Assembly: GCF_000720455.1 (NCBI RefSeq)
Contig: NZ_JOAK01000007.1
Coordinates: 124,001 to 188,000 of the forward strand
DNA length: 64,000 nt
Reading direction: 5' to 3'
Source: Streptomyces virginiae
Lineage (GTDB): Bacteria > Actinomycetota > Actinomycetes > Streptomycetales > Streptomycetaceae
The stretch's first letter is position 1. Every line of letters begins with the position of its first letter. The notes beneath the pieces were generated by a model. That model ran no database searches. It was not told where the DNA came from and saw nothing but the letters and a program-made list of their open reading frames with translations. Below are positions 1 through 64,000 of this stretch, in pieces. The position numbers and the translations under genes were made by a program.

Positions 1-1
1 C

Positions 2-4614
<4,613 letters not shown>

Positions 4615-4618
<4 letters not shown>

Positions 4619-6324
4619 ACGGGGAAGAGAAGACCATGGACCACCCGCGTCCCGAGGACATGTTCGGCGCGGTGACCGTGCCCGAGGTGCTGGAGCTCGC
4701 CGCCGCCACCCCGCGGGGCATCACCGTCGTGAACCGGCAGCTCGACCAGACCCCGCTGCCCTACGCGCTGCTCGCCGCCGGAGCGCGCCGGGTGGCCGGC
4801 GGGCTGGTCAGGGCGGGCGTGAACAGGGGCGACCGCGTCGCGATCGTCTCCTCGACCTCGCCCGGCTTCCTGCTCAGCCTGTTCGGCGCCTGGCGGGCGG
4901 GCGCCGTGCCCGTCATCCTGCCCCTGCCGCACCGGCTGTCGGACCTGCCGGAGTTCGTCGCCGAGGTCAACCGCCGGCTCGACCACGTGGACGCGCGCTG
5001 CGTCGTGGTGGCCGACGCCTTCGGCGACTTCGTGACCGGCCGGATCACCGGCGATCGTCCCGTGCTGACCTGCGGCGACCTGGCCGCGGAGCGCGAGGAG
5101 ATCAGCGGGCCCGTCGAGACCCGGCCCGACGACCTCGCGTACCTGCAGTTCACCTCGGGCACCACCGGTCTGCCCCGCGCGGTCGCGCTCACCCACCGGC
5201 AGATGCTCACCAACGCCGCCGTGTGCTGCGAGCGGCTGGAGCTGGAGCGGGACCGCAGCGTGCACGTGAGCTGGCTGCCGCTCTACCACGACATGGGCCT
5301 GATCTCCGTCCTCTCCGGCATGGCCTACCGGATCAAGCTCGTCCTGCAGCCTCCGGAGGACTTCCTGGCCCGCCCCGACTCCTGGGTGGACGCGCTGTCC
5401 CGGTTCAAGGCCACCAGCACGGTCGCCCCGAACTTCGCCTACGGCCTGGCCGCCCAGGGCATGCGGCTGCGCCCGCGCGACCTCGACCTGTCCAGGCTGG
5501 AGGTGTGCGGGGACGGCGCCGAGCCGATCCGCGCCGGCACGCTGGAGCAGTTCGCCGAGGCCGGCGCGGTCTACGGGCTCAGGTCCCGGGCGATGACGCC
5601 GATGTACGGGATGGCCGAGGCGACGCTGGCCGTCGCCATGGGGGAGGCGACCCGGCCGCTGGTCTGGGACCACGTCTCCCGCGACGGCCTGCAGGCGGGC
5701 GGTGTCGCCCGTCCGGTGCCCGCCGACGCCCCGGACGCCCGCGCGCTGGCGGTCTGCGGGCCGCCGGTACCCGGCGTCCGCGTCGAGATCAGGGACGCGG
5801 ACGGCAAGCCGCAGGGCGAGCGGCAGGTCGGCGAGATATGCGTGAACAGCCCCTCGCTGATGCAGGGTTACTGGCAGGACCCGGAGGCGACCGCTGCCGT
5901 CCTGCGCGACGGCTGGCTGCACACCGGTGACCTCGGCTACCGCACCGAGGACGGCGGCGTCGTCGTCTGCGGCCGGATCAAGGACATGATCATCGTCTCC
6001 GGCCGCAACCTGTACCCCGAGGACTACGAGCACGTGGCCGCCAAGGTCGAGGGCGTACGTCCCGTGTGCGCTGCCTTCGCCGTGCCGGACACCGAGCGCA
6101 TGATCGTGGCCTTCGAGTCCGCGAAGGGCGTGGAGAACCACGAGGAGGTGGCCGCGCAGGTGATGAAGCGGCTGCGCGAACACCTCGGCCACGCCCCCGA
6201 CAAGGTGGTGGCCCTGGAGAAGGGCACGATCCCGCGCACCTCCTCCGGCAAGGTCCAGCGCGGCCTGTGCCGGGAGCGCTACCTGACGGGCCGGCTGGAG
6301 GCCCTGGCGGAGGTCGCCCGCTGA
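4615..6324 (+). CDS. Fatty-acyl-AMP ligase-like adenylating enzyme
   Basis: A stand-alone ANL-family enzyme of 569 aa. The P-loop is FTSGTTGLPRAV, with Arg where Lys is usual, and it carries SWLPLYHDMGLI, typical of fatty-acyl-AMP ligases (FAALs) that load acyl chains on carrier proteins. The C-terminal hinge and lysine motif (RTSSGKVQRG) is present. Its ATG overlaps the stop of the preceding NRPS (ATGA), so the two are probably co-translated; an alternative ATG at 4636 has a good GGGGAAGAG site. The likely role is activation of an acyl or aryl starter for the NRPS carrier. The substrate cannot be read from sequence. Confidence 0.85.
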
Positions 6325-6331
6325 CGCCGGC

Positions 6332-6360
6332 CGTGGCCGCCCCGGTGCGGGGCGGCCACG
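6332..6360. terminator. Bidirectional hairpin terminator
   Basis: A perfect 12-bp stem (6332-6343 with 6349-6360) with a 5-nt loop lies between the convergent FAAL-like and P450 genes, placed to end transcription from both sides. There is no T-run, as is usual for Streptomyces. Confidence 0.7.
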
Positions 6361-6400
6361 GCGCGCGGGGCGGCCGGCCCGGCGCCGGCCCGGAGCCGGC

Positions 6401-7756
6401 TCAGCGGCGGCGGCTCACCACGAGGCGCGCACCCCGGGAGGGGATCAGCGTCACGTGGTGGGCCTTCTGCTGCTCCGGAGCGGCCCGGTCGGGCCGGATC
6501 TCGTACCGCTGGAGCACCTCGCGCAGCGCCACGGTCGCCTCCAGCAGCGCGAAGCCGGCGCCGATGCAGCGGCGGGCGCCACCGCCGAACGGGATCCAGG
6601 TGTTGGCCGGGGGCTGGCCGTCGAGGAAGCGCTCCGGACGGAACTGGTCGGGCTGGTCGTGGTAGGCCGGGTCCGACTGCACCATGCCGATGGCGGGCAT
6701 CACCGTCGCGCCCGCGGGCAGCCGGTAGCCGCCGACCGTGAGCGGCTTCGTGAGTTGCCTGGCCACCTCGTACACCACCGGCTTGAGCCGCAGCGCCTCC
6801 TTGGCGACGGCCGTGAGGTACGCGTCGTCGCCCTCGTCCGCGGCGCGCTGTGCCCGGCGCAGCTGTTCCGGTTGGCGGACCAGCTCGTGCAGGGCCCAGG
6901 CCAGGCCCGTGGCCGTGGTCTCGTGCCCGGCGAGGAGGAGGGTGATCAGCTGGTCGCGCAGTTCCGCGTCGGTGAACCCGCCGCCCTCCTCGTTCTCCGC
7001 GGCCTGCAGCAGGCGCGACAGCACGTCGGTCCTGCTGTGCAGGTCCGCGGCCCGGCGCCGCTCGGTGATCTCCGCGTACAGCAGCTTGTCCAGCCCCCGC
7101 TGCAGCCCGATGTGGCGGCGCCACGGGCCGACGCGCTGCAGCAGCGGATAGGGCAGCCCGAGCAGGGTGACGGGACCGATGTCCGCGATGCCGCGCACGA
7201 GCGGGCGCATCCGCCTCAGCCGTGCCTCGTCGGTCACCCCGAACACCACCTGGAGGATCACCTCCAGGGTCAGCGCCTGCATCCGCTCGTGGGAGCTGAA
7301 CACCGTCCCCTCGGGCCAGCTCTCCACCTCCGCCCGTGTCAGCTCGCCGACCATCTGCTGGTAGCCGGAGAGCGCCGCGCCCGTGAAGGCGGGCATCAGC
7401 AGACGGCGGGACCTGCGGTGCTCGGCCTCGTCGGTGAGGAGCACCGAGTGCTCTCCCAGCGCCGGCCCCATGATCGCGTTGCCCTCGCCCGCGTGCAGGA
7501 CCTCCACCGGACCGCCGAAGACCGTCTTGATGTCCTCCTGCTTGGTGAGGATCACCAGATGGCGGGTCGGCGTCGTGAGCCGGAGCGTGAAGACGTCCCC
7601 GTGCCGTCGCTTCAGCAACGGGAACAGCCGGTGGCGGTACTGGGCGAACAACAGGGTCTGGACCACCGCGGGCAGCCGCAGACCGGGCGGACGTTTCGTC
7701 GAGCCGGTGACGGGCGCCGATATGGAGGTCGGCAGATCATCGATACCGCTGGTCAT
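6401..7756 (-). CDS. Cytochrome P450
   Basis: A 451-aa soluble P450. The I-helix motif is AGHETT (about residue 273), the ExxR motif is EALR, and the heme loop FGGGARRCIG has its ligand at Cys397. All catalytic features are intact. ATG 7756 is preceded by a GAGGGGG site about 8 nt away. It is transcribed divergently from the PPTase and convergently with the NRPS/FAAL-like pair. It probably oxidises the hybrid NRPS/PKS product; substrate unknown. No ferredoxin gene is adjacent. Confidence 0.9.
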   Translation of the reverse strand: MTSGIDDLPTSISAPVTGSTKRPPGLRLPAVVQTLLFAQYRHRLFPLLKRRHGDVFTLRLTTPTRHLVILTKQEDIKTVFGGPVEVLHAGEGNAIMGPALGEHSVLLTDEAEHRRSRRLLMPAFTGAALSGYQQMVGELTRAEVESWPEGTVFSSHERMQALTLEVILQVVFGVTDEARLRRMRPLVRGIADIGPVTLLGLPYPLLQRVGPWRRHIGLQRGLDKLLYAEITERRRAADLHSRTDVLSRLLQAAENEEGGGFTDAELRDQLITLLLAGHETTATGLAWALHELVRQPEQLRRAQRAADEGDDAYLTAVAKEALRLKPVVYEVARQLTKPLTVGGYRLPAGATVMPAIGMVQSDPAYHDQPDQFRPERFLDGQPPANTWIPFGGGARRCIGAGFALLEATVALREVLQRYEIRPDRAAPEQQKAHHVTLIPSRGARLVVSRRR

Positions 7757-7887
7757 TGCGGAAATCCCCCTCGGTGAACGAACTTCTGTGTTTCGTTCGA
7801 ATGCAATTGCCGGTCCCGACTCACGCTAGCAGCCGCAACGACCCGCAGAAATGGCGGAAGAACGGTTCCGGTCGCTAGGGTCCTGAA
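7757..7887. promoter_or_regulatory. Divergent promoter region, P450 / PPTase
   Basis: The 131-bp gap between the outward-facing P450 and PPTase genes must hold both promoters. It is noticeably more A/T-rich near 7780-7815 than its surroundings. I could not identify convincing -35/-10 pairs. Confidence 0.4.
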
Positions 7888-8595
7888 GTGCTCGAACTGA
7901 TCCTTCCGACCGCCGTGGCATGCGCCGAGAGCTTTGCCGACGTACCCGAATCCACGCTTCTTCCCGAGGAATTGGAAGCACTCGGGACAGCGCGCCACGA
8001 AGGGCGCCGACGGGAGTTCACGACGGTCCGGCACTGCGCCCGGCGGGCCCTCGCGGACATCGGCGTACCGCCCGTCCCGGTACTGCCCGGCGAGCGGGGG
8101 GCGCCGGTGTGGCCGCACGGAGTGGTCGGCAGCATGACGCACAGCGCCGGGTACCGCGCGGCCGCCGTCGCGCTCAGCGACCAGGTACGGGCCGTGGGGA
8201 TCGACGCCGAACCCCACGCGGCGCTGCCCGGGCGGACGCTGGGGGCGGTCACCCTCCCCGAGGAGCGGCAGCGGCTGGCCGCCCTCGCCGCGGACTTCCC
8301 CCAAGTGCACTGGGACCGCCTGCTGTTCTGCGCGAAGGAGGCCGTCTACAAGGCGTGGTTCCCGATGACGCGGCGCCGGCTCGGCTTCCGGGACGCCTCG
8401 GTCACGTTCGATCCGGCCGGCGGGACGTTCCGGGCCGCCGTCGTGGAAGGAACGGGGGCGGAGCCGCCCGCACCCCTCGTCTACGAGGGACGCTGGGCGG
8501 CCGCCCCGCACCTGCTCCTGGCCGCGGTCGTCGTGCCGGCCGGCCCCGCCGCCGTCAGGAATCGGCCGGATTGCGCCACCCCGCCGCCGAGTTGA
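7888..8595 (+). CDS. 4'-phosphopantetheinyl transferase, EntD/Sfp type
   Basis: A 235-aa enzyme that converts apo carrier proteins to holo form by moving phosphopantetheine from CoA to the carrier serine. The family motifs are visible: GSMTHSAGYRAA (around residue 80), GIDAEPH (Mg-binding) and FCAKEAVYKAWFP. It starts at GTG 7888. Its last 41 bp overlap the end of the convergent MFS gene. The carrier domains of the surrounding NRPS, PKS and free ACPs are its probable partners. Confidence 0.92.
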   Translation: MLELILPTAVACAESFADVPESTLLPEELEALGTARHEGRRREFTTVRHCARRALADIGVPPVPVLPGERGAPVWPHGVVGSMTHSAGYRAAAVALSDQVRAVGIDAEPHAALPGRTLGAVTLPEERQRLAALAADFPQVHWDRLLFCAKEAVYKAWFPMTRRRLGFRDASVTFDPAGGTFRAAVVEGTGAEPPAPLVYEGRWAAAPHLLLAAVVVPAGPAAVRNRPDCATPPPS

Positions 8596-9823
8596 GCGGC
8601 GAGAGCAGCGCCCCGAGGCCGACGAGCAGGCGCAGCCCGCCCGCGATCGCGATGATCAGGTACATGTTGTGCCACCGCTGCTCCAGCACACCGCCCAGCA
8701 CCGAGGCGACCGGGATCGACATGAAGGCGATCATCCGGGTGGTCGCGACCACCCGGCCCAGCATCTGCGGGGGCACCGTGCGCTGGCGCAGGACGAACCA
8801 GCTCACCATGTTCACGGTGCCGATGCCGTAGATCAGCGCCCACAGCACGGAGATGCTCACGACGTCCCGCAGCGGGATCAGCAGGACGATCCCGGCGCCC
8901 GCCAGCACCGTCCCCGCGATGACGACCCGCCCGGGCGCGAAGCGGCGGCCCAGCCAGGGGCACACGGCGGCCCCCAGCACCGCGCCGGCGCCCTGCGCGG
9001 CGAACACCACCCCGATCAGTGCCGGCGACATCGACTGGTAGTCGCTCAGGTAGTAGACGAGGTTGGCCTGCACCAGCCAGGTGCCCAGATTGGCCAGGGC
9101 GAACAGGACCGCCCCGCTGAGCAGGGGACGGTTGTCCCGGGTGATGTGCACCAGGGAGTCCTTCACCTCCCGCAGCAGGTCGCGGCGTACCGGCTCCGTC
9201 CCCGCCCCCTGCGCGGCCGGCGGTTTCGACCTGGTCCTGATCGCGACCATGGCCAGGGCCGACACGGCGAACGTGCCCGCGTCGGCCCAGATCGCGCCCT
9301 CGTAGCCGACGGCCGCGATGAGCACGCCGGCCACGGCGGGGCCGGCGAGGCTCATCACGTTGTCGCCCATCTGCATCCAGGCGTTGGCGCGTTCCAGGTC
9401 CTTGTCGCGCACCAGGTCGGGCACCATCCCCTGGAACGCCGGGTAGTACAGCGGTTCCACGCACGCCAGCAGGAACGCCGCCAGGTAGACCAGCAGCACC
9501 GACGAGGACCCCGAGGTCACGACGAGCGCGAGGACACCCGCGAGCACCGTCGCCGCCAGGTCGCCCACGACCAGGATCCGCCTGCGCTCGAACCGGTCGG
9601 CGATGACGCCGCCGGACAGCGAGAGCAGCAGCAGCGGCGCGTACTCCAGGGCGTACACCACCGCCGTGTTCAGGGCCGAGCCGGTCAGCTCGAACACCAT
9701 CAGCGGCAGTGCCAGGCGGTAGATCCAGTTGCCGAGCCCGGACACCACGAAGGCGAACAGCAGCAGCTCGTACGGTGCGCCGAGCCGCCGTTTCGCGAGC
9801 GCGGCGCGGACGTCCGTACTCAT
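8555..9823 (-). CDS. MFS transporter
   Basis: A 422-aa integral membrane protein with about 10-12 predicted hydrophobic helices and an MFS loop GGVIADRFERRR (about residue 70). It resembles enterobactin-exporter (EntS)-like MFS permeases. Its ATG 9823 overlaps the thioesterase stop (ATGA), making it the last gene of the long minus-strand series. It probably exports the product of that operon. The 3' end overlaps the convergent PPTase gene. Confidence 0.88.
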   Translation of the reverse strand: MSTDVRAALAKRRLGAPYELLLFAFVVSGLGNWIYRLALPLMVFELTGSALNTAVVYALEYAPLLLLSLSGGVIADRFERRRILVVGDLAATVLAGVLALVVTSGSSSVLLVYLAAFLLACVEPLYYPAFQGMVPDLVRDKDLERANAWMQMGDNVMSLAGPAVAGVLIAAVGYEGAIWADAGTFAVSALAMVAIRTRSKPPAAQGAGTEPVRRDLLREVKDSLVHITRDNRPLLSGAVLFALANLGTWLVQANLVYYLSDYQSMSPALIGVVFAAQGAGAVLGAAVCPWLGRRFAPGRVVIAGTVLAGAGIVLLIPLRDVVSISVLWALIYGIGTVNMVSWFVLRQRTVPPQMLGRVVATTRMIAFMSIPVASVLGGVLEQRWHNMYLIIAIAGGLRLLVGLGALLSPLNSAAGWRNPADS

Positions 9824-10572
9824 CCGGCCACCGCGCGCACCAGGCCGAGCACGGCGGTCCGCCGCGGCCGGAGGTAGAAGTGGTCGCCCGGGAACATCCG
9901 CAGCCCGAACGGGCCGGACAGGTGCTCCCGCCACGCCTCCAGCTGTTCCAGCGGGATCGAGTCGTCGGTACCGCCGAGCACGGTCGCCGGCACCGGGACG
10001 GGGCCGGCCGCGGCCGGCCGGTACGTCTCGATGACCTCGTAGTCGGCCCGGAAGTACGGCAGCACCATCCCGCGCAGTTCGGGATGCTCGCGCAGCTCCG
10101 CCGGGACTCCGCCGTGGCGGCTGTCCATGACGTCCAGGAACTCCTCCTCGGGCAGGTCGTGGATGCGGCCCCGGTACGTGACCAGGCCGGGCGCGGGCCG
10201 GGCGGAGAGGAAGACGTGCCGCGGCACGGGCCCGCCCGCCTCCGTCAGAGCCCGGGCCAGCTCGAAGGCGACCAGTGCGCCGAAGCTGTGCCCGAAGAAC
10301 ACCATGGGCAGGTCCGTCTCCAGCTGCCCGGCCAGTTCCTCCACCAGCGGGCGCATACGGGTGTGCGGGCGCTCCTTGACCCGCGCCCCGCGGCCGGGGA
10401 GCTGTACGGCGCACACGTCGACGTCCTCGGGCAGGTAGCGGTGCCACCGCGCGAACTCGGAGGCGGACCCGCCCGCGTGGTGGAAGCAGTACAGCCGCAG
10501 CCGCGCCCGCTCGCGCTGCTCCCCGCGCACGGACCAGCGCGGTTCCGTGTCGTCCCGTACGGGCGCGCTCAC
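9820..10572 (-). CDS. Type II thioesterase
   Basis: A 250-aa alpha/beta hydrolase. It has the serine nucleophile motif GHSFGALVAFEL, an early CFHHAGGSAS oxyanion-type motif, and a late GDHFYL carrying the catalytic His. This matches external thioesterases that clear misprimed or stalled chains from NRPS/PKS carriers; as none of the megasynthases here ends in a TE domain, it could also release the product. It starts at GTG 10572, overlapping the PKS stop (GTGA). Confidence 0.92.
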   Translation of the reverse strand: MSAPVRDDTEPRWSVRGEQRERARLRLYCFHHAGGSASEFARWHRYLPEDVDVCAVQLPGRGARVKERPHTRMRPLVEELAGQLETDLPMVFFGHSFGALVAFELARALTEAGGPVPRHVFLSARPAPGLVTYRGRIHDLPEEEFLDVMDSRHGGVPAELREHPELRGMVLPYFRADYEVIETYRPAAAGPVPVPATVLGGTDDSIPLEQLEAWREHLSGPFGLRMFPGDHFYLRPRRTAVLGLVRAVAG

Positions 10573-13500
10573 CGGGTCCCCTCCGTCCGGCCGCGCAGCT
10601 GGGCGGCCAGGGCCGAGATGGTGGGGAACTCGAAGAGCATGCCGATGCTCAGCTCGACGCCCAGCCGGTCCCGGACCTCCGCGATCAGACCGACGGCGCT
10701 GAGCGAGTCCCCGCCGAGGTCGAAGAAGTCCGCGCCGTGGTCGATCGAGCTCATGCCGAGGGCGGCCCGCCAGGTCTCCTCCAGCAACTCGGCGATGTCC
10801 GGAGCACCGGCCCCGCCGCCGCTGCCGGCGGCCGGTACGGCGACGGACCCGGGCTCGGGCCGCGCCGCCTCGGCCGGGGCGGGAACCCGCGCCGGGGCCG
10901 CAGCCGGAGCCGGCACCGGGGCCGGCTCCGCGGTGGCCGCCGCAAGCGGCGCCCGCGGCGTCTCGGGCGGCACCGGTACCCCGTCGCGGTAGGGACGTAC
11001 GGTGACCTGGCGCGCCGGGCGGCCGCTCAGCACGTCGAACAGCAGGGCCACGCCTTCGCCGGGCGGGATGCCGTCCGAGGACGGCAGTCCGGCGGGCTCC
11101 GCCGGGGGACGCTCCCCGGCCGGCGGACCGGCCTCGAAGGGATTGCCCTCCACCTTGCGCATCGTGAAGCCGCGCACGGAGACCGCCACCACCCCGTCCC
11201 GGTCCACCAGGTCGATGTCCGACACGAGCACTCCGCCGCCGTCGCCGCCGCGTACGTGCCGTACGTGGCTGGTGAACTCGGCCGGCAGGTCGCGGTACAC
11301 CGTGACCGCGGAGTACAGCAGCGGCAGGTGGTGCGCGTCCTCGCGGCGCCGGGTGAGCGCCGTCGCGCTGTCGAGCAGCGCGGGGTGCAGCGGCCGGCCG
11401 TCCGCCTCGGCGCGGAAGCGCTCGTCGAGAGCGAGCGAACCCAGCTGCTCGTCCGCACCGCGGCGCAACGCGGTGACGTTGAGCCAGTGCGGCCCCAGTT
11501 CGGCCAGGTCCCCGGCCCCGGACGCGTCGACGGTCTCCGTCATGCGCGCGGCCACCGCCGCCAGGTCCACCTCGGGCGCGGACGGCTCCGCCGCGACCCC
11601 GATGCGGCCGTCGCAGTGCACGGTGGAGCCGGTCCGGACCGAGAAGGCCCAGGTATCGGCGCCGCGCGGTTCGAGGACGACCCTGACCCGCTCCGTCCCG
11701 TCGACGAACAGGGGCCGGCGGAACACCACTTCCCGCAGGTCCACCGGTACGCCCGAGAGCCGCGGGCACACGTCCCGGGCAGCGCGCACCACCAGGTCGA
11801 GATGACCGGTGCCCGGCAGGACCGCCCGCCCGGCGAAGCGGTGCTCGTCGAGCACCCAGTCCTTCTCCGTCAACTCCTCCTCGTACACCAGCGCTTCCGG
11901 GGCCCGGCGCTGTTCCGCCGTCCACGCGGACAGCGGCTCACCGCTGCCCGGGTCCACGGTGGACCGGGCGGCCATCCCGACGCTCGCCCAGCTCGGCCAG
12001 TTCACACTGACGCAGCGCTGCCGGGAGACGGCGGCGTGGGCGTCGAGGAAGGCGTTGGCCGCCGCGTAGTCGGCGCTGCCGACCAGCCCCGAGATCGAGG
12101 CACGACTGGAGAAGGACGTGAAGAAGTCCAGACGGGGCCGGTCCGCGAACAGCCGCTCCAGCACGAGCGTGCCGAGCAGCTTGGGCCACAGCACCGCCCT
12201 GACCTGCTCGGGCGTACGGAAGGCGATCATGCCCTCGCCGGGCAGCCCGGCCGCGTGCAGGACGCCGTGGATCTGGCCGGCCGAGTCCTCGACGCGCCGC
12301 ACCAGGGCCCGCATGGACTCCTCGTCGGTGACGTCGCCGCGTTCGGCCAGCACCGTCGCGCCGAGCCCTTCGAGACCGGCCACCTCCTCGGCGGCGGCGT
12401 CGGTGAGGCCGGAGCGGCCGACCAGGACGAGGGTGGGCGCGAGACCGGTCTCGGCCAGCCCGCGGGCGACGGCCAGCCCGAGGCCGCCGAACCCGCCGGT
12501 GATCAGATACGTGCCGTTCGGGCGGACCGGGGGCTCGGTGGCCGGCTCGTGCGGGACGGGCACCTCCACCGGCACCCAGCGCCGGTCGCCGCGCAGCGCG
12601 ACCACCGCCGGCCACTGCGGCTCCTGCACCTGCTGGGTGATCAGGTCCGCGTCCGTGCCCGGCGAAACGTCGAGCAGCATGCACTGCGCGCCGGGCACTT
12701 CGAGCGGTACGGTCCGGGCCAGCCCGGCGAGCGCCGCCTTGGCCGGGTTGACGATCTCGCCGCCGGACACGTCGGCGGCCTGCGCGGCGAGCAGCAGGAA
12801 CCGGGCGGGCAGCCGCAGCCGGGAGTGCCGGACCACGGTCTGGACGAGGGCGTACGCACTCTCCACGCCCGCGGCGGCCTGCGCCTCGACCGTGTCGGGG
12901 GTGGCCTGAGGCCAGGGCTGCGCCGCGAGGGCGTGCACGTAGACGGCGGGCTCCTCGCCCCGGGCCAGCAGCCCGTCCAGCACGGAACGCAGGCTGTCCG
13001 GCCGTGCGGGCACCACGCGGTGCCCCGCCCGGCCCAGTACGGCCGTCACGTGCCGGGCGGCGTCCGGGTCCTGCGGCAGCAGCGCCAGCGCGACGCTGCT
13101 GCGGTGGCGCGGCGGCCGTGTCCCGGTGGGCAGCTCCTCCCAGCGCATCACCGACAGCGGTGACGGCGCCGCTACGGGAGCGGCCTCCTGCACGGGCGCG
13201 GCCGCCGGGGCCGCGGACGGCTGATCGTGCGTGTCCGCAGTCCCGGGCCGTTCCGGTTCGGGCACGGTGGTCCCGGACTCCTGCGGCGCCGTCGGCGCGG
13301 GCGGGCTGATCCAGTGCCGCTCGCGCTGGTACGGATAGCCGGGCAGGGAGATCCGGCGGGCCGGACGGGCCGGGCCGACCGCTTCCCAGCGCAGGTCGTG
13401 GCCCTCGGTCCACAGCGCTCCGGCCGCCGCGAGGACGGCCTCCCGGTCGCTCCCTGCGGGGCCGAGGCCGGGTACGGCCAGGGCGTCCGCGCCGTGCCGG

Positions 13501-15977
13501 CGCGCCAGGGTGGACAGGGCGCCTCCGGGGCCGGCCTCCAGCGTGGTGAGCCGCTGTCCGTCCAGGAGCCGCGCCAGCGCGGGCCCGAACAGCACCGGGG
13601 TGGTCAACTGCCCCGCCCAGAAGGAGGGGTCGACGGCCTGCCCGTCGGTCATCGGCAGGCCCGTGGCGGCCGAGACCACCGGGATCCGCGGCGCGGACAG
13701 GGACACGCCGTCGAACGCCTCCAGGAAGCGTTCGGCGGCCGGGGCCATGGCCGGGCTGTGGAAGGCGTGCGAGGTCGCGAGCAGCTTGCACTGCACGCCG
13801 CCCGCGACCAGCCGGGCCTCGACCGCGGCGATCGCCTCGGCGGGGCCCGCGAGGACGCTCTGGCGGGGGCCGTTCACCGCCGCCAGCACCACCCCGTCGG
13901 CGGCCCCGCCCAGGAGTTCCCGGGCCTCCCGTTCACCCAGGGACACCGCGAGCATCGAACCGGCGGGCATGGCCTGCATGGCCTGCGCCCGCGCGGTCAC
14001 CAGCCGCAGCCCGTCCTCAAGGCCCGTCACCCCCGCCACCACGGCCGCGACCAGCTCGCCCACGCTGTGGCCGAGCAGCGCGACGGGGGCCACGCCCCAC
14101 GCCCGCCACATCGCGGCCAGCGAGACGCCGACCGACGCCAGCAACGGCTGCGCGTACTCGGTGCGCCCCAGCAGCTCGGCGGCGTGCGGCCCGCGCCACG
14201 CCGGTTCGAGATCGAGCCCGAGCCCGGCCACCGTGTCCAGGCACTGGCGCATCGTCTCGGTGAACGTCGCGTCGTACCCCATCAGTCCGGCGGCCATCTC
14301 CGGGCGCTGGGAGCCCTGCCCGGGGAAGAGCAGCGCGACCGGGCGGGCGGCCGCTCCCTCCGCCGGGCGGATCACGCCGCGGCCCTCCGCGTCGGAGAGC
14401 AGGGCCACCGCGTCCCGGGCCGATCCGGCGACGGCGGCCCGCCGCACCCGGTGCGCGGTCCGGCCGCCGCGCAGCGTCGAGACGGTGTCCACGAAGGCGT
14501 CCTCGCCCTGCCAGGTGAGGTGCCGGGCGAGCCGCGTGCGGACCTCCGCCTCGGCCGGCTCCGTACGCGCCGACCAGACCAGCAGTTCGGGCCCGTCGGC
14601 CGGGGTGCCCGGCCGGGCGGCCGGGCCCTGCTCCAGCAGGACGTGCGCGTTGGTGCCGCCCACGCCGAACGAGCTCACGGCGGCGGTCCGCGGCCGCTCG
14701 CCCCCGCCCGGCCAGGCGTCGCGCTGGCCCACGACCCGGAAGGGCGTCGCCCCCAGGTTCAGCTTCGGATTGGGCTCGGTGAAGTGCACCGTGGGCACCA
14801 GCTCGCCGTGCTCCAGGCACAGGACGGTCTTGATGAGACCCGCGACGCCGGCGGCCGGGCCGAGGTGGCCGATGTTCGACTTCACCGAGCCGAGGGCCAC
14901 GCTCGACGGGGTCAGCCCGCCGCCCTCGGCCAGGAAGCGGTACGCCGAGGTGAGCGCCTCGATCTCGATGGAATCGCCGATGTCCGTGCCGGTGCCGTGC
15001 GCCTCGACGTAGTCGACGTCCCCGGGCCCGAGCCCGGCCACGGTCATCGCCTCCACGACGGCCCGCGTCTGCCCGTCCACGCCCGGCGCGCTGAAACTGA
15101 CCCGGTCCGAACCGTCGTTGGTGACGGCCGAGCCGCGGATCACGGCCCGCACCGGGTCGCCGTCCGCCAGCGCGTCGGCGAGCAGCTTCAAGGCCACCAC
15201 ACCGCCGCCGTTGCCGAAGACCGTGCCGTTGGCCTTCGCGTCGAAGGGGCGGCAGACGCCGTCCTGTGAGTAGATGCTGCCCGGCGCCCAGCGGTAGCCG
15301 TGCCCGTACGGCAGCTCGATCTCCGTACCGCCCGCGAGGGCGACGTCGCACTCGCCCGAACGCAGCGCCTCGCACGCCAGGTGCACGGCCACCAGGGAGG
15401 TGGAGCAGGCGGTGGCCACCGACAGGGCGGGCCCGGTCAGGCCCAGCCGGTAGGAGGCGGTGCTGGCGACGTAGTCGTTGTTGTTGTAGATGTCCAGGGA
15501 CAGGGCGCCCGCGCGGGCCGCGAGCTCCTTGTTCGCCCGGATGTTGAACTCGGCGTACCGGTTGGAGGCGGCGCCGCCGTACACGCCCACCGTGCCGGGC
15601 ACGGCGAACGCGTCGTAGCCCGCGTCCTCCAGGGCCGAGTGCGCCAGCTCCAGGAAGAGCCGCTGCTGCGGATCGCGCATGGAGGCCTCGCGCGGGGTCA
15701 TCCCGAAGAACGCGGCGTCGAACCGGTCGGCGTCCTCCAGCAGCGGGACCCGGCGCACGTAGTGCGGGTCCCCGAGGTGCCGTTCCTCGACGCCCGCGGC
15801 CCGCAGCTCCTCGTCGCCGAGGGTGCTGAAGCAGTCCTCGCCCTCCGAGAGGGCCAGCCAGAACTCCTCCAGGTTCCGCGCGCCGGGGAACCTGCCGGCC
15901 ATACCGACGATCGCGACGGGTGCTGCGGTGTGTTCGTCGGTCGTCACGTTCATGTCCTGCTTCTCCGGCGGGTTCAT
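10569..15977 (-). CDS. Type I PKS module: KS-AT-KR-DH-ACP
   Basis: 1802 aa. The KS occupies about 18-445 with active-site Cys191 (TACSTS), EAHGTGT and NIGHLGPAAG. The AT (about 530-840) has GHSVGE near 637 and HAFH, predicting malonyl-CoA. A KR structural subdomain is followed by the catalytic half with TGGFGGLG near 1160, and its Ser/Tyr/Asn set (SFSS, DYAAANA) is intact. Next is a DH-like domain with HRFAGRAVLP near 1378 and HPALLD. A long Pro/Ala linker leads to an ACP (LGGDSL, about 1755). The usual order is DH before KR; here it is inverted. The module should add two carbons and reduce, probably dehydrate, the beta-keto group. ATG 15977 overlaps the NRPS stop (ATGA); an in-frame ATG at 15953 is an alternative. 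No TE domain. Confidence 0.94.
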   Translation of the reverse strand: MNPPEKQDMNVTTDEHTAAPVAIVGMAGRFPGARNLEEFWLALSEGEDCFSTLGDEELRAAGVEERHLGDPHYVRRVPLLEDADRFDAAFFGMTPREASMRDPQQRLFLELAHSALEDAGYDAFAVPGTVGVYGGAASNRYAEFNIRANKELAARAGALSLDIYNNNDYVASTASYRLGLTGPALSVATACSTSLVAVHLACEALRSGECDVALAGGTEIELPYGHGYRWAPGSIYSQDGVCRPFDAKANGTVFGNGGGVVALKLLADALADGDPVRAVIRGSAVTNDGSDRVSFSAPGVDGQTRAVVEAMTVAGLGPGDVDYVEAHGTGTDIGDSIEIEALTSAYRFLAEGGGLTPSSVALGSVKSNIGHLGPAAGVAGLIKTVLCLEHGELVPTVHFTEPNPKLNLGATPFRVVGQRDAWPGGGERPRTAAVSSFGVGGTNAHVLLEQGPAARPGTPADGPELLVWSARTEPAEAEVRTRLARHLTWQGEDAFVDTVSTLRGGRTAHRVRRAAVAGSARDAVALLSDAEGRGVIRPAEGAAARPVALLFPGQGSQRPEMAAGLMGYDATFTETMRQCLDTVAGLGLDLEPAWRGPHAAELLGRTEYAQPLLASVGVSLAAMWRAWGVAPVALLGHSVGELVAAVVAGVTGLEDGLRLVTARAQAMQAMPAGSMLAVSLGEREARELLGGAADGVVLAAVNGPRQSVLAGPAEAIAAVEARLVAGGVQCKLLATSHAFHSPAMAPAAERFLEAFDGVSLSAPRIPVVSAATGLPMTDGQAVDPSFWAGQLTTPVLFGPALARLLDGQRLTTLEAGPGGALSTLARRHGADALAVPGLGPAGSDREAVLAAAGALWTEGHDLRWEAVGPARPARRISLPGYPYQRERHWISPPAPTAPQESGTTVPEPERPGTADTHDQPSAAPAAAPVQEAAPVAAPSPLSVMRWEELPTGTRPPRHRSSVALALLPQDPDAARHVTAVLGRAGHRVVPARPDSLRSVLDGLLARGEEPAVYVHALAAQPWPQATPDTVEAQAAAGVESAYALVQTVVRHSRLRLPARFLLLAAQAADVSGGEIVNPAKAALAGLARTVPLEVPGAQCMLLDVSPGTDADLITQQVQEPQWPAVVALRGDRRWVPVEVPVPHEPATEPPVRPNGTYLITGGFGGLGLAVARGLAETGLAPTLVLVGRSGLTDAAAEEVAGLEGLGATVLAERGDVTDEESMRALVRRVEDSAGQIHGVLHAAGLPGEGMIAFRTPEQVRAVLWPKLLGTLVLERLFADRPRLDFFTSFSSRASISGLVGSADYAAANAFLDAHAAVSRQRCVSVNWPSWASVGMAARSTVDPGSGEPLSAWTAEQRRAPEALVYEEELTEKDWVLDEHRFAGRAVLPGTGHLDLVVRAARDVCPRLSGVPVDLREVVFRRPLFVDGTERVRVVLEPRGADTWAFSVRTGSTVHCDGRIGVAAEPSAPEVDLAAVAARMTETVDASGAGDLAELGPHWLNVTALRRGADEQLGSLALDERFRAEADGRPLHPALLDSATALTRRREDAHHLPLLYSAVTVYRDLPAEFTSHVRHVRGGDGGGVLVSDIDLVDRDGVVAVSVRGFTMRKVEGNPFEAGPPAGERPPAEPAGLPSSDGIPPGEGVALLFDVLSGRPARQVTVRPYRDGVPVPPETPRAPLAAATAEPAPVPAPAAAPARVPAPAEAARPEPGSVAVPAAGSGGGAGAPDIAELLEETWRAALGMSSIDHGADFFDLGGDSLSAVGLIAEVRDRLGVELSIGMLFEFPTISALAAQLRGRTEGTR

Positions 15978-18900
15978 CGCTGAGTGGTCCTCTTCTGGTC
16001 GTTCATGCGTCGGCGGACCGCACGCCGCGCGGCGGCCGTACCGGTCAGTGCGGCGCCGGCCGCCCGGGCCGGTGCGGCGTGCCGCACGGCGGCGGGCGGC
16101 GGCGCGATGCCCGGCGGGCCGGCGTCGCCGCCGCGCAGGTGCCGGGCGAGCAGCCGCGGGTTGGGGAAGCGGAACAGGTCCACGACCTCGACGGGGAGCC
16201 CCTGCGCCCGCAGCCGCTCGTGCATGCGCAGCAGCGACAGCGACGTCAGACCGGCGTCGAAGAAGTTCGTGGACGCGTCCAGCGGATCGGGCGAGCCGAG
16301 CCCCTCGTCGCGAACGGCGGACCCCTCGCCGAGCCGCTCACGCAGCGCGGCCACGATCACGTCCTCGGCGGCCGACGGCGCCGGCCCGGCGGCCGCCGCC
16401 GGCGGTGCCAGGGCGGCAGCGGCCCCGCGGACGTCGACCTTCCCGTTGCGGTCGAGCGGGAGTTCCTCCATGACGGCGATCCGGCCCGGCACCGCCCACG
16501 CCGGGAGCACGGCGCCCAGCTCGTGGCGCAGCTCCTCCCCGAGGACCGGATCCGCGCCCGGCGCCGCGACGAACGCGGTGATCTCCGTCCCGGAGACCAC
16601 GACGGCGCACTGCGCCACCGCCGCGTGGGCGCGCAGCGCGGCCTCGATCTCGGCAGGTTCGAGCCGGTGGCCGCCGACCGACACCTGCCGGTCGCGCCGC
16701 CCCACGAACTCGATCAGTCCGTCGGGCGTGTACCGGCCGAGGTCGCCGGTGCGGTACGCCGTCACCCCGGGCTCGCCGTACGGATCGGGCCCGAACGGCG
16801 ACGGCTCCTGCACCGGGCTGGTGCCGATCGCCAGCCCGCGCCCGCGCACGACGATCTCCCCGAGCTGTCCGACGCCCGCGCCCTCGACGAGCAGTTCGCG
16901 CCAGGGGCTGTGGGCCGCCAACGGCACACCCGCCCGGTCGCGGCGGCGTCGCACGGGATCGCCCGCCGGGTCGCGCCAGCGCAGCCAGGAGCTCAGCTGC
17001 GGGGTCTCGGTGGTCCCGTAGCCGTGGTGGATCTCCGCGGCGGGCGCGACGCGCCGCAGCTCCCGCGCCACCGGGTCGGTGAGCAGTGCCCCGGAGAGCA
17101 CCACGTGCCTCAGCCGGTCGAGCCGCCTGCCCGTGCCGCGCGCCGCCGAGGCGAGCAGCTGGACCAGGCCCGGGGTGGCGTGCACGGCCGTGATCCGCTC
17201 CTCCGCCAGCAGCTCCACGAGCGCCCCGGGCTCGGTGCCCGCCGCCGGCAGGTGGAGGGCGGCGCCGCTGGTCAGGGGAACCAGCACGTCGCGCAGCACC
17301 GGGTCGTGGCCCGGCGCGGACAGCATCAGGAACCGGTCCTCGGGGCCGGTGCCGAAGGCCTCGCGGTACCAGTGCAGTGCCTCGGGCAGCGCCTCGCGCG
17401 GAGCGAACACCACACTGGGCTCCCCGGTGGTGCCCGACGTGCACAGGGCGTGCCCCCAGTCGAGGACGACCGGCTCGGTGGCCGGACGCGGCAGGTCCGG
17501 GCCGGTCAGCACCGGCACCGGCCAGTCGGCGCCGTCGCCGGTGAGCACCGCCTCGGCGCCGCAGCCGGCGAGCGCGGCCAGCAGCCGGCGGGCGGGCAGG
17601 GCCGCGTCCACCAGGGCCACCGAGCACCCGCAGTGCCAGGCCGCCAGGAGTTCGACGACGGACGCGGGCGACCGGTCGCCCGGCAGCAGCACGGCGCGCC
17701 CCGACCAGCCGGCCGCGCGCAGGGCCTCCGAGCGCGCCACGACCCGCTCGTGCAGCTCCCCGTACGTCATCCGGCCGCCGGGGTGGCTCAGCGCCACCCG
17801 GTCGGCGTGCAGCGCGGCCGTCCGGCCGAAGGCCTCGGCCACGCCGGTGAGGGCCGGACGCGGGACCGGGCCGGCGGGCGGCCGGTCGCCGCCCAGCGGC
17901 CACCCGGACGGCGCCCGGCCGGGGTCGGCGGGGGCCTCCCGCAGGAGCCGGACGACCTGGCCGAGCAGGTGCCGGGCGGTCTCCGCGTCGAAGACGTCGA
18001 GGGCGTGCACCAGTTGGAGCCGGTAGCCCGACTCGCCCTCCCGGTGCAGGTACAGGCCGAGGTCGAACAGGGAGCCGGTGGTGCCCGGCTCCACCGGCTC
18101 GGCCGGGACCCCGTCGAACGAGGGGGCGGGAGCGGCGTGCGTGAGGTCGTTGAACCAGATCTGGTAGAGCGGGTTGCGGCTGAGGTTGCGGGGGAGGCCC
18201 AGCGCCCGGACGATCTGCTCGAAGTCCGCGCCGGCGTGGCCGTGGGCGTCGATCATCGTGTCGGAGACCTGGCGGACCAGCGCGGAGAAGCTCTCCGCGG
18301 ACCCCACGTCGACCCGCACCGGCAGGGTGTCGATGAGGAAGCCGATGACGTCCTCGCTGGGGCCTCCGTCGCGGGAGGACCACGGGACACCGACGACGAC
18401 CTCCTCCTGCCCGCTCCACGAGGTGAGCACGGCGGCGAAGGCCGCGAGCACCACGGCGACGGGAGTGACCCCGGTGCGCCGCGCCACCTCCTCCAGGAGC
18501 CGTGCGTCCGCCCCGCCCACCGTGGACTCGACGGCGCCGCCCTCGAAGGTGGTGACGGCCGGGCGGCGCGCCTGGAAGGGCAGCCCGTGGGTGCGCGGGG
18601 CGTCGCCCAGCCGGTCCACCCAGTAGGCGAGGTGCGCCTCCTGCTCGGCGGCGTCCTCGCGGCCCGCCCGGTCCACCAGCAGGTCGCCGAAGTGCGGCGG
18701 CTCGTCCGCGGGCGGGAACCCGTCGTAGGCGGCGGCCAGTTCCGCCAGGAAGACGTCCACCGAGCGCTGGTCGGCGATCGCGTGGTGCAGCACGGCCACC
18801 AGGCAGCCGTCCCCGTCCCCGCCCTGTGCGTACAGCACCCGCAGCAGCGGCGCGCGGTCGACGGGCAGCGGCTCGGCCGCGGCCCCGGCCGCCAGTTCCC

Positions 18901-21064
18901 GGCAGCGCCGTGCGGTCAGGGCGCCGTCCACCACACGGATCTCCAGCGGCGGCTCCACCCGCTCGGCGACCGCCTGGTAGGGGCCGGACTCGTCGCTGAC
19001 GACGGCGGTGCGCAGGGACTCGTGCCGCTGGACGACCAGGGCGAGCGCCTCGCGCAGCCGGGCCGTGTCGAGACCGCCCGGCACGCGCACCGCGGCGACG
19101 ACGTTGTAGGCGCTCAGCCGCGGGTAGAGCTGCTCCATCAGCCACAGCCGGCGCTGCCCGCCGGAGACGGGCGCGCGGGCCGGGTCGGGCCGCCTGGGCA
19201 GCGCGCCGCCGGCGGGGCCGACCCCGGTGACCGCGGTCGCCGCGCGCCGGCGCAGACCGGCCAGGGAGATCCGTTCGCGCAGCAGTTCCGCGAGGGTGAT
19301 CCGCAGTCCGTACGAGCGCAGCAGCTCGCCCCGCAGCCGGACGGCGGCGAGGCTGTGGCCGCCCAGCGCCAGGAAGTCGGCGTCCTCGTCGACGGAGTCG
19401 AGCCCGAGCACCTCCGCCCACAGCAGGGCCAGCGGGTCGCCGTCGACGGCCGCCGGCCCGCCGGCGCGGGGCGCGAGGAGTTCGGCGGCCCGCTGCCGCA
19501 GCAGCACCCGGTCCTGCTTGCCGCTGCGGGTCAGCGGCATCGTGTCCAGGGCGACGAAGTGGGTGGGGACGTAGGCGGAGGGCAGCCGCGCGGCGACGTG
19601 GGCGCGGTACTCCTCCTGCCGGTCCGCCCCGCCCGGATCGCCGGTCGGGTCGGCTCCGTGCGGGCGGACGAACGCCACCAGGCGGGGCGCCCGTTCACCG
19701 GCGACGACCACGGCGCACTCGTCGACCCCGGGGTGCTCGCGCAGGACGCTCTCGACCTCGCCGGGCTCCACGCGCACGCCCCGGATCTTGACCTGTTCGT
19801 CGATCCGGCCGTGGTAGCGGATCTGGCCGTCCACGACGCGGACGAGGTCGCCGGTCCGGTAGACGCGCTCCAGGCCGCTGCCCTCGGGGGCGGGGACGAA
19901 CACCCGCTCCGTCAGGTCGGGACGGCCGAGGTAGCCGAGCGCCAACGGCACGCCGCCGATGCACAGTTCACCGGTCTCGCCCTCGGCGACCGGCATCCCC
20001 CGCCGGTCGAGCACCAACAGGGCGCAGTTGTCCACGGCCCGCCCGATGGGCACGTCGTCGATCAGCGAGGGGTCCTCGGGGCTGTCCCAGTAGGTGACCT
20101 CGATCGAGGCCTCCGTGGGGCCGTAGAGGTTGTGCAGCCGGGCGGGCAGCGTCTTGACGCACGTCCGCGCCAGCGTGGCGGGCAGCGCCTCGCCGCTGCA
20201 GAACACGTGCCGCAGGCCGGTGCAGTCGGCGGCGCCCGGCCAGCGCAGGAACTCGTCCAGCATCGACGGCACGAAATGGCAGACGGTTACCCGGTGTTCG
20301 GTCACGGTCTTCATGATCGCGGCCGGGTCGGCGTGCTCGCCGGGGGCGAGCAGGACGAGCCGGGCGCCGACGATCAGCGGCCAGTAGATCTCCCACCCGG
20401 ACACGTCGAAGGTGTACGGGGTCTTCTGCAGGACGCGGTCCTCGGCCGTCAGCCCGTAGTGGCGCTGGCCCCACAGCAGCCGGTTGGTGACGCCCCCGCT
20501 GGGCACCACGACGCCTTTGGGCGTGCCCGTGGAACCCGAGGTGAAGATGATGTTGACCGGCTGGTCGGCGGCGACGGGCCGCAGCGGTCCGGGCACGTAG
20601 GCCGCGTCGGGGTCGGCGGACAGCGGCTCCACGTCCAGCAGGGCGACTCCGTCCGGCCCCTGCCAGCCGGCCAGTGCCCCGGTGGTCCCCACCACCAGGT
20701 CCGGCCGGGCGGTGTCCAGGATCAGCGCCAGCCGCTCGGCCGACTCGTCGGTGGCCAGCGGCAGGTAGGGCAGACCGGCCTTGAGCACGCCGAGCAGCGC
20801 GGCCACCATGTGCGGGCCGCGGTCCGCGAGCACCGCGACGGGCCGGTCCTCGGGCAGGGCGCGGCGCAGCAGTTCGGCGGCGAGGCGGTCGGAGACCTCC
20901 TCCAGGCGGCGGTAGGTCCAGGTCTCCCCGGCGCCGGTGCACGCCACCGCGTCGGGTGCGCGTTCGCCCGCGGAGCGGATGAGGCCCGGGATGCCGTACG
21001 GCGCGGGATGGTCGACGGACGGGCCGCGCAGAGCGCGGACCGTCTGGTCGGGATGTAGGTCCAT
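15974..21064 (-). CDS. NRPS: A-PCP-C-A-PCP
   Basis: 1696 aa. A1 (about 20-530; FTSGSTGTPKG near 173) has a pocket I read as D-V-W-H-F-S-L-I-E, nearly the serine code. PCP1 carries LGGHSL near 566. The C domain has an intact HHAIADQRS near 759. A2 (about 1130-1560) is atypical: its P-loop is TSGTTGEPSVV without the usual Lys, and its A4 region reads PGHDPVLRD, as in alpha-aminoadipate reductases rather than the FDxS of amino-acid A domains. PCP2 has GLTSL near 1606. The gene starts with an A domain, so A1 is either a loading module or receives substrate in trans. Its stop overlaps the PKS start, suggesting NRPS-to-PKS hand-over. ATG 21064 has a GGGGGAA site about 10 nt upstream. Confidence 0.94.
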   Translation of the reverse strand: MDLHPDQTVRALRGPSVDHPAPYGIPGLIRSAGERAPDAVACTGAGETWTYRRLEEVSDRLAAELLRRALPEDRPVAVLADRGPHMVAALLGVLKAGLPYLPLATDESAERLALILDTARPDLVVGTTGALAGWQGPDGVALLDVEPLSADPDAAYVPGPLRPVAADQPVNIIFTSGSTGTPKGVVVPSGGVTNRLLWGQRHYGLTAEDRVLQKTPYTFDVSGWEIYWPLIVGARLVLLAPGEHADPAAIMKTVTEHRVTVCHFVPSMLDEFLRWPGAADCTGLRHVFCSGEALPATLARTCVKTLPARLHNLYGPTEASIEVTYWDSPEDPSLIDDVPIGRAVDNCALLVLDRRGMPVAEGETGELCIGGVPLALGYLGRPDLTERVFVPAPEGSGLERVYRTGDLVRVVDGQIRYHGRIDEQVKIRGVRVEPGEVESVLREHPGVDECAVVVAGERAPRLVAFVRPHGADPTGDPGGADRQEEYRAHVAARLPSAYVPTHFVALDTMPLTRSGKQDRVLLRQRAAELLAPRAGGPAAVDGDPLALLWAEVLGLDSVDEDADFLALGGHSLAAVRLRGELLRSYGLRITLAELLRERISLAGLRRRAATAVTGVGPAGGALPRRPDPARAPVSGGQRRLWLMEQLYPRLSAYNVVAAVRVPGGLDTARLREALALVVQRHESLRTAVVSDESGPYQAVAERVEPPLEIRVVDGALTARRCRELAAGAAAEPLPVDRAPLLRVLYAQGGDGDGCLVAVLHHAIADQRSVDVFLAELAAAYDGFPPADEPPHFGDLLVDRAGREDAAEQEAHLAYWVDRLGDAPRTHGLPFQARRPAVTTFEGGAVESTVGGADARLLEEVARRTGVTPVAVVLAAFAAVLTSWSGQEEVVVGVPWSSRDGGPSEDVIGFLIDTLPVRVDVGSAESFSALVRQVSDTMIDAHGHAGADFEQIVRALGLPRNLSRNPLYQIWFNDLTHAAPAPSFDGVPAEPVEPGTTGSLFDLGLYLHREGESGYRLQLVHALDVFDAETARHLLGQVVRLLREAPADPGRAPSGWPLGGDRPPAGPVPRPALTGVAEAFGRTAALHADRVALSHPGGRMTYGELHERVVARSEALRAAGWSGRAVLLPGDRSPASVVELLAAWHCGCSVALVDAALPARRLLAALAGCGAEAVLTGDGADWPVPVLTGPDLPRPATEPVVLDWGHALCTSGTTGEPSVVFAPREALPEALHWYREAFGTGPEDRFLMLSAPGHDPVLRDVLVPLTSGAALHLPAAGTEPGALVELLAEERITAVHATPGLVQLLASAARGTGRRLDRLRHVVLSGALLTDPVARELRRVAPAAEIHHGYGTTETPQLSSWLRWRDPAGDPVRRRRDRAGVPLAAHSPWRELLVEGAGVGQLGEIVVRGRGLAIGTSPVQEPSPFGPDPYGEPGVTAYRTGDLGRYTPDGLIEFVGRRDRQVSVGGHRLEPAEIEAALRAHAAVAQCAVVVSGTEITAFVAAPGADPVLGEELRHELGAVLPAWAVPGRIAVMEELPLDRNGKVDVRGAAAALAPPAAAAGPAPSAAEDVIVAALRERLGEGSAVRDEGLGSPDPLDASTNFFDAGLTSLSLLRMHERLRAQGLPVEVVDLFRFPNPRLLARHLRGGDAGPPGIAPPPAAVRHAAPARAAGAALTGTAAARRAVRRRMNDQKRTTQR

Positions 21065-21125
21065 CTCGGATGTTCCCCCGTTGCAGAAAAGAAAGAACCA
21101 GCTGGTGAGAGGTGGTTGGCGGCGC

Positions 21126-22343
21126 TCAGACGCGCCAGGCGGACACGGCCGTGGCGGCCTGCTCCATGTTCAGCCGGGGGTCGCACAGCGGTCTGGGCCG
21201 CCCGTCGAGCCCGGCGATGCCGTCGGCGTCGGCCACGCACTCCAGCACGTCGTCCGGCGTTGCCTCCAGGTGCAGGCCCCCGGCGGTCCCGCCGGCACAT
21301 TCCACGGCCTGCCGGAAGCCCCGGACCTCGCGGACGACCTCCTCGACGAGGCGGGTCTTGCGGCCGGCCGGGGTGGTGACGGTGTTGCCGTGCATCGGGT
21401 CGCACATCCAGACCACGGGATGCCCGGCCCGGCGTACGCACTCCACGAGCGCGGGCAGGTTGCGCCGCACCGCGCCGGCCCCCTGGCGGGCGATGAGGGT
21501 GAGCCGCCCGGGCTGCCGCTTCGGGTCCAGCAGCCCGCACAGCTCCAGCAGCTCCGCCGGGGTCGTCGTCGGCCCGACCTTGCAGGCGACCGGGTTGTCC
21601 ACCGTGGCGAGCAGTCGTACGTGGGCCCCGCGGGCGGAGCGGGTGCGTTCGCCGATCCAGGGCCAGTGCGTCGAGGAGAGGAAGGCCCGCCCCGATCCGT
21701 CCCCGCGGATCAGGGGCAGTTCGTAGTCCATGACGAGGGCCTCGTGGCTGGTCCAGGTCGTGGCGCAGGTCCACCCGGTGTCCGGTCGCAGCGCGGCGTG
21801 CACCGACAGGGCCGCCCGATAGCAGTCCGTCAGCCTTCGCGGGTCGTGGACGCGGGCGGCGGCGTCCGGCTCCGGACCGTTGACCATGTGTCCCCGGAAA
21901 ACCGGGAGTTCACGGCCCCCGTGGTGCTCGGTGGGCCGGGAGCGCGGCTTGGCGTACTGGCCGGCCATGCGGCCCACCCGTACCGTCGGCCGACCGGTGA
22001 CCTCGGAGAACGCGGTCGCGAGGGCGTCGAGCATGCCGACCTTGGCCCGCACGGCCTCGGGCGTGCTGTCCGCGGGATCCTCGGCGCAGTCCCCGGCCTG
22101 CAGGATGTTCACATTGCCCCGTGCGGCCTCGGCGACGAGCAGACCGAAGTCGTTCACGTCGCCGGGGCCGACGAGCCCCGGCGCGGAGCGCAGTTCCCCG
22201 ACGGCCGCCGGGAGGTCCTCGTGAGCGGCCCAGTCGGGCTGCTGCAGGGCGGGCAGTGCGGCGATGTGGTCGAGGGCGTCGGCCGGATACGGTTCCCCTC
22301 CGTACCAGCCCGGTTTGTCGACTAGAGATATGGCGTGCGGCAT
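21126..22343 (-). CDS. DAHP synthase, class II (plant/AroA-II type)
   Basis: 405 aa. Condenses phosphoenolpyruvate and erythrose-4-phosphate, the first step to chorismate. Class II motifs seen: NILQAGDCAED, RVGRMAGQYAKPRS, a TTWTSHEALVMDYE segment, CKVGPTTTP, WMCDPMHGNT and GLHLEAT; full family length. A dedicated copy inside a biosynthetic operon usually raises chorismate supply; here the consumer is the ADC synthase at 34.5-36.5 kb. It lies 61 bp upstream of the NRPS gene and 55 bp downstream of the MFS gene, the widest gaps in this otherwise overlapping series. Confidence 0.95.
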   Translation of the reverse strand: MPHAISLVDKPGWYGGEPYPADALDHIAALPALQQPDWAAHEDLPAAVGELRSAPGLVGPGDVNDFGLLVAEAARGNVNILQAGDCAEDPADSTPEAVRAKVGMLDALATAFSEVTGRPTVRVGRMAGQYAKPRSRPTEHHGGRELPVFRGHMVNGPEPDAAARVHDPRRLTDCYRAALSVHAALRPDTGWTCATTWTSHEALVMDYELPLIRGDGSGRAFLSSTHWPWIGERTRSARGAHVRLLATVDNPVACKVGPTTTPAELLELCGLLDPKRQPGRLTLIARQGAGAVRRNLPALVECVRRAGHPVVWMCDPMHGNTVTTPAGRKTRLVEEVVREVRGFRQAVECAGGTAGGLHLEATPDDVLECVADADGIAGLDGRPRPLCDPRLNMEQAATAVSAWRV

Positions 22344-22398
22344 GGTGGTCCCCCTGATCGTGGTGCTGTTCGTTGCGGTGGTGCCGCGGTGGCCGGGG

Positions 22399-23670
22399 TC
22401 ATGCGGCCACCTCCCCGGCGGGCAGGTGCGGCGGCGCGGCCGGCTTCACGGTCAGGCGGCGCACGCTGGAGCTGCACAGGGCGAGGCCGGTGGCCGCGAC
22501 GACGAGTACGGCGCCGGTCACGAGCGTGGTGTCGATGCCCGCGTGCAGCGCGACCGGGCCCGCGGCCACCTCCCCGATCGGGATGGCCACGAAGGAACCG
22601 AGCGCGTCGTAGGAGTAGACCCGGGCCAGCCGCTCCTGCGGAATGTTCTCCTGGAGGGACACGTCCCAGGCGACGGCCAGTTGTTCCAGCGCCACACCGT
22701 TGATGAACATCGCTGCCACCAGCAGGGCGACGTGCGAGGTCGTCCCGAGGGCGAGCAGCGGCACCGCCTCGAACGCCCCGACGGCCGCGCCGATCCGCAG
22801 GGCGTGGCGCGACCGGGTGCGGGCCGCGAGGAAGCCGCCCGCGAACGCGCCGGCCGTCTGCGCGGCGAGCAGCAGCCCCCAGGTCGTCCGTCCGAAGGAC
22901 TGGTCGGCGATGGTCGGCCCGAGGACCTGGAGCCCGCCGGAGACCACCGCGTTGATGACCAGGAACTGGAGCACGACCACCCACACCCAGGTCCGGGAGG
23001 TGAACTCCTTCCAGCCCTCGCGCAGTTCGGCCAGCGGCCGGGCCGGCCCGGCCGGCGCCGCGGGCGTCCCCGCCGCCCGCAGCCCGGCGAAGCACAGCCC
23101 GGCCAGCAGGAACACCGCCGCGTTGACGGCGATGCCCCAGCCGGGGCCCGCCAGGCCCACGACGATGCCGCCGGTCGAGGCGCCGAGGACCATGCCCGCG
23201 TTGACGGCCATCCGGACGACCGCGTTGGCCGGCCGGATCATCTCGTGCGGGACGGTCTGCGGTACGAGGGCCGCCGCGGCCGGCAGGGACAGCGCGGACA
23301 CCATGCCGTTGATCACGCTGATGACGACCAGCACCGGGATCGAGGCGAAGCCGAGCAGCACGCTCGCCGCGATCACCGCCTGGGCCAGTCCGGCCGCCAC
23401 GCTCGACCCCTGGAGCACCAGCCTGCGCGGCAGCCGGTCGGCGATCACCCCGCCGAACAGCAGCAGTGCCACGTTGGCCACGGACCGGGCCCCGACCACG
23501 ATCCCGAGGTCGATCAGCGACCCGGTCAGGTCGAGCACCGCGAAGGAGAGCACGATCGGTGCCATGGCGTTGGCGAAGTAGGTGGCCATGCGGCCCCCCG
23601 CGAGGCAGCGGAAGTTCCGCTGCCGCAACGGGTCCAGCAGGGTGGGGGCGCGGGTCCCTTCGGCGTTCAT
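22399..23670 (-). CDS. MFS transporter
   Basis: 423 aa with 10-12 hydrophobic segments and the MFS loop GGVIADRLPRRL; similar in type to the exporter at 8.5-9.8 kb. ATG 23670 overlaps the stop of the ATP-grasp gene (ATGA). From context it is a candidate exporter and self-resistance pump for the amiclenomycin peptide. Energy source and substrate are inferred from family only. Confidence 0.87.
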   Translation of the reverse strand: MNAEGTRAPTLLDPLRQRNFRCLAGGRMATYFANAMAPIVLSFAVLDLTGSLIDLGIVVGARSVANVALLLFGGVIADRLPRRLVLQGSSVAAGLAQAVIAASVLLGFASIPVLVVISVINGMVSALSLPAAAALVPQTVPHEMIRPANAVVRMAVNAGMVLGASTGGIVVGLAGPGWGIAVNAAVFLLAGLCFAGLRAAGTPAAPAGPARPLAELREGWKEFTSRTWVWVVVLQFLVINAVVSGGLQVLGPTIADQSFGRTTWGLLLAAQTAGAFAGGFLAARTRSRHALRIGAAVGAFEAVPLLALGTTSHVALLVAAMFINGVALEQLAVAWDVSLQENIPQERLARVYSYDALGSFVAIPIGEVAAGPVALHAGIDTTLVTGAVLVVAATGLALCSSSVRRLTVKPAAPPHLPAGEVAA

Positions 23671-25034
23671 CGTCCGACCGTCGGACTCTCCACGATCAGC
23701 ACGCTGTTGGAGGCAGCGCCCTGGTGCGTGTTGATGAGGTCGCCCCGCTTGGGACTGCCGTGCCGGACGTAGATCCCCGAGAGCCCGCGGCCGTACATCA
23801 TCGGCCCGAGGACGCAGGGGACGGCGGCGCTGCGGATCTCCCCGGTGGTCTCGTGCGCGAACTCGAAGGTGACGAGGTCGGCCTCCACCACCCGCTGGAC
23901 GATGTGGTCGCCCGAAACGGCGGCTCCCAGGATCCGCTCCCGCCACTCCTCCTGCTCCACCGAGCGGCCCAGGGTCACCCCGGTACCGCCGTAGCCGTCG
24001 CCGGGCTTGAGCACCAGCGAGGCCCGGTCCTCGCCCAGGGCCTCCGCCCCGGCGATCACGGTGTACGGCACGTGCCGGCGTACGAAGTCCCGGTCGTCCG
24101 GACCGAGCAGGTCGAGGTCCTCCCAGAGCCAGGCCAGCGCCCGCTTGTCGCTGACCGGGCTGGTCGCCTCGGGGGTGTACATCCGGGCCGTGCCCGCGCG
24201 CAGGGCCGCGCCCAGGGCGTCGAGCCCGGGACCGGCCTGCTCGACGGGCAGGAAGAGCCGGAACACCCCGTCCGCGACGTGCTCGCCGGCCCGCAGCCGC
24301 TGCCGGTCGTCGAGGGTCAGCCCGTCCAGCGGGTACCCCACCACCGTGATGCCGTGCGCCTTGCCCCGCTCGGCCATGGGGGCGAGGAAGGAGATGAAGT
24401 CGTCGAGGTCCGCCAGGTAGTCGAGGCCGTCCTCGCGGAAGACGGGCACGACGAGGCAGCCGCCCTCGGTCAGGCCGAGGAAGGAGACCAGCTCGGTGAA
24501 GAACGCGTCGACCGCGGACGGCGGGGTGCGCAGCCGGCTCCCCGACGGGTCCCCGGCGGGCGGCCCGCAGTAGACCTCCTGGAACTGCCCGGCGACGAGG
24601 TCGGCCTCGATGGCTCCGCCGATCGCCCCGTCGATGTTGAGCTCGACGACCTTGGGGACGCCCCGCTCGACCATCACGTCGGCGCGCACCGAGGTCAGCA
24701 GCCGCTCGGTGAGCGCCTCGGCCGGGTCGAGCAGCGGGAACTGGCTCCGCGGCATGGAGAGCGCCTCCAGCAGCTCCCCGGCCGTCGACACCCGGCGCAG
24801 GCACGCCTGGAGCACCAGGCCCGCCGTACGGTCGGCGACCGCGCCGACCAGTGCGTACGCGTCGGCGTCCAACAGCAGGGGGCGGGTGGGGCACCAGGAG
24901 TCGGCGAGGCGCGGCACGCCCGCGTGCCCCCGCCGCCAGTGCTCCCGGCCGAGCGCGTCGATCCGCTCGCGCGCCTCCTCGGGGAGGCGGTCGTACAGGT
25001 CGACGACGGGCGCGTCGCCGCGTGTGTCGCTCAT
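23667..25034 (-). CDS. Circularly permuted ATP-grasp ligase
   Basis: 455 aa. VVELNIDGAIGG in the first half and LKPGDGYGGTGV in the second are the glycine-rich ATP-binding and metal-site segments of circularly permuted ATP-grasp proteins (glutathionylspermidine-synthase-like families). Such enzymes make amide bonds through an acyl-phosphate. In this cluster it is the best candidate for joining amiclenomycin to another amino acid. Start and stop both overlap neighbours by 4 nt. A family of unknown function with the same fold cannot be excluded. Confidence 0.75.
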   Translation of the reverse strand: MSDTRGDAPVVDLYDRLPEEARERIDALGREHWRRGHAGVPRLADSWCPTRPLLLDADAYALVGAVADRTAGLVLQACLRRVSTAGELLEALSMPRSQFPLLDPAEALTERLLTSVRADVMVERGVPKVVELNIDGAIGGAIEADLVAGQFQEVYCGPPAGDPSGSRLRTPPSAVDAFFTELVSFLGLTEGGCLVVPVFREDGLDYLADLDDFISFLAPMAERGKAHGITVVGYPLDGLTLDDRQRLRAGEHVADGVFRLFLPVEQAGPGLDALGAALRAGTARMYTPEATSPVSDKRALAWLWEDLDLLGPDDRDFVRRHVPYTVIAGAEALGEDRASLVLKPGDGYGGTGVTLGRSVEQEEWRERILGAAVSGDHIVQRVVEADLVTFEFAHETTGEIRSAAVPCVLGPMMYGRGLSGIYVRHGSPKRGDLINTHQGAASNSVLIVESPTVGR

Positions 25035-25939
25035 GGACGGGCCGCCCACCGCTCGTGGCCGGGCAGCAGGCCCAGTTCGGCCTGCCGGTAGTCGCGGACG
25101 ATCTCGGCGACCACGGCGTTGTCCGTGTCGAAGACGGTGTCGTCCAGGCACTGCACGGGGCGCACCCCGCCGGCGGTGCTGGCCACGCACAGCGCGTCGC
25201 AGGCCGCCAGGTCCGCCGCGGGCAGCGGGCTCCGGTCCACCTCGTACCCGAGGCCGCCCGCGATCTCGATCACGGAGGCCACGGTGATCCCGTCGAGCGC
25301 GGCGGGGGAGTCGGGCACCAGCAGCGTACGGCCGCGCACGCCGAAGACGTTCTGCACGGTGCACTCGGCGACGAAGCCCGTGTCGTCCAGCAGCAGTGCG
25401 TCGTCGTAGCCGCGCCGGCGGGCGTCCGTCCAGGCGGTCCGGGACCCCAGGTAGCCGGCGGACACCTTCGCCTTGGTCGGGAAGGCGTGCGGGCTGAGCC
25501 GGGCGACCGACGACAGGGTCAGCCGCGGCCGCTGCGCGCGGATCACCGAGTCGAAGGACGAGACGTCGAAGGCCAGCACCGCCACCTGGGCCTCGGCGCC
25601 GGGCGGGGCGAGGCCCAGCACCCCGTCGCCGAGGAAGGCGATGGGGCGCAGGTAGGCGCGTCGCAGGCCGTTGGCGGTCAGCGTCTCGTGGCAGGCGGCG
25701 GCCAGCTCGGCGGGGGACTGCGCGAGCGAGATCCCCACCAGGCGGCACGACTCGGCGAACCGGGTCATGTGTTCCTCGAGCCGGAAGACGTGGTGGCCGC
25801 CCTCCGCCGAGGGGAAGGCGGAGATGCCCTCGAAGACGCAGAGCCCGTAGTGGAGGCTGTGGTTGGCGAGCGTCAGGGCGGTGTCCCCGGAGGGGACCAC
25901 GCTGCCCTGCCACCACATGAGCTTCGCTGGTTCGTTCAT
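25031..25939 (-). CDS. Class IV PLP aminotransferase (branched-chain type)
   Basis: 302 aa, fold-type IV. The PLP lysine is most likely Lys158 in TKAKVSAGY, and HYGLCVFEGISAF near 30-42 and ECTVQNVFG are typical of branched-chain aminotransferase/ADC lyase relatives. Predicted role: the last step of amiclenomycin formation, transamination of the chain-extended 2-oxo acid. An ADC lyase role is less likely because aromatisation to PABA would defeat the route. ATG 25939 lies 5 bp after the stop of the dehydrogenase gene. Confidence 0.85.
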   Translation of the reverse strand: MNEPAKLMWWQGSVVPSGDTALTLANHSLHYGLCVFEGISAFPSAEGGHHVFRLEEHMTRFAESCRLVGISLAQSPAELAAACHETLTANGLRRAYLRPIAFLGDGVLGLAPPGAEAQVAVLAFDVSSFDSVIRAQRPRLTLSSVARLSPHAFPTKAKVSAGYLGSRTAWTDARRRGYDDALLLDDTGFVAECTVQNVFGVRGRTLLVPDSPAALDGITVASVIEIAGGLGYEVDRSPLPAADLAACDALCVASTAGGVRPVQCLDDTVFDTDNAVVAEIVRDYRQAELGLLPGHERWAARP

Positions 25940-25944
25940 CCTTC

Positions 25945-27012
25945 TCAGTCCTTGTCGTGCCGGGCGACCGCCCGGCAAATCAGGTCGCCCACCTCACCGG
26001 TGCGCGCGGTGCCGCCCAGGTCGGGTGTCAACAGGTCTCCGCACAGCACCTCGTCGACGGCGCGCTCCACGGCGGCGTGCGCGGCGCGCAGTCCCAGCCG
26101 GTCCAGCATCAGCGAGTAACTCATCACGGACGCGAGCGGGTTGGCCCGCCCCGTACCCACGAGGTCGGGGGCGCTTCCGTGCACCGCCTCGAACACGCCG
26201 GCGAAGTCGGTGTCGTCCGGGTCGTAGCTCGCCGAGGGCGCGACCCCGAGCCCGCCGGCGAGCATGGAGGCCTCGTCGCTGAGGATGTCCCCGAAGAGGT
26301 TGCCGGCCACCACCACGTCGAAGCGGGCCGGGTCGCGGATCAGTTCCATGGCCGCGGCGTCGACGTACAGGTGGTCGCACTCCACGTCCGGGTAGGACGC
26401 GGCGATCGCGCGGAAGCGGCCCTGCCACAGCGGGCCCGCGCTCGGCATCGCGTTGCTCTTGTCCACCAGGGTGAGCCGGCGGCGGCGGGAGCGGGCCAGC
26501 TCGAAGGCCGCCGTGACCACCCGGTCCACCGCCCAGCGCGTGTGGACGCCGACCTCCATCGCGACGTGTCCGGGGCTGCCGCCGCGGACCGTGCCGCCGA
26601 CGCCCACGTAGACGTCCTCGGTGTTCTCCCGCACGATGACGAGGTCCACGTCCTCGACGGCGCGCACGTGCTTGAGGGGGCAGTGCGCGAGCGCGCGCAG
26701 GCGCACCGGGCGCAGGTTCACGCCCAGTTCGAGCTGCTGGCGCAGCCCTCCGATGACGCGGATCGCGTGCCGGTTGTCGGGGATCCGGGCGTCGCCGAGC
26801 GCGCCGAGCAGCACCGCCCGGTGCTCGCGGCGGATGGCCCGGATGTCGATCTCGACGTCCCCGTGCTCCAGGAACCAGTCGGCGCTGTAGGGCAGCACCT
26901 CGGTCTTCAGGCCGGTGCCGAAGACGTCCTCGACCACCGCGTGCACCTTCAGCACCTCGGCCATGACCTCGGGTCCGATGCCGTCTCCCGGGATGACCGC
27001 GAGGCTGCTCAT
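25945..27012 (-). CDS. Isopropylmalate/homoisocitrate-type dehydrogenase
   Basis: 355 aa beta-decarboxylating dehydrogenase. Motifs: IPGDGIGPEV at the start, RENTEDVYVG, DKSNAMP, NLFGDILSDEAS (metal Asp pair) and HGSAPDL. It oxidatively decarboxylates a 2-substituted 3-hydroxy-diacid to a 2-oxo acid one carbon longer than the starting one. With the synthase at 31-32.2 kb and the fused aconitase it forms a complete chain-extension set like that used for homophenylalanine. ATGA overlap with the aconitase gene. Confidence 0.92.
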   Translation of the reverse strand: MSSLAVIPGDGIGPEVMAEVLKVHAVVEDVFGTGLKTEVLPYSADWFLEHGDVEIDIRAIRREHRAVLLGALGDARIPDNRHAIRVIGGLRQQLELGVNLRPVRLRALAHCPLKHVRAVEDVDLVIVRENTEDVYVGVGGTVRGGSPGHVAMEVGVHTRWAVDRVVTAAFELARSRRRRLTLVDKSNAMPSAGPLWQGRFRAIAASYPDVECDHLYVDAAAMELIRDPARFDVVVAGNLFGDILSDEASMLAGGLGVAPSASYDPDDTDFAGVFEAVHGSAPDLVGTGRANPLASVMSYSLMLDRLGLRAAHAAVERAVDEVLCGDLLTPDLGGTARTGEVGDLICRAVARHDKD

Positions 27013-29036
27013 ACGGCCGACGCCTCCGCCCGTACCTGCGCGCCCGCGTAGGCCACGAGGCCGCCCGCGGTGAGCAGCTCCCGCTCGAACGCGGACGGCG
27101 GGGTGATGGGGGCGGAGGTCCCCCGGGTCAGGTTGACCAGTTCGCCGCGCTCGTCGTCGACGACCAGCCGGTCGCCCTCCCGGATCTCGTAGGCGAAGTC
27201 CCCGACCTCCACCAGCCTGAGGCCGATGTTGAGGGCGTTGCGGAAGAAGATCCGCGCGAAGCTGTGCGCGACGACGAACGGCGCGCCGGACGCCTTGATG
27301 CCCATCGGGGCGTTCTCGCGGGAGGAGCCGCAGCCGAAGTTCATCCCGCCGACGATCACCGAACCGTGCAGGTCGTGCCCGGACGCCGCGTAGTGGTCGA
27401 GGAACGGCTGGTTGCCCGCGTGGGCCATGATGTGCTTCTTGTACTCGGCCGGGTCGGGGATCTGGCAGAAGACGCCCGGCAGGATCACGTCGGTGTTGAC
27501 GTGGTCGCCGAACACCCAGGCCAGGCTTCCGCCGCCCGCCGACCCGCCCGCGCCCGGCGCCGCGGCGGGGAGCTCGTCCGTACCGCCCGTGAGGGGGGCC
27601 CGGCCCTCGCGCGCCGCGTGCAGCGCGAACAGCTCGTCGATGCCGCTGCGCATCGCGTCCTCGTCGGCGTAGTAGTCGCCGCGGTCGCCGATCGGGGCGA
27701 GCACACCGGTCAGCGCGGCCCGTGCGGCGATGGCGGGGCTGGCCAGGACGACACTGGCGTCGACGTCACCGCACCGGCCGCGGAAGTTCCGGTTGGAGGT
27801 GAAGATCGCGACCTCCCCCTTGCCGAGCACACCGGACTTGATGCCGATGCACGGTCCGCAGCTGGAGGACTCCACGTAGCAGCCGGCCTCGATCAGCACG
27901 TCGATCAGGCCCTCCTTCATCGCCGCCCGGTAGGCCTGCTGGGAGGCCGGGATGACGATGGTGCGCACCCCCTCGTGGACGCGCCGGCCCCGCAGGACGT
28001 CCGCGACGACCCGCAGGTCCTCCAGGTGACCGTTGGTGCAGGAACCGATGAAGACCTGGTCGACGGGTATCTCGCCGTTCTCGTTGGCCCTCCGGGCCAG
28101 CGGCGCCACGCCCGTCATCAGGTCCTCGCGGCCCTGGTACTCGTCCCAGTTGCGCAGCAGGTGCTGGAGCTGGTGGGTGCCCACGGCGTTGTCCGGGGAG
28201 AACGGCAGCGCGACCGTCGGCTCGATCAGGCCCAGGTCGATGTCGATCACGTCGACGTATTCGGCGTCGTCCTCGTCGATGGTGAAGGACGGGTACTCCA
28301 CCCCCTCGCCGAGGTAGTCCGCGAGCACCGCGTCCGTGGGGAACAGGCCGTACTTGGCGCCCATCTCCACCGCCATGTTGCTCAGCGAGAGCCGGTCGGT
28401 GATCGCCAGGGAGGCCAGACCCGGGCCGCCGAACTCCAGGCTGCGGTAGACCGCCCCGTGCACGCCGATCAGGCCGCACAGGTACAGCGCCACGTCCTTG
28501 CCCTGTACGTGCGGACGCAGGCTCCCGCGGAAGCGGACCAGCGTCGCCTCGGGCACGCGCATCCAGCAGCTGCCCCGGACCAGCGCCATGGCCAGGTCCG
28601 TGGAGCCGATGCCGGTGGCGAGCGAGCCGATCGCGCCCGCGGTGCAGCTGTGCGAGTCCGCGCCGACCGCGACGTCGCCGGGGCGGATCAGCCCCTGCTC
28701 GATGAGGATCTTGTGCTGGATGCCGCCGTCGTAACCGACGTCGAACACCTTGATCCCGTGCTCGCGCGCGAAGCGGCGCAGCTCCACGAGGATCGAGGCC
28801 ATCGAGGCGGTGTGGGTGGGGACGACGTGGTCGAAGACGAAGGCGGTCTTCTCCCGCTGCGCGGCGAGGCCCGCGGCGATGTACGCGTCGTCGAAGCCGG
28901 AGTCGCGCAGGATGTCAAGGGCCCACTTGACGGTCATCTCGCTGCCCCAGCACAGGTCGAACGGCAGGTCCACGACCTCGCCGGTGCTGACGGGACGGCC
29001 GAGTTTGTGCTCGAAGAGCTGCTTTACGAGAGTCAT
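27009..29036 (-). CDS. Fused aconitase-family isomerase (LeuC-LeuD-like)
   Basis: 675 aa. The large subunit comes first (about 1-470), with the [4Fe-4S] cysteines in GSCTNG and SSCGPCIG. A short Gly/Ala-rich linker (about 480-500) leads to the swivelling LeuD-like domain (about 505-675; FGDHVNTDVILPG, NFGCGSSRENAP). In leucine synthesis these are normally two subunits; fused forms occur in homophenylalanine-type pathways (HphCD). It moves the hydroxyl group of the condensation product via dehydration and rehydration. Start ATG 29036, overlapping the FemAB-like gene. Confidence 0.93.
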   Translation of the reverse strand: MTLVKQLFEHKLGRPVSTGEVVDLPFDLCWGSEMTVKWALDILRDSGFDDAYIAAGLAAQREKTAFVFDHVVPTHTASMASILVELRRFAREHGIKVFDVGYDGGIQHKILIEQGLIRPGDVAVGADSHSCTAGAIGSLATGIGSTDLAMALVRGSCWMRVPEATLVRFRGSLRPHVQGKDVALYLCGLIGVHGAVYRSLEFGGPGLASLAITDRLSLSNMAVEMGAKYGLFPTDAVLADYLGEGVEYPSFTIDEDDAEYVDVIDIDLGLIEPTVALPFSPDNAVGTHQLQHLLRNWDEYQGREDLMTGVAPLARRANENGEIPVDQVFIGSCTNGHLEDLRVVADVLRGRRVHEGVRTIVIPASQQAYRAAMKEGLIDVLIEAGCYVESSSCGPCIGIKSGVLGKGEVAIFTSNRNFRGRCGDVDASVVLASPAIAARAALTGVLAPIGDRGDYYADEDAMRSGIDELFALHAAREGRAPLTGGTDELPAAAPGAGGSAGGGSLAWVFGDHVNTDVILPGVFCQIPDPAEYKKHIMAHAGNQPFLDHYAASGHDLHGSVIVGGMNFGCGSSRENAPMGIKASGAPFVVAHSFARIFFRNALNIGLRLVEVGDFAYEIREGDRLVVDDERGELVNLTRGTSAPITPPSAFERELLTAGGLVAYAGAQVRAEASAV

Positions 29037-30280
29037 CGCTGAACGCGTCCATCCTGGTCGCCGAGAAGCTGTTTCTTGAGGCAGTCGAAGACGGCGACGT
29101 ACGGCTCGATCCGCCGCTGCGCCGCCGGCGAGGAGAACCGGATCCATCCGCGCACCGGAGCCGGGCGGCAGCCGCGCAGCCGCTTCGCGTCCGCCGAGCC
29201 CATGCCGTACGAGATGCGGCGGGCGCCGCCCGCCACGGCCCGTTCGACCTGGTGGTAGAAGACGAGGTTGAAGTAGGCGTAGCCGGCCCCCACCGCGGTG
29301 GCGTCGAAGCCGAGGAACTTGGGGTGCAGGACGCCCCCGGCCTCCAGGCACAGCAGGAAGCCCGAGACGTCGGGACCCCGCGCGTCCCGCCGCCGCACCA
29401 CGTACAGCGCGGGTCCCAGCGCCGGGGCGGCCAGCAGCGCGGTGAACAGCCGCTCCATCGCGCCGCGGTCGACGGGCAGCCCGTACTTCTTCTGCTGCCC
29501 CTCGGACAGTTCGGCGCAGCGCGCGATCAGCGCCGGGTCGGGGTCCGCGATCCGCTCCACGCACAGCCCGGCCTCGCCGAACTTGCGGATCTCGGCGCGG
29601 ACGACCGTACGGCGCTTGCGCTCCAGGGTCCCCAGGTACTCCTCCAGCGAGGCGCAGGACCCGGTGTCGAGGTCGTACTCCAGGTCGGAGAGGAACTCCA
29701 GGTATCCGTGGCCGGCGAGCGCCCGGTGCAGGGCCGCGTCCCCGCCGGACTCCCACAGGAAGGACTGCGAGGGGATCTCCTCGGCCCTGCAGAACGCCTC
29801 CACGGCAGCGAGCAGTTCGCCGATCGCGCCCTCGCGGTCGGTCCCGGGCAGGGTGAGGACGTCGCTGGCGTACCCGTACGGGCTGGTCATCACGAGCGCC
29901 GGATAGCCCGCCGCACGCGTGTGTGCGGCCTCGGAGCGGACGACGGCGGCGAGCAGTGCGCCCGCCTCGGCCGACTCCTGCGGCGACCGGTCCCGCTCCA
30001 GCGCCTGCCGGAGGTGGTCCATCTCGTAGTCGCCGAACAGGGCGCCCGTCGGATCGTGGTACGGGAACGCGTCCGGATCCCGGACCAGCAGGCCCTGTAC
30101 CCCGGCCACCGTGCTCCCGCCGTCCCGCAGCAGGAAGAGGACCAGCTCGAAACCGAAGCACTCCTCGACCGCGCGCAGCCAGTCGTACGAGAGGTACACC
30201 TGCGCCGGCGGGACGAGCGCGTCCCACTCCTCACGGCCGGCGGCGGACGCCGACCGCATGACGACGACCTCAGTTCCCAC
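29033..30280 (-). CDS. FemAB/GNAT-fold transferase-like protein
   Basis: 415 aa with no signal peptide or membrane segment. The architecture resembles peptidogalycan/FemAB-like tandem GNAT proteins: a Y-D-WL motif near residue 32, YGYASDV near 134-140, a basic ERKRRTVVRAEIRKF helix near 218, and a C-terminal YAYFNLVFYHQVERAVAGG segment. Relatives add amino acids, often from aminoacyl-tRNA, to amines. Here it could add a residue to amiclenomycin. Starts at GTG 30280, overlapping the methyltransferase by 11 bp; ATG 30259 with a GAGG site about 8 nt upstream is an equally good start. Confidence 0.65.
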   Translation of the reverse strand: MGTEVVVMRSASAAGREEWDALVPPAQVYLSYDWLRAVEECFGFELVLFLLRDGGSTVAGVQGLLVRDPDAFPYHDPTGALFGDYEMDHLRQALERDRSPQESAEAGALLAAVVRSEAAHTRAAGYPALVMTSPYGYASDVLTLPGTDREGAIGELLAAVEAFCRAEEIPSQSFLWESGGDAALHRALAGHGYLEFLSDLEYDLDTGSCASLEEYLGTLERKRRTVVRAEIRKFGEAGLCVERIADPDPALIARCAELSEGQQKKYGLPVDRGAMERLFTALLAAPALGPALYVVRRRDARGPDVSGFLLCLEAGGVLHPKFLGFDATAVGAGYAYFNLVFYHQVERAVAGGARRISYGMGSADAKRLRGCRPAPVRGWIRFSSPAAQRRIEPYVAVFDCLKKQLLGDQDGRVQR

Positions 30281-31046
30281 GGGCGTCCACGCCCTTCGTG
30301 GCGACCGCGATCAGGCGCTCGGCCCGGTGGTCGTACGGTCCGCCCTCGTAGTCCCCGTGGAAGCGGACCCCGGCGAAGCCGGCGCTGCGCAGCATGTCCC
30401 GCAGTTCGGCGGCGCTGTAGAGGTGCAGGGTCATCGACCCCGTGGCGGCGCGCGAGCCCTCGATGGAGTACCAGTCGCTGCGCAGCCGGCTCCAGTCGTC
30501 GAGCACGGTGTCGCGCTGGACCAGCACCTTCCCGTCCAGCTCGGACAGCGAGACGCGTTCGTCGCGGCGCGCGAGGATCTCCTTGCCGACGACGTCGACG
30601 AGCAGGGTCCCGCCCGGCGCGAGGCTGGTGTGCAGGTTGCGCAGCACCTGGACGTTGTCCTCGTGCCGGTCCAGGTACCCGAAGGAGGTGAACATGTTGA
30701 CGGCGGCGTCGAAGGCCTCCGGCTCGGCGAAGGCGAGCATGTCCGCCTCGACGAACCGGACGTCGACGCCCGCGTCCCGGCTGCTCGTCCGGGCCCGTTC
30801 CAGCAGCGGCGCGCTCAGGTCCACTCCCGTGACCTCGTGGCCCGCCCGGGCCAGGGGCACGGTGAACAGGCCCGGCCCGCAGCACAGGTCGAGGACGCGG
30901 GCACCGGACGGGAAGCGGAACAGCGGGGACCGCTCCACGATCCGCACCGCCTGCGCGGCGCGCTCCGCCGAGAACAGGTGGGGGTAGAAGTCCCTCCAGA
31001 ACGCCTGGTCCGCGAACCAGGCGCCGGTGTCGTGCTCCTCGCTCAT
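30270..31046 (-). CDS. SAM-dependent methyltransferase (class I)
   Basis: 258 aa. Motif I is VLDLCCGPGLFTVPLA (about residues 49-64), followed by the acidic TGVDLS loop and VEADM. This is a small-molecule class I methyltransferase with no recognised regiochemistry. Within this operon a peptide N-methylation is plausible, since stravidin peptides are described as modified; this is inference. ATGA overlap with the upstream synthase gene. Confidence 0.88.
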   Translation of the reverse strand: MSEEHDTGAWFADQAFWRDFYPHLFSAERAAQAVRIVERSPLFRFPSGARVLDLCCGPGLFTVPLARAGHEVTGVDLSAPLLERARTSSRDAGVDVRFVEADMLAFAEPEAFDAAVNMFTSFGYLDRHEDNVQVLRNLHTSLAPGGTLLVDVVGKEILARRDERVSLSELDGKVLVQRDTVLDDWSRLRSDWYSIEGSRAATGSMTLHLYSAAELRDMLRSAGFAGVRFHGDYEGGPYDHRAERLIAVATKGVDARGN

Positions 31047-32203
31047 ACCGCCATGGCCGTTCGCTCGTGGTAGATCGCGATGACCTGGGCCTCGGTGACG
31101 CTCGACTTCGTCAGCACGGACGCCTCCTTGACCTCGCGCAGGACCGTGCCGAGGACCGCGTCGTCGTAGGCGAGACCGTGCTTGTCCAGCACGTGGGAGA
31201 TGATCCCCTTGCCGGAGTGCTTGCCCATGACGATCCGGCGGGTGTGGCCGACCAGTTCGGGCCGCAGCGGCTCGTAGGCGGTGGAGTCCTTCATCACGGA
31301 GGACACGTGCAGGCCGGACTCGTGCGAGAAGGCGTTCCCGCCGACGATCGGCTTCATCGGGCTGACCTCGATGCCGGACAGGTCGGCGATCAGGCTCGAC
31401 ATGGGCTTGAGCCGGGACAGGTCGATGTTCGTCTCGAAGCCGTACAGCTGGGTGAGGGCCACCACGACCTCCTCCAGGGAGGCGTTGCCGGCCCGTTCGC
31501 CGAGGCCGTTGATCGTGCACTGGACCTCGTCGGCGCCGCCGAGGATCCCGGCGACCGTGTTGGCCGTGGCCAGACCGAAGTCGTTGTGGCAGTGCAGCGA
31601 GAGCGTCACGTGGATCTGCGAGCGCAGCCGCTGGATGAGCGCGCGGAAGGCGTCCGGAGTGGTCGAGCCGACGGTGTCCGCGACACCGACCAGGTCCGCG
31701 CCGCTCTCCTGGGCGAGTACGAGGACCTCTTCCAGGTAGTCGTACGGGGTCCGGGTGGCGTCCTCCGACCCGCAGCCGACGTACATGCCGAGGTCCTTGG
31801 CGTAGGCGACGCCGTCGGCCATCTCGCGCTTGAGGCGGTCGCGCACCGAGCTGTCCGTACCGCCGAACTTGACCCGCATGTGCACGTCGGAGGTGGGGAG
31901 GAAGGTGTAGATGGCGTTCGCGCCGCAGGCCCTGGCCAGGTCGATCTCGGTACGGGTCGGCCGGCAGAACGCCACCACGCGCGCGTTCAACCCCAGCTCT
32001 GCCATGCCGCGCACGGCGTCCTGGTCGGCCTGCGAGGAGGCCGGGAAACCGGCGTCGATGACGTCGACGCCCATCTCGTCCAGGAGCCGGGCGATCTTCA
32101 CCTTCTCCTCGACCTGGAAGGCGACGCCGCAGGTCTGCTCGCCGTCGCGCAGCGTGGTGTCACAGACGCGGATCTTCCGCGCGGGGGTTGCGGTCTCGCT
32201 CAT
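31043..32203 (-). CDS. Isopropylmalate/homocitrate synthase-like enzyme
   Basis: 386 aa DRE-TIM enzyme that condenses acetyl-CoA with a 2-oxo acid. RVCDTTLRDGEQ near residues 12-23 and the metal-binding HCH (His204/His206, SLHCHNDFG) are intact. Length matches homocitrate synthase/NifV or HphA, without the C-terminal regulatory domain of leucine-type LeuA. Predicted substrate: the decarboxylated, non-aromatic amino-cyclohexadienyl pyruvate; it would be the committing step of the one-carbon chain extension. Chosen start is ATG 32203, overlapping the decarboxylase stop. Confidence 0.92.
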   Translation of the reverse strand: MSETATPARKIRVCDTTLRDGEQTCGVAFQVEEKVKIARLLDEMGVDVIDAGFPASSQADQDAVRGMAELGLNARVVAFCRPTRTEIDLARACGANAIYTFLPTSDVHMRVKFGGTDSSVRDRLKREMADGVAYAKDLGMYVGCGSEDATRTPYDYLEEVLVLAQESGADLVGVADTVGSTTPDAFRALIQRLRSQIHVTLSLHCHNDFGLATANTVAGILGGADEVQCTINGLGERAGNASLEEVVVALTQLYGFETNIDLSRLKPMSSLIADLSGIEVSPMKPIVGGNAFSHESGLHVSSVMKDSTAYEPLRPELVGHTRRIVMGKHSGKGIISHVLDKHGLAYDDAVLGTVLREVKEASVLTKSSVTEAQVIAIYHERTAMAV

Positions 32204-32787
32204 GCGTCCTCTCCCAGCAGGTATGCGCGGCACTTGGTGCCGATGACGTCACCGGAGAACCGGGGGCGGCGTCCGTAGACCACCCAGGTGGTGGTCACGG
32301 CGCCGATGTAGCGGTCCAGGCGCAGCGCCCCGTTCGACTTCTCCAGGTATTCCAGGTGGGTGAGCCCCGACTCGTACTTTCCGGCCAGCAGTTCGGCGCC
32401 GACCACGGGCTTGGAGGCCACGGGTACGACCTCCTCCCACTGCGACACGTCGACGTAGCCGGCGGTCGCCGGGACCAGCCCGAGCGACCGGGGCCGTTCC
32501 ACGTCGGCGCGGCTGAGGAGCACCAGTTCCTTCGTGGGGTAGACGAAGGTGTCCACCACGTGGACCTCGCTGAAGTACCGCTCGGTGAGCAGGTGCACCT
32601 CGGGGTGCGCGCTGCACTGCACGAGGTAGTCGGACTCGCCGCGGCGCACCCGCTCCAGCCCCTCGTGCAGGTCGATGGTGAGGTCGATCTTGGCGTCGTC
32701 CTCGATGCCCTGGAACCCGAAGTAGTGCTGCAGGGCGTTCTCGTGGCAGCTGCCCTCGGGTCCGAGGGTGGTGAAGGTCAGGGTCAT
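32200..32787 (-). CDS. Prephenate decarboxylase-like protein (BacA/SalX/AerD family)
   Basis: 195 aa. Begins MTLTFTTLGPEGSCHENA, the TLGPEGT-type opening shared by prephenate dehydratases and the bacilysin BacA family, but it is a single short domain with no ACT domain, as in BacA (about 200 aa). BacA-type enzymes decarboxylate prephenate without aromatising the ring. Next to ADC synthase and chorismate mutase it should act on 4-amino-4-deoxyprephenate and keep the cyclohexadiene needed for amiclenomycin. Dehydratase activity would give an aromatic product and does not fit. Confidence 0.85.
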   Translation of the reverse strand: MTLTFTTLGPEGSCHENALQHYFGFQGIEDDAKIDLTIDLHEGLERVRRGESDYLVQCSAHPEVHLLTERYFSEVHVVDTFVYPTKELVLLSRADVERPRSLGLVPATAGYVDVSQWEEVVPVASKPVVGAELLAGKYESGLTHLEYLEKSNGALRLDRYIGAVTTTWVVYGRRPRFSGDVIGTKCRAYLLGEDA

Positions 32788-33104
32788 CGCAGTGCCTCCG
32801 CGCCGGCCGCCGCGGGAGCGTCGATGATCTCGTCCTCCAGGCGGCAGGCCTCGTCGATGAGCAGGGTTGCCAGGGAGCGCATGAAGTCGGGGGAGAGGTC
32901 CAGCCGTTCGCCCCGGGCCGCGTACGCCTCGCGGACCGCGGTGACCCGCTGCGGCTGCATCATCGGGATGCCGTTGGCCCGCTTGACCTCCGCCACCTCG
33001 CAGCAGACGGCCAGACGGGCCGCCACGAGTTCCGCGAGCTGCTGGTCCAGTGCCTCCAGCCGCTCGCGGAACGGCCGCAGGAGCTCTTCGGGGGTCGCGT
33101 TCAT
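32784..33104 (-). CDS. Chorismate mutase, AroQ type (PapB-like)
   Basis: 106 aa all-helical chorismate mutase. RERLEALDQQLAELVAARL and the VAEVKRANGIPMMQPQRV segment match the AroQ helices with the Arg, Lys and Gln positions that grip the substrate. Small stand-alone mutases of this type serve 4-aminophenylalanine pathways (PapB), rearranging 4-amino-4-deoxychorismate to 4-amino-4-deoxyprephenate. ATGA overlaps on both sides. Confidence 0.92.
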   Translation of the reverse strand: MNATPEELLRPFRERLEALDQQLAELVAARLAVCCEVAEVKRANGIPMMQPQRVTAVREAYAARGERLDLSPDFMRSLATLLIDEACRLEDEIIDAPAAAGAEALR

Positions 33105-34039
33105 CGCGAGGCCTCCAATGCCAGGGCGCGGGCCGCGCCGCGCAGGGAGGGGAGTCCGTATCCGCCCTCCTGGACGAAGACGGTGGGCAGCCGCTGCTCC
33201 GTGACGAGCGCGGCGACGGGACCGAAGACCTCGGGTGCCAGGCTCCAGGAGCCGTGCGGGTCGCCCGCGAGGACGTCGTAGCCGACCGAGACCACCAGGG
33301 CTTCGACCTCCTGGCCGCGCAGGTGCGCCACGGCGTCCCCGACGAGCGCCAGGAACCCTTCCGGGCCGGGGTCGGACCCCGCCCCGAAGAGGCCGGGACC
33401 GGGCTCGAAGACGTACGGGAAGTCGTCGGGCCGGCTGGAGTGCACCGAGGCGAACGGCAGCGTGGGATCGCCCTGGACGCAGGCGAGCGTGCCGTTGCCC
33501 AGGTGGTAGTCGACGTCGAGGATGCCGACCCGGGACGCGCCCTCCTCCTGGAGGGTCCGGGCGGCGATGACGGCGTTGTTCAGGAAGCAGTACCCGCCGT
33601 ACCACCCGGGACCCGCGTGGTGGCCCGGGGGCCGCACCAGCGCGTAGGCGGGCTCTCCCCGGCGGGCCGTCAGCAGGGCCGCGCGGACCGCGGCGGCCGC
33701 CGCGCCCAGTGCCGCGGGCCAGACCCCGCGCGTGACGGGCGTCTCCTGCTCCAGGCCGGGCGCCGCGAACGCGTCGTCGAGGACGGAGTCCGCGCCCTCG
33801 GGCACCCCGTGGCGCAGGTGCTCCAACAGCTCCTTGCCGTGCACGGCCCCGGCGAGGCGCTCGGCCCGGACCGTGTCGTCCGCGCCGGGCGGCGCGAGGA
33901 CCGCCCCGCCGTCGAGCAGCCCGGCCAGGATCCGGTGGATCCGCTCGGGCACCTCCTTGCTGGCCACCTGGGCGCCGCCCGGCTCGACCGTGAAGGGCAG
34001 GGCTTCGGACTCCTCCGGTACCACCACATGCAGGGTCAT
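33101..34039 (-). CDS. Histone-deacetylase-superfamily amidohydrolase
   Basis: 312 aa zinc amidohydrolase of the acetylpolyamine deacetylase/HDAC class. The paired histidines are His140-His141 (RPPGHH), zinc ligands Asp177 and His179 (DVDYHLGNGT), a later Asp in GYDVLAGDP, and the transition-state Tyr in EGGYGL; all are present. It sits between chorismate mutase and an N-acetyltransferase, overlapping both by 4 nt. The pair suggests that an amine is acetylated during biosynthesis or inside the cell and later freed by this enzyme. Confidence 0.9.
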   Translation of the reverse strand: MTLHVVVPEESEALPFTVEPGGAQVASKEVPERIHRILAGLLDGGAVLAPPGADDTVRAERLAGAVHGKELLEHLRHGVPEGADSVLDDAFAAPGLEQETPVTRGVWPAALGAAAAAVRAALLTARRGEPAYALVRPPGHHAGPGWYGGYCFLNNAVIAARTLQEEGASRVGILDVDYHLGNGTLACVQGDPTLPFASVHSSRPDDFPYVFEPGPGLFGAGSDPGPEGFLALVGDAVAHLRGQEVEALVVSVGYDVLAGDPHGSWSLAPEVFGPVAALVTEQRLPTVFVQEGGYGLPSLRGAARALALEASR

Positions 34040-34524
34040 GACAGGTCCTTGATCACGCGCGGGCCGATGACGCGGAAGCCGGAGCGCTCGTAGAAGGCAA
34101 GCGTCCGGGGATACGAGGGGAACTGCTCGGCCGGCAGGCAGACTTCGACCCGGCGCACGCCGTCGGCGGCGCACAGCGCGTCCAGCTCGGCCAGCAGCAG
34201 GGCGGCGACGCCCTTGGACCGCAGACCGGGCTCCACCCACAGTTCCTGCACGTGCCGGTACGGCGCGGCGAGCCGCAGCGCGGTCTGGGTGGTGTACCCC
34301 AGCACGCCGGCCACCCGTCCCTGCCCGTCCCGTGCGACCAGCACCCCGGCGCCGTCCCGGCCGGCGATGGCGTCCGCCACCGCCGCACCGAGCCCCGGGA
34401 CGGTGTGCGAGGCGTCCCCGCGCAGCTCCCGCAGGAGCGCGGTGACGGCATCGGCCACCGCCTGCGCCTCCTCGGGCCTGGCCGGCCCCGTCTCGTAGCC
34501 CGTCTCGAATTCCACCGTGCTCAT
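34036..34524 (-). CDS. GNAT N-acetyltransferase
   Basis: 162 aa single GNAT domain. The acetyl-CoA-binding motif is ELWVEPGLRSKGVAALLL (about residues 94-111), with a C-terminal YERSGFRVIG strand. Positioned between the ADC synthase and the deacetylase gene. Plausible substrate: the ring or alpha-amine of an amiclenomycin precursor, giving temporary protection or self-resistance (inference). Confidence 0.9.
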   Translation of the reverse strand: MSTVEFETGYETGPARPEEAQAVADAVTALLRELRGDASHTVPGLGAAVADAIAGRDGAGVLVARDGQGRVAGVLGYTTQTALRLAAPYRHVQELWVEPGLRSKGVAALLLAELDALCAADGVRRVEVCLPAEQFPSYPRTLAFYERSGFRVIGPRVIKDLS

Positions 34525-36530
34525 CCCTGGTACCTCGCAGCCGTTCCCGATGTGGCCCCGTCCAGCTCCTCGACGCCGAGGACCCGCAGCAGCGCGCGGG
34601 CCTTGAGCCGCGTCTCCTGGAACTCCTCCTCGCCGTCGGAGAGCACGATCAGTGCGCCGCCCACGCCGATGCGCACGCGGTTGCCCTCCCAGACGATGGT
34701 GCGGATCACGATGGACTGGTCCGCCGCCCCGTCGAACCCGAACCAGCCGAGGCTGCCGGAGTAGACCCCGCGCTCCTCCGGCTCCAGGTCGTCAAGGAGC
34801 TCCACCGTCCGCTTCTTCGGCGCGCCGGTCATCGACCCGCCGGGGAAGAGCGCCTGCACGCAGTCGACCGCGCCGCGGTCGGCGCGCAGCTTCCCGCGCA
34901 CGGTGGTGACGAGCTGGTGCACGGTGGCGTAGGACTCCGCGGCCATCAGCTTGGGTACGTGGACCGTGCCGGCGTCGCAGACCTGCCCGAGGTCGTTGCG
35001 CAGCAGGTCCGCGATCATCAGGTTCTCGCTGCGGATCTTGCGGTCCGTCTCCAGCGCCTCGCGGGCGGCCTCGTCGGCCACCGGGTCGGCGTGGCGGGGG
35101 GCGGTGCCCTTGATCGGCTTCGCCTCCACCTCGCCGTTGCCCGTGACCGTGACGAACCGCTCCGGCGAGGAGCTGAGCAGCGAGCGCTCGCCGAGCCGGA
35201 CGTAGGCGGCGTAGGGCGCCGGGTTCGTGGCCCGCAGCCGCAGGTAGGTCTCCAGCGGGTCGGCCTCGCTGGTGCCGCTGATCTGGTACGTGTAGCAGGC
35301 CTCGTACGATTCGCCGTCGTGCAGCCACTGCTGCACGGTGTCGAAGTGGCGCAGGTACGTCTCTCGGTCGACGCCCGGCTCCAGTACGGCCGGGGCGCTC
35401 TCGCGCCGGGGCCGGGGCACCAGCGGGCGGCGCGCCAGCGTGCGCACCTCCTCGCACCAGGCACGGTGCTCCTCGGCGGACAGGCCCACCGTGACCAGGT
35501 AGCGCCGGTCGGCCTCGTGGTCGTAGGCCACGTACCGGTCGACCCGAAGCAGCTCGGCGTCCGGCCGCTCGCCGCTGCCGGCCCGGCCGATGCCGACGCT
35601 CCCCTTCAGGCCGTAGCCGAGGTAGCCGAGGTAGCCGCCGGCGAACGGCACCGGTGACGCGCCGGCCGGTACGGGCGTGGTCGCGAGACCGGCCCGCAGG
35701 TGCTCGAAGACGGTGCCGGGCAGCCGCTCCATGGCCTCGTGGGTCTCGCGTTCCACGACCCCCGCCCCCGCGTACGCCCGCAGGACCTCCAGGCCGTCCC
35801 CGGCGCAGGAGCCGAGGTAGCTGTAGCGGCCCATCCCGTAGGCGGTGCGCGAACTGTCGAGCCAGAAGCTGTACGGGCTGTCGGCGAAGGCGCGCAGGAA
35901 CAGGCCCTCGGCGTCGAGGTCCGCCTCCAGTTCGCTCCAGCGGAGCGCGGGCGTGATGCCCAGGAAGTTCGCGACGATCTCCTCGCCGTACTCGCTGTCC
36001 ACCGACTCGGGGTGGAACTGCACGCCGTGCAGGGGACGTTCGCGGTGCCGCAGGCCCATCAGGACGCCGTCCTCGGACCAGGCGGTCGCGACGAGGTGCT
36101 CCGGAAGCGGCTCGGTGACGGTGAGGGAGTGGTAGCGCACCGCGCGGAAGCCCTGCGGGATGTCGGCGAAGACGCCGGTCCCGGTGTGGGTGATCCCGCT
36201 GGTCTGGCCGTGCACGGTCTCCGGCGCGTGGCGCACGTCGCCGCCGAAGGCGAGGGCCAGGCCCTGGTGGCCGAGACACACTCCGAGGACGGGCACCGTG
36301 GCCCGCTCCAGCAGGTCCCGGCACAGCCCGAAGTCCTCGTCCCTGGCCGCGGTGCCCGGGCCCGGGGAGATCACGACGTGGGTGAAGTCCTGGCCGAGCA
36401 GTTCGTCCGCCGTCGTCTCGTCGTTGCGCACGACGACGGGCGGCACACCCGCCACCTTCCAGATCAGCTGGAAGAGGTTCCACGTGTAGGAGTCATAGTT
36501 GTCTACGAGAAGGATCCGCAGGTCTATCAC
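34521..36530 (-). CDS. 4-amino-4-deoxychorismate synthase, fused PabA-PabB
   Basis: 669 aa. N-terminal glutamine amidotransferase (about 1-190; GVCLGHQG with Cys85, HPESVDSEYGEE) fused to a chorismate-binding domain. The latter carries PIKGTAPR, the Lys-containing form typical of ADC synthases (anthranilate synthases have PIAGT), and GGSMTGAPKKRTVELLD. It aminates chorismate at C4, the first committed step to p-aminophenylalanine-type metabolites and here to amiclenomycin. Starts at GTG 36530, with AAGGAG about 11 nt upstream. It is the first gene of the long minus-strand series, so its promoter must lie in 36531-37401. Confidence 0.95.
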   Translation of the reverse strand: MIDLRILLVDNYDSYTWNLFQLIWKVAGVPPVVVRNDETTADELLGQDFTHVVISPGPGTAARDEDFGLCRDLLERATVPVLGVCLGHQGLALAFGGDVRHAPETVHGQTSGITHTGTGVFADIPQGFRAVRYHSLTVTEPLPEHLVATAWSEDGVLMGLRHRERPLHGVQFHPESVDSEYGEEIVANFLGITPALRWSELEADLDAEGLFLRAFADSPYSFWLDSSRTAYGMGRYSYLGSCAGDGLEVLRAYAGAGVVERETHEAMERLPGTVFEHLRAGLATTPVPAGASPVPFAGGYLGYLGYGLKGSVGIGRAGSGERPDAELLRVDRYVAYDHEADRRYLVTVGLSAEEHRAWCEEVRTLARRPLVPRPRRESAPAVLEPGVDRETYLRHFDTVQQWLHDGESYEACYTYQISGTSEADPLETYLRLRATNPAPYAAYVRLGERSLLSSSPERFVTVTGNGEVEAKPIKGTAPRHADPVADEAAREALETDRKIRSENLMIADLLRNDLGQVCDAGTVHVPKLMAAESYATVHQLVTTVRGKLRADRGAVDCVQALFPGGSMTGAPKKRTVELLDDLEPEERGVYSGSLGWFGFDGAADQSIVIRTIVWEGNRVRIGVGGALIVLSDGEEEFQETRLKARALLRVLGVEELDGATSGTAARYQG

Positions 36531-37160
36531 GATGTGGTCGAGCTCCTTGACGGCCGGCCCGGCCTTTTGGGCACGGTGAACCGGCTGACCGACTTTTCTA
36601 TCGGTGGTGATTCATGGGTGAATCGTTTGCGCCGAATTGAGCGCACGACGGCACGCTCAGGCGGAAGCCGGGCATGGCGATGCGGATGAAAGTGACATGT
36701 TTCTAGCCCCCGTTGTGTCTGTCACTGCTCGGATCTTCACCGGACGTTCATAAATGGCCTTGGTCGATGGCCTGTGCTGCGGTCCGGGAAGGCCGTTCCA
36801 ACGTTCGATGCTAGTCATTCCGGGCCGAATATGCATCCCTCTGTGACTCAACCCACTGCGACCTGCGGTAACTGCCGCGGCCGTGAGCTCACGTCAGTTC
36901 TCACACTTCCGATGCCCGCGCCGCAAGCCAATATTGACGGCCCATCAGCCCACCTCGGAGACCGCGGCGCAGCCGTACCCCCGCGCACGACGGCGCACGG
37001 GCCGCCGCCGTGTCCAGGTCGCGGCCGGGCGTCGAAGCGGAATGCACCTTGGTGGTTCGCTCATTGCAGGCACTTCGTCGGAATCGGGTATTGACAAGGC
37101 GATCCGACCATATCGACCGGCCGGTAGTTTCAGGCCACATGCAGTGCGTGCGGCGGGAGG

Positions 37161-37192
37161 TTGACCGGAAATCGTCTGTCCTTCCCGGTCAA
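37161..37192. repeat. Inverted repeat, candidate operator
   Basis: TTGACCGG (37161-37168) and CCGGTCAA (37185-37192) are a perfect 8-bp inverted repeat with 16 nt between. Size and spacing would suit a dimeric regulator, and it lies in the shared control region. Confidence 0.45.
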
Positions 37193-37307
37193 GTCGTCGG
37201 CAAGGCGGACGATTTCGGCCAGCGACGAGCGTGATCGCCCTCACGCCCTCGCCGTTTTTGTCGGTACATGCTTGCTGGTACGTTGATCGGAACAACCCCG
37301 TTCGTAA

Positions 37308-37328
37308 AGCCGGTTCACGAGACCGGCT
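37308..37328. repeat. Inverted repeat upstream of MFS gene
   Basis: AGCCGGT (37308-37314) and ACCGGCT (37322-37328) flank a 7-nt spacer, 73 bp before the MFS start codon. It could be an operator or an mRNA hairpin. Confidence 0.35.
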
Positions 37329-37401
37329 CGACTTGAAAGGGGGGCCGGGAAATTCGCGATCCTGACGTGCGTGATCCCGTGCAGGGTCCCCGGGAGGCGT
37401 C

Positions 37402-38628
37402 ATGCCCCACAAGGTGATTCTGGCGCTTCTCGCAATCGGCTCCTTTGCCGTCGGCACGGACGGCTTTGTCATCAGCGGGATTCTTCCGCGCATCGCCGGT
37501 GAGCTGGACGTGTCCGAGCCGATGGCCGGGCAGCTCGTCACGGCCTTCGCGCTGAGCTACGCGATCAGCGCGCCGGTCCTGATGACCCTGACCGCCGGGC
37601 TGTCCCGGCGCGTCATGCTGCGCGGTTCGATGCTGGCCTTCCTGCTCGCCAACCTGCTGGGCGCGCTCGCCCCGACCTACGGGGTGCTGATGGCGGCCCG
37701 GATCCTGGCGGGGATCAGCGCCGCCCTCTACATGAACACCGCCGCGGCCACCGCGACGGCGCTCGCGGGGGAGCGGTACCGGGGACGGGCGGTCTCCATG
37801 ATCATCGGCGGCCTGACGGTGGCGACGGCACTCGGCGTGCCCGGCGGCACGCTGGTCGGGCAACTCGGCAGCTGGCGCCTCACGCTGGCGCTGGTCGTGG
37901 TGCTGGCCCTGCCGGTCTTCATCGGCCTGTTCGTGGTCCTGCCCGCGGTGCCGCAGCCGCCCGCGATCAGCATGCGGGACCGGGTGCGGATCGGTGCGCA
38001 GCGCCCGGTGCTGCTGGCCGTCCTGGCCAATCTGTTCGCGGTCGCCGGCTGCTTCACCGTCTTCACCTACCTGGCGGCCTTCACCCGCGCCACCACGGGC
38101 ATGGACGACGCCCGGGTGAGCATCGTCCTGCTGGTCTTCGGCGTCGCGGGGGCGGTCGGCAACGCGGTCGGCGGCCGGCTCAGCGACCGCGTCGGAGCGG
38201 AACGCACCTTCACCGCCTCGGTGTCGGGCGTCGCGGTGACCATGGCGCTGCTCGCGGTGCTGTCGAGCTTCTTCGCCTCCGGATCGGTGGCGGTGGTGGC
38301 CGTCTTCCTCGCCGTGACGGTCGCCTGGGGGACGGTCTACTGGGCCGAACCGCCCACCGCCATCCACCGCGTGCTGGACCTGGCGGCGACGGCCCCGAGC
38401 GTGGCCATCTCCGTCAACAGCTCCGCGTCGTACCTCGGCGTCGCCCTCGGTGGCGCGGTCGGCGGCGCGGTCCTCGACCGGCTCTCGCCGGCCGCCCTCG
38501 CCTGGACGGGCGCGGGGCTGGAGCTGATCGCCCTGGCCCTGGTCGTCCTGCCGAAGGTTCGCGCGGGCGGCAAGGGCCGGGCCGGCAAGCCCGCCGGTGC
38601 GGTGCGGGAGCCCGTGCCCGAAGTGTGA
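37402..38628 (+). CDS. MFS drug/H+ antiporter (DHA1 type)
   Basis: 408 aa, about 12 hydrophobic segments. ARILAGISAALYMNTAAATATALA and the GGTLVGQLGSWR segment are typical of DHA1 efflux proteins (AraJ/CmlA-like motif C region). ATG 37402 follows a GGGAGG site by 4-5 nt. First gene to the right of the divergent control region. Candidate self-protection exporter for the product of either operon. Confidence 0.88.
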   Translation: MPHKVILALLAIGSFAVGTDGFVISGILPRIAGELDVSEPMAGQLVTAFALSYAISAPVLMTLTAGLSRRVMLRGSMLAFLLANLLGALAPTYGVLMAARILAGISAALYMNTAAATATALAGERYRGRAVSMIIGGLTVATALGVPGGTLVGQLGSWRLTLALVVVLALPVFIGLFVVLPAVPQPPAISMRDRVRIGAQRPVLLAVLANLFAVAGCFTVFTYLAAFTRATTGMDDARVSIVLLVFGVAGAVGNAVGGRLSDRVGAERTFTASVSGVAVTMALLAVLSSFFASGSVAVVAVFLAVTVAWGTVYWAEPPTAIHRVLDLAATAPSVAISVNSSASYLGVALGGAVGGAVLDRLSPAALAWTGAGLELIALALVVLPKVRAGGKGRAGKPAGAVREPVPEV

Positions 38629-38645
38629 CCTTGACGACTTCCGGA

Positions 38646-38674
38646 CTTCCGTCGCTGACACAGCGGTGCGGAAG
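38646..38674 (+). terminator. Hairpin between MFS and ACP genes
   Basis: CTTCCG/CGGAAG (38646-38651, 38669-38674) enclose CGCTG/CAGCG (38653-38657, 38661-38665) with a 3-nt loop. It lies in the 102-bp gap before the ACP gene and may end or attenuate MFS read-through. Confidence 0.4.
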
Positions 38675-38730
38675 CTGGAAAAGTATGAAACCTAGACAAT
38701 TCATCTGATTTTGGGGGAGGTTGGCCACCC

Positions 38731-38973
38731 GTGGCTAACGACGACGTTTTCGACCGGCTCACCACCTGCGCCGTCGACGTCCTGCAGGTCAAGGCCGAGT
38801 CCGTGACCCCGGACGCGAACCTGACCGACGACCTGGGCGCCAGCAGTCTGATCCAGGTCGAGCTGGTGATGGCCGTCGAGGAGGAGTTCGGCATCTCGGT
38901 GCCCGACGAGTCCGTCGAGGAGATCCAGACCGTCGGCGACCTGCACCGACTGATCCTGTCGCTGGTCGCCTGA
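38731..38973 (+). CDS. Acyl carrier protein
   Basis: 80 aa, a discrete fatty-acid-type ACP. The phosphopantetheine serine is in DDLGASSLIQVELVM (the second Ser), and the acidic helix II/III sequence (VEEEFGISVPDESVEEI) is typical. GTG 38731 has a strong GGGGGAGG site about 10 nt upstream. Its stop overlaps the KS start (TGATG), so carrier and ketosynthase are co-translated. It probably carries the chain handled by the KS and the oxoamine synthase. Confidence 0.93.
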   Translation: MANDDVFDRLTTCAVDVLQVKAESVTPDANLTDDLGASSLIQVELVMAVEEEFGISVPDESVEEIQTVGDLHRLILSLVA

Positions 38974-40154
38974 TGAAGAGCGAGGCAGAGTCCGCACGCC
39001 GCGTCGCGGTCACCGGTCTCGGTGTCGTGAGCGCCTGCGGCACGGGGGCGGAGGCCTTCTGGGAGGGCCTCTTCCGGACACCGCCCGACGGCCACCGGGA
39101 ACTGACGGACTGGGACCCGTCACCCTGGCTGGACGTCCGGGAGGCCCGGCACACCGACCGGTTCACCCAGTTCGCCGTCGCGGCCGCCGACATGGCGTAC
39201 CGCGACTCGGGCCTGACGGAGGTGGACGCCGAACGCAGCGGCGTCGTCGTCGCCACGGCCCTCGCCGGCGTCAGCACCTTCGAACGGCAGAGCGTCATCC
39301 ACCACGAGCGCGGCGGCAGGCGGGTCTCCCCCTTCCTCGTGCCCATGATGATGGCCAACGCCGCCGCCGCGACCGTGGCCATGCGCCAGGGCTGGCGGGG
39401 TCCGTGCGAGAGCCTGGAGACCGCCTGCGCCGCCGCCACCCACGCCATCGGGCACGCGGCACGCATGATCGCCGACGGCACCTGCGACCGGGTCCTCGCC
39501 GGCGGCACCGAGGCGGCCATCACCCCGACCATCGTGGCGGGGTTCACCAACATGCGGGCCCTGTCCTCGTCCGGCCGCACCCGGCCCTTCGACGCGGAAC
39601 GCGACGGCTTCGCCATCGCCGAGGGCGCCGCGGTGCTCGTCCTGGAGGAATGGGACACGGCGGTGGCGCGCGGCGCCACCATCTACGGCGAGGTGCTCGG
39701 CTCCGGCAGCACGGCCGACGCGCACGACATCACCATGCCCGCGCCCACCGGCGCCGACGCGGCCCGCTGCATCCGCCTGGCCCTCCAGGACGCCGGGGTG
39801 CGCCCGGAGGACGTACGGCAGATCAACGCCCACGGAACCGGCACCCTGCGCAACGACGAGGCGGAGACCAACGCCATCCTGTCGGTCTTCGCGGACTGCC
39901 CGCCGGTGACCTCCACCAAGGGGGCCACCGGGCACGCCTTCGGCGCGGGCGGGGCGTTCGAGGCGGTCGCGGTGCTCCTGTCCATGCGACACGGCGTGAT
40001 ACCCCCGACCGTCGGCCTGACCGCGCTCGACCCGGCGCTCGCCGTGGACGTGGTGACCGGCGAGGGCCGCAAGTGGGAGCCCGGGCCGTCCCTCACCCAG
40101 TCGTTCGGCTTCGGCGGCCACAACGGCGTCCTCGTCCTCGGCCCTGCCGGATAG
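38973..40154 (+). CDS. Beta-ketoacyl-ACP synthase, FabF type
   Basis: 393 aa. Active-site Cys152 in ETACAAATH, His in NAHGTGT and the second His in KGATGHAFGAGG; all catalytic residues are present. It starts RRVAVTGLGVVSACG, the normal FabF opening. One discrete KS with its own ACP suggests a short chain is built or extended outside primary fatty acid synthesis. Downstream oxoamine synthase starts 16 bp later. Confidence 0.93.
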   Translation: MKSEAESARRVAVTGLGVVSACGTGAEAFWEGLFRTPPDGHRELTDWDPSPWLDVREARHTDRFTQFAVAAADMAYRDSGLTEVDAERSGVVVATALAGVSTFERQSVIHHERGGRRVSPFLVPMMMANAAAATVAMRQGWRGPCESLETACAAATHAIGHAARMIADGTCDRVLAGGTEAAITPTIVAGFTNMRALSSSGRTRPFDAERDGFAIAEGAAVLVLEEWDTAVARGATIYGEVLGSGSTADAHDITMPAPTGADAARCIRLALQDAGVRPEDVRQINAHGTGTLRNDEAETNAILSVFADCPPVTSTKGATGHAFGAGGAFEAVAVLLSMRHGVIPPTVGLTALDPALAVDVVTGEGRKWEPGPSLTQSFGFGGHNGVLVLGPAG

Positions 40155-40170
40155 CGTTCGGAGCGAAGCG

Positions 40171-41334
40171 ATGGAAACAGAGCGACACAGCGATCCGCAC
40201 GACGTCTTCGCGTGGATCGACGACAGCACCCGGCGCCGGGACCGGGCGGGCCTCACCCGCCGGGTCCAGGTCCGGGGCCCGCGGCCGAACGTGATCGACT
40301 TCGGCGGGAACGACTACCTCGGCCTCACCCGCCACCCCGACGTGGTCCACGCGGTGGCCGACGCCTCCCTGACCTGGGGCGCCGGGTCGACCGGCTCCCG
40401 GCTCGCCACCGGCACCACCGAGGTGCACGTCGAACTGGAGCGTGAACTGGCCGAGTTCACCGGGGCGGAGGCCGCACTGGTCTTCTCCTCCGGCTACCTG
40501 GCCAACCTGGGCGCGGTGACCGTACTGGCCCGCCCCGGCACCCTGATCGCCTCCGACGCGTTCAACCACGCCTCCCTGATCGACGGCTACCGCCTCTCCG
40601 GCGCCGACGTGATCGACACCGAGCACGCCGACCCGCAGGCGCTGGAACGGGTGCTCGCCGCGCGGGAACAGCAGCGCGCGGTGGCGGTGACCGAGTCGGT
40701 GTTCTCGGTCGACGGCGACCTCGTCGACCTCCGCGCCGTCCTCGACGTCTGCCGCCGGCAGGGCGCCGGACTGCTCGTCGACGACGCGCACGGCTTCGGC
40801 GTCATCGGCGAGCGCGGAGAGGGCGCGGTGACCGCCGCCGGCCTGGCCGGCAGCCCCGACGTGGTCACCACCATCACCCTGTCGAAGTCCCTGGGCGCCC
40901 AGGGCGGCGCGGTGATCGGCCCCCGCCGGGTCGTCGACCACGTCATGAACATGGCCCGCAGCTTCCTGTTCGACACCGGGCTCGCCCCGGCGTCCGCCGC
41001 CGGGGCCCTGGCGGCGCTCCGGGTCCTGCGCGCCGAGCCGGACCGTCCGGCACGTACCCGCGCGGTCGCGGTGGCCCTCGCCGAACGCCTCACGGCGGCC
41101 GGCCTGCCGGTGACCGAGGCACAGGCGGCCGTGGTCTCCGTCCGCGGACCCTCCGCGGCCCAGACCGCGCAGTGGGCGGAGAACTGCCTGGCCGACGGCG
41201 TCAAGGTGGCGTGCTTCCGCCCGCCGTCGGTGCCCGACCGGTTCTCCCGCATCCGGCTCACCTCACGGGCCGACCTGACCGAGGCGGAGATCGACCGCGC
41301 CATCGACGTGGTGGTCAAGCACAGTCCCTGGTAG
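40171..41334 (+). CDS. 8-amino-7-oxononanoate synthase-like alpha-oxoamine synthase
   Basis: 387 aa PLP enzyme. FGGNDYLGLTRHP near the start, SDAFNHASLIDGYRLSGAD, DDAHGFGVIG and the PLP lysine Lys239 (TLSKSLGAQGG). It condenses an amino acid with an acyl thioester with loss of CO2; in biotin synthesis pimeloyl-ACP plus alanine gives 8-amino-7-oxononanoate (KAPA). KAPA feeds BioA, the enzyme amiclenomycin inhibits, which makes this gene's location notable. It is either a biotin-branch enzyme or makes an analogue. ATG 40171 has GGAG about 7 nt upstream. Confidence 0.88.
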   Translation: METERHSDPHDVFAWIDDSTRRRDRAGLTRRVQVRGPRPNVIDFGGNDYLGLTRHPDVVHAVADASLTWGAGSTGSRLATGTTEVHVELERELAEFTGAEAALVFSSGYLANLGAVTVLARPGTLIASDAFNHASLIDGYRLSGADVIDTEHADPQALERVLAAREQQRAVAVTESVFSVDGDLVDLRAVLDVCRRQGAGLLVDDAHGFGVIGERGEGAVTAAGLAGSPDVVTTITLSKSLGAQGGAVIGPRRVVDHVMNMARSFLFDTGLAPASAAGALAALRVLRAEPDRPARTRAVAVALAERLTAAGLPVTEAQAAVVSVRGPSAAQTAQWAENCLADGVKVACFRPPSVPDRFSRIRLTSRADLTEAEIDRAIDVVVKHSPW

Positions 41335-41385
41335 GGCAGCCGACCCGGGGCGGACGACGGCCCGGACCGAGTGACGGAAGGCGTC

Positions 41386-42927
41386 ATGACGATCGCCAGT
41401 GGGTTCCTCACGCACACCACCCGGTCACCCGACCGGGCCGCCCTCGCCGTCGGCGACGGGACCGGACGACGGTGGAGCTACGACGCGCTGCGGCGCGGCG
41501 TACTCGCCGTCGCCCGGGCCCTGCGCGCCGAGTTCGGCCCGGACCCGGACGCCGGCGTCCGGATCGCCGTACTCCTCGGCAACCGCGAGGAGTTCGCGCG
41601 GATATTCCTCGGCGGCGCACTCGCCGGCATCCCCGTCATGGTCCTCGACCCCGCATGGAGCGGCGCCGAACTGGGCGCCGTGCTGCGGGACGCGCCGCCC
41701 GCACGGCTGTTCTGCGACTCCCCCGGAGGGCCGGTCGCCCGGTACGCCGACCCCGCCACGCTCGTGGACGTCACCGGATCCGGCTTCGAGGCGTGGCTGC
41801 GCCGCCACGGGACGCCACAAGACCCTTCCCCGCACGCGCAGTTGCCGCCCGTACCGCACGACAGGCCCTTCTACGTGGGCTTCACCTCCGGGAGCACGGG
41901 CCGCCCCAAGGGGGTGGTCCGCTCGCACCGCTCCTGGCTGCGCACCTTCGACCGCTACACCGCCGAGTTCGGCATCGGCACGGCCGACACCGTCCTGCTG
42001 CCCGGCTCGCTGGCGCACTCGCACTTCCTCTTCGGCCTGATGCACGCCCTGAACGTCGGTGCGGCCGTCCGGCTGATGCCCGCCTTCGACGCGGGCCGCG
42101 CGCTCGAAGACGTCGAGCGGCACGGCGTCACCCGGCTCTACCTGGTGCCGACCATGTTCCAGGCACTGCTCGAACACGCCCGCCGGCACCCGGGCCGCAG
42201 CTTCCCCCAGGTGCGCTCGCTGCTCTCGGTGGGCGCCAAATGGTCCCCGGCCCGACGCGCCCTCGCGGGAGAGCTGTTCCCGAACGCCGACGCCGTGGAG
42301 TTCTACGGAGCCACCGAGCTCAGCCTCGTCTCGGTGCTGCACGGCGACGACGACGGGCCGAAGGAGTCCGTCGGCAGGCCGGTGGCCGGGGTGGAGCTGT
42401 CGCTGCGCTCGCCCACGGGCGAGGAGGTCGGCGCCGGCGAACCGGGCCGGGTGCACGTCCGCAGCGACATGCTCTTCACCCGCTACCTGTCCGCCGAGGA
42501 CGGCGGAGCCCCCGACGAGGACGGCTGGTTCACCGTCGGGGACATCGGCCGGATCGACGAGCGCGGCTACCTGCACCTCGTCGGCAGGCAGAAGGGCATG
42601 CTGATCAGCGGCGGGCTCAACGTGCACCCCGAGGAGGTCGTCGCGGCCCTGCTCCGGCTGGAGGAGGTCGAGGAGGCCGCCGTCGTGGGACTGCCCGACG
42701 AACACTGGGGCGACCTGGTGTGCGCCGTCGTCCGATGGCGGCAGGGGACCCGCCTCGGCCTGGCGGAGGTACGCGACCGGGCCTCGGCCCACGTGTCGCG
42801 GCAGAAGTGCCCCCGGCGGCTCTTCGAGACGGAGGAGCTGCCCCACACACCGAGCGGAAAGATCGACCACGGGCGGGTGCGCAGCGCCCTCCTGGAGGGT
42901 CGGCACGACATGCGGGAGGTTCTGTGA
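41386..42927 (+). CDS. Acyl-CoA/acyl-AMP ligase
   Basis: About 513 aa ANL enzyme. P-loop FTSGSTGRPKGVV, YGATE in the adenylate-binding motif, GDIGRIDERGYLHLVGR hinge and C-terminal HTPSGKIDHGRV with the catalytic Lys. It activates a carboxylic acid to an acyl-adenylate and loads CoA or the adjacent ACP. ATG 41386 is favoured by GGAAGG 5 nt upstream; an in-frame GTG lies at 41371. Context suggests an alkyl or dicarboxylic (pimelate-like) substrate, unproven. Confidence 0.9.
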   Translation: MTIASGFLTHTTRSPDRAALAVGDGTGRRWSYDALRRGVLAVARALRAEFGPDPDAGVRIAVLLGNREEFARIFLGGALAGIPVMVLDPAWSGAELGAVLRDAPPARLFCDSPGGPVARYADPATLVDVTGSGFEAWLRRHGTPQDPSPHAQLPPVPHDRPFYVGFTSGSTGRPKGVVRSHRSWLRTFDRYTAEFGIGTADTVLLPGSLAHSHFLFGLMHALNVGAAVRLMPAFDAGRALEDVERHGVTRLYLVPTMFQALLEHARRHPGRSFPQVRSLLSVGAKWSPARRALAGELFPNADAVEFYGATELSLVSVLHGDDDGPKESVGRPVAGVELSLRSPTGEEVGAGEPGRVHVRSDMLFTRYLSAEDGGAPDEDGWFTVGDIGRIDERGYLHLVGRQKGMLISGGLNVHPEEVVAALLRLEEVEEAAVVGLPDEHWGDLVCAVVRWRQGTRLGLAEVRDRASAHVSRQKCPRRLFETEELPHTPSGKIDHGRVRSALLEGRHDMREVL

Positions 42928-44123
42928 ACGGGCAGCTGCCCATCGTCGCGGCGGCGCGGCGTACCCCGATCGGCCGGATCGGCGGCGCCTTCGCCACCAC
43001 CCCGATCCACGAGCTCCTCAGCCCCGTCCTCACGGCGCTGCTGGAAGACCTGGGCATCACCGGGGCCGACGTCGACGACGTGATCGTCGGGAACGCCGGC
43101 GGCTCCGGGGGCAACCCCGCCCGCTACGCCGCCCTCACCGCCGGCCTCGGCATCGAGGTGCCGGCGACGACCGTGGACCGGCAGTGCGGCAGCGGCCTGG
43201 AGGCCGTCAACCTCGCCGCCCGGCTCGTGGCGTCGGGGGCCGGGGACGTCATCCTCGCGGGCGGCGCGGAGAGCGCCAGCACCGCGCCCTGGCGGGTGGA
43301 GCGCCCCGCCGTCCCCCACGGGACGCCGCGCTTCTACGCCCGCCCGCACTTCGTGCCCGCCGAGTACGGGGACCCCGACATGGGGGTCGCCGGCGAGAAC
43401 GTGGCACGGCGCGGCGGGATCAGCCGGGAGCGGCAGGACCGCTTCGCACTGGCCAGCCACCGCAAGGCGGTCGAGGCGGCCCGCTCGGGGCGCTACGACG
43501 CCGAACTGGTCCCGGTACGGGTCCGTGTGGGCAGGGCCGGCGCGGTGGCGGTGGCGGCGGACGAGTGCCCCCGCCCCGACACCAGCATGGAGAAGCTCGC
43601 CCGGCTGGGACCCGCGTTCGTCGAGGGCGGCACCGTGACCGCGGGCAACTCCTGCCCGGTCAACGACGGTGCGGCGATGGTCGCGGTCGTCTCCGAGCGC
43701 AAGTTCCGTGAGCTGGGGCTGTCCGCGGGACTGCGCGTGGTCGACTCCGCGGTGACGGGAGTCGACCCGGTGATCCTCGGCTGGGGGCCGGTGCCGGCGG
43801 TGCGGCGGCTGCTGAAGCGCAATCCCGGACTGGAGCTGGCCGACATCGAGGTGGTTGAGTTCACCGAGGCGTTCGCCGGGCAGGTGCTGGCCTGCCTGGA
43901 CGAGCTGGGCATCCCCGAGGAGAGCGTCAACCGCGGCGGCGGCGCACTGGCGCTCGGCCATCCCTGGGGCGCCTCCGGGGCCGTACTGGTGACCCGGATG
44001 TTCTCGGACATGTTCGGGACCGCCGACCCGGTGGCGGGCCGGGCCCGTTACGGCCTGGCCACGCTCGGGGCGGCGGGCGGCCTCGGCATCGCCACCCTCT
44101 TCGAACGCCATCCGGCCGACTGA
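42924..44123 (+). CDS. Thiolase-family protein lacking a catalytic Cys
   Basis: 399 aa with full thiolase architecture. The nucleophile Cys88 (DRQCGSGLEA) and His346 (ALGHPWGASGA) are present, but the C-terminal base Cys, normally in a CxGGG motif, is Gly382 (TLGAAGGLG), and the usual NEAFA motif reads TEAFA. It may therefore not catalyse ordinary Claisen condensation or thiolysis and could have another acyl-transfer role. Starts at GTG 42924 with GTGA overlap of the ligase stop. Confidence 0.88.
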   Translation: MNGQLPIVAAARRTPIGRIGGAFATTPIHELLSPVLTALLEDLGITGADVDDVIVGNAGGSGGNPARYAALTAGLGIEVPATTVDRQCGSGLEAVNLAARLVASGAGDVILAGGAESASTAPWRVERPAVPHGTPRFYARPHFVPAEYGDPDMGVAGENVARRGGISRERQDRFALASHRKAVEAARSGRYDAELVPVRVRVGRAGAVAVAADECPRPDTSMEKLARLGPAFVEGGTVTAGNSCPVNDGAAMVAVVSERKFRELGLSAGLRVVDSAVTGVDPVILGWGPVPAVRRLLKRNPGLELADIEVVEFTEAFAGQVLACLDELGIPEESVNRGGGALALGHPWGASGAVLVTRMFSDMFGTADPVAGRARYGLATLGAAGGLGIATLFERHPAD

Positions 44124-44162
44124 CGCGGGCCGGCCGGACGGCGCGCTGCGGGAGCGGCGGGG

Positions 44163-45407
44163 TCAGCCCCGCCGCACCAGCACCTGGAGCGGGGCGCGGA
44201 AGGACAGCAGCGCCAGCATCTCCGGCGAGGACTCGGGGCAGAAGCGGAGGTCAGGAAACCGCTCGGCGGTCATCCGCATCACCACGTCGGCCTCCATCCG
44301 GGCCAGTTCGGCGCCGGAGCAGCGGTGGCGTCCGATGCCGAAGGACAGGTGCTTGCGCACGTTGGCCCGGTGCGGACAGATCTGCTCGGGGTTCTCGAAG
44401 ACCTCGGTGTCCGAGCCGGTGGACGACAGCATCAGCAGCAGCGGAGCCCCTGCCGGGAGATCGACACCGGAGAGCGTCATCGGCCGGCCGGTGACCCGGC
44501 GCCAGGTGGTGATGGGCGGGTCCCGCCGCAGCACCTCCTCGGTCCACGGCTCCACGGTCGCCGGCTCGGCGGCGAACCGCTGCCAGAGGCCGGGTTCCCG
44601 CAGCGCCCTGCGGTACATGGTGCTCAGCATCTGGGTGGTCGTCATCTGACCGGCGATGATCATGAAGTAGACCACGGCCGCCTTCTGGGTCACCCCCAGC
44701 GGCTCCCCGTCCGGCAGCCGGTGCGCGGCGAGTGCGCCGAGGAGCGTGCCCTCCTCGGGCGCGGGCTTCGACACCAGGTCGGTGAGCCAGGAGTAGAACT
44801 CGGCGGCCTCGTGGGCCAGCGCCACCTCGCGCTCGCCGCGCGGCCGTCCCCAGAAGAGCTCCAGGGAGGCGTCGCTCCAGCGGGCGAGGGTGTCGATGTC
44901 CACGTCGATGGCCGATTCCAGGCCGAGCAGCCGCAGCATCACCCGGAAGGGAACGTCCCGGGCGATGGTCGTCGCCAGGTCGCAGACGCCGTCGGCGGCG
45001 AGCCGCTGCTCGACGTCGTCGAGCGCCTCCGCGACGACCTTCTCGACCATCGGCACCGAGGCGTTCACGGCCTGGGCGTTGAACAGCTTGGTCATGATGC
45101 GCCGATAGCCGGCGTGGCTGTCCGAACCGTTGTTTGCAAGCGTTTGCGGGAGGTCGAACTTGACCCGTGCCAGAACGCGCAGCGTCTGCACGGAGAATCG
45201 CCCTATTGCGTCGATCGCATTGTCCGGAAGGAAATTCTCCGGATCGAGCAGAATGGTGCGTACGTCCTCGTACCGGCTGATCAGCCAAAGTCCCGTGTTC
45301 TCGTCGAACTTCACGGGTTCGTGTTCTCGGAGCGCCGCCATCGCCGGATACGGGTCCAGCGCATACCCCTGGTCGAACAGGTCAACACTGTCAACGGGCA
45401 TTGCCAT
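44163..45407 (-). CDS. Cytochrome P450
   Basis: 414 aa. Heme loop LSFGIGRHRCSGAELA with ligand Cys363, ExxR as EEVLR, and an I-helix AGQMTTTQ instead of the usual AGxxTT. Convergent with the thiolase gene 40 bp away. ATG 45407 directly follows an in-frame GTG at 45410. Given the neighbours (ACP, KS, oxoamine synthase, acyl ligase), an acyl-ACP or biotin-like substrate is possible, as with BioI, which cleaves acyl-ACP to pimeloyl-ACP; sequence alone does not show this. Confidence 0.9.
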   Translation of the reverse strand: MAMPVDSVDLFDQGYALDPYPAMAALREHEPVKFDENTGLWLISRYEDVRTILLDPENFLPDNAIDAIGRFSVQTLRVLARVKFDLPQTLANNGSDSHAGYRRIMTKLFNAQAVNASVPMVEKVVAEALDDVEQRLAADGVCDLATTIARDVPFRVMLRLLGLESAIDVDIDTLARWSDASLELFWGRPRGEREVALAHEAAEFYSWLTDLVSKPAPEEGTLLGALAAHRLPDGEPLGVTQKAAVVYFMIIAGQMTTTQMLSTMYRRALREPGLWQRFAAEPATVEPWTEEVLRRDPPITTWRRVTGRPMTLSGVDLPAGAPLLLMLSSTGSDTEVFENPEQICPHRANVRKHLSFGIGRHRCSGAELARMEADVVMRMTAERFPDLRFCPESSPEMLALLSFRAPLQVLVRRG

Positions 45408-45537
45408 CACGTCAATTCCACCTTCCCCCGGGTCGACGGTATCAAGTCGTCATGATCACGTTGAATACCAGCCGGGGAAGAAAACCTGTGAGACGCGTCT
45501 CGTGCGGAGCCCGCCCGGGGCGGGGTCCGCCGACGGC

Positions 45538-45570
45538 GGGCGGTCCGGAGGGGATGCCCCCGGACCGCCC
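45538..45570 (-). terminator. Terminator after streptavidin gene
   Basis: An 11-bp perfect GC-rich stem (45538-45548 with 45560-45570) and an 11-nt loop that itself contains GGGGATGCCCC. It lies about 50 bp beyond the streptavidin stop and separates it from the P450 promoter. Confidence 0.75.
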
Positions 45571-45617
45571 GCGCGTGTTCGGTCCGGCGTCTCGGCACCT
45601 CGGGTGCCCGGACGCTG

Positions 45618-46178
45618 CTACTGCTGGACGGCGTCGAGCGGGTTGCCGTTGTTGATGCCGGCCTTCTTGGCGGCGTCGATGGAAGCGGCCGACGGCTTCA
45701 CCTTGGTGAAGGTGTCGTGGCCGACCAGCGTGGACTTCCAGTTGTTGGCCTCGGTGGTGCCCGAGGTCAGCAGCCACTGGGTGTTGATGCGGGCCTCGGA
45801 GCCGGCGACGTACTGGCCGCTCCACGTGGTGGCGGAGTGGGCGTTGCGGTAGTTATTCTTCCACGCCACCGTCCAGCCGAGGGCGGTGCCGCTGCCGTCG
45901 GTGGCCGGGGTGCTGTCGTAACGACCGGTCAGGACGTAGCGGCTCTCGGCGTTGCCGACGGCCGACTCGTAGGTGCCGGTGAGGCTGCCGTCCGCGCCCG
46001 CGGTCACGATGAAGGTCGAACCGAGCTGGTTGTACCAGGTGCCGGTGATGCCGGCCTCGGCGACGGCGGCCTGGGCCTTGGTGTCCTTCGACGGGTCCGC
46101 GGAGGCGCTGGCCGTAATACCGACGGTGGTCAGCGATACGGCAATGGCTGCAACGACGATCTTGCGCATGTGCGACAC
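45618..46178 (-). CDS. Streptavidin (secreted biotin-binding protein)
   Basis: A close relative of streptavidin. The usual precursor ([13 protein letters not shown]..., 183 aa) starts at ATG 46169; GTG 46178 is better placed for the AGGGGAG site (about 8 nt versus 17), giving 186 aa. A signal peptide ends at SASA, mature protein starting DPSKD. In mature numbering the biotin contacts Asn23, Ser27, Tyr43, Ser45, Trp79, Ser88, Thr90, Trp92, Trp108, Trp120 and Asp128 are all kept. Compared with sequences I remember, it differs at S6T, A38S, A63T, G98A, A100S and A119N. A tetramer that binds biotin almost irreversibly outside the cell, starving competitors. It lies beside genes for a biotin-synthesis inhibitor. 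Confidence 0.98.
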
Positions 46179-46387
46179 GGAAAATCTCCCCTAGTTGTTG
46201 CCGGCGGGGGAACGGGTGGCGTGCATGATGTGCGCGTCGCCCGCATCCCGCCCGTCAAGGTTTGTGACCTCGGCCGGGCACCTGGCGGTGCCGGTGGACG
46301 TACAGCAATGCGGCATGCGCCTTTGGCGGCAGATCTGGATGGTCGAGGTCCCGGTCGATGGTTGCCAAGGGCACATGTTCGGTGTAA

Positions 46388-46415
46388 ATCGTACTATCGA
46401 TTGGCGGGTTCTCAA
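46388..46415 (-). promoter_or_regulatory. Candidate streptavidin promoter
   Basis: Read on the minus strand: TTGAGA (46415-46410), a 16-nt spacer, then TACGAT (46393-46388), resembling a housekeeping sigma promoter. It would give a 5' leader of about 200 nt before the streptavidin start. Only a pattern match. Confidence 0.3.
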
Positions 46416-46474
46416 CAACGTTTTCTGCAAAGGAGTTTCAGCCAAACTGTGGCCGAGTCTTTATGGCGACTCCG

Positions 46475-49400
46475 TCAAAGGCGGCTGAAAAACGCCCCTG
46501 TTGGGGCGGCCCGGACACCCTCGGAGGGTGCCCCGGCCGGCCCTTCCCGCAACCGGTCGACCACCGCCAACCGCGCCTCCACGTCCAGGTTCCACAGCCG
46601 TACGGTGCCGTCCGTGCTGCTGCTCGCCACCGTCCCCCCGTCGGGGGCGAAGGCGACGCCCCACACCGCATTCGTGTGTCCGGAAAGCGCCGCCAGCGTG
46701 CGCCGGCCGGCCACGTCCCACAGTCGTACCGTCCGGTCGTTGCCGCTGCTCGCGAGCGTGCGGCCGTCGGGGGAGAAGGCGATGCCCCGCGCCGAGCCGG
46801 TGTGTCCGGCCAGCGCCGCCTCGAATCGGTGGCGGCGCGCGTCCCACAGCCGTACGGTCCCGTCGTTGCCGCTGGTTGCGAGCGTCCGCCCGTCGGGGCT
46901 GAAGGCCACGCCCCGGACCGCACCCGTATGGCCGGTGAGGGCGGCCAGCGGCCGGCGTCCGGCCACGTCCCACAGACGGACGGTCAGGTCGTCGCCGGCG
47001 CTCGCCAGCGTGCGCCCGTCGGGGCTGAACTCCACGTCGTTGGCGAAATCCGTGTGCCCGCCGAGCGTGGCCAGCCGACGGCGCGAGACGACGTCCCACA
47101 GCCGGACCGTGCCGTCCGATCCGGCCGAGGCCAGCGTCCGGCCGTCGGGCGCGAAGTCCACGGCGAACACGGTCCCGCCCTGGCCGGCCAGCGTGGCCGA
47201 CGGGCCCCCCGCCGCGACGTCCCACAGCCGGACCGTGCCGTCGGAACCGGCCGAGGCCAGCGTCCGCCCGTCCGGCGAGAAGTCCACCGAGAACACCGTC
47301 TCGCTGTGCCCCTCGAAAGTCGCCACGACCCGGCGCCCCGCCACGTCCCACAGCCGCACCGCGTGATCCGCCTCCGCGGTGGCCAGCAGCTTCCCGTCCG
47401 GGCTGTACGCGGCGTGCCAGACCTCCGTGAACGGCCGTGACGCCAGCACCGCGCCCCGCAGGTCCCACAGCACCACCGACTGGTCGAACCCGGCCGTGGC
47501 CACGAGCGCGCCCCGGCCGTCCACGGCCACCCCGAGCACGTAGTCGGTGTGCCCGGCGAGCGTCGCCGTCAGCCGGCCGCCGGCGACGTCCCACAGCCGG
47601 GTCGCGCCGTCGCCCCCCGCGCTGATCACCGTCGTCCCGTCCGGTGTGAAGGCGACGCCGTTGACGTCGTCGCTGTGCCCGGTCAGCGTGGCCGTCGTGC
47701 GGCGCCCGGCCACGTCCCACAGCCTCACGGTCCGGTCGACGCCCCCCGTGGCGACCGTACGGCCGTCCGGGGCGAACGCCGCCCCCAGCACCTCGTCGGT
47801 GTGCCCGGACAGCACCGCCAGCGGCGCGGCCGCCACCGGATCCCACAGCCGTACGCTCCGGTCGGCGCCGGCCGAGACCAGCGTCCGGCCGTCCGAGGCG
47901 AAGGCCAGGGCGTTGACCCGCCCGGTGTGCCCGGCCAGGGACGCCACGGACCGGTACTCCCCGGCGCTCTCCCACAGCCGGACCGTCCCGTCCGGGCAGC
48001 CGGTCGCCAGGGTCCGCCCGTCCGGCGCGAAGGCCACCGTCCGCGAGCCCGTCGTACTCGCCGGGAGCACCGCCTTCGTACGGCCGTCGGCGGTGTCCCA
48101 GAGCCGGGCCGGCCCGTCCGTCGAGACCGCCGCGAGGGTCCGGCCGTCCGGGCTCACGGCGACGGCGCGGACCCGCCCGGCCATCGTGAACGTCGCGGTC
48201 GTCCGCCGGTCGGACACCCGCCGCAGGGTCACCGTCCCGTCGGAACTGCCCGTCGCCAGAATGCCGTTGTCCGGCCCGAAGGCCACCGCGTTGACCGGCC
48301 CGCGGTGCCCGCCCAACCGGGCCACGAACGGCTGCGACTGCGTACTCAGCAGCGCTCCGCGCGCCTCGCTCGTCCGCGCGGTCCGGTACGCGTCGCCGGC
48401 GAGCAGCATCGAGGCCTCCGGCTGGCCCGCGGCCAGCGCCGCCGACTGCAGGGCGAGCGCCCGCGAACGGGCCGTGCGTTCCTGGCCGAGCGCACCGGCG
48501 CGCTGCTGGTACGCCAGCCCGCCGGCGCCCACGGCCAGGACCAGCAGGACGACCAGCGTGGCCAGCATCCGCTGGCGCAGCCGCGCCTGCCGGGAGGCCT
48601 GCCGCTCCCGGCCGTCCTGCGCCGCCCGGCTCTCCCGCAGGAAGGCCGCCTCCAGGGGCGCGAGGCGGTCCCCGCCGTCGAGTTCGTCCGCCCAGGAGCT
48701 GGCGGTGTCCAGCCGCGTCCCCCGGTAGAGCGCCGACGGATCGCGGCCCTCGCGCTCCCACTCGACAGCCGCGTGGGCCAGCTGCTGGTGGATCAGGAGC
48801 CCCGCCCGGTCGGCGCGGATCCAGCCGCGCAGCCGTGGCCAGGCGTGCAGCAGGGCCTCGTGGGTGATCTCCACCGTGTCGCTGTCCATGGTGATCAGGC
48901 GGGCCCGTACGAAGGCGTCGAGCGCGGCCGCGGCGGGACCCGCGTCGACCAGCTGCTCCATGAGTGCCGTCCGGCTCATCCGCCGCCGCGTCGCACCCGT
49001 ACCGTCGGCGACGTGCACCAGCCGCACCAGGACGCGGCGGAGCGTGTTCTGCTCGGCGGGGTAGAGGCGGCCGAACACCTCCTCGGCGGTCCGGGCGACG
49101 GCCCCCTGGATGCCGCCGGTGCGTTCGTATCCGGCGACGGTCAAGGTGGCGCCCTCGCGCCGGCGCCAGGTGGCCATCAGCGCGTGGGAGACCAGCGGCA
49201 GCATGCCGGAGGGCGTCGCTCCGCCCGACGGCCCGTCGCACGGCCCGACGTCGCGCAGCAGCAGCGGGACCAGCCCCGGTTCGAGGGCGAGACCCGCGAG
49301 CCGGGCCGGGCGGGTGATCGATTCCCGCAGCTCCGCGGGCGACATCGGCGGCAGGACGAACAGCCCGCCGGTGAAGACCGGGGCCAGCTCCGGGAGGTCC

Positions 49401-50329
49401 AGGCAGTTGCCGGAGAAGTCGGCCCGTACGCCGAGCACCACGACGGCCGGGTCGTGCGGGACGCCCTCCGGGCCCGGGACCGCCAGCGCGCAGAGCACCC
49501 GTACGAACGCGCGCCGCTCGTCCTCGTCGGTGCAGAGGGTGAACAGCTCCTCGAACTGGTCGACCAGCAGCACCGGCCGCAGTGGCGGCGGACCCAGGCC
49601 CGGCCCGGCCGCCGGGGGCGGGTCCGACAACCGGTGGACCGCTTCGAGCAGGGCGTGGGGGCGTTCCCGCAACTCCCGTGCCGTGATGCCGAGATCGCCG
49701 CCCAGCGCCTTCGCGGCGCGGCCGAGCAGTTCCTCCAGGGGCTGTGCGGTGGGGGTGAACCCGACCACGGGCCACGTGTCGGCGCCCGGCATCGGGAAGC
49801 CGCCGCCGCGCAGGGCCGGTACGAGGCCGGCGTTGAGCAGGGAGGACTTGCCGGCGCCCGACGGGGCGACGAGCATCAGTGGCCCGGCGCCGATCCGCTC
49901 GAAGACCCGTTCGGCCAGCTCGGTGGTGGCCCGCTCCCGGCCGAAGAACCAGCGGGCGTCCCGCGCGGTGAAGGCGGGCAGGCCGCGGTAGGGGCACTCG
50001 CCCTCCGTCCGCGGCCCGGCCACGGCGACGTCGCCGGCGGCACCCTCCGGGGCCTCGGTCTCCCGGGCCATCCGCAGCAGTTCACCCCCCGCCCGCAGGA
50101 CGTCGTCGCAGCGCCGCGCGACGTCGACGGTCACCCGCTTCGAGCCGGTCTCGATCTTGCTCAGGTAGCCCTTGCTGTAGTGCGTCTCGCGCGCGAGGTC
50201 CGCGAGGGACAGGCCGCGTTGCAACCGCAGACGTCTCAGCTGGGCAGGGAAGGGCCGCGCGGTGTCGTCGGACTCCCGCAGCCGGTCGGTCTCGCGCCGG
50301 CGGTCCGGATCCCCCAAAGCATCCCCCAT
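46475..50329 (-). CDS. XRE HTH - STAND NTPase - WD40 repeat protein
   Basis: 1284 aa. An N-terminal XRE-type helix-turn-helix (about 28-90; LSLADLARETHYSKGYLSKIE), then a STAND NTPase with P-loop APSGAGKSS (about 160) and Walker B VLLVDQFEELF (about 260). A single hydrophobic helix (MLATLVVLLVLAVGAGGLAY, about 583) precedes the C-terminal half, where I count 14 LWD-type WD40 blades, enough for two seven-bladed propellers. Such proteins sense a ligand with the WD40 part and switch by nucleotide binding; target unknown. ATG 50329 (MGDALGD) is chosen; the frame stays open upstream without conserved sequence. The repeats are near-identical at DNA level. Confidence 0.93.
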   Translation of the reverse strand: MGDALGDPDRRRETDRLRESDDTARPFPAQLRRLRLQRGLSLADLARETHYSKGYLSKIETGSKRVTVDVARRCDDVLRAGGELLRMARETEAPEGAAGDVAVAGPRTEGECPYRGLPAFTARDARWFFGRERATTELAERVFERIGAGPLMLVAPSGAGKSSLLNAGLVPALRGGGFPMPGADTWPVVGFTPTAQPLEELLGRAAKALGGDLGITARELRERPHALLEAVHRLSDPPPAAGPGLGPPPLRPVLLVDQFEELFTLCTDEDERRAFVRVLCALAVPGPEGVPHDPAVVVLGVRADFSGNCLDLPELAPVFTGGLFVLPPMSPAELRESITRPARLAGLALEPGLVPLLLRDVGPCDGPSGGATPSGMLPLVSHALMATWRRREGATLTVAGYERTGGIQGAVARTAEEVFGRLYPAEQNTLRRVLVRLVHVADGTGATRRRMSRTALMEQLVDAGPAAAALDAFVRARLITMDSDTVEITHEALLHAWPRLRGWIRADRAGLLIHQQLAHAAVEWEREGRDPSALYRGTRLDTASSWADELDGGDRLAPLEAAFLRESRAAQDGRERQASRQARLRQRMLATLVVLLVLAVGAGGLAYQQRAGALGQERTARSRALALQSAALAAGQPEASMLLAGDAYRTARTSEARGALLSTQSQPFVARLGGHRGPVNAVAFGPDNGILATGSSDGTVTLRRVSDRRTTATFTMAGRVRAVAVSPDGRTLAAVSTDGPARLWDTADGRTKAVLPASTTGSRTVAFAPDGRTLATGCPDGTVRLWESAGEYRSVASLAGHTGRVNALAFASDGRTLVSAGADRSVRLWDPVAAAPLAVLSGHTDEVLGAAFAPDGRTVATGGVDRTVRLWDVAGRRTTATLTGHSDDVNGVAFTPDGTTVISAGGDGATRLWDVAGGRLTATLAGHTDYVLGVAVDGRGALVATAGFDQSVVLWDLRGAVLASRPFTEVWHAAYSPDGKLLATAEADHAVRLWDVAGRRVVATFEGHSETVFSVDFSPDGRTLASAGSDGTVRLWDVAAGGPSATLAGQGGTVFAVDFAPDGRTLASAGSDGTVRLWDVVSRRRLATLGGHTDFANDVEFSPDGRTLASAGDDLTVRLWDVAGRRPLAALTGHTGAVRGVAFSPDGRTLATSGNDGTVRLWDARRHRFEAALAGHTGSARGIAFSPDGRTLASSGNDRTVRLWDVAGRRTLAALSGHTNAVWGVAFAPDGGTVASSSTDGTVRLWNLDVEARLAVVDRLREGPAGAPSEGVRAAPTGAFFSRL

Positions 50330-50428
50330 GGCAGTGCGCCCAGGCCGTGAGATGGCGTCGCCCAGGCTACCGCGCGGGGCGGCCGGAAATATGGATCTTC
50401 CAGCCGGTATGACGAGCACAGGAACGTG

Positions 50429-50452
50429 CGGAGCCGCCGCGCGGCGGCTCCG
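50429..50452 (-). terminator. Palindromic terminator of I36-like gene
   Basis: A perfect 24-bp palindrome (12-bp arms 50429-50440 and 50441-50452, rich in GC) lies 22 bp beyond the stop of the small secreted protein gene and before the WD40 gene. Confidence 0.6.
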
Positions 50453-50474
50453 CAGGGCCCTCCTCGGGGGAGCG

Positions 50475-50837
50475 CTAGCGGTTGAGGCGGATCGAGTTGA
50501 CCGGCGTGAGGTCGGCGTACACACCGGTCTTGGCGGCGATGGGGCCGCCGCAGCCCGCGCCGCCCGAGCCGGTGCACAGGTTTGCGGTCGCACCGCCGTA
50601 CTGGTTGTTGAGCACCCAGTGATGCCCGAACTGATTGCTGAGGTTGTGGGCCCCGTACCGGTGGAAGACGTGCGTCGGCTTGACTGCCGGGTTCTGGTTC
50701 TGAGGGTAGATGCACACCGCCCCGTCCGGGCATCCCGCCCAGGCGTCGACCGGCCTGGCCTCCACCGAGGCGCTGAGCGCGATCACCGCGACGACGGACG
50801 TGGCGAGAGCGGCGGCGCCGCGGAACAGCTTGCGCAT
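50475..50837 (-). CDS. Small secreted protein, peptidase-inhibitor I36-like
   Basis: 120 aa. Signal peptide (MRKLFRGAAALATSVVAVIALSAS...), then a Cys-rich domain with GCPDGAVCIYPQ, YGAHNLSNQFGHHWVLNNQYGGA and CTGSGGAGCG. This pattern is found in secreted Streptomyces proteins annotated with I36 inhibitor-like domains. Start ATG 50837 with an AGGGGA site; a longer frame upstream lacks support. Function unproven, extracellular location likely. Confidence 0.8.
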   Translation of the reverse strand: MRKLFRGAAALATSVVAVIALSASVEARPVDAWAGCPDGAVCIYPQNQNPAVKPTHVFHRYGAHNLSNQFGHHWVLNNQYGGATANLCTGSGGAGCGGPIAAKTGVYADLTPVNSIRLNR

Positions 50838-51124
50838 GGTTTCCCCTTGCGGTTCGTGCCTCGTGCTGACGGCTCCAGCCTGGCGCCGCCCGGACACCGG
50901 GTCGACGGGTTGCCCGTTGCCCGTCCCGGGCCGGACCGGGAAACCCCTCGCGGCCTGCGCCGTTGCCGGTCACGGGGCAACAGCGCGGGTCACGGGCGGC
51001 GGGACCCGCCTCCGGTACGACGATCCACTCTCCGGGCGTCAAAATGCGGCCGTTTGCCCACGGCATGCGTCGATCCGCTCACCCGGTGTGGCGATTTGTC
51101 GCAATCGCCCATAACTTCTGCATT
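50838..51124. promoter_or_regulatory. Divergent promoter region, I36-like / beta-helix genes
   Basis: 287 bp between outward-facing genes for two secreted proteins. I see no RNA gene or convincing ORF. Promoters for both must be here; I could not place them. Confidence 0.4.
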
Positions 51125-52213
51125 GTGACGAACCGACAACTCAAGTCCCTCACGTGCATCGCCGTCGTCATGGCCGCCGGCTTCGGCGTCTTCGCGCCAC
51201 CCGCATCGGCGGCCGGACACCGAGTGCGCCCGGGCGACTCGATCCAGGACGCGGTGGACTCCGCGCGGCCGGGCGACATCATCACCGTGATGCCGGGCAC
51301 CTACTACGAGAACGTGCTGATCACGAAGAGGCTGACCCTGCGCGGCTGGGGAGAGCACACGGTGATCAAGCCGCCGGCCGCGAAGACCCTGCCCGCCACG
51401 CCGAAGGCGTCCGGACGGGCCGCCCTCGCCTGCTCGCAGGCCGACACCGGCATCTGCGTCATGGGTACGGAGGAGCAGCCCGTCACCGGTGTCGAGATCC
51501 GCGCGCTGACCGTCTCCGGCTTCAAGCGCAACGGCATCTGGGCCTCGTACACCGACCGGCTGAGCGTCGAGCGCGTGATCTCCGAGAACAACAGCACCTG
51601 GGGCATCGCGCAGGAACGCTCCACCCGCGGCTTCTTCCGCGACAACATCGCCCGTGACAACGCCGAGTCGGGCATCTTCATCGCCAACACCGTCGCGCGC
51701 GAGGGCGGCGCCACCGACACCGGCGGCGCGGTGATCCGCGGCAACAGGCTGACCGGCAACCGGATCGGGGTCACGGTCAGGCGCGTCAGGAACCTCACCG
51801 TCAGCGGCAACCACCTCACCGGCAACTGCGGCGGCGTGTTCGTCGTCGGCGACGAGGGCGAGCCCGGCGCCGGCGACCTGACCATCCGCGGCAACCGCAT
51901 CCACGAGAACAACAAGTTCTGCAAGGGCAACAGCCGTCTCCCCGACATCCAGGGCGTGGGCGTCGTCCTCACCGGCGCCGAAGAGACGATCGTGCGTTCG
52001 AACTCCATCCGGGGCAACGTCGGATCCTCCCCGCTGTCGGGCGGCATCCTGCTGTTCAAGAGCTTCGTGGGCGCGACGAACACCGACAACGTCATCGAGG
52101 ACAACGTGGTGCGGGACAACCGGCCGGCCGACCTGGCCAACCAGGGCACCGGATCGGGCAACCGGTTCCTCAACAACCGGTGCGACACCTCCGTGCCGAC
52201 CGGCATGTGCTGA
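51125..52213 (+). CDS. Secreted right-handed beta-helix repeat protein
   Basis: 362 aa from GTG 51125. N-terminal signal peptide with a hydrophobic core and a likely cut after PPASA. The mature part has parallel beta-helix coils (PbH1/NosD-like): GTYYENVLITKRLTLRG, NSTWGIAQE, NRLTGNRIGVTVRR, NLTVSGNHLTGNCGG. Such proteins are often polysaccharide-active or structural; no pectate-lyase-type catalytic set was recognised. Upstream ribosome-binding site is weak. Confidence 0.85.
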   Translation: MTNRQLKSLTCIAVVMAAGFGVFAPPASAAGHRVRPGDSIQDAVDSARPGDIITVMPGTYYENVLITKRLTLRGWGEHTVIKPPAAKTLPATPKASGRAALACSQADTGICVMGTEEQPVTGVEIRALTVSGFKRNGIWASYTDRLSVERVISENNSTWGIAQERSTRGFFRDNIARDNAESGIFIANTVAREGGATDTGGAVIRGNRLTGNRIGVTVRRVRNLTVSGNHLTGNCGGVFVVGDEGEPGAGDLTIRGNRIHENNKFCKGNSRLPDIQGVGVVLTGAEETIVRSNSIRGNVGSSPLSGGILLFKSFVGATNTDNVIEDNVVRDNRPADLANQGTGSGNRFLNNRCDTSVPTGMC

Positions 52214-52248
52214 CCCGTGTCCCCCCTCATCAGGAGAATCGAGGCCGT

Positions 52249-53337
52249 ATGACCACGGTGAGTTCCACCCCCGCCCCCGCCCCCACACCCGCGCCCGTCC
52301 CCGCCCCGAACGCCGGCCCGCCGCACACGCCCCCGCCGGCCATGCGCCTGCGCGAGCTCGCCTTCGGCGCGGCCGTCGCCGCCGCCGTACGCGCCGCGGC
52401 GCGGCTCAAGGTGGCCGACGCCCTGGGGGAGTCGCCCGCCACCCCCGCCGAACTCGCGGCCGCGGTGCACGCGGAGCCCAAGCCCCTGCAGCGGCTGCTC
52501 CGCGCCCTGTCCTGCTACGGGATCTTCGCCGAGACCGAGGACGGCAGCTTCGTCCACACGGACATGTCGCGGCTGCTGCGCGAGGACGACCCGCACAGCC
52601 TGCGCTACATCTCCCTGTGGTGCACGGAACCCTGGACCTGGCAGGCCTGGCCGCGGCTCGACGACGCCGTCAGCACCGGCGGGAGCATCTTCCACGACCT
52701 CTTCGGCAAGGGGTTCTTCGACTACCTGCACGAGGACGCGCACGAGTCGGCGCACGTCTTCAACCGCGCCATGACCACCTCCAGCATGCAGTCGGCACTG
52801 GACGTCGCGGACCTCCTCGACCTCACCGGCGTCTCGGTCGTCGCGGACATCGGCGGTGGCCAGGGACACGTGCTGGCCAGCCTGCTGGAGAAGCACCCGA
52901 CGGTACGCGGGTACCTGCTCGACCTGCCCGGCGTGGCCGCGAAGGCCGATCCCCGGCTGCGCGACGGCGGCCCCCTCGCCGACCGGACCGGCATCGTCCC
53001 CGGCGACTGCCGCGAGGCCGTCCCGGTCGAAGCCGACCTCTACATCATCAAGAACATCCTCGAATGGGACGACGAGAGCACCCGCAGGACCCTGCGCAAC
53101 GTCGTCGCCGCGGCCCGACCCGGAGCCAGGGTCGTCGTCATCGAGAACCTCGTCGACGACACCCCGTCGATGCGGTTCACCACGGCCATGGACCTGATGC
53201 TGCTGCTCAACGTCGGCGGGGCGAAGCACACCGAGGAAAGCCTCCGCACCCGTCTGGCGGACGCCGGACTCCTCCTCGGCGACGTCCGCCCCGTCAACGC
53301 GTACCTGCACGCCTTCGAGTGCACCGTGCCCGGGTGA
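52249..53337 (+). CDS. SAM-dependent O-methyltransferase (DnrK/TcmO-like)
   Basis: 362 aa. Pro/Ala-rich N-terminal 30 residues, a helical dimerisation domain, then the Rossmann domain with VADIGGGQGHVLASLL (about 201-216) and IIKNILEWDDE near 265, the position of the usual HVLHDWDD. Plant-type O-methyltransferases of this class decorate aromatic polyketides. Here the region where the catalytic His would be expected reads KNILEW, so activity needs testing. Start ATG 52249 with AGGAG and GAGG just upstream. It faces the ACP gene across a strong terminator. Confidence 0.9.
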   Translation: MTTVSSTPAPAPTPAPVPAPNAGPPHTPPPAMRLRELAFGAAVAAAVRAAARLKVADALGESPATPAELAAAVHAEPKPLQRLLRALSCYGIFAETEDGSFVHTDMSRLLREDDPHSLRYISLWCTEPWTWQAWPRLDDAVSTGGSIFHDLFGKGFFDYLHEDAHESAHVFNRAMTTSSMQSALDVADLLDLTGVSVVADIGGGQGHVLASLLEKHPTVRGYLLDLPGVAAKADPRLRDGGPLADRTGIVPGDCREAVPVEADLYIIKNILEWDDESTRRTLRNVVAAARPGARVVVIENLVDDTPSMRFTTAMDLMLLLNVGGAKHTEESLRTRLADAGLLLGDVRPVNAYLHAFECTVPG

Positions 53338-53352
53338 CCCCGGCCGGCAGCC

Positions 53353-53395
53353 ACGACGCCCCGGGACCGGCGGTGGGCCGGTCCCGGGGCGTCGT
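53353..53395. terminator. Strong bidirectional terminator
   Basis: A perfect 19-bp stem (53353-53371 with 53377-53395) with a 5-nt loop between convergent methyltransferase and ACP genes. Confidence 0.85.
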
Positions 53396-53434
53396 CGTGC
53401 GTGCCGGGCGGCGGCGCCCGCCCGCCCGGACCCG

Positions 53435-53692
53435 TCAGGTGCCGGCCGTCAGGGCGTCGTTGACGAGGTCGAGGAACTCGCGCGGCGACTTGCACTGGTC
53501 CGCACCGGCGGGGAGGGACCGGCCGTGCCGGTTCTCCAGCTCGCCGACGATGCCGAGCAGCCCCAGGGAGTCCAGCCCCCACTCGTCGAACTTCGCATCG
53601 GGCCGGTCCGCCATGACGGCGGGGTCGACGGCGATGCCCGCACCCTTCTTCATCAGCGCGGCCAGCTCTTCCACGGTCAGTCGATCGGTCAT
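53435..53692 (-). CDS. Acyl carrier protein, type II PKS family
   Basis: 85 aa. FDEWGLDSLGLLGIVGELENRHG with the attachment Ser in LDSLG is the pattern of minimal aromatic-polyketide ACPs. It starts 13 bp after the SchA/CurD-like gene with a GAGGAGAAG site. No ketosynthase alpha/beta genes accompany it in this window. Confidence 0.93.
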   Translation of the reverse strand: MTDRLTVEELAALMKKGAGIAVDPAVMADRPDAKFDEWGLDSLGLLGIVGELENRHGRSLPAGADQCKSPREFLDLVNDALTAGT

Positions 53693-53705
53693 GGCGGGCT
53701 TCTCC

Positions 53706-54908
53706 TCAGGCTCGGGCCGGCGAACGCCGGTCGGTGATCAGGCGCATCTCGGAACGCTCCAGGAAGCGCGAGATCTCCTGGTGGGTGGTGGGGACGCCGT
53801 CCTTGGCGCTGTCGAGCAACCGTGCGAGCACCGCCGCCTTGTGACCGCCCTCGACGCCGAGCGTCAGGGCCGGCCGGGCGTCGTGCGGTCCGCGCAGGTC
53901 GAGGAGGCGGACGACGATGTCGTCGCGCTGGAAGACGGTGCTCGCCTCGACGGGGCTCGTCGCGTCGTCCACGGCCGCCTCGTCCTGTGCGGCGAGCAGC
54001 CGGGCGAGTTCCATGCCGCAGCCCTTCTTGGCGGGATAGAACAGCGCGTGCCGTCCGAGCTCCGAGCCGTCGCCGCCGCCCGCCGCCACATGGTGCACGG
54101 CGGGCAGCGCCGCACGGGTGAAGAAGGTCCGGGCCGAACCGGGATCGCTGAGATCGCGATCCTGCTCCAGGTACGGGTTGATGGCCTCCTCCAGCGCCCT
54201 GACCTCGGGCTGCAGGGCCACGTGGCGCAGCGCCGCGAGCAGGTCGCCCTCGACCTCGAAGGCCCGTACGACGCGGTTGCCGTGCATGAACAGCGAGGTG
54301 CGGCGCAGCCGGGTGTTCTCGTCGACCTGCGCCTTCGGCGACGCGTACCCGCTCAGCAGCTCCGCCACGACGGACTCGCTGCCCGGCTTGACCGTGAAGG
54401 TCAGGGCGTGGCGGACCACGCCGTCCCCGCGCCGCGGGGCGACCTGGAGGCGGCCCCTCGCCCGGTCCGGGCCGTCCGCCGAAGCGGACACGGCGGCGGC
54501 AGCGGCGGCGAAGGGGGTACCGGCGGACGGGCCGGCGGAGAAGGACGCGGCGGCGGGACCGTGGTCCCTGCCCGTCTCCCGCAGCACGCTGAACCGCAGC
54601 GAGCGGGTGTCCCGTACGCAGCCGTGGAGGGGCTGGACCGACGCGACGTGCTCCTCGCTGTTGACCCAGGCCAAGAACCGCGGTGCGCTCTCCCATTCGC
54701 TGGTGATCAGCCACTGCGACGGATTCTCGATCGACTGGCACAGCTCGTCCCGGATGTGCCCGGGGACGGAGGAGACCTGCTTGTGGAGGTCCTCGTAGAC
54801 CTCCAGGAACTGGTTCTGCGCACCGTCGTACAGATCCAGCAGCAGCACGACCCGAAGCCTCGAGTCGTCGAAGGCGGACTGGGATATCCGTTCCGACAAG
54901 GTTGTCAT
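53706..54908 (-). CDS. ABM-domain / SchA-CurD-like fusion protein
   Basis: 400 aa. N-terminal about 105 residues look like an antibiotic-biosynthesis-monooxygenase (ABM) ferredoxin-like fold; an Ala-rich linker leads to a SchA/CurD-like domain (about 165-395) of the kind encoded first in whiE and curamycin spore-pigment clusters. SchA/CurD proteins belong to type II PKS loci; their exact role is not settled. Transcribed divergently from the FAD hydroxylase, with the ACP gene behind it. Confidence 0.85.
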   Translation of the reverse strand: MTTLSERISQSAFDDSRLRVVLLLDLYDGAQNQFLEVYEDLHKQVSSVPGHIRDELCQSIENPSQWLITSEWESAPRFLAWVNSEEHVASVQPLHGCVRDTRSLRFSVLRETGRDHGPAAASFSAGPSAGTPFAAAAAAVSASADGPDRARGRLQVAPRRGDGVVRHALTFTVKPGSESVVAELLSGYASPKAQVDENTRLRRTSLFMHGNRVVRAFEVEGDLLAALRHVALQPEVRALEEAINPYLEQDRDLSDPGSARTFFTRAALPAVHHVAAGGGDGSELGRHALFYPAKKGCGMELARLLAAQDEAAVDDATSPVEASTVFQRDDIVVRLLDLRGPHDARPALTLGVEGGHKAAVLARLLDSAKDGVPTTHQEISRFLERSEMRLITDRRSPARA

Positions 54909-55054
54909 CGTTCACACTCCTTCGAGACCACACGGTCGCCACGGGCGGCGCCACCCGAACCGATCGTGGTCCGATGGCGCCGTCGGCGCGAGAGGAGAGA
55001 ACCAAGCGGGTGAACGAGCGAGGGAACACCCGTCGTAGAGGGCATGGAAGAGCC
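54909..55054. promoter_or_regulatory. Divergent promoter region, SchA-CurD-like / FAD hydroxylase
   Basis: 146 bp between the outward-facing SchA/CurD-like and hydroxylase genes; must carry both promoters. No clear sigma-factor boxes recognised. Confidence 0.4.
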
Positions 55055-56728
55055 ATGAAGGAAAACGTCGACCACCGCGTCCCGGTCCTCATCGTGGGCG
55101 GCTCGCTGGTGGGCCTGTGCACCTCGCTGTTCCTCGGCCGTCACGGCATCACGCACATGCTGGTCGAGAAGCACGCGGGAACCTCGCTGCACCCACGTGG
55201 ACGCGGTATCAACGTACGCACCATGGAGCTGTTCCGGGTCGCCCACGTCGAGGACCGCATCCGTGAGGCCGCCGCGGTCCTGGCGGACAACCACGGGATC
55301 CTGCAGGGCGGCTCCCTGACCGGTGACGACCAGGAATGGCTGTTCGAGCAGATCGACCCGGGGGGCGCACTGGCGCGGTTCAGCCCTTCGAGCTGGTGCC
55401 TGTGCAGCCAGAACGACATCGAGCCGGTGCTGATGTCCGTCACCCCCACGCTCGGGGCGGACCTGCGGTTCTCCACCGAACTGCTCTCCTTCGAACAGGA
55501 CGAGAGCGGGGTCACCGCGATCGTCAAGAACCGCGAGACCGGGGAGCACAGCACGGTGCGCGCCGACTACCTGGTCGCCGCCGACGGGCCGCGCAGCCCC
55601 GTGCGCGAACAGCTCCGCATCGGCCAGAGCGGTCCCGGCGACCTCTTCCACAACGTGAGCATCACCTTCCGGTCCCGCATGCTCGCGGACGTGATCGGCG
55701 ACCGCCGTTTCATCGTGTGCTACCTCACCAAGCCGGACGCCGACGGGGCCCTGCTGCCCGTCGACAACCGCGAGCGGTGGGTCTTCCACGCGCCGTGGCA
55801 CCCCGACCGGGGCGAGACGCTGGAGGACTTCACCGACGAACGCTGCGTGGAGCACATCCGGCGGGCCGTCGGCGCACCCGACCTGGACGTCGAGATCACC
55901 GGGAAGGCGCCGTGGCACGCCGCCGAGCGCGTCGCCCAGCGGTACGCGGCCGGCCGGGTCTTCCTGGCCGGCGACTCCGCCCACGAGATGTCGCCCACCG
56001 GGGCGTTCGGCTCCAACACCGGCATCCAGGACGCGCACAACCTCGCCTGGAAGATCGCCGCGGTGCTGGACGGCGCCGCGGGTCCGGGGCTGCTGGAGAC
56101 CTACGAGTCCGAGCGGCTCCCGGTGGCGCGGGCCACGAGCGAGCGGGCCTCGGCCCGTTCCGCGGAGCACAGCCACCCGGGCTACGAGCCGGACCCGGAG
56201 ACCGTTCCCGAGCCCGTCGCCGGAGCGCCCGCGCGCGGTGGCGGCGGCCGCCAGAACGGCGTCCTCACCGTGGCCATGGGGTACCGGTACGGGCAGGGCG
56301 CGGTCGTGGGGGCCGACCCGGACCTGCCGGTCGTGCCCGAACGGATGCGGCTGTGCGGGGATCCGGGCACGCGCGCCCCGCACCTGTGGCTCCGCGATCC
56401 GGCGCAGGGCGGGCGGAAGTCCACGGTCGACCTCTACGAGCGGTCCTTCGTCCTGCTCAGCTCCGAGGGCACACCGTGGAGCGGAGCGGCGGGATCGGTC
56501 GCCAAGCGGATGAACGTACGCCTGGACGCCTACGCGATCGGCACGGGCCCGGAGGCCGACCTGATCCCGGAGGACGACGGCGACTGGGCCGGGGCGCACG
56601 GCACCACGGCGTCCGGAGCGGTCCTCGTCCGCCCGGACGGCTTCGTGGCCTGGCGCTCGCCGGACGCCGTGGCGGACCCGGAATCGGTCCTCTACAAGGT
56701 CCTGACCACCCTGCTGGACCGCTACTGA
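55055..56728 (+). CDS. FAD-dependent aromatic polyketide hydroxylase
   Basis: 557 aa, PHBH-type flavoprotein. FAD-binding VLIVGGSLVGLCTSLFLGRHG (about 10-30), the LHPRGRGINVRTMELFR loop, VAADGPRSPVRE, and GDSAHEMSPTGAFGSNTGIQDAHNLAWK near 305. Close in type to whiE and tetracenomycin/oxytetracycline hydroxylases. ATG 55055 (GGAAG just upstream) is preferred over the in-frame starts further upstream. Probably tailors a pigment or aromatic polyketide whose core PKS is elsewhere. Confidence 0.92.
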   Translation: MKENVDHRVPVLIVGGSLVGLCTSLFLGRHGITHMLVEKHAGTSLHPRGRGINVRTMELFRVAHVEDRIREAAAVLADNHGILQGGSLTGDDQEWLFEQIDPGGALARFSPSSWCLCSQNDIEPVLMSVTPTLGADLRFSTELLSFEQDESGVTAIVKNRETGEHSTVRADYLVAADGPRSPVREQLRIGQSGPGDLFHNVSITFRSRMLADVIGDRRFIVCYLTKPDADGALLPVDNRERWVFHAPWHPDRGETLEDFTDERCVEHIRRAVGAPDLDVEITGKAPWHAAERVAQRYAAGRVFLAGDSAHEMSPTGAFGSNTGIQDAHNLAWKIAAVLDGAAGPGLLETYESERLPVARATSERASARSAEHSHPGYEPDPETVPEPVAGAPARGGGGRQNGVLTVAMGYRYGQGAVVGADPDLPVVPERMRLCGDPGTRAPHLWLRDPAQGGRKSTVDLYERSFVLLSSEGTPWSGAAGSVAKRMNVRLDAYAIGTGPEADLIPEDDGDWAGAHGTTASGAVLVRPDGFVAWRSPDAVADPESVLYKVLTTLLDRY

Positions 56729-56752
56729 CCCCCGGGCCTTTCCGGAGACGAC

Positions 56753-56795
56753 AAGGGGCGCCGTCCCCGCGGAGATCCGCGGGCCGGCGCCCCTT
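56753..56795. terminator. Bidirectional terminator
   Basis: An 11-bp outer stem (56753-56763 with 56785-56795) and an inner CCGCGG palindrome pair, between the convergent hydroxylase and lipoprotein genes. Confidence 0.75.
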
Positions 56796-56819
56796 TCGCA
56801 GGCGGGCTTCCGGATCGGA

Positions 56820-57377
56820 TCACGGAAGCATCGTCGACCCCAGCTCACCCGGCTTCTTCGGCACCCAGGGCGCCACGGCGGTGGCCTCGGCCGGGTCCGG
56901 CTCCCTCATGTTCACGCGCCGGACGTCCCTGCCTTCCGCCGGTCCGGGCAGGACGTAGATCTGTTTGATCTGACCGGTGGCGTGCAGGTAGAGCACTACG
57001 GTCTGCCGGTACGAGCCCTCGTCGTAGAACTCCGCGGTGACCTTCCCGCCGGCACCCTTGCGGAAAGCGGCGATCCAGTTCTCGGCGGTCTTCTTCGCGG
57101 CAGTCCGGTCCTCCTCGTCGGCGGCCAGGGACGCCAGCGCGTCGACCTTCCCGTCTGCGATCCGCCACACCACCTGCTGAGTGATCCTCAACGTCCCCGT
57201 GGTCGGGTACCCGACCACCGCGAGCGGCGGGTGACTGCTGTAGTCCCCGGCGTACTCCAGGTCGGCCGCGTCGTACTCCGACGAGCAGCCGGTCAGCACA
57301 CCGAAGACCAGCGCGGCGACGAGGAAGCCCCGGGTCCCTCTCCCACGACGTCCTGCCGCGGAGAAGCAAGTGTCCAT
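56820..57377 (-). CDS. Putative lipoprotein, paralogue 1
   Basis: 185 aa with a type II signal peptide (n-region RRGRGTR, lipobox VLTGC, Cys31). The mature part shares with the next upstream gene the segments HPPLAVVGYPT, TGTLRITQ, VVWRIADGK, AENWIAAF and APWVPKKPGELGS, so the two are paralogues. No known catalytic domain recognised; surface-anchored. Its first codons and leader resemble those of the large secreted protein gene at 62.0 kb. Confidence 0.8.
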   Translation of the reverse strand: MDTCFSAAGRRGRGTRGFLVAALVFGVLTGCSSEYDAADLEYAGDYSSHPPLAVVGYPTTGTLRITQQVVWRIADGKVDALASLAADEEDRTAAKKTAENWIAAFRKGAGGKVTAEFYDEGSYRQTVVLYLHATGQIKQIYVLPGPAEGRDVRRVNMREPDPAEATAVAPWVPKKPGELGSTMLP

Positions 57378-57423
57378 GTTTCTTCGGTCCTTCGGTCGGT
57401 ACCTGGTGATCCAGGAGCGAGAC

Positions 57424-57467
57424 GAGGGGCGTCGTCCCCGTGGTCTCCCACGGGGACGACGCCCCTC
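57424..57467 (-). terminator. Very strong terminator
   Basis: A 20-bp perfect stem (57424-57443 with 57448-57467) with a 4-nt loop, between two paralogous lipoprotein genes on the same strand. It isolates the second from the first. Confidence 0.88.
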
Positions 57468-57490
57468 ATGCAGGCCGGGAGCCGGTCAGC

Positions 57491-57994
57491 TCACCCTTCC
57501 CTCCTGGAACCGAGCTCGCCCGGCTTCTTCGGCACCCAGGGGTACACGGCGGTGGCGTCCTCGGGGTCCGGCTGGCCCATGACCACGCGCCAGCCGTCGT
57601 CGCCCACGGTCCGGACCTGGAGTTCCTTGATCTGGCTGGTGTCGTGGAAATACAGCACGACCACCTGCCTGGTGGAACCGGAGTCGTAGAAATCCGCGGT
57701 GACCTTGCCACGGGCTCCCTGGCCGAACGCCGCGATCCAGTTCTCGGCGGTCTTCCGGGGTTCCCCGTCGGTTCCGAGAGCGGCGAGTTCGCCCGCCTTG
57801 CCGTCGGCGATCCCCCACACCACCCGCTGGGTGATCTCCAATGTCCCCCGGCTCGGGTATCCGACCACGGCCAGCGGTTCGTGCTGGGAGTAGTCGTCGT
57901 CGTAGCCGAGGTCCGACCCGGCTGAGCAGCCCGTCAGGACGGAGACCGCCATCAGACCGCTCAGGAACGCCGACCTCACCGGTGCGGTGCTCAA
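57491..57994 (-). CDS. Putative lipoprotein, paralogue 2
   Basis: 167 aa from TTG 57994, whose codon overlaps the stop of the large secreted protein gene (TTGA), so it is translationally coupled to it. Lipobox VLTGC with Cys23. The mature region aligns with the neighbouring lipoprotein (EPLAVVGYPSRGTLEITQ, VVWGIADGK, KTAENWIAAFGQGARGKVTADFYD, YPWVPKKPGELGS). Function unknown; likely anchored outside the membrane and acting with the amidase-domain protein. Confidence 0.78.
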   Translation of the reverse strand: MSTAPVRSAFLSGLMAVSVLTGCSAGSDLGYDDDYSQHEPLAVVGYPSRGTLEITQRVVWGIADGKAGELAALGTDGEPRKTAENWIAAFGQGARGKVTADFYDSGSTRQVVVLYFHDTSQIKELQVRTVGDDGWRVVMGQPDPEDATAVYPWVPKKPGELGSRREG

Positions 57995-60900
57995 TTCGTG
58001 CTCACCAGTCGGATCGCCACCACGCTGACGATGGGGTTGTCCCCGCCGCGGTACCGTCCGATGGCCGCGTTCAGGGTGGTGTGGTTCGTCCAGCCGTGCT
58101 GGGCGAGGTTGACCTGACCCTGGCCCCTGCCGGTCACGACCGCCGCGTGGTTGTACACCCCTTCCCTCTTCCACTTGAAGAAGAGAAGGTCACCGGAGCG
58201 CAGGGAATTGACGTCGGTCACGTAGTACTGGGAGCGGTAGCCGAGGAGATGCCGGCGGAGGTTCTCCGCCCCCGACCAGGCGAAACTGTTCTTGGGCCAC
58301 ACAGCCCAGCTCGGATTCTTCCACCAGGCACTGTCCGACCGGTACCAGCCGGTGCGCATTTTCATGCCACCACCGTAGTAGAGGGCCTTCGACGCGAAAT
58401 TGGTGCAGTCCTGGTCGTACTCCTTCTTGACTCCGGTGTTGTGGAAGGCCCAGGCACCGGTGCCCGCCGCGTTGAAGTACGCGGCCGGCTGCGCACCGGG
58501 CGCCGTCGGCGCCTCCACGGGGAAGCCGTCCGCGCCGAGCGTCAGCGCGCCCGAGTCGTCTGCCGCGCCCGGCTCCGCAGGTGTGGCGACGACCTGGGTG
58601 CCGGCGGTCGCCGTGGTCGACAGCGTCTGTCCGGCACTGGTGTCGTCGGACTCGCTCTCCAGCTTCGCCGTGTCGCCCGTGAGGCCGAAGACGAACCGCT
58701 TGGCGCTCGTGTCCTCGGACACCTGGTCGACGCCGTCGATCCGCACCGTCATCGTCTGGACCACAGTGGTGCGTACCAGTACACGTCCGGCCGTCGAGCC
58801 CTTGGCCACCACGGTGTCGGCAAGCGCGGAGGAGGAACCGACGTAGGCCTGGTTCTTGCCCTCCAGCGCTTCACGGGTCGCGACGAGGGCGCCTTCCTGC
58901 GTGCCCAGGAAGTCACCGAAGACGGTTCCGTCCGGGGAAGCGGCTGCCGCGTCGGCGGCGGTCAGGCTGACGCCCGTGACCAGCTTGCCCCGGGCACTCA
59001 GATAGGCCTGGACGTAGTCCTTGTAGCGGGTTGCCCCGCCGGACACGGATGCCCCCTGGACGGACGCGGAACGCGACACCGGACCGGTGCCCACGGCGTT
59101 CTTCGCCGTCACCGCCACCCGGTAGGACAGGGAGTTGTCGAGGCCGGTGAAGGCCGCACGTGTCGCGGTGCCCTCCCAGGTGCCGACCACGGTGCCGTCG
59201 TTCTTCTCGGCCTTCACCACGTAGCCGGTCTCGCCGGTCGCACCCCCGTCGACGGGGGCGTTCCACGTGGCGAGCAGGCCGGTGTCGCCTGCGGTGGCGA
59301 CGACCTCGCTGACCGCGCCGGGAGCGGTCGGCGGCAGGTACTCGACGGTGAGCCTGGGCCGCTTGGCGGCGTCCGCCGCCGCACCCGAGTGGTATGCGGC
59401 GCCCTGCACCGTGCCGGGAACGGTGAGTGCCAGGCCTTCGTTCTCGCCGCGGTCGAGCCAGGACTGCACGAGCATCCCGAACTCGATCTCGTTCAGAGCG
59501 ATCTCGGAAGCGTAGCTTTCGGTTCCGGCGGCGGTGAGGAGATCCTTGCCGCTCTGCGCCGGAGTCCACGGGGCGGACAGCTCGAAGACGTCGGGCTTCT
59601 GCGCCACGCACTGCGTGGTGCAGTCGGCCCTGGTCAGCGACAGCTTGGCCGAGGTGACCCGGGCCCCCTTGGGGAGCCCGGCGAAGTTCGCCTTCAGCTG
59701 CGTCGCCCACGAGTGGCCGTCGGCCGTCCCGAGCCGGAGCTGACCGGCAGGAGGCGTGGCGCAGCCTGCCGTGGCACAGTCGGTGGCCACCGATGCACTG
59801 CCGAGAGCGGCGTCACCGAGTACCAGGGACTGGGCGGTGGGCATCGGAGGCAGAGCCTGAACGCGCACCGTCATGTTCTGTTCGGCCGACCAGGGCGAGC
59901 ACCCGGTGCTGGTGCAGGCACGCACGGACCAGCGGTAGGCAGCGCCGTCCGCCAGCTTGCCCTCGGGGATCTGGAGCGCGGCCCGGTTGCCGCTCTCCAC
60001 CCATACGGGCGGCAGCGGAAGGTTCGGGACCGGGTTGCCGGCCGCGTCCTTCAGGGAGAACTCGGCACTCACGCGTGTTTGCGCCGGGGTCGTGACGACC
60101 GCGGACAGGATGGGCGTCAGGGTTTCCTGGGCGCCGGCCTGGATGTCCTGCGGGGAGTCGGGCAGGGGGCTGACCGTGAAGGTGCTCCAGTTGGACCAGG
60201 GGGACCAGCTGTTGCTGTAGTGCGTGCCGTCGTAGGGCGAGGTGCGGAAGCGGTACATGCGCCCGTGCTGGAGCACGCCCGCCGGTACGACGACGGAGGC
60301 GGGGGTGCCGGCCGGGACGAACGGCGACACCAGGTTGCCGCCGACCTGGGTGTTGGTGGCGGCGTCGAAGATCTGGAAGGTGCCGTTGACCGTGTCGCCG
60401 TTCTTGTCCGCGAACGTGTCGCGCAGTGTGGGCGTCGTGGTCTCGACGCGCCAGGCGGGGGTCTTGTCCTGGACGAACGGGGGACCGGCCTCCTGCTTGG
60501 TGCCGGTCTGCGGACGGTAGTTGTAGGTCACCGTCAGCTTCGGCGGGTTGGAGGTGGCGTTCGCGGAGTTGACGCGCTTCCACTGCCCGACGACCGACTC
60601 CGAGGTGGCGCGCAGTCCCATGCTGGACAGCGGTGCCTTCGCGGACGCCCAGGTCTGGACGAGGGTGGTCACGTCGGCGTTGATCCAGCCGTCCGGTGCC
60701 GAGCCGCAGCCGGGGTTGCCGCGGGTCTCGGTGGAGGTGGCGTACTTGGTGCCCATGGCGGGCTGGTTCGTCCAGCGCGACGCGGTGCTCGGGGTGCCCG
60801 AGTCCCAGACCTCCCACGGCTGCGCGACGCAGTCGGTGTTGCCCGAGTGGAAGTTCCACAGGGACAGCTTGGCGTCGGAGACCAGGGCGTCCGCGATCGG

Positions 60901-62025
60901 CGCCGTGTTCCAGGTGATGAACGAACGCGCGGTGCGGAAGGTGCCGTTCGCGTTCTTGGTGCCGGGGTTGCCGAGGTCGAGCTCGGTGTCGTTGGACCAG
61001 TCGACGGTCTCGCCCTGCTGGACGTAGGTGTCGAAGACGTTCCCCAGCGAGGAGGTCGAGGGGTCCACGGTCACCGGGTACCTGGTGGCCGGGTCCGCGA
61101 GGAACTTCGCGTCAGGAGTGACGACCAGGTCGACCGTGCCCCTGCCCTGGACGACCTTCATCGCCACGGGCACCTTGCGGGTGTGCTCGCCGGAGACCGG
61201 ATCGACCGTGGAGTCCCACATCACCGGCGCCGGCATGACCGCGGTCTTCTTGCTCTTGCGGTCGGTGAACTGCACGCTGCCGTCAGCCTGCTGCTCCACC
61301 TTCAGGCCCTTGGCCACCAGCGGCAGGGTGTACGAGTAGTTCCCGCCGGCCGGGCGCTGCTTCAGCTCGACGAACTGCTCGAATCCGCTGCGCGTGGCCT
61401 CGACGACGACGTCACCGCCGGGGACGGCGTTGGTGTACTCGGCGCGGGCCCCGTCGAGCTTGGGGGACGGCAGGGCGCCCTTCCACTTGAGGGTGATCTG
61501 CTGGTCGCCCTCGCCCAGCGTGACGAGGTCGGTGCTGATGTAGTTGACGGACGGCGCGGCCTGCGGCGCGGCCTTGGCCATCCGCGGGAGGCTGCCCGCT
61601 GCCAGCTTCAGGCCCTGGGGGTGGGCCTTGGACGCCACGGACCCGTCCGGGGCGTGGCCCAGGGTCACGTCGACCCCGCGCCAGGCGCGTGCCTGCTGGT
61701 CGTAGAAGCGGATCGGTCCGGCGGCCACTTCGGTCGTGAGGGTGCCGTTCGGGTTCACCCATGTCGTGGAAGTCTCGGACCGCTCCGAGACCGCCTCCAC
61801 GCGGTGTCCCGCCGTCCGGGCGGCCACCCGGGCGCGCGCGAGGTTGAGTTCTTCTGTCACGGCACCGGACGTGGCCGCGGCGGCCGGGGCCGGAGCGGCG
61901 TCGGCCGGGTGTGAGCTCTGGATCAGGGTGGCGGTCACGATGAGTGCCGCTCCGCCCGCTATCCAGTGGGTGGTCCCCCAGGGCCCTCTTCCGCGGCGTC
62001 TTGCCGCGGAGAAGCGAGTAGCCAT
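57991..62025 (-). CDS. Large secreted protein: DNRLRE-type, Fn3-like and Amidase_6-like domains
   Basis: 1344 aa. N-terminal signal (basic RRRGRG, hydrophobic stretch, cleavage around ADAAP). DNRLRE-type beta domains with WTNQPAMGTKY and WINADVTTLVQTW, and fibronectin type III-like stretches (PTAPGAVSEVVATAGDTGLLATWNAP). The C-terminal about 150 residues match the putative amidase fold (Amidase_6): Cys1207 in DCTNFAS, His1293 in YNHAAVV. It resembles secreted wall-associated or toxin-like proteins without RHS repeats. ATG 62025 follows GAGGAAG. Confidence 0.85.
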   Translation of the reverse strand: MATRFSAARRRGRGPWGTTHWIAGGAALIVTATLIQSSHPADAAPAPAAAATSGAVTEELNLARARVAARTAGHRVEAVSERSETSTTWVNPNGTLTTEVAAGPIRFYDQQARAWRGVDVTLGHAPDGSVASKAHPQGLKLAAGSLPRMAKAAPQAAPSVNYISTDLVTLGEGDQQITLKWKGALPSPKLDGARAEYTNAVPGGDVVVEATRSGFEQFVELKQRPAGGNYSYTLPLVAKGLKVEQQADGSVQFTDRKSKKTAVMPAPVMWDSTVDPVSGEHTRKVPVAMKVVQGRGTVDLVVTPDAKFLADPATRYPVTVDPSTSSLGNVFDTYVQQGETVDWSNDTELDLGNPGTKNANGTFRTARSFITWNTAPIADALVSDAKLSLWNFHSGNTDCVAQPWEVWDSGTPSTASRWTNQPAMGTKYATSTETRGNPGCGSAPDGWINADVTTLVQTWASAKAPLSSMGLRATSESVVGQWKRVNSANATSNPPKLTVTYNYRPQTGTKQEAGPPFVQDKTPAWRVETTTPTLRDTFADKNGDTVNGTFQIFDAATNTQVGGNLVSPFVPAGTPASVVVPAGVLQHGRMYRFRTSPYDGTHYSNSWSPWSNWSTFTVSPLPDSPQDIQAGAQETLTPILSAVVTTPAQTRVSAEFSLKDAAGNPVPNLPLPPVWVESGNRAALQIPEGKLADGAAYRWSVRACTSTGCSPWSAEQNMTVRVQALPPMPTAQSLVLGDAALGSASVATDCATAGCATPPAGQLRLGTADGHSWATQLKANFAGLPKGARVTSAKLSLTRADCTTQCVAQKPDVFELSAPWTPAQSGKDLLTAAGTESYASEIALNEIEFGMLVQSWLDRGENEGLALTVPGTVQGAAYHSGAAADAAKRPRLTVEYLPPTAPGAVSEVVATAGDTGLLATWNAPVDGGATGETGYVVKAEKNDGTVVGTWEGTATRAAFTGLDNSLSYRVAVTAKNAVGTGPVSRSASVQGASVSGGATRYKDYVQAYLSARGKLVTGVSLTAADAAAASPDGTVFGDFLGTQEGALVATREALEGKNQAYVGSSSALADTVVAKGSTAGRVLVRTTVVQTMTVRIDGVDQVSEDTSAKRFVFGLTGDTAKLESESDDTSAGQTLSTTATAGTQVVATPAEPGAADDSGALTLGADGFPVEAPTAPGAQPAAYFNAAGTGAWAFHNTGVKKEYDQDCTNFASKALYYGGGMKMRTGWYRSDSAWWKNPSWAVWPKNSFAWSGAENLRRHLLGYRSQYYVTDVNSLRSGDLLFFKWKREGVYNHAAVVTGRGQGQVNLAQHGWTNHTTLNAAIGRYRGGDNPIVSVVAIRLVSTN

Positions 62026-62212
62026 ACTTCCTCGGTCTTTCTGCGAGTACCCGATGAACCAGGTACGAGGGGAGCAACGTAGCGCCCTGACCAGGCAGTT
62101 CGTGCGCGCAAACGGACAAGCGGGACACAACTTCCGCCGTAGTGACGCAATTCACGCCATGGCTGGATTCATTCCCTGGATGCGGTGCGGCCGGAGGCCA
62201 TCTACTCTGGCC

Positions 62213-62412
62213 GGGCAGCTGGTTCGCCCCGTCCGCCAGGCGGGATGCGTCGTAAGAGGGAACCCGGTGGGAATCCGGGACTGCCCCGCAGCGGTGAGCG
62301 GGAACGACCGCCGTCATACGCACTGGGACCGGAGAACGGTCCTGGGAAGCGACGGCCAGTAGGTGCCCGCCGGGAGACCGGCAGGCGTGCCCGCGAGTCC
62401 GAAGACCTGCCC
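62213..62412 (+). ncRNA. Cobalamin riboswitch
   Basis: Hallmarks in order: GGGAACCCGGTGGGAATCCG (about 62258-62277), CTGCCCCGCAGCGGTGAGCGG, ACGGCCAGTAG-type element and GAGTCCGAAGACCTGCC near the end (62395-62411). GGGCAG (62213-62218) pairs with CTGCCC (62407-62412) to close P1. It lies 200 bp upstream of metE; B12 should switch off the B12-independent enzyme, presumably leaving a B12-dependent one (MetH) to take over. Confidence 0.95.
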
Positions 62413-62612
62413 GTTGCCCGTGCGCGACCCGTCGCGCGCGGAAATCCCGGTGACCTCGTGGGCGGGTCGGCGACACATCAGGCGGGCGACCGCGGGCACG
62501 TACGCGTCACGTACGCACTCCCGCATCCGGTCGAGGTCCGCCCGGTTCGTCATCCCTTCGCGCTCCCGACCCTCACCGGGTCCACAGGAGACAGCTCGCG
62601 AAGGAGAGTTCC

Positions 62613-64000
62613 GTGACCAGCAAGACCCCCGCCACCGTGTACGGCTACCCCCGTCAGGGCCAGGACCGGGAACTGAAGAGGGCCGTCGAGGGCTACTGGA
62701 AGGGCCGGGTCGGCGCCGACGCCCTCCGGGAGACGGCCCGCGACCTGCGCCGGACCAACTGGCAGCAGCTGGCCGACGCCGGCATCACCGAGGTGCCCAC
62801 CGGCGACTTCTCGTACTACGACCACGTCCTGGACACCAGCGTCATGGTCGGCGCGATCCCCGCCCGCCACCGCGCGGCCGTCGACGCGGACGCCCTGGAC
62901 GGCTACTTCGCCATGGCACGCGGCACCCAGGAGGTGGCGCCGCTGGAGATGACCAAGTGGTTCGACACCAACTACCACTACCTGGTGCCGGAACTGGGCC
63001 CGGACACCGTCTTCACCGCGGACTCCTCCCGGCAGGTCGCCGAGTTCGAGGAGGCCCGCGCACTCGGCCACCGCGCCCGCCCGGTGCTGGTCGGTCCGGT
63101 CACGTACCTGCTGCTGGCCAAGCCCGCCCCCGCGGTCGCCGCCGGCTTCGACCCCCTCGCCCTCCTCGACCGCCTGCTGCCCGCCTACGCCCGGATCCTC
63201 GCGGACCTGCGCGCGGCCGGTGCCGAGTGGGTACAGCTCGACGAACCGGCCCTGGTGCAGGACCGCACCCCCGCCGAGCTGAACGCCGCCGCCCGCGCCT
63301 ACCGCGTGCTCGGCGGCGCGGCCGACCGGCCGAAGCTGCTCGTGGCCTCGTACTTCGACCGGCTCGGCGAGGCCCTGCCCGTGCTGGCCAAGGCCCCCGT
63401 GGAGGGGCTCGCCCTGGACTTCACCGGCGCGGCCGCCGCGAACCTCGACGCCCTCGCCGCCGTCGGCGGCCTGCCAGGCAAGCGCCTGGTCGCGGGCGTC
63501 GTCGACGGCCGCAACATCTGGATCAACGACCTCGAGAAGTCCCTCGGCACGCTCGGCACCCTCCTCGGCCTCGCCGGGAGCGTCGACGTGGCCGCCTCCT
63601 GCTCCCTGCTCCACGTGCCGCTGGACGCCTCCGCCGAACGGGACGTCGACCCGCAGGTCAGGCGCTGGCTCGCCTTCGCCCGCCAGAAGACCGCCGAGGT
63701 CGCCACCCTCGCCCGGGGCCTCGCCCGCGGCACGGACGCCATCACGGCCGAACTCGCCGCCAACCGGGCCGACCTGGCCTCCCGCGCGAACTCCTCCGTC
63801 GCCCACGACCCCGCCGTGCGCGCCCGGACCGCCGCGGTCACGGACGCCGACGGCCGCCGCTCCCAGCCGTACGCGCGGCGGGCGGCCGCCCAGCGCGCCC
63901 GCCTCGGCCTGCCGCTGCTCCCCACGACCACCATCGGATCGTTCCCGCAGACCGGCGAACTGCGCACGGCCCGCGCCGACCTGCGGGCGGGCCGCACCGA
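62613..64000 (+). CDS. metE: Cobalamin-independent methionine synthase, 3'-truncated by window
   Basis: 462 complete codons plus part of the next; no stop before the edge. Makes methionine by methyl transfer from 5-methyltetrahydropteroyl-triglutamate to homocysteine. Start GTG 62613 with AAGGAG (62601-62606) just upstream. N-terminal MetE domain with VYGYPRQGQDRELK and MTKWFDTNYHYLVPEL, then linker and TTTIGSFPQTGELR, the beginning of the catalytic domain; zinc ligands lie beyond the window. Full length would be about 770 aa. Controlled by the B12 riboswitch. Confidence 0.97.
   Translation, partial: MTSKTPATVYGYPRQGQDRELKRAVEGYWKGRVGADALRETARDLRRTNWQQLADAGITEVPTGDFSYYDHVLDTSVMVGAIPARHRAAVDADALDGYFAMARGTQEVAPLEMTKWFDTNYHYLVPELGPDTVFTADSSRQVAEFEEARALGHRARPVLVGPVTYLLLAKPAPAVAAGFDPLALLDRLLPAYARILADLRAAGAEWVQLDEPALVQDRTPAELNAAARAYRVLGGAADRPKLLVASYFDRLGEALPVLAKAPVEGLALDFTGAAAANLDALAAVGGLPGKRLVAGVVDGRNIWINDLEKSLGTLGTLLGLAGSVDVAASCSLLHVPLDASAERDVDPQVRRWLAFARQKTAEVATLARGLARGTDAITAELAANRADLASRANSSVAHDPAVRARTAAVTDADGRRSQPYARRAAAQRARLGLPLLPTTTIGSFPQTGELRTARADLRAGRT

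Follow-up and report, generated by a model that had tools for sequence, protein, structure and literature searches.

A probable alpha-methyl-KAPA (mkp) cluster in a Streptomyces virginiae assembly and its biotin-linked ligase–thiolase pair

Introduction

A group of genes in Streptomyces virginiae joins a private acyl carrier protein, ketosynthase and P450 to a relative of BioF, the synthase of KAPA, and adds an acyl-CoA ligase and a thiolase. What does this group make, and do all of its members take part? The first-pass annotation had proposed that a KAPA-synthase-like route makes a KAPA-like antimetabolite here, next to genes for other antimetabolites of biotin. That proposal matches a cluster already in print: mkp, known from S. 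virginiae and S. avidinii as part of the ‘Streptavidin BGC Nexus’ (PMC13336041). The annotation's belief that such a pathway had not been described was therefore wrong, and what we report is probably another assembly's copy.

According to that paper, the mkp product, obtained heterologously and with an m/z of 202.14, is alpha-methyl-KAPA, which inhibits BioA. Its label shifts are +4 and +2 Da, and its chain is methyl-branched, built from isobutyryl- or 2-methylbutyryl-CoA rather than from the pimeloyl-ACP that the annotation had assumed. Deletion of mkpC, mkpD or mkpG abolishes the product. It is still made after deletion of mkpE or mkpF (PMC13336041), a result obtained solely by heterologous expression, in which the host's own genes might have stood in for the missing ones.

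Here, a published multi-antibiotic system directed against one vitamin pathway is described in another assembly. Its E and F genes, which have no role or a doubtful one in the cluster, belong to a pair that adjoins biotin-uptake genes in 32 of 34 Actinomycetes loci sampled and in several Alphaproteobacteria.

The locus and its genes

The window analysed is the whole stretch of DNA, 64,000 nucleotides long. The six genes at 38731..45407 are present, with a Streptomyces-type third-position GC bias, and the class of each was confirmed by Pfam and NCBIfam profiles. Two neighbours, an MFS exporter upstream and a streptavidin gene downstream, lie beyond those coordinates and also belong to the group:

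37402..38628, + strand: MkpA-like MFS exporter (PF07690, 135 bits), outside 38731..45407
38731..38973, + strand: MkpB-like acyl carrier protein, ACP (PF00550, 54 bits)
38973..40154, + strand: MkpC-like ketosynthase, KS, of FabF type (PRK07314, 400 bits, cut-off 387; TIGR03150, 423 bits, cut-off 494)
40171..41334, + strand: MkpD-like alpha-oxoamine synthase, a BioF paralogue (TIGR00858, 376 bits)
41371..42927, + strand: acyl-CoA ligase of BioY-linked type in the MkpE position, starting at 41371 or at the ATG at 41386 (PRK07638, 348 bits)
42924..44123, + strand: thiolase-fold protein in the MkpF position (PF00108, 241 bits; PF02803, 104 bits)
44163..45410, - strand: MkpG-like cytochrome P450 (PF00067, 66 bits)
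45618..46178, - strand: streptavidin, sav1 type (NF047623, 357.7 bits, cut-off 300; 5n7x, 363 bits over 183 aa)

Because the ACP and KS genes overlap by 1 base and the ligase and thiolase genes by 4 bases, the five genes mkpB to mkpF on the + strand look like one operon; the P450 gene is convergent to them. The candidate pantetheine serine of MkpB lies in GASSL, and the corresponding motif is GATSL in three non-nexus loci. In MkpC, motifs that we take to be those of the Cys-His-His triad are visible in a five-row alignment; the protein exceeds the PRK07314 cut-off and falls below that of TIGR03150. MkpG is conserved at 54–57% in the three non-nexus loci, and its nearest solved P450s among the best 60 of 278 matches are 5gwe, 5xjn, 6kbh, 6ldl and 6gii (177–192 bits).

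The avidin family occurs at two places in the genome (C7:121199-121537 and C7:169705-170049), one inside the window and the other ~2.4 kb beyond its edge. Loci of acd, nda, sta and mkp type lie within the window, and the acd-, nda- and sta-type genes fall between the two avidin-family genes. No bioA, bioB or bioD match was found in the window. An Rfam scan of the window returned a cobalamin riboswitch as its sole match, and no tRNA was found there.

Identity with the published mkp cluster

In order and class, the genes agree with the published mkpA–G. As described in PMC13336041, that cluster likewise has seven genes, the classes of B, C, D and G (ACP, KS, BioF-like and P450) match, the set lies between two streptavidin genes together with sta and acd, and in S. 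virginiae nda-type genes are also present. Orthology was judged by the class, order and surroundings of the genes; the letters A, E and F were assigned by position. We put the probability at about 0.9 that this locus, taken as the mkp cluster within the ‘Streptavidin BGC Nexus’, makes alpha-methyl-KAPA, as the published cluster does.

The pathway for this strain, modelled on the published one, would begin with MkpB and MkpC: starting from isobutyryl- or 2-methylbutyryl-CoA, and with the help of host fatty-acid enzymes, they would assemble an acyl-ACP of the iso or anteiso type. At its branched end the P450 MkpG would then form a carboxylate. Counting carbons, this would mean oxidation of one terminal methyl without loss of carbon in an iso chain, and cleavage of a C–C bond in an anteiso chain. 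An analogy has been proposed with BioI, the P450 through which B. subtilis obtains its pimeloyl chain (PMC13336041); no chain named BioI appears among the best 60 of 278 solved P450 matches of MkpG. The BioF-like MkpD would join the 6-methylpimeloyl thioester to L-alanine, giving alpha-methyl-KAPA, which MkpA probably exports. The compound would compete with KAPA at BioA and could be carried on to alpha-methyldesthiobiotin.

MkpD falls in an AONS clade apart from housekeeping BioF (49-row tree, split 100/99). Its TIGR00858 score of 376 bits is below the cut-off of 426, and the genome's own BioF scores just 380. Its nearest solved structures are the 8-amino-7-oxononanoate synthases 7s5m and 3wy7, with which its TLSK region, containing the PLP lysine, aligns. 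The housekeeping bioF, bioB, bioA and bioD occupy one separate locus elsewhere in the genome.

Related loci

All four other mkpBCDG loci that we examined (S. cattleyicolor and genomes G063, G160 and G326) sit among biotin-related genes; occurrence in strains with no biotin-related cluster, which the annotation would have counted against its proposal, was not seen among them. The nexus-type G063 has, upstream of B-C-D, a gene 91% identical to the MkpA-like exporter; it carries an extra bioA-like gene, and mkpF is absent from its locus. The other three, which are non-nexus, carry extra biotin synthesis and uptake genes: mkpBCDG adjoins bioB and bioD in all three, and also bioA in G160 and G326. 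Beside it, a ligase–thiolase pair lies inside a bioMNY block that in full also includes a thioesterase and an enoyl-reductase/quinone-reductase-like gene.

In print, the mdb cluster of S. lydicus combines bioADB with mkp (PMC13336041). These three loci resemble it in having an mkp core with extra biotin genes; they differ from mdb, as described, in the bioMNY-ligase-thiolase block with thioesterase and reductase, and our window differs from it in having no bioA, bioB or bioD match.

Other candidates were set aside. MkpD matches of 57–59% at loci L009–L019 were accompanied by no match to another mkp core gene (ACP, KS or P450), and the six placed in the tree group with housekeeping BioF. Streptomyces sp. 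BHT-5-2 (61% to MkpD) has a housekeeping-type bioD-A-B/F locus instead.

The ligase–thiolase pair

MkpE scores 348 bits with PRK07638, which we take to stand for YhfT (cut-off 518; next family 258). It is the best of 76 PRK07638 matches in the genome (347 against 189 bits for the next), and the cut-off itself was exceeded in one of 14 control genomes.

MkpF has the thiolase domains PF00108 and PF02803 and one weak ketoacyl-synthase match (PF00109), with no KAS III domain among its Pfam matches. The best 60 of its 88 solved matches all carry thiolase or acetyl/acyl-CoA acyltransferase names. The active-site residues Cys88 and His346 are invariant (130/130 and 53/53 rows), Thr replaces the Asn of NEAF, and Gly382 stands in place of the second catalytic Cys, presumably Cys378 in the numbering of the Zoogloea enzyme. 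Five of 53 rows have that second Cys, and none of the five belongs to the BioY-linked clade.

We sampled 34 loci of MkpF-type thiolase relatives in a separate set of Actinomycetes genomes. In 32 of them bioY lies beside the thiolase, 1.0–1.9 kb away, and in 31 the thiolase is just downstream of bioY on the same strand; in one locus (L176) bioY is downstream on the opposite strand. At the same E-value, no bioY was found in any of the 80 BioF loci used as a control. An MkpE-like ligase adjoins the thiolase in at least 31 of the 34, the bioM and ligase counts being lower bounds because bit thresholds of 120 and 100 were applied. The second Cys is absent from 33 of the 34 thiolases. No bioY was found near the thiolase in L124 or L202; the L202 enzyme, which keeps the second Cys, is perhaps an ordinary beta-oxidation enzyme. 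That description holds for the MkpF-like thiolase of Niallia but not for the BioY-linked clade. The window itself has no bioY match, and hence none beside its own pair.

Azospirillum, Sinorhizobium and Shinella have comparable bioMNY-ligase-thiolase blocks. In Rhizobium, the three loci examined of 111 matched records have the pair with no bioY within 8–10 kb on each side. The open-access literature that we searched yielded no description of a bioY–thiolase–acyl-CoA ligase link, of BioMNY with a thiolase, or of a thiolase in a pimeloyl biotin operon. A likely counterpart is yhfT-yhfS, a BirA-regulated ligase–thiolase pair of S. aureus and B. subtilis, described only as putative enzymes in the texts consulted, PMC11089781 among them. 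The likeness, drawn from family model and description, is that in both cases a ligase goes with a thiolase and the two are connected with biotin uptake and regulation, with PRK07638 the best model for MkpE; gene order and regulation may differ in Streptomyces.

In the thiolase tree, nexus MkpF and the S. cattleyicolor, G160 and G326 thiolases fall in different subclades (96/90 and 98/88; neighbouring forks are weaker), which speaks against a single inheritance of E and F with the mkp core. By sequence, two lineages of MkpF-type thiolase lie beside mkp cores.

Role of MkpE and MkpF

The annotation counted the ligase and thiolase as pathway members. Both are indeed in the group, but PMC13336041 reports them as dispensable, and they have the look of a distinct biotin-linked pair. 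Because their relatives are linked to BioY, one nexus strain lacks F and deletion of either gene was reported harmless, MkpE and MkpF are probably accessory rather than chain-building enzymes, recruited from a biotin-uptake or salvage block. That they serve biotin salvage (scavenging) or self-protection is a real possibility, if somewhat short of an even chance. More tentatively, mkpE-mkpF could be a captured copy of a widespread biotin-linked pair that modifies the acid side chain of biotin vitamers. Such a pair might, for example, work with the neighbouring reductase and thioesterase to restore biotin from bisnorbiotin taken up by the cell, or disarm alpha-methyl or dehydro analogues; the open-access literature searched yielded nothing on dehydrobiotin with S. 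lydicus. Its position beside biotin antimetabolite pathways offers concrete substrates to test, and if the captured copy were real, an antimetabolite cluster would reveal the function of yhfT-yhfS.

It is unlikely that E and F instead provide or recover (methyl)pimeloyl-CoA and so feed MkpD alongside the P450 route, with the ligase activating a dicarboxylate in free form and the thiolase-like enzyme shortening or lengthening it. The presence of a ligase next to an AONS does resemble BioW-BioF, a known ligase–AONS pairing, and the reductase-like gene and thioesterase of the full block would suit such chemistry. However, none of the 34 sampled loci has a BioF/AONS match of at least 150 bits, canonical thiolysis is doubtful with no second Cys, and the reported dispensability of E and F (PMC13336041) argues the same way.

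Lower still we place a FabH-like role for MkpF, in which it would act as the starter ketosynthase, joining isobutyryl- or 2-methylbutyryl-CoA to malonyl-MkpB, and its loss would be masked by host FabH. PMC13336041 does give MkpF this role and calls it FabH-like, at 56% similarity, and an active site that has lost its Cys378-type residue may be closer to that of a KS, so that decarboxylative condensation would be possible. Against this stand the domain content and the solved matches, the BioY linkage in 32 of 34 loci, the absence of F from G063 and the reported lack of effect of its deletion in a heterologous host. A new point is that, on its sequence, the mkpF-position gene of this assembly encodes a thiolase-fold protein with no second catalytic Cys rather than the FabH-like enzyme given in print.

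Finally, although MkpD is a KAPA-synthase homologue beside stravidin-type genes, the annotation's other suggestion, that plain KAPA is the product and gives self-resistance by outcompeting a BioA inhibitor, found no support and is very improbable: the product reported in PMC13336041 is itself a BioA inhibitor, MkpD is distinct from housekeeping BioF, and the related nexus strain G063 has an extra bioA-like gene instead.

A member of the published mkp system

The window occupies positions 124001-188000 of contig C7 in its source genome, G000 (8.3 Mb, 132 contigs). All six genes named by the first-pass annotation were recovered in place with strong third-position GC bias, and domain and family models class them as an ACP, a FabF-type ketosynthase, a BioF-type oxoamine synthase, an acyl-CoA ligase, a thiolase-fold protein and a P450. 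Two further genes flank them, and the product of the second aligns with streptavidin 5n7x across 183 residues:

37402-38628, MFS exporter, upstream of the six genes
45618-46178, streptavidin gene, downstream (357.7 bits against the streptavidin model, cut-off 300)

The group had been taken as not described. Passages of a published account (PMC13336041) place mkpA-G between two streptavidin genes, and report heterologous production of alpha-methyl-KAPA, BioA inhibition by the product, and loss of alpha-methyl-KAPA on deletion of mkpC, D or G but not of E or F. Since mkp is thus already in print, the claim of novelty falls and the finding is a member of a described system, to which, by likeness to the published cluster, alpha-methyl-KAPA can be firmly assigned as the predicted product. 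Part of an older paper records alpha-methyl-KAPA in S. clavuligerus and its absence from a strain without pSCL4 (PMC5702194).

Elsewhere in the window, gene content agrees with that of the published 'Streptavidin BGC Nexus', a region of biotin-pathway antibiotic clusters beside streptavidin genes; in a 2026 paper, the acidomycin cluster is described as a neighbour of stravidin-type and streptavidin genes (PMC13111796). The acd, nda and sta labels below reflect gene class and order:

17-4618, acd-type NRPS
4519-6324, acd-type AMP-binding ligase
6401-7756, acd-type P450
7888-8595, acd-type phosphopantetheinyl transferase
about 9820-10599, nda-type thioesterase
10569-15977, nda-type PKS
15974-21064, nda-type NRPS
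DAHP synthase (21126) through PabAB-like protein (36530), sta-type genes

The genome's two avidin-family matches (C7:121199-121537 and C7:169705-170049) lie on either side of the acd/nda/sta/mkp block. Housekeeping bioD-bioA-bioB and a divergent bioF are grouped at C7:87-92 kb; one bioA in the genome scores above the family cut-off, and the window holds no bioA match.

MkpD and the distribution of mkp loci

MkpD, the oxoamine synthase, shares 59% identity with the BioF encoded by its own genome. In the tree it falls with S. cattleyicolor MkpD in a clade of 31 rows, separate (100/99) from 18 others that include this housekeeping BioF and six BioFs of other genomes. Among the best 120 of 6696 homologues, 15 are 79-96% identical to MkpD, 13 of them from Streptomyces. 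Three more BioF-like oxoamine synthases are encoded in the genome (C3:207796, C40:39387 and C6:431800; 336-378 bits against the bioF model).

Of the 392 Streptomyces genomes sampled, 4 hold relatives of MkpC (E <= 1e-105): the window's own, G063 (91%), G326 (64%) and G160 (62%). MkpF relatives (E <= 1e-100) were found in 2 of 61 relatives' genomes, its own counted, and the two plasmid records matching MkpC (E <= 1e-80) are both the S. cattleyicolor megaplasmid. The G063 locus (L129) is nexus-type, in the order streptavidin, mkpG, E, D, C, B, A, a bioA-like gene and sta-/acd-type genes; no MkpF match was found within the 60 kb examined, and the mkpG-mkpE gap is about 50 bases. The extra bioA-like gene (L129 12902-14179, a class-III aminotransferase between mkpA and the pabAB-like gene) is 76% identical to the window genome's housekeeping bioA and is possibly a self-resistant BioA copy.

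At the G160, G326 and S. cattleyicolor loci, mkpB-C-D and mkpG adjoin bioB and bioD, along with bioM-bioN-bioY, a ligase and thiolase, and genes for a reductase and a thioesterase. G160 and G326 also carry bioA there, whose search drew a blank in the S. cattleyicolor stretch, and no streptavidin match was seen in the examined stretches of the three. The reductase and thioesterase accompany bioMNY-ligase-thiolase at these loci (L105 on S. cattleyicolor pSCATT) and at L116, L117, L170 and L171, and in Rhizobium they stand beside the ligase-thiolase pair without bioMNY. The solved structure nearest this reductase is 3gms, followed by MECR-type enzymes.

MkpE and MkpF

Passages of the mkp paper describe MkpF as resembling FabH (PMC13336041), whereas the protein in its position here is of thiolase type, a conflict that presumes that the letters follow position. 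The domain search assigns it Thiolase_N and Thiolase_C but no KAS III domain; the best 120 of 6481 homologues carry thiolase domains, and the best 60 of 88 solved matches bear thiolase or acetyl/acyl-CoA acyltransferase names. The top MkpE model, PRK07638, scores 348 bits, below its cut-off of 518 (next family 258); genome-wide, this model gives MkpE 347 bits and the next ligase 189.

The nucleophile Cys and the His are invariant in the homologue set (130/130 rows) and the tree set (53/53). The second Cys position holds Gly in 126 of 130 homologues (Cys 2, Ser 1, Ala 1) and is replaced in 48 of 53 tree rows; the five that keep Cys are three outgroup thiolases and the sequences from Niallia and L202. 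MkpF and the six relatives closest to it have Thr in place of the NEAF Asn, and the 34-genome sample shows Val at this position 22 times, Asn 9 times and Thr 3 times. All 48 Cys-less rows form one clade (100/99), within which the MkpF proteins of nexus type and the thiolases of S. cattleyicolor, G160 and G326 occupy different subclades (96/90 and 98/88). These separate subclades suggest that the pair was captured twice beside mkp cores, with moderate confidence given long branches and some open forks.

Association of the pair with biotin uptake

MkpF matched 124 plasmid records (E <= 1e-80): Rhizobium 111, Azospirillum 5, Sinorhizobium 4, Streptantibioticus 2, Shinella 1 and Niallia 1. Loci were examined for Azospirillum (5/5), Shinella (1/1), Sinorhizobium (1/4), Rhizobium (3/111), Niallia (1/1) and Streptantibioticus (1/2, both records being one plasmid), with Microvirga added through an MkpE search. 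In Azospirillum, Streptantibioticus, Shinella, Sinorhizobium and Microvirga, the ligase and thiolase genes come immediately downstream of bioMNY, which was not found in the three Rhizobium stretches; the Niallia match belongs to an ordinary beta-oxidation operon.

In a separate test, 35 of 394 genomes of the class matched MkpF (E <= 1e-90), and we sampled all 34 loci besides the window's own. A bioY gene was present at 32, always 1.0-1.9 kb from the thiolase and upstream on the same strand in 31 (downstream on the other strand at L176); ligase (>= 100 bits) was detected at 31 of the 34, bioN at 31 and bioM (>= 120 bits) at 16. The same bioY queries and E-value gave no match at 80 background BioF loci (1,354 kb; 55 loci of at least 16 kb) and none in the window. 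The yhfS-yhfT pair was reportedly proposed by Rodionov in 2002 as part of the biotin regulon. Parts of two papers describe BirA regulation of bioY and yhfS-yhfT, termed a putative pair, in S. aureus (PMC6391492, PMC7235819), and a review, in part, gives the same control in B. subtilis (PMC11089781).

Because the pair is dispensable in the published host, lacks F in G063, is linked family-wide to biotin uptake and has a non-canonical active site, we infer an accessory, biotin-linked role. Precursor supply is a live rival. On the boldest reading, the two proteins might rebuild or disarm the acid tail of biotin vitamers.

Chain chemistry and MkpG

Isoleucine biochemistry underlies the deduction that follows. 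Isobutyrate with two malonyl extensions would give an eight-carbon chain; 6-methylpimelate likewise has eight, so no carbon need be lost, and MkpG should make the carboxylate by oxidizing one of the chain's two terminal methyls. A 2-methylbutyrate chain would have nine carbons and must drop one, hence requiring C-C cleavage. In the mkp paper, label from valine-d8 shifts alpha-methyl-KAPA by +4 Da and label from 13C4-threonine by +2 Da, and oxidative cleavage is attributed to MkpG (PMC13336041). The former shift would represent one CD3 and one CD retained, fitting methyl oxidation, and the latter would represent three labelled carbons of which one is lost, fitting cleavage; by this deduction, dual MkpG chemistry agrees with the published labels. 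The nearest solved structures are 5gwe, 5xjn, 6kbh, 6ldl and 6gii (177-192 bits), and as the name BioI is absent from the best 60 of 278 solved matches, these do not support close MkpG-BioI kinship.

Other features of the window

A histone-deacetylase-like protein (33101-34099, minus strand) is encoded amid the sta-type genes, and a large nSTAND1-WD40 repeat protein (46475-50593, minus strand) directly past the streptavidin gene. Genes for ACP-like, SchA/CurD-ABM and FAD-binding monooxygenase proteins at 53435-56728 appear to be part of an aromatic polyketide cluster; a scan of adjoining frames showed no ketosynthase. A cobalamin riboswitch (87 bits; 62203-62428, plus strand) precedes a gene for cobalamin-independent methionine synthase.
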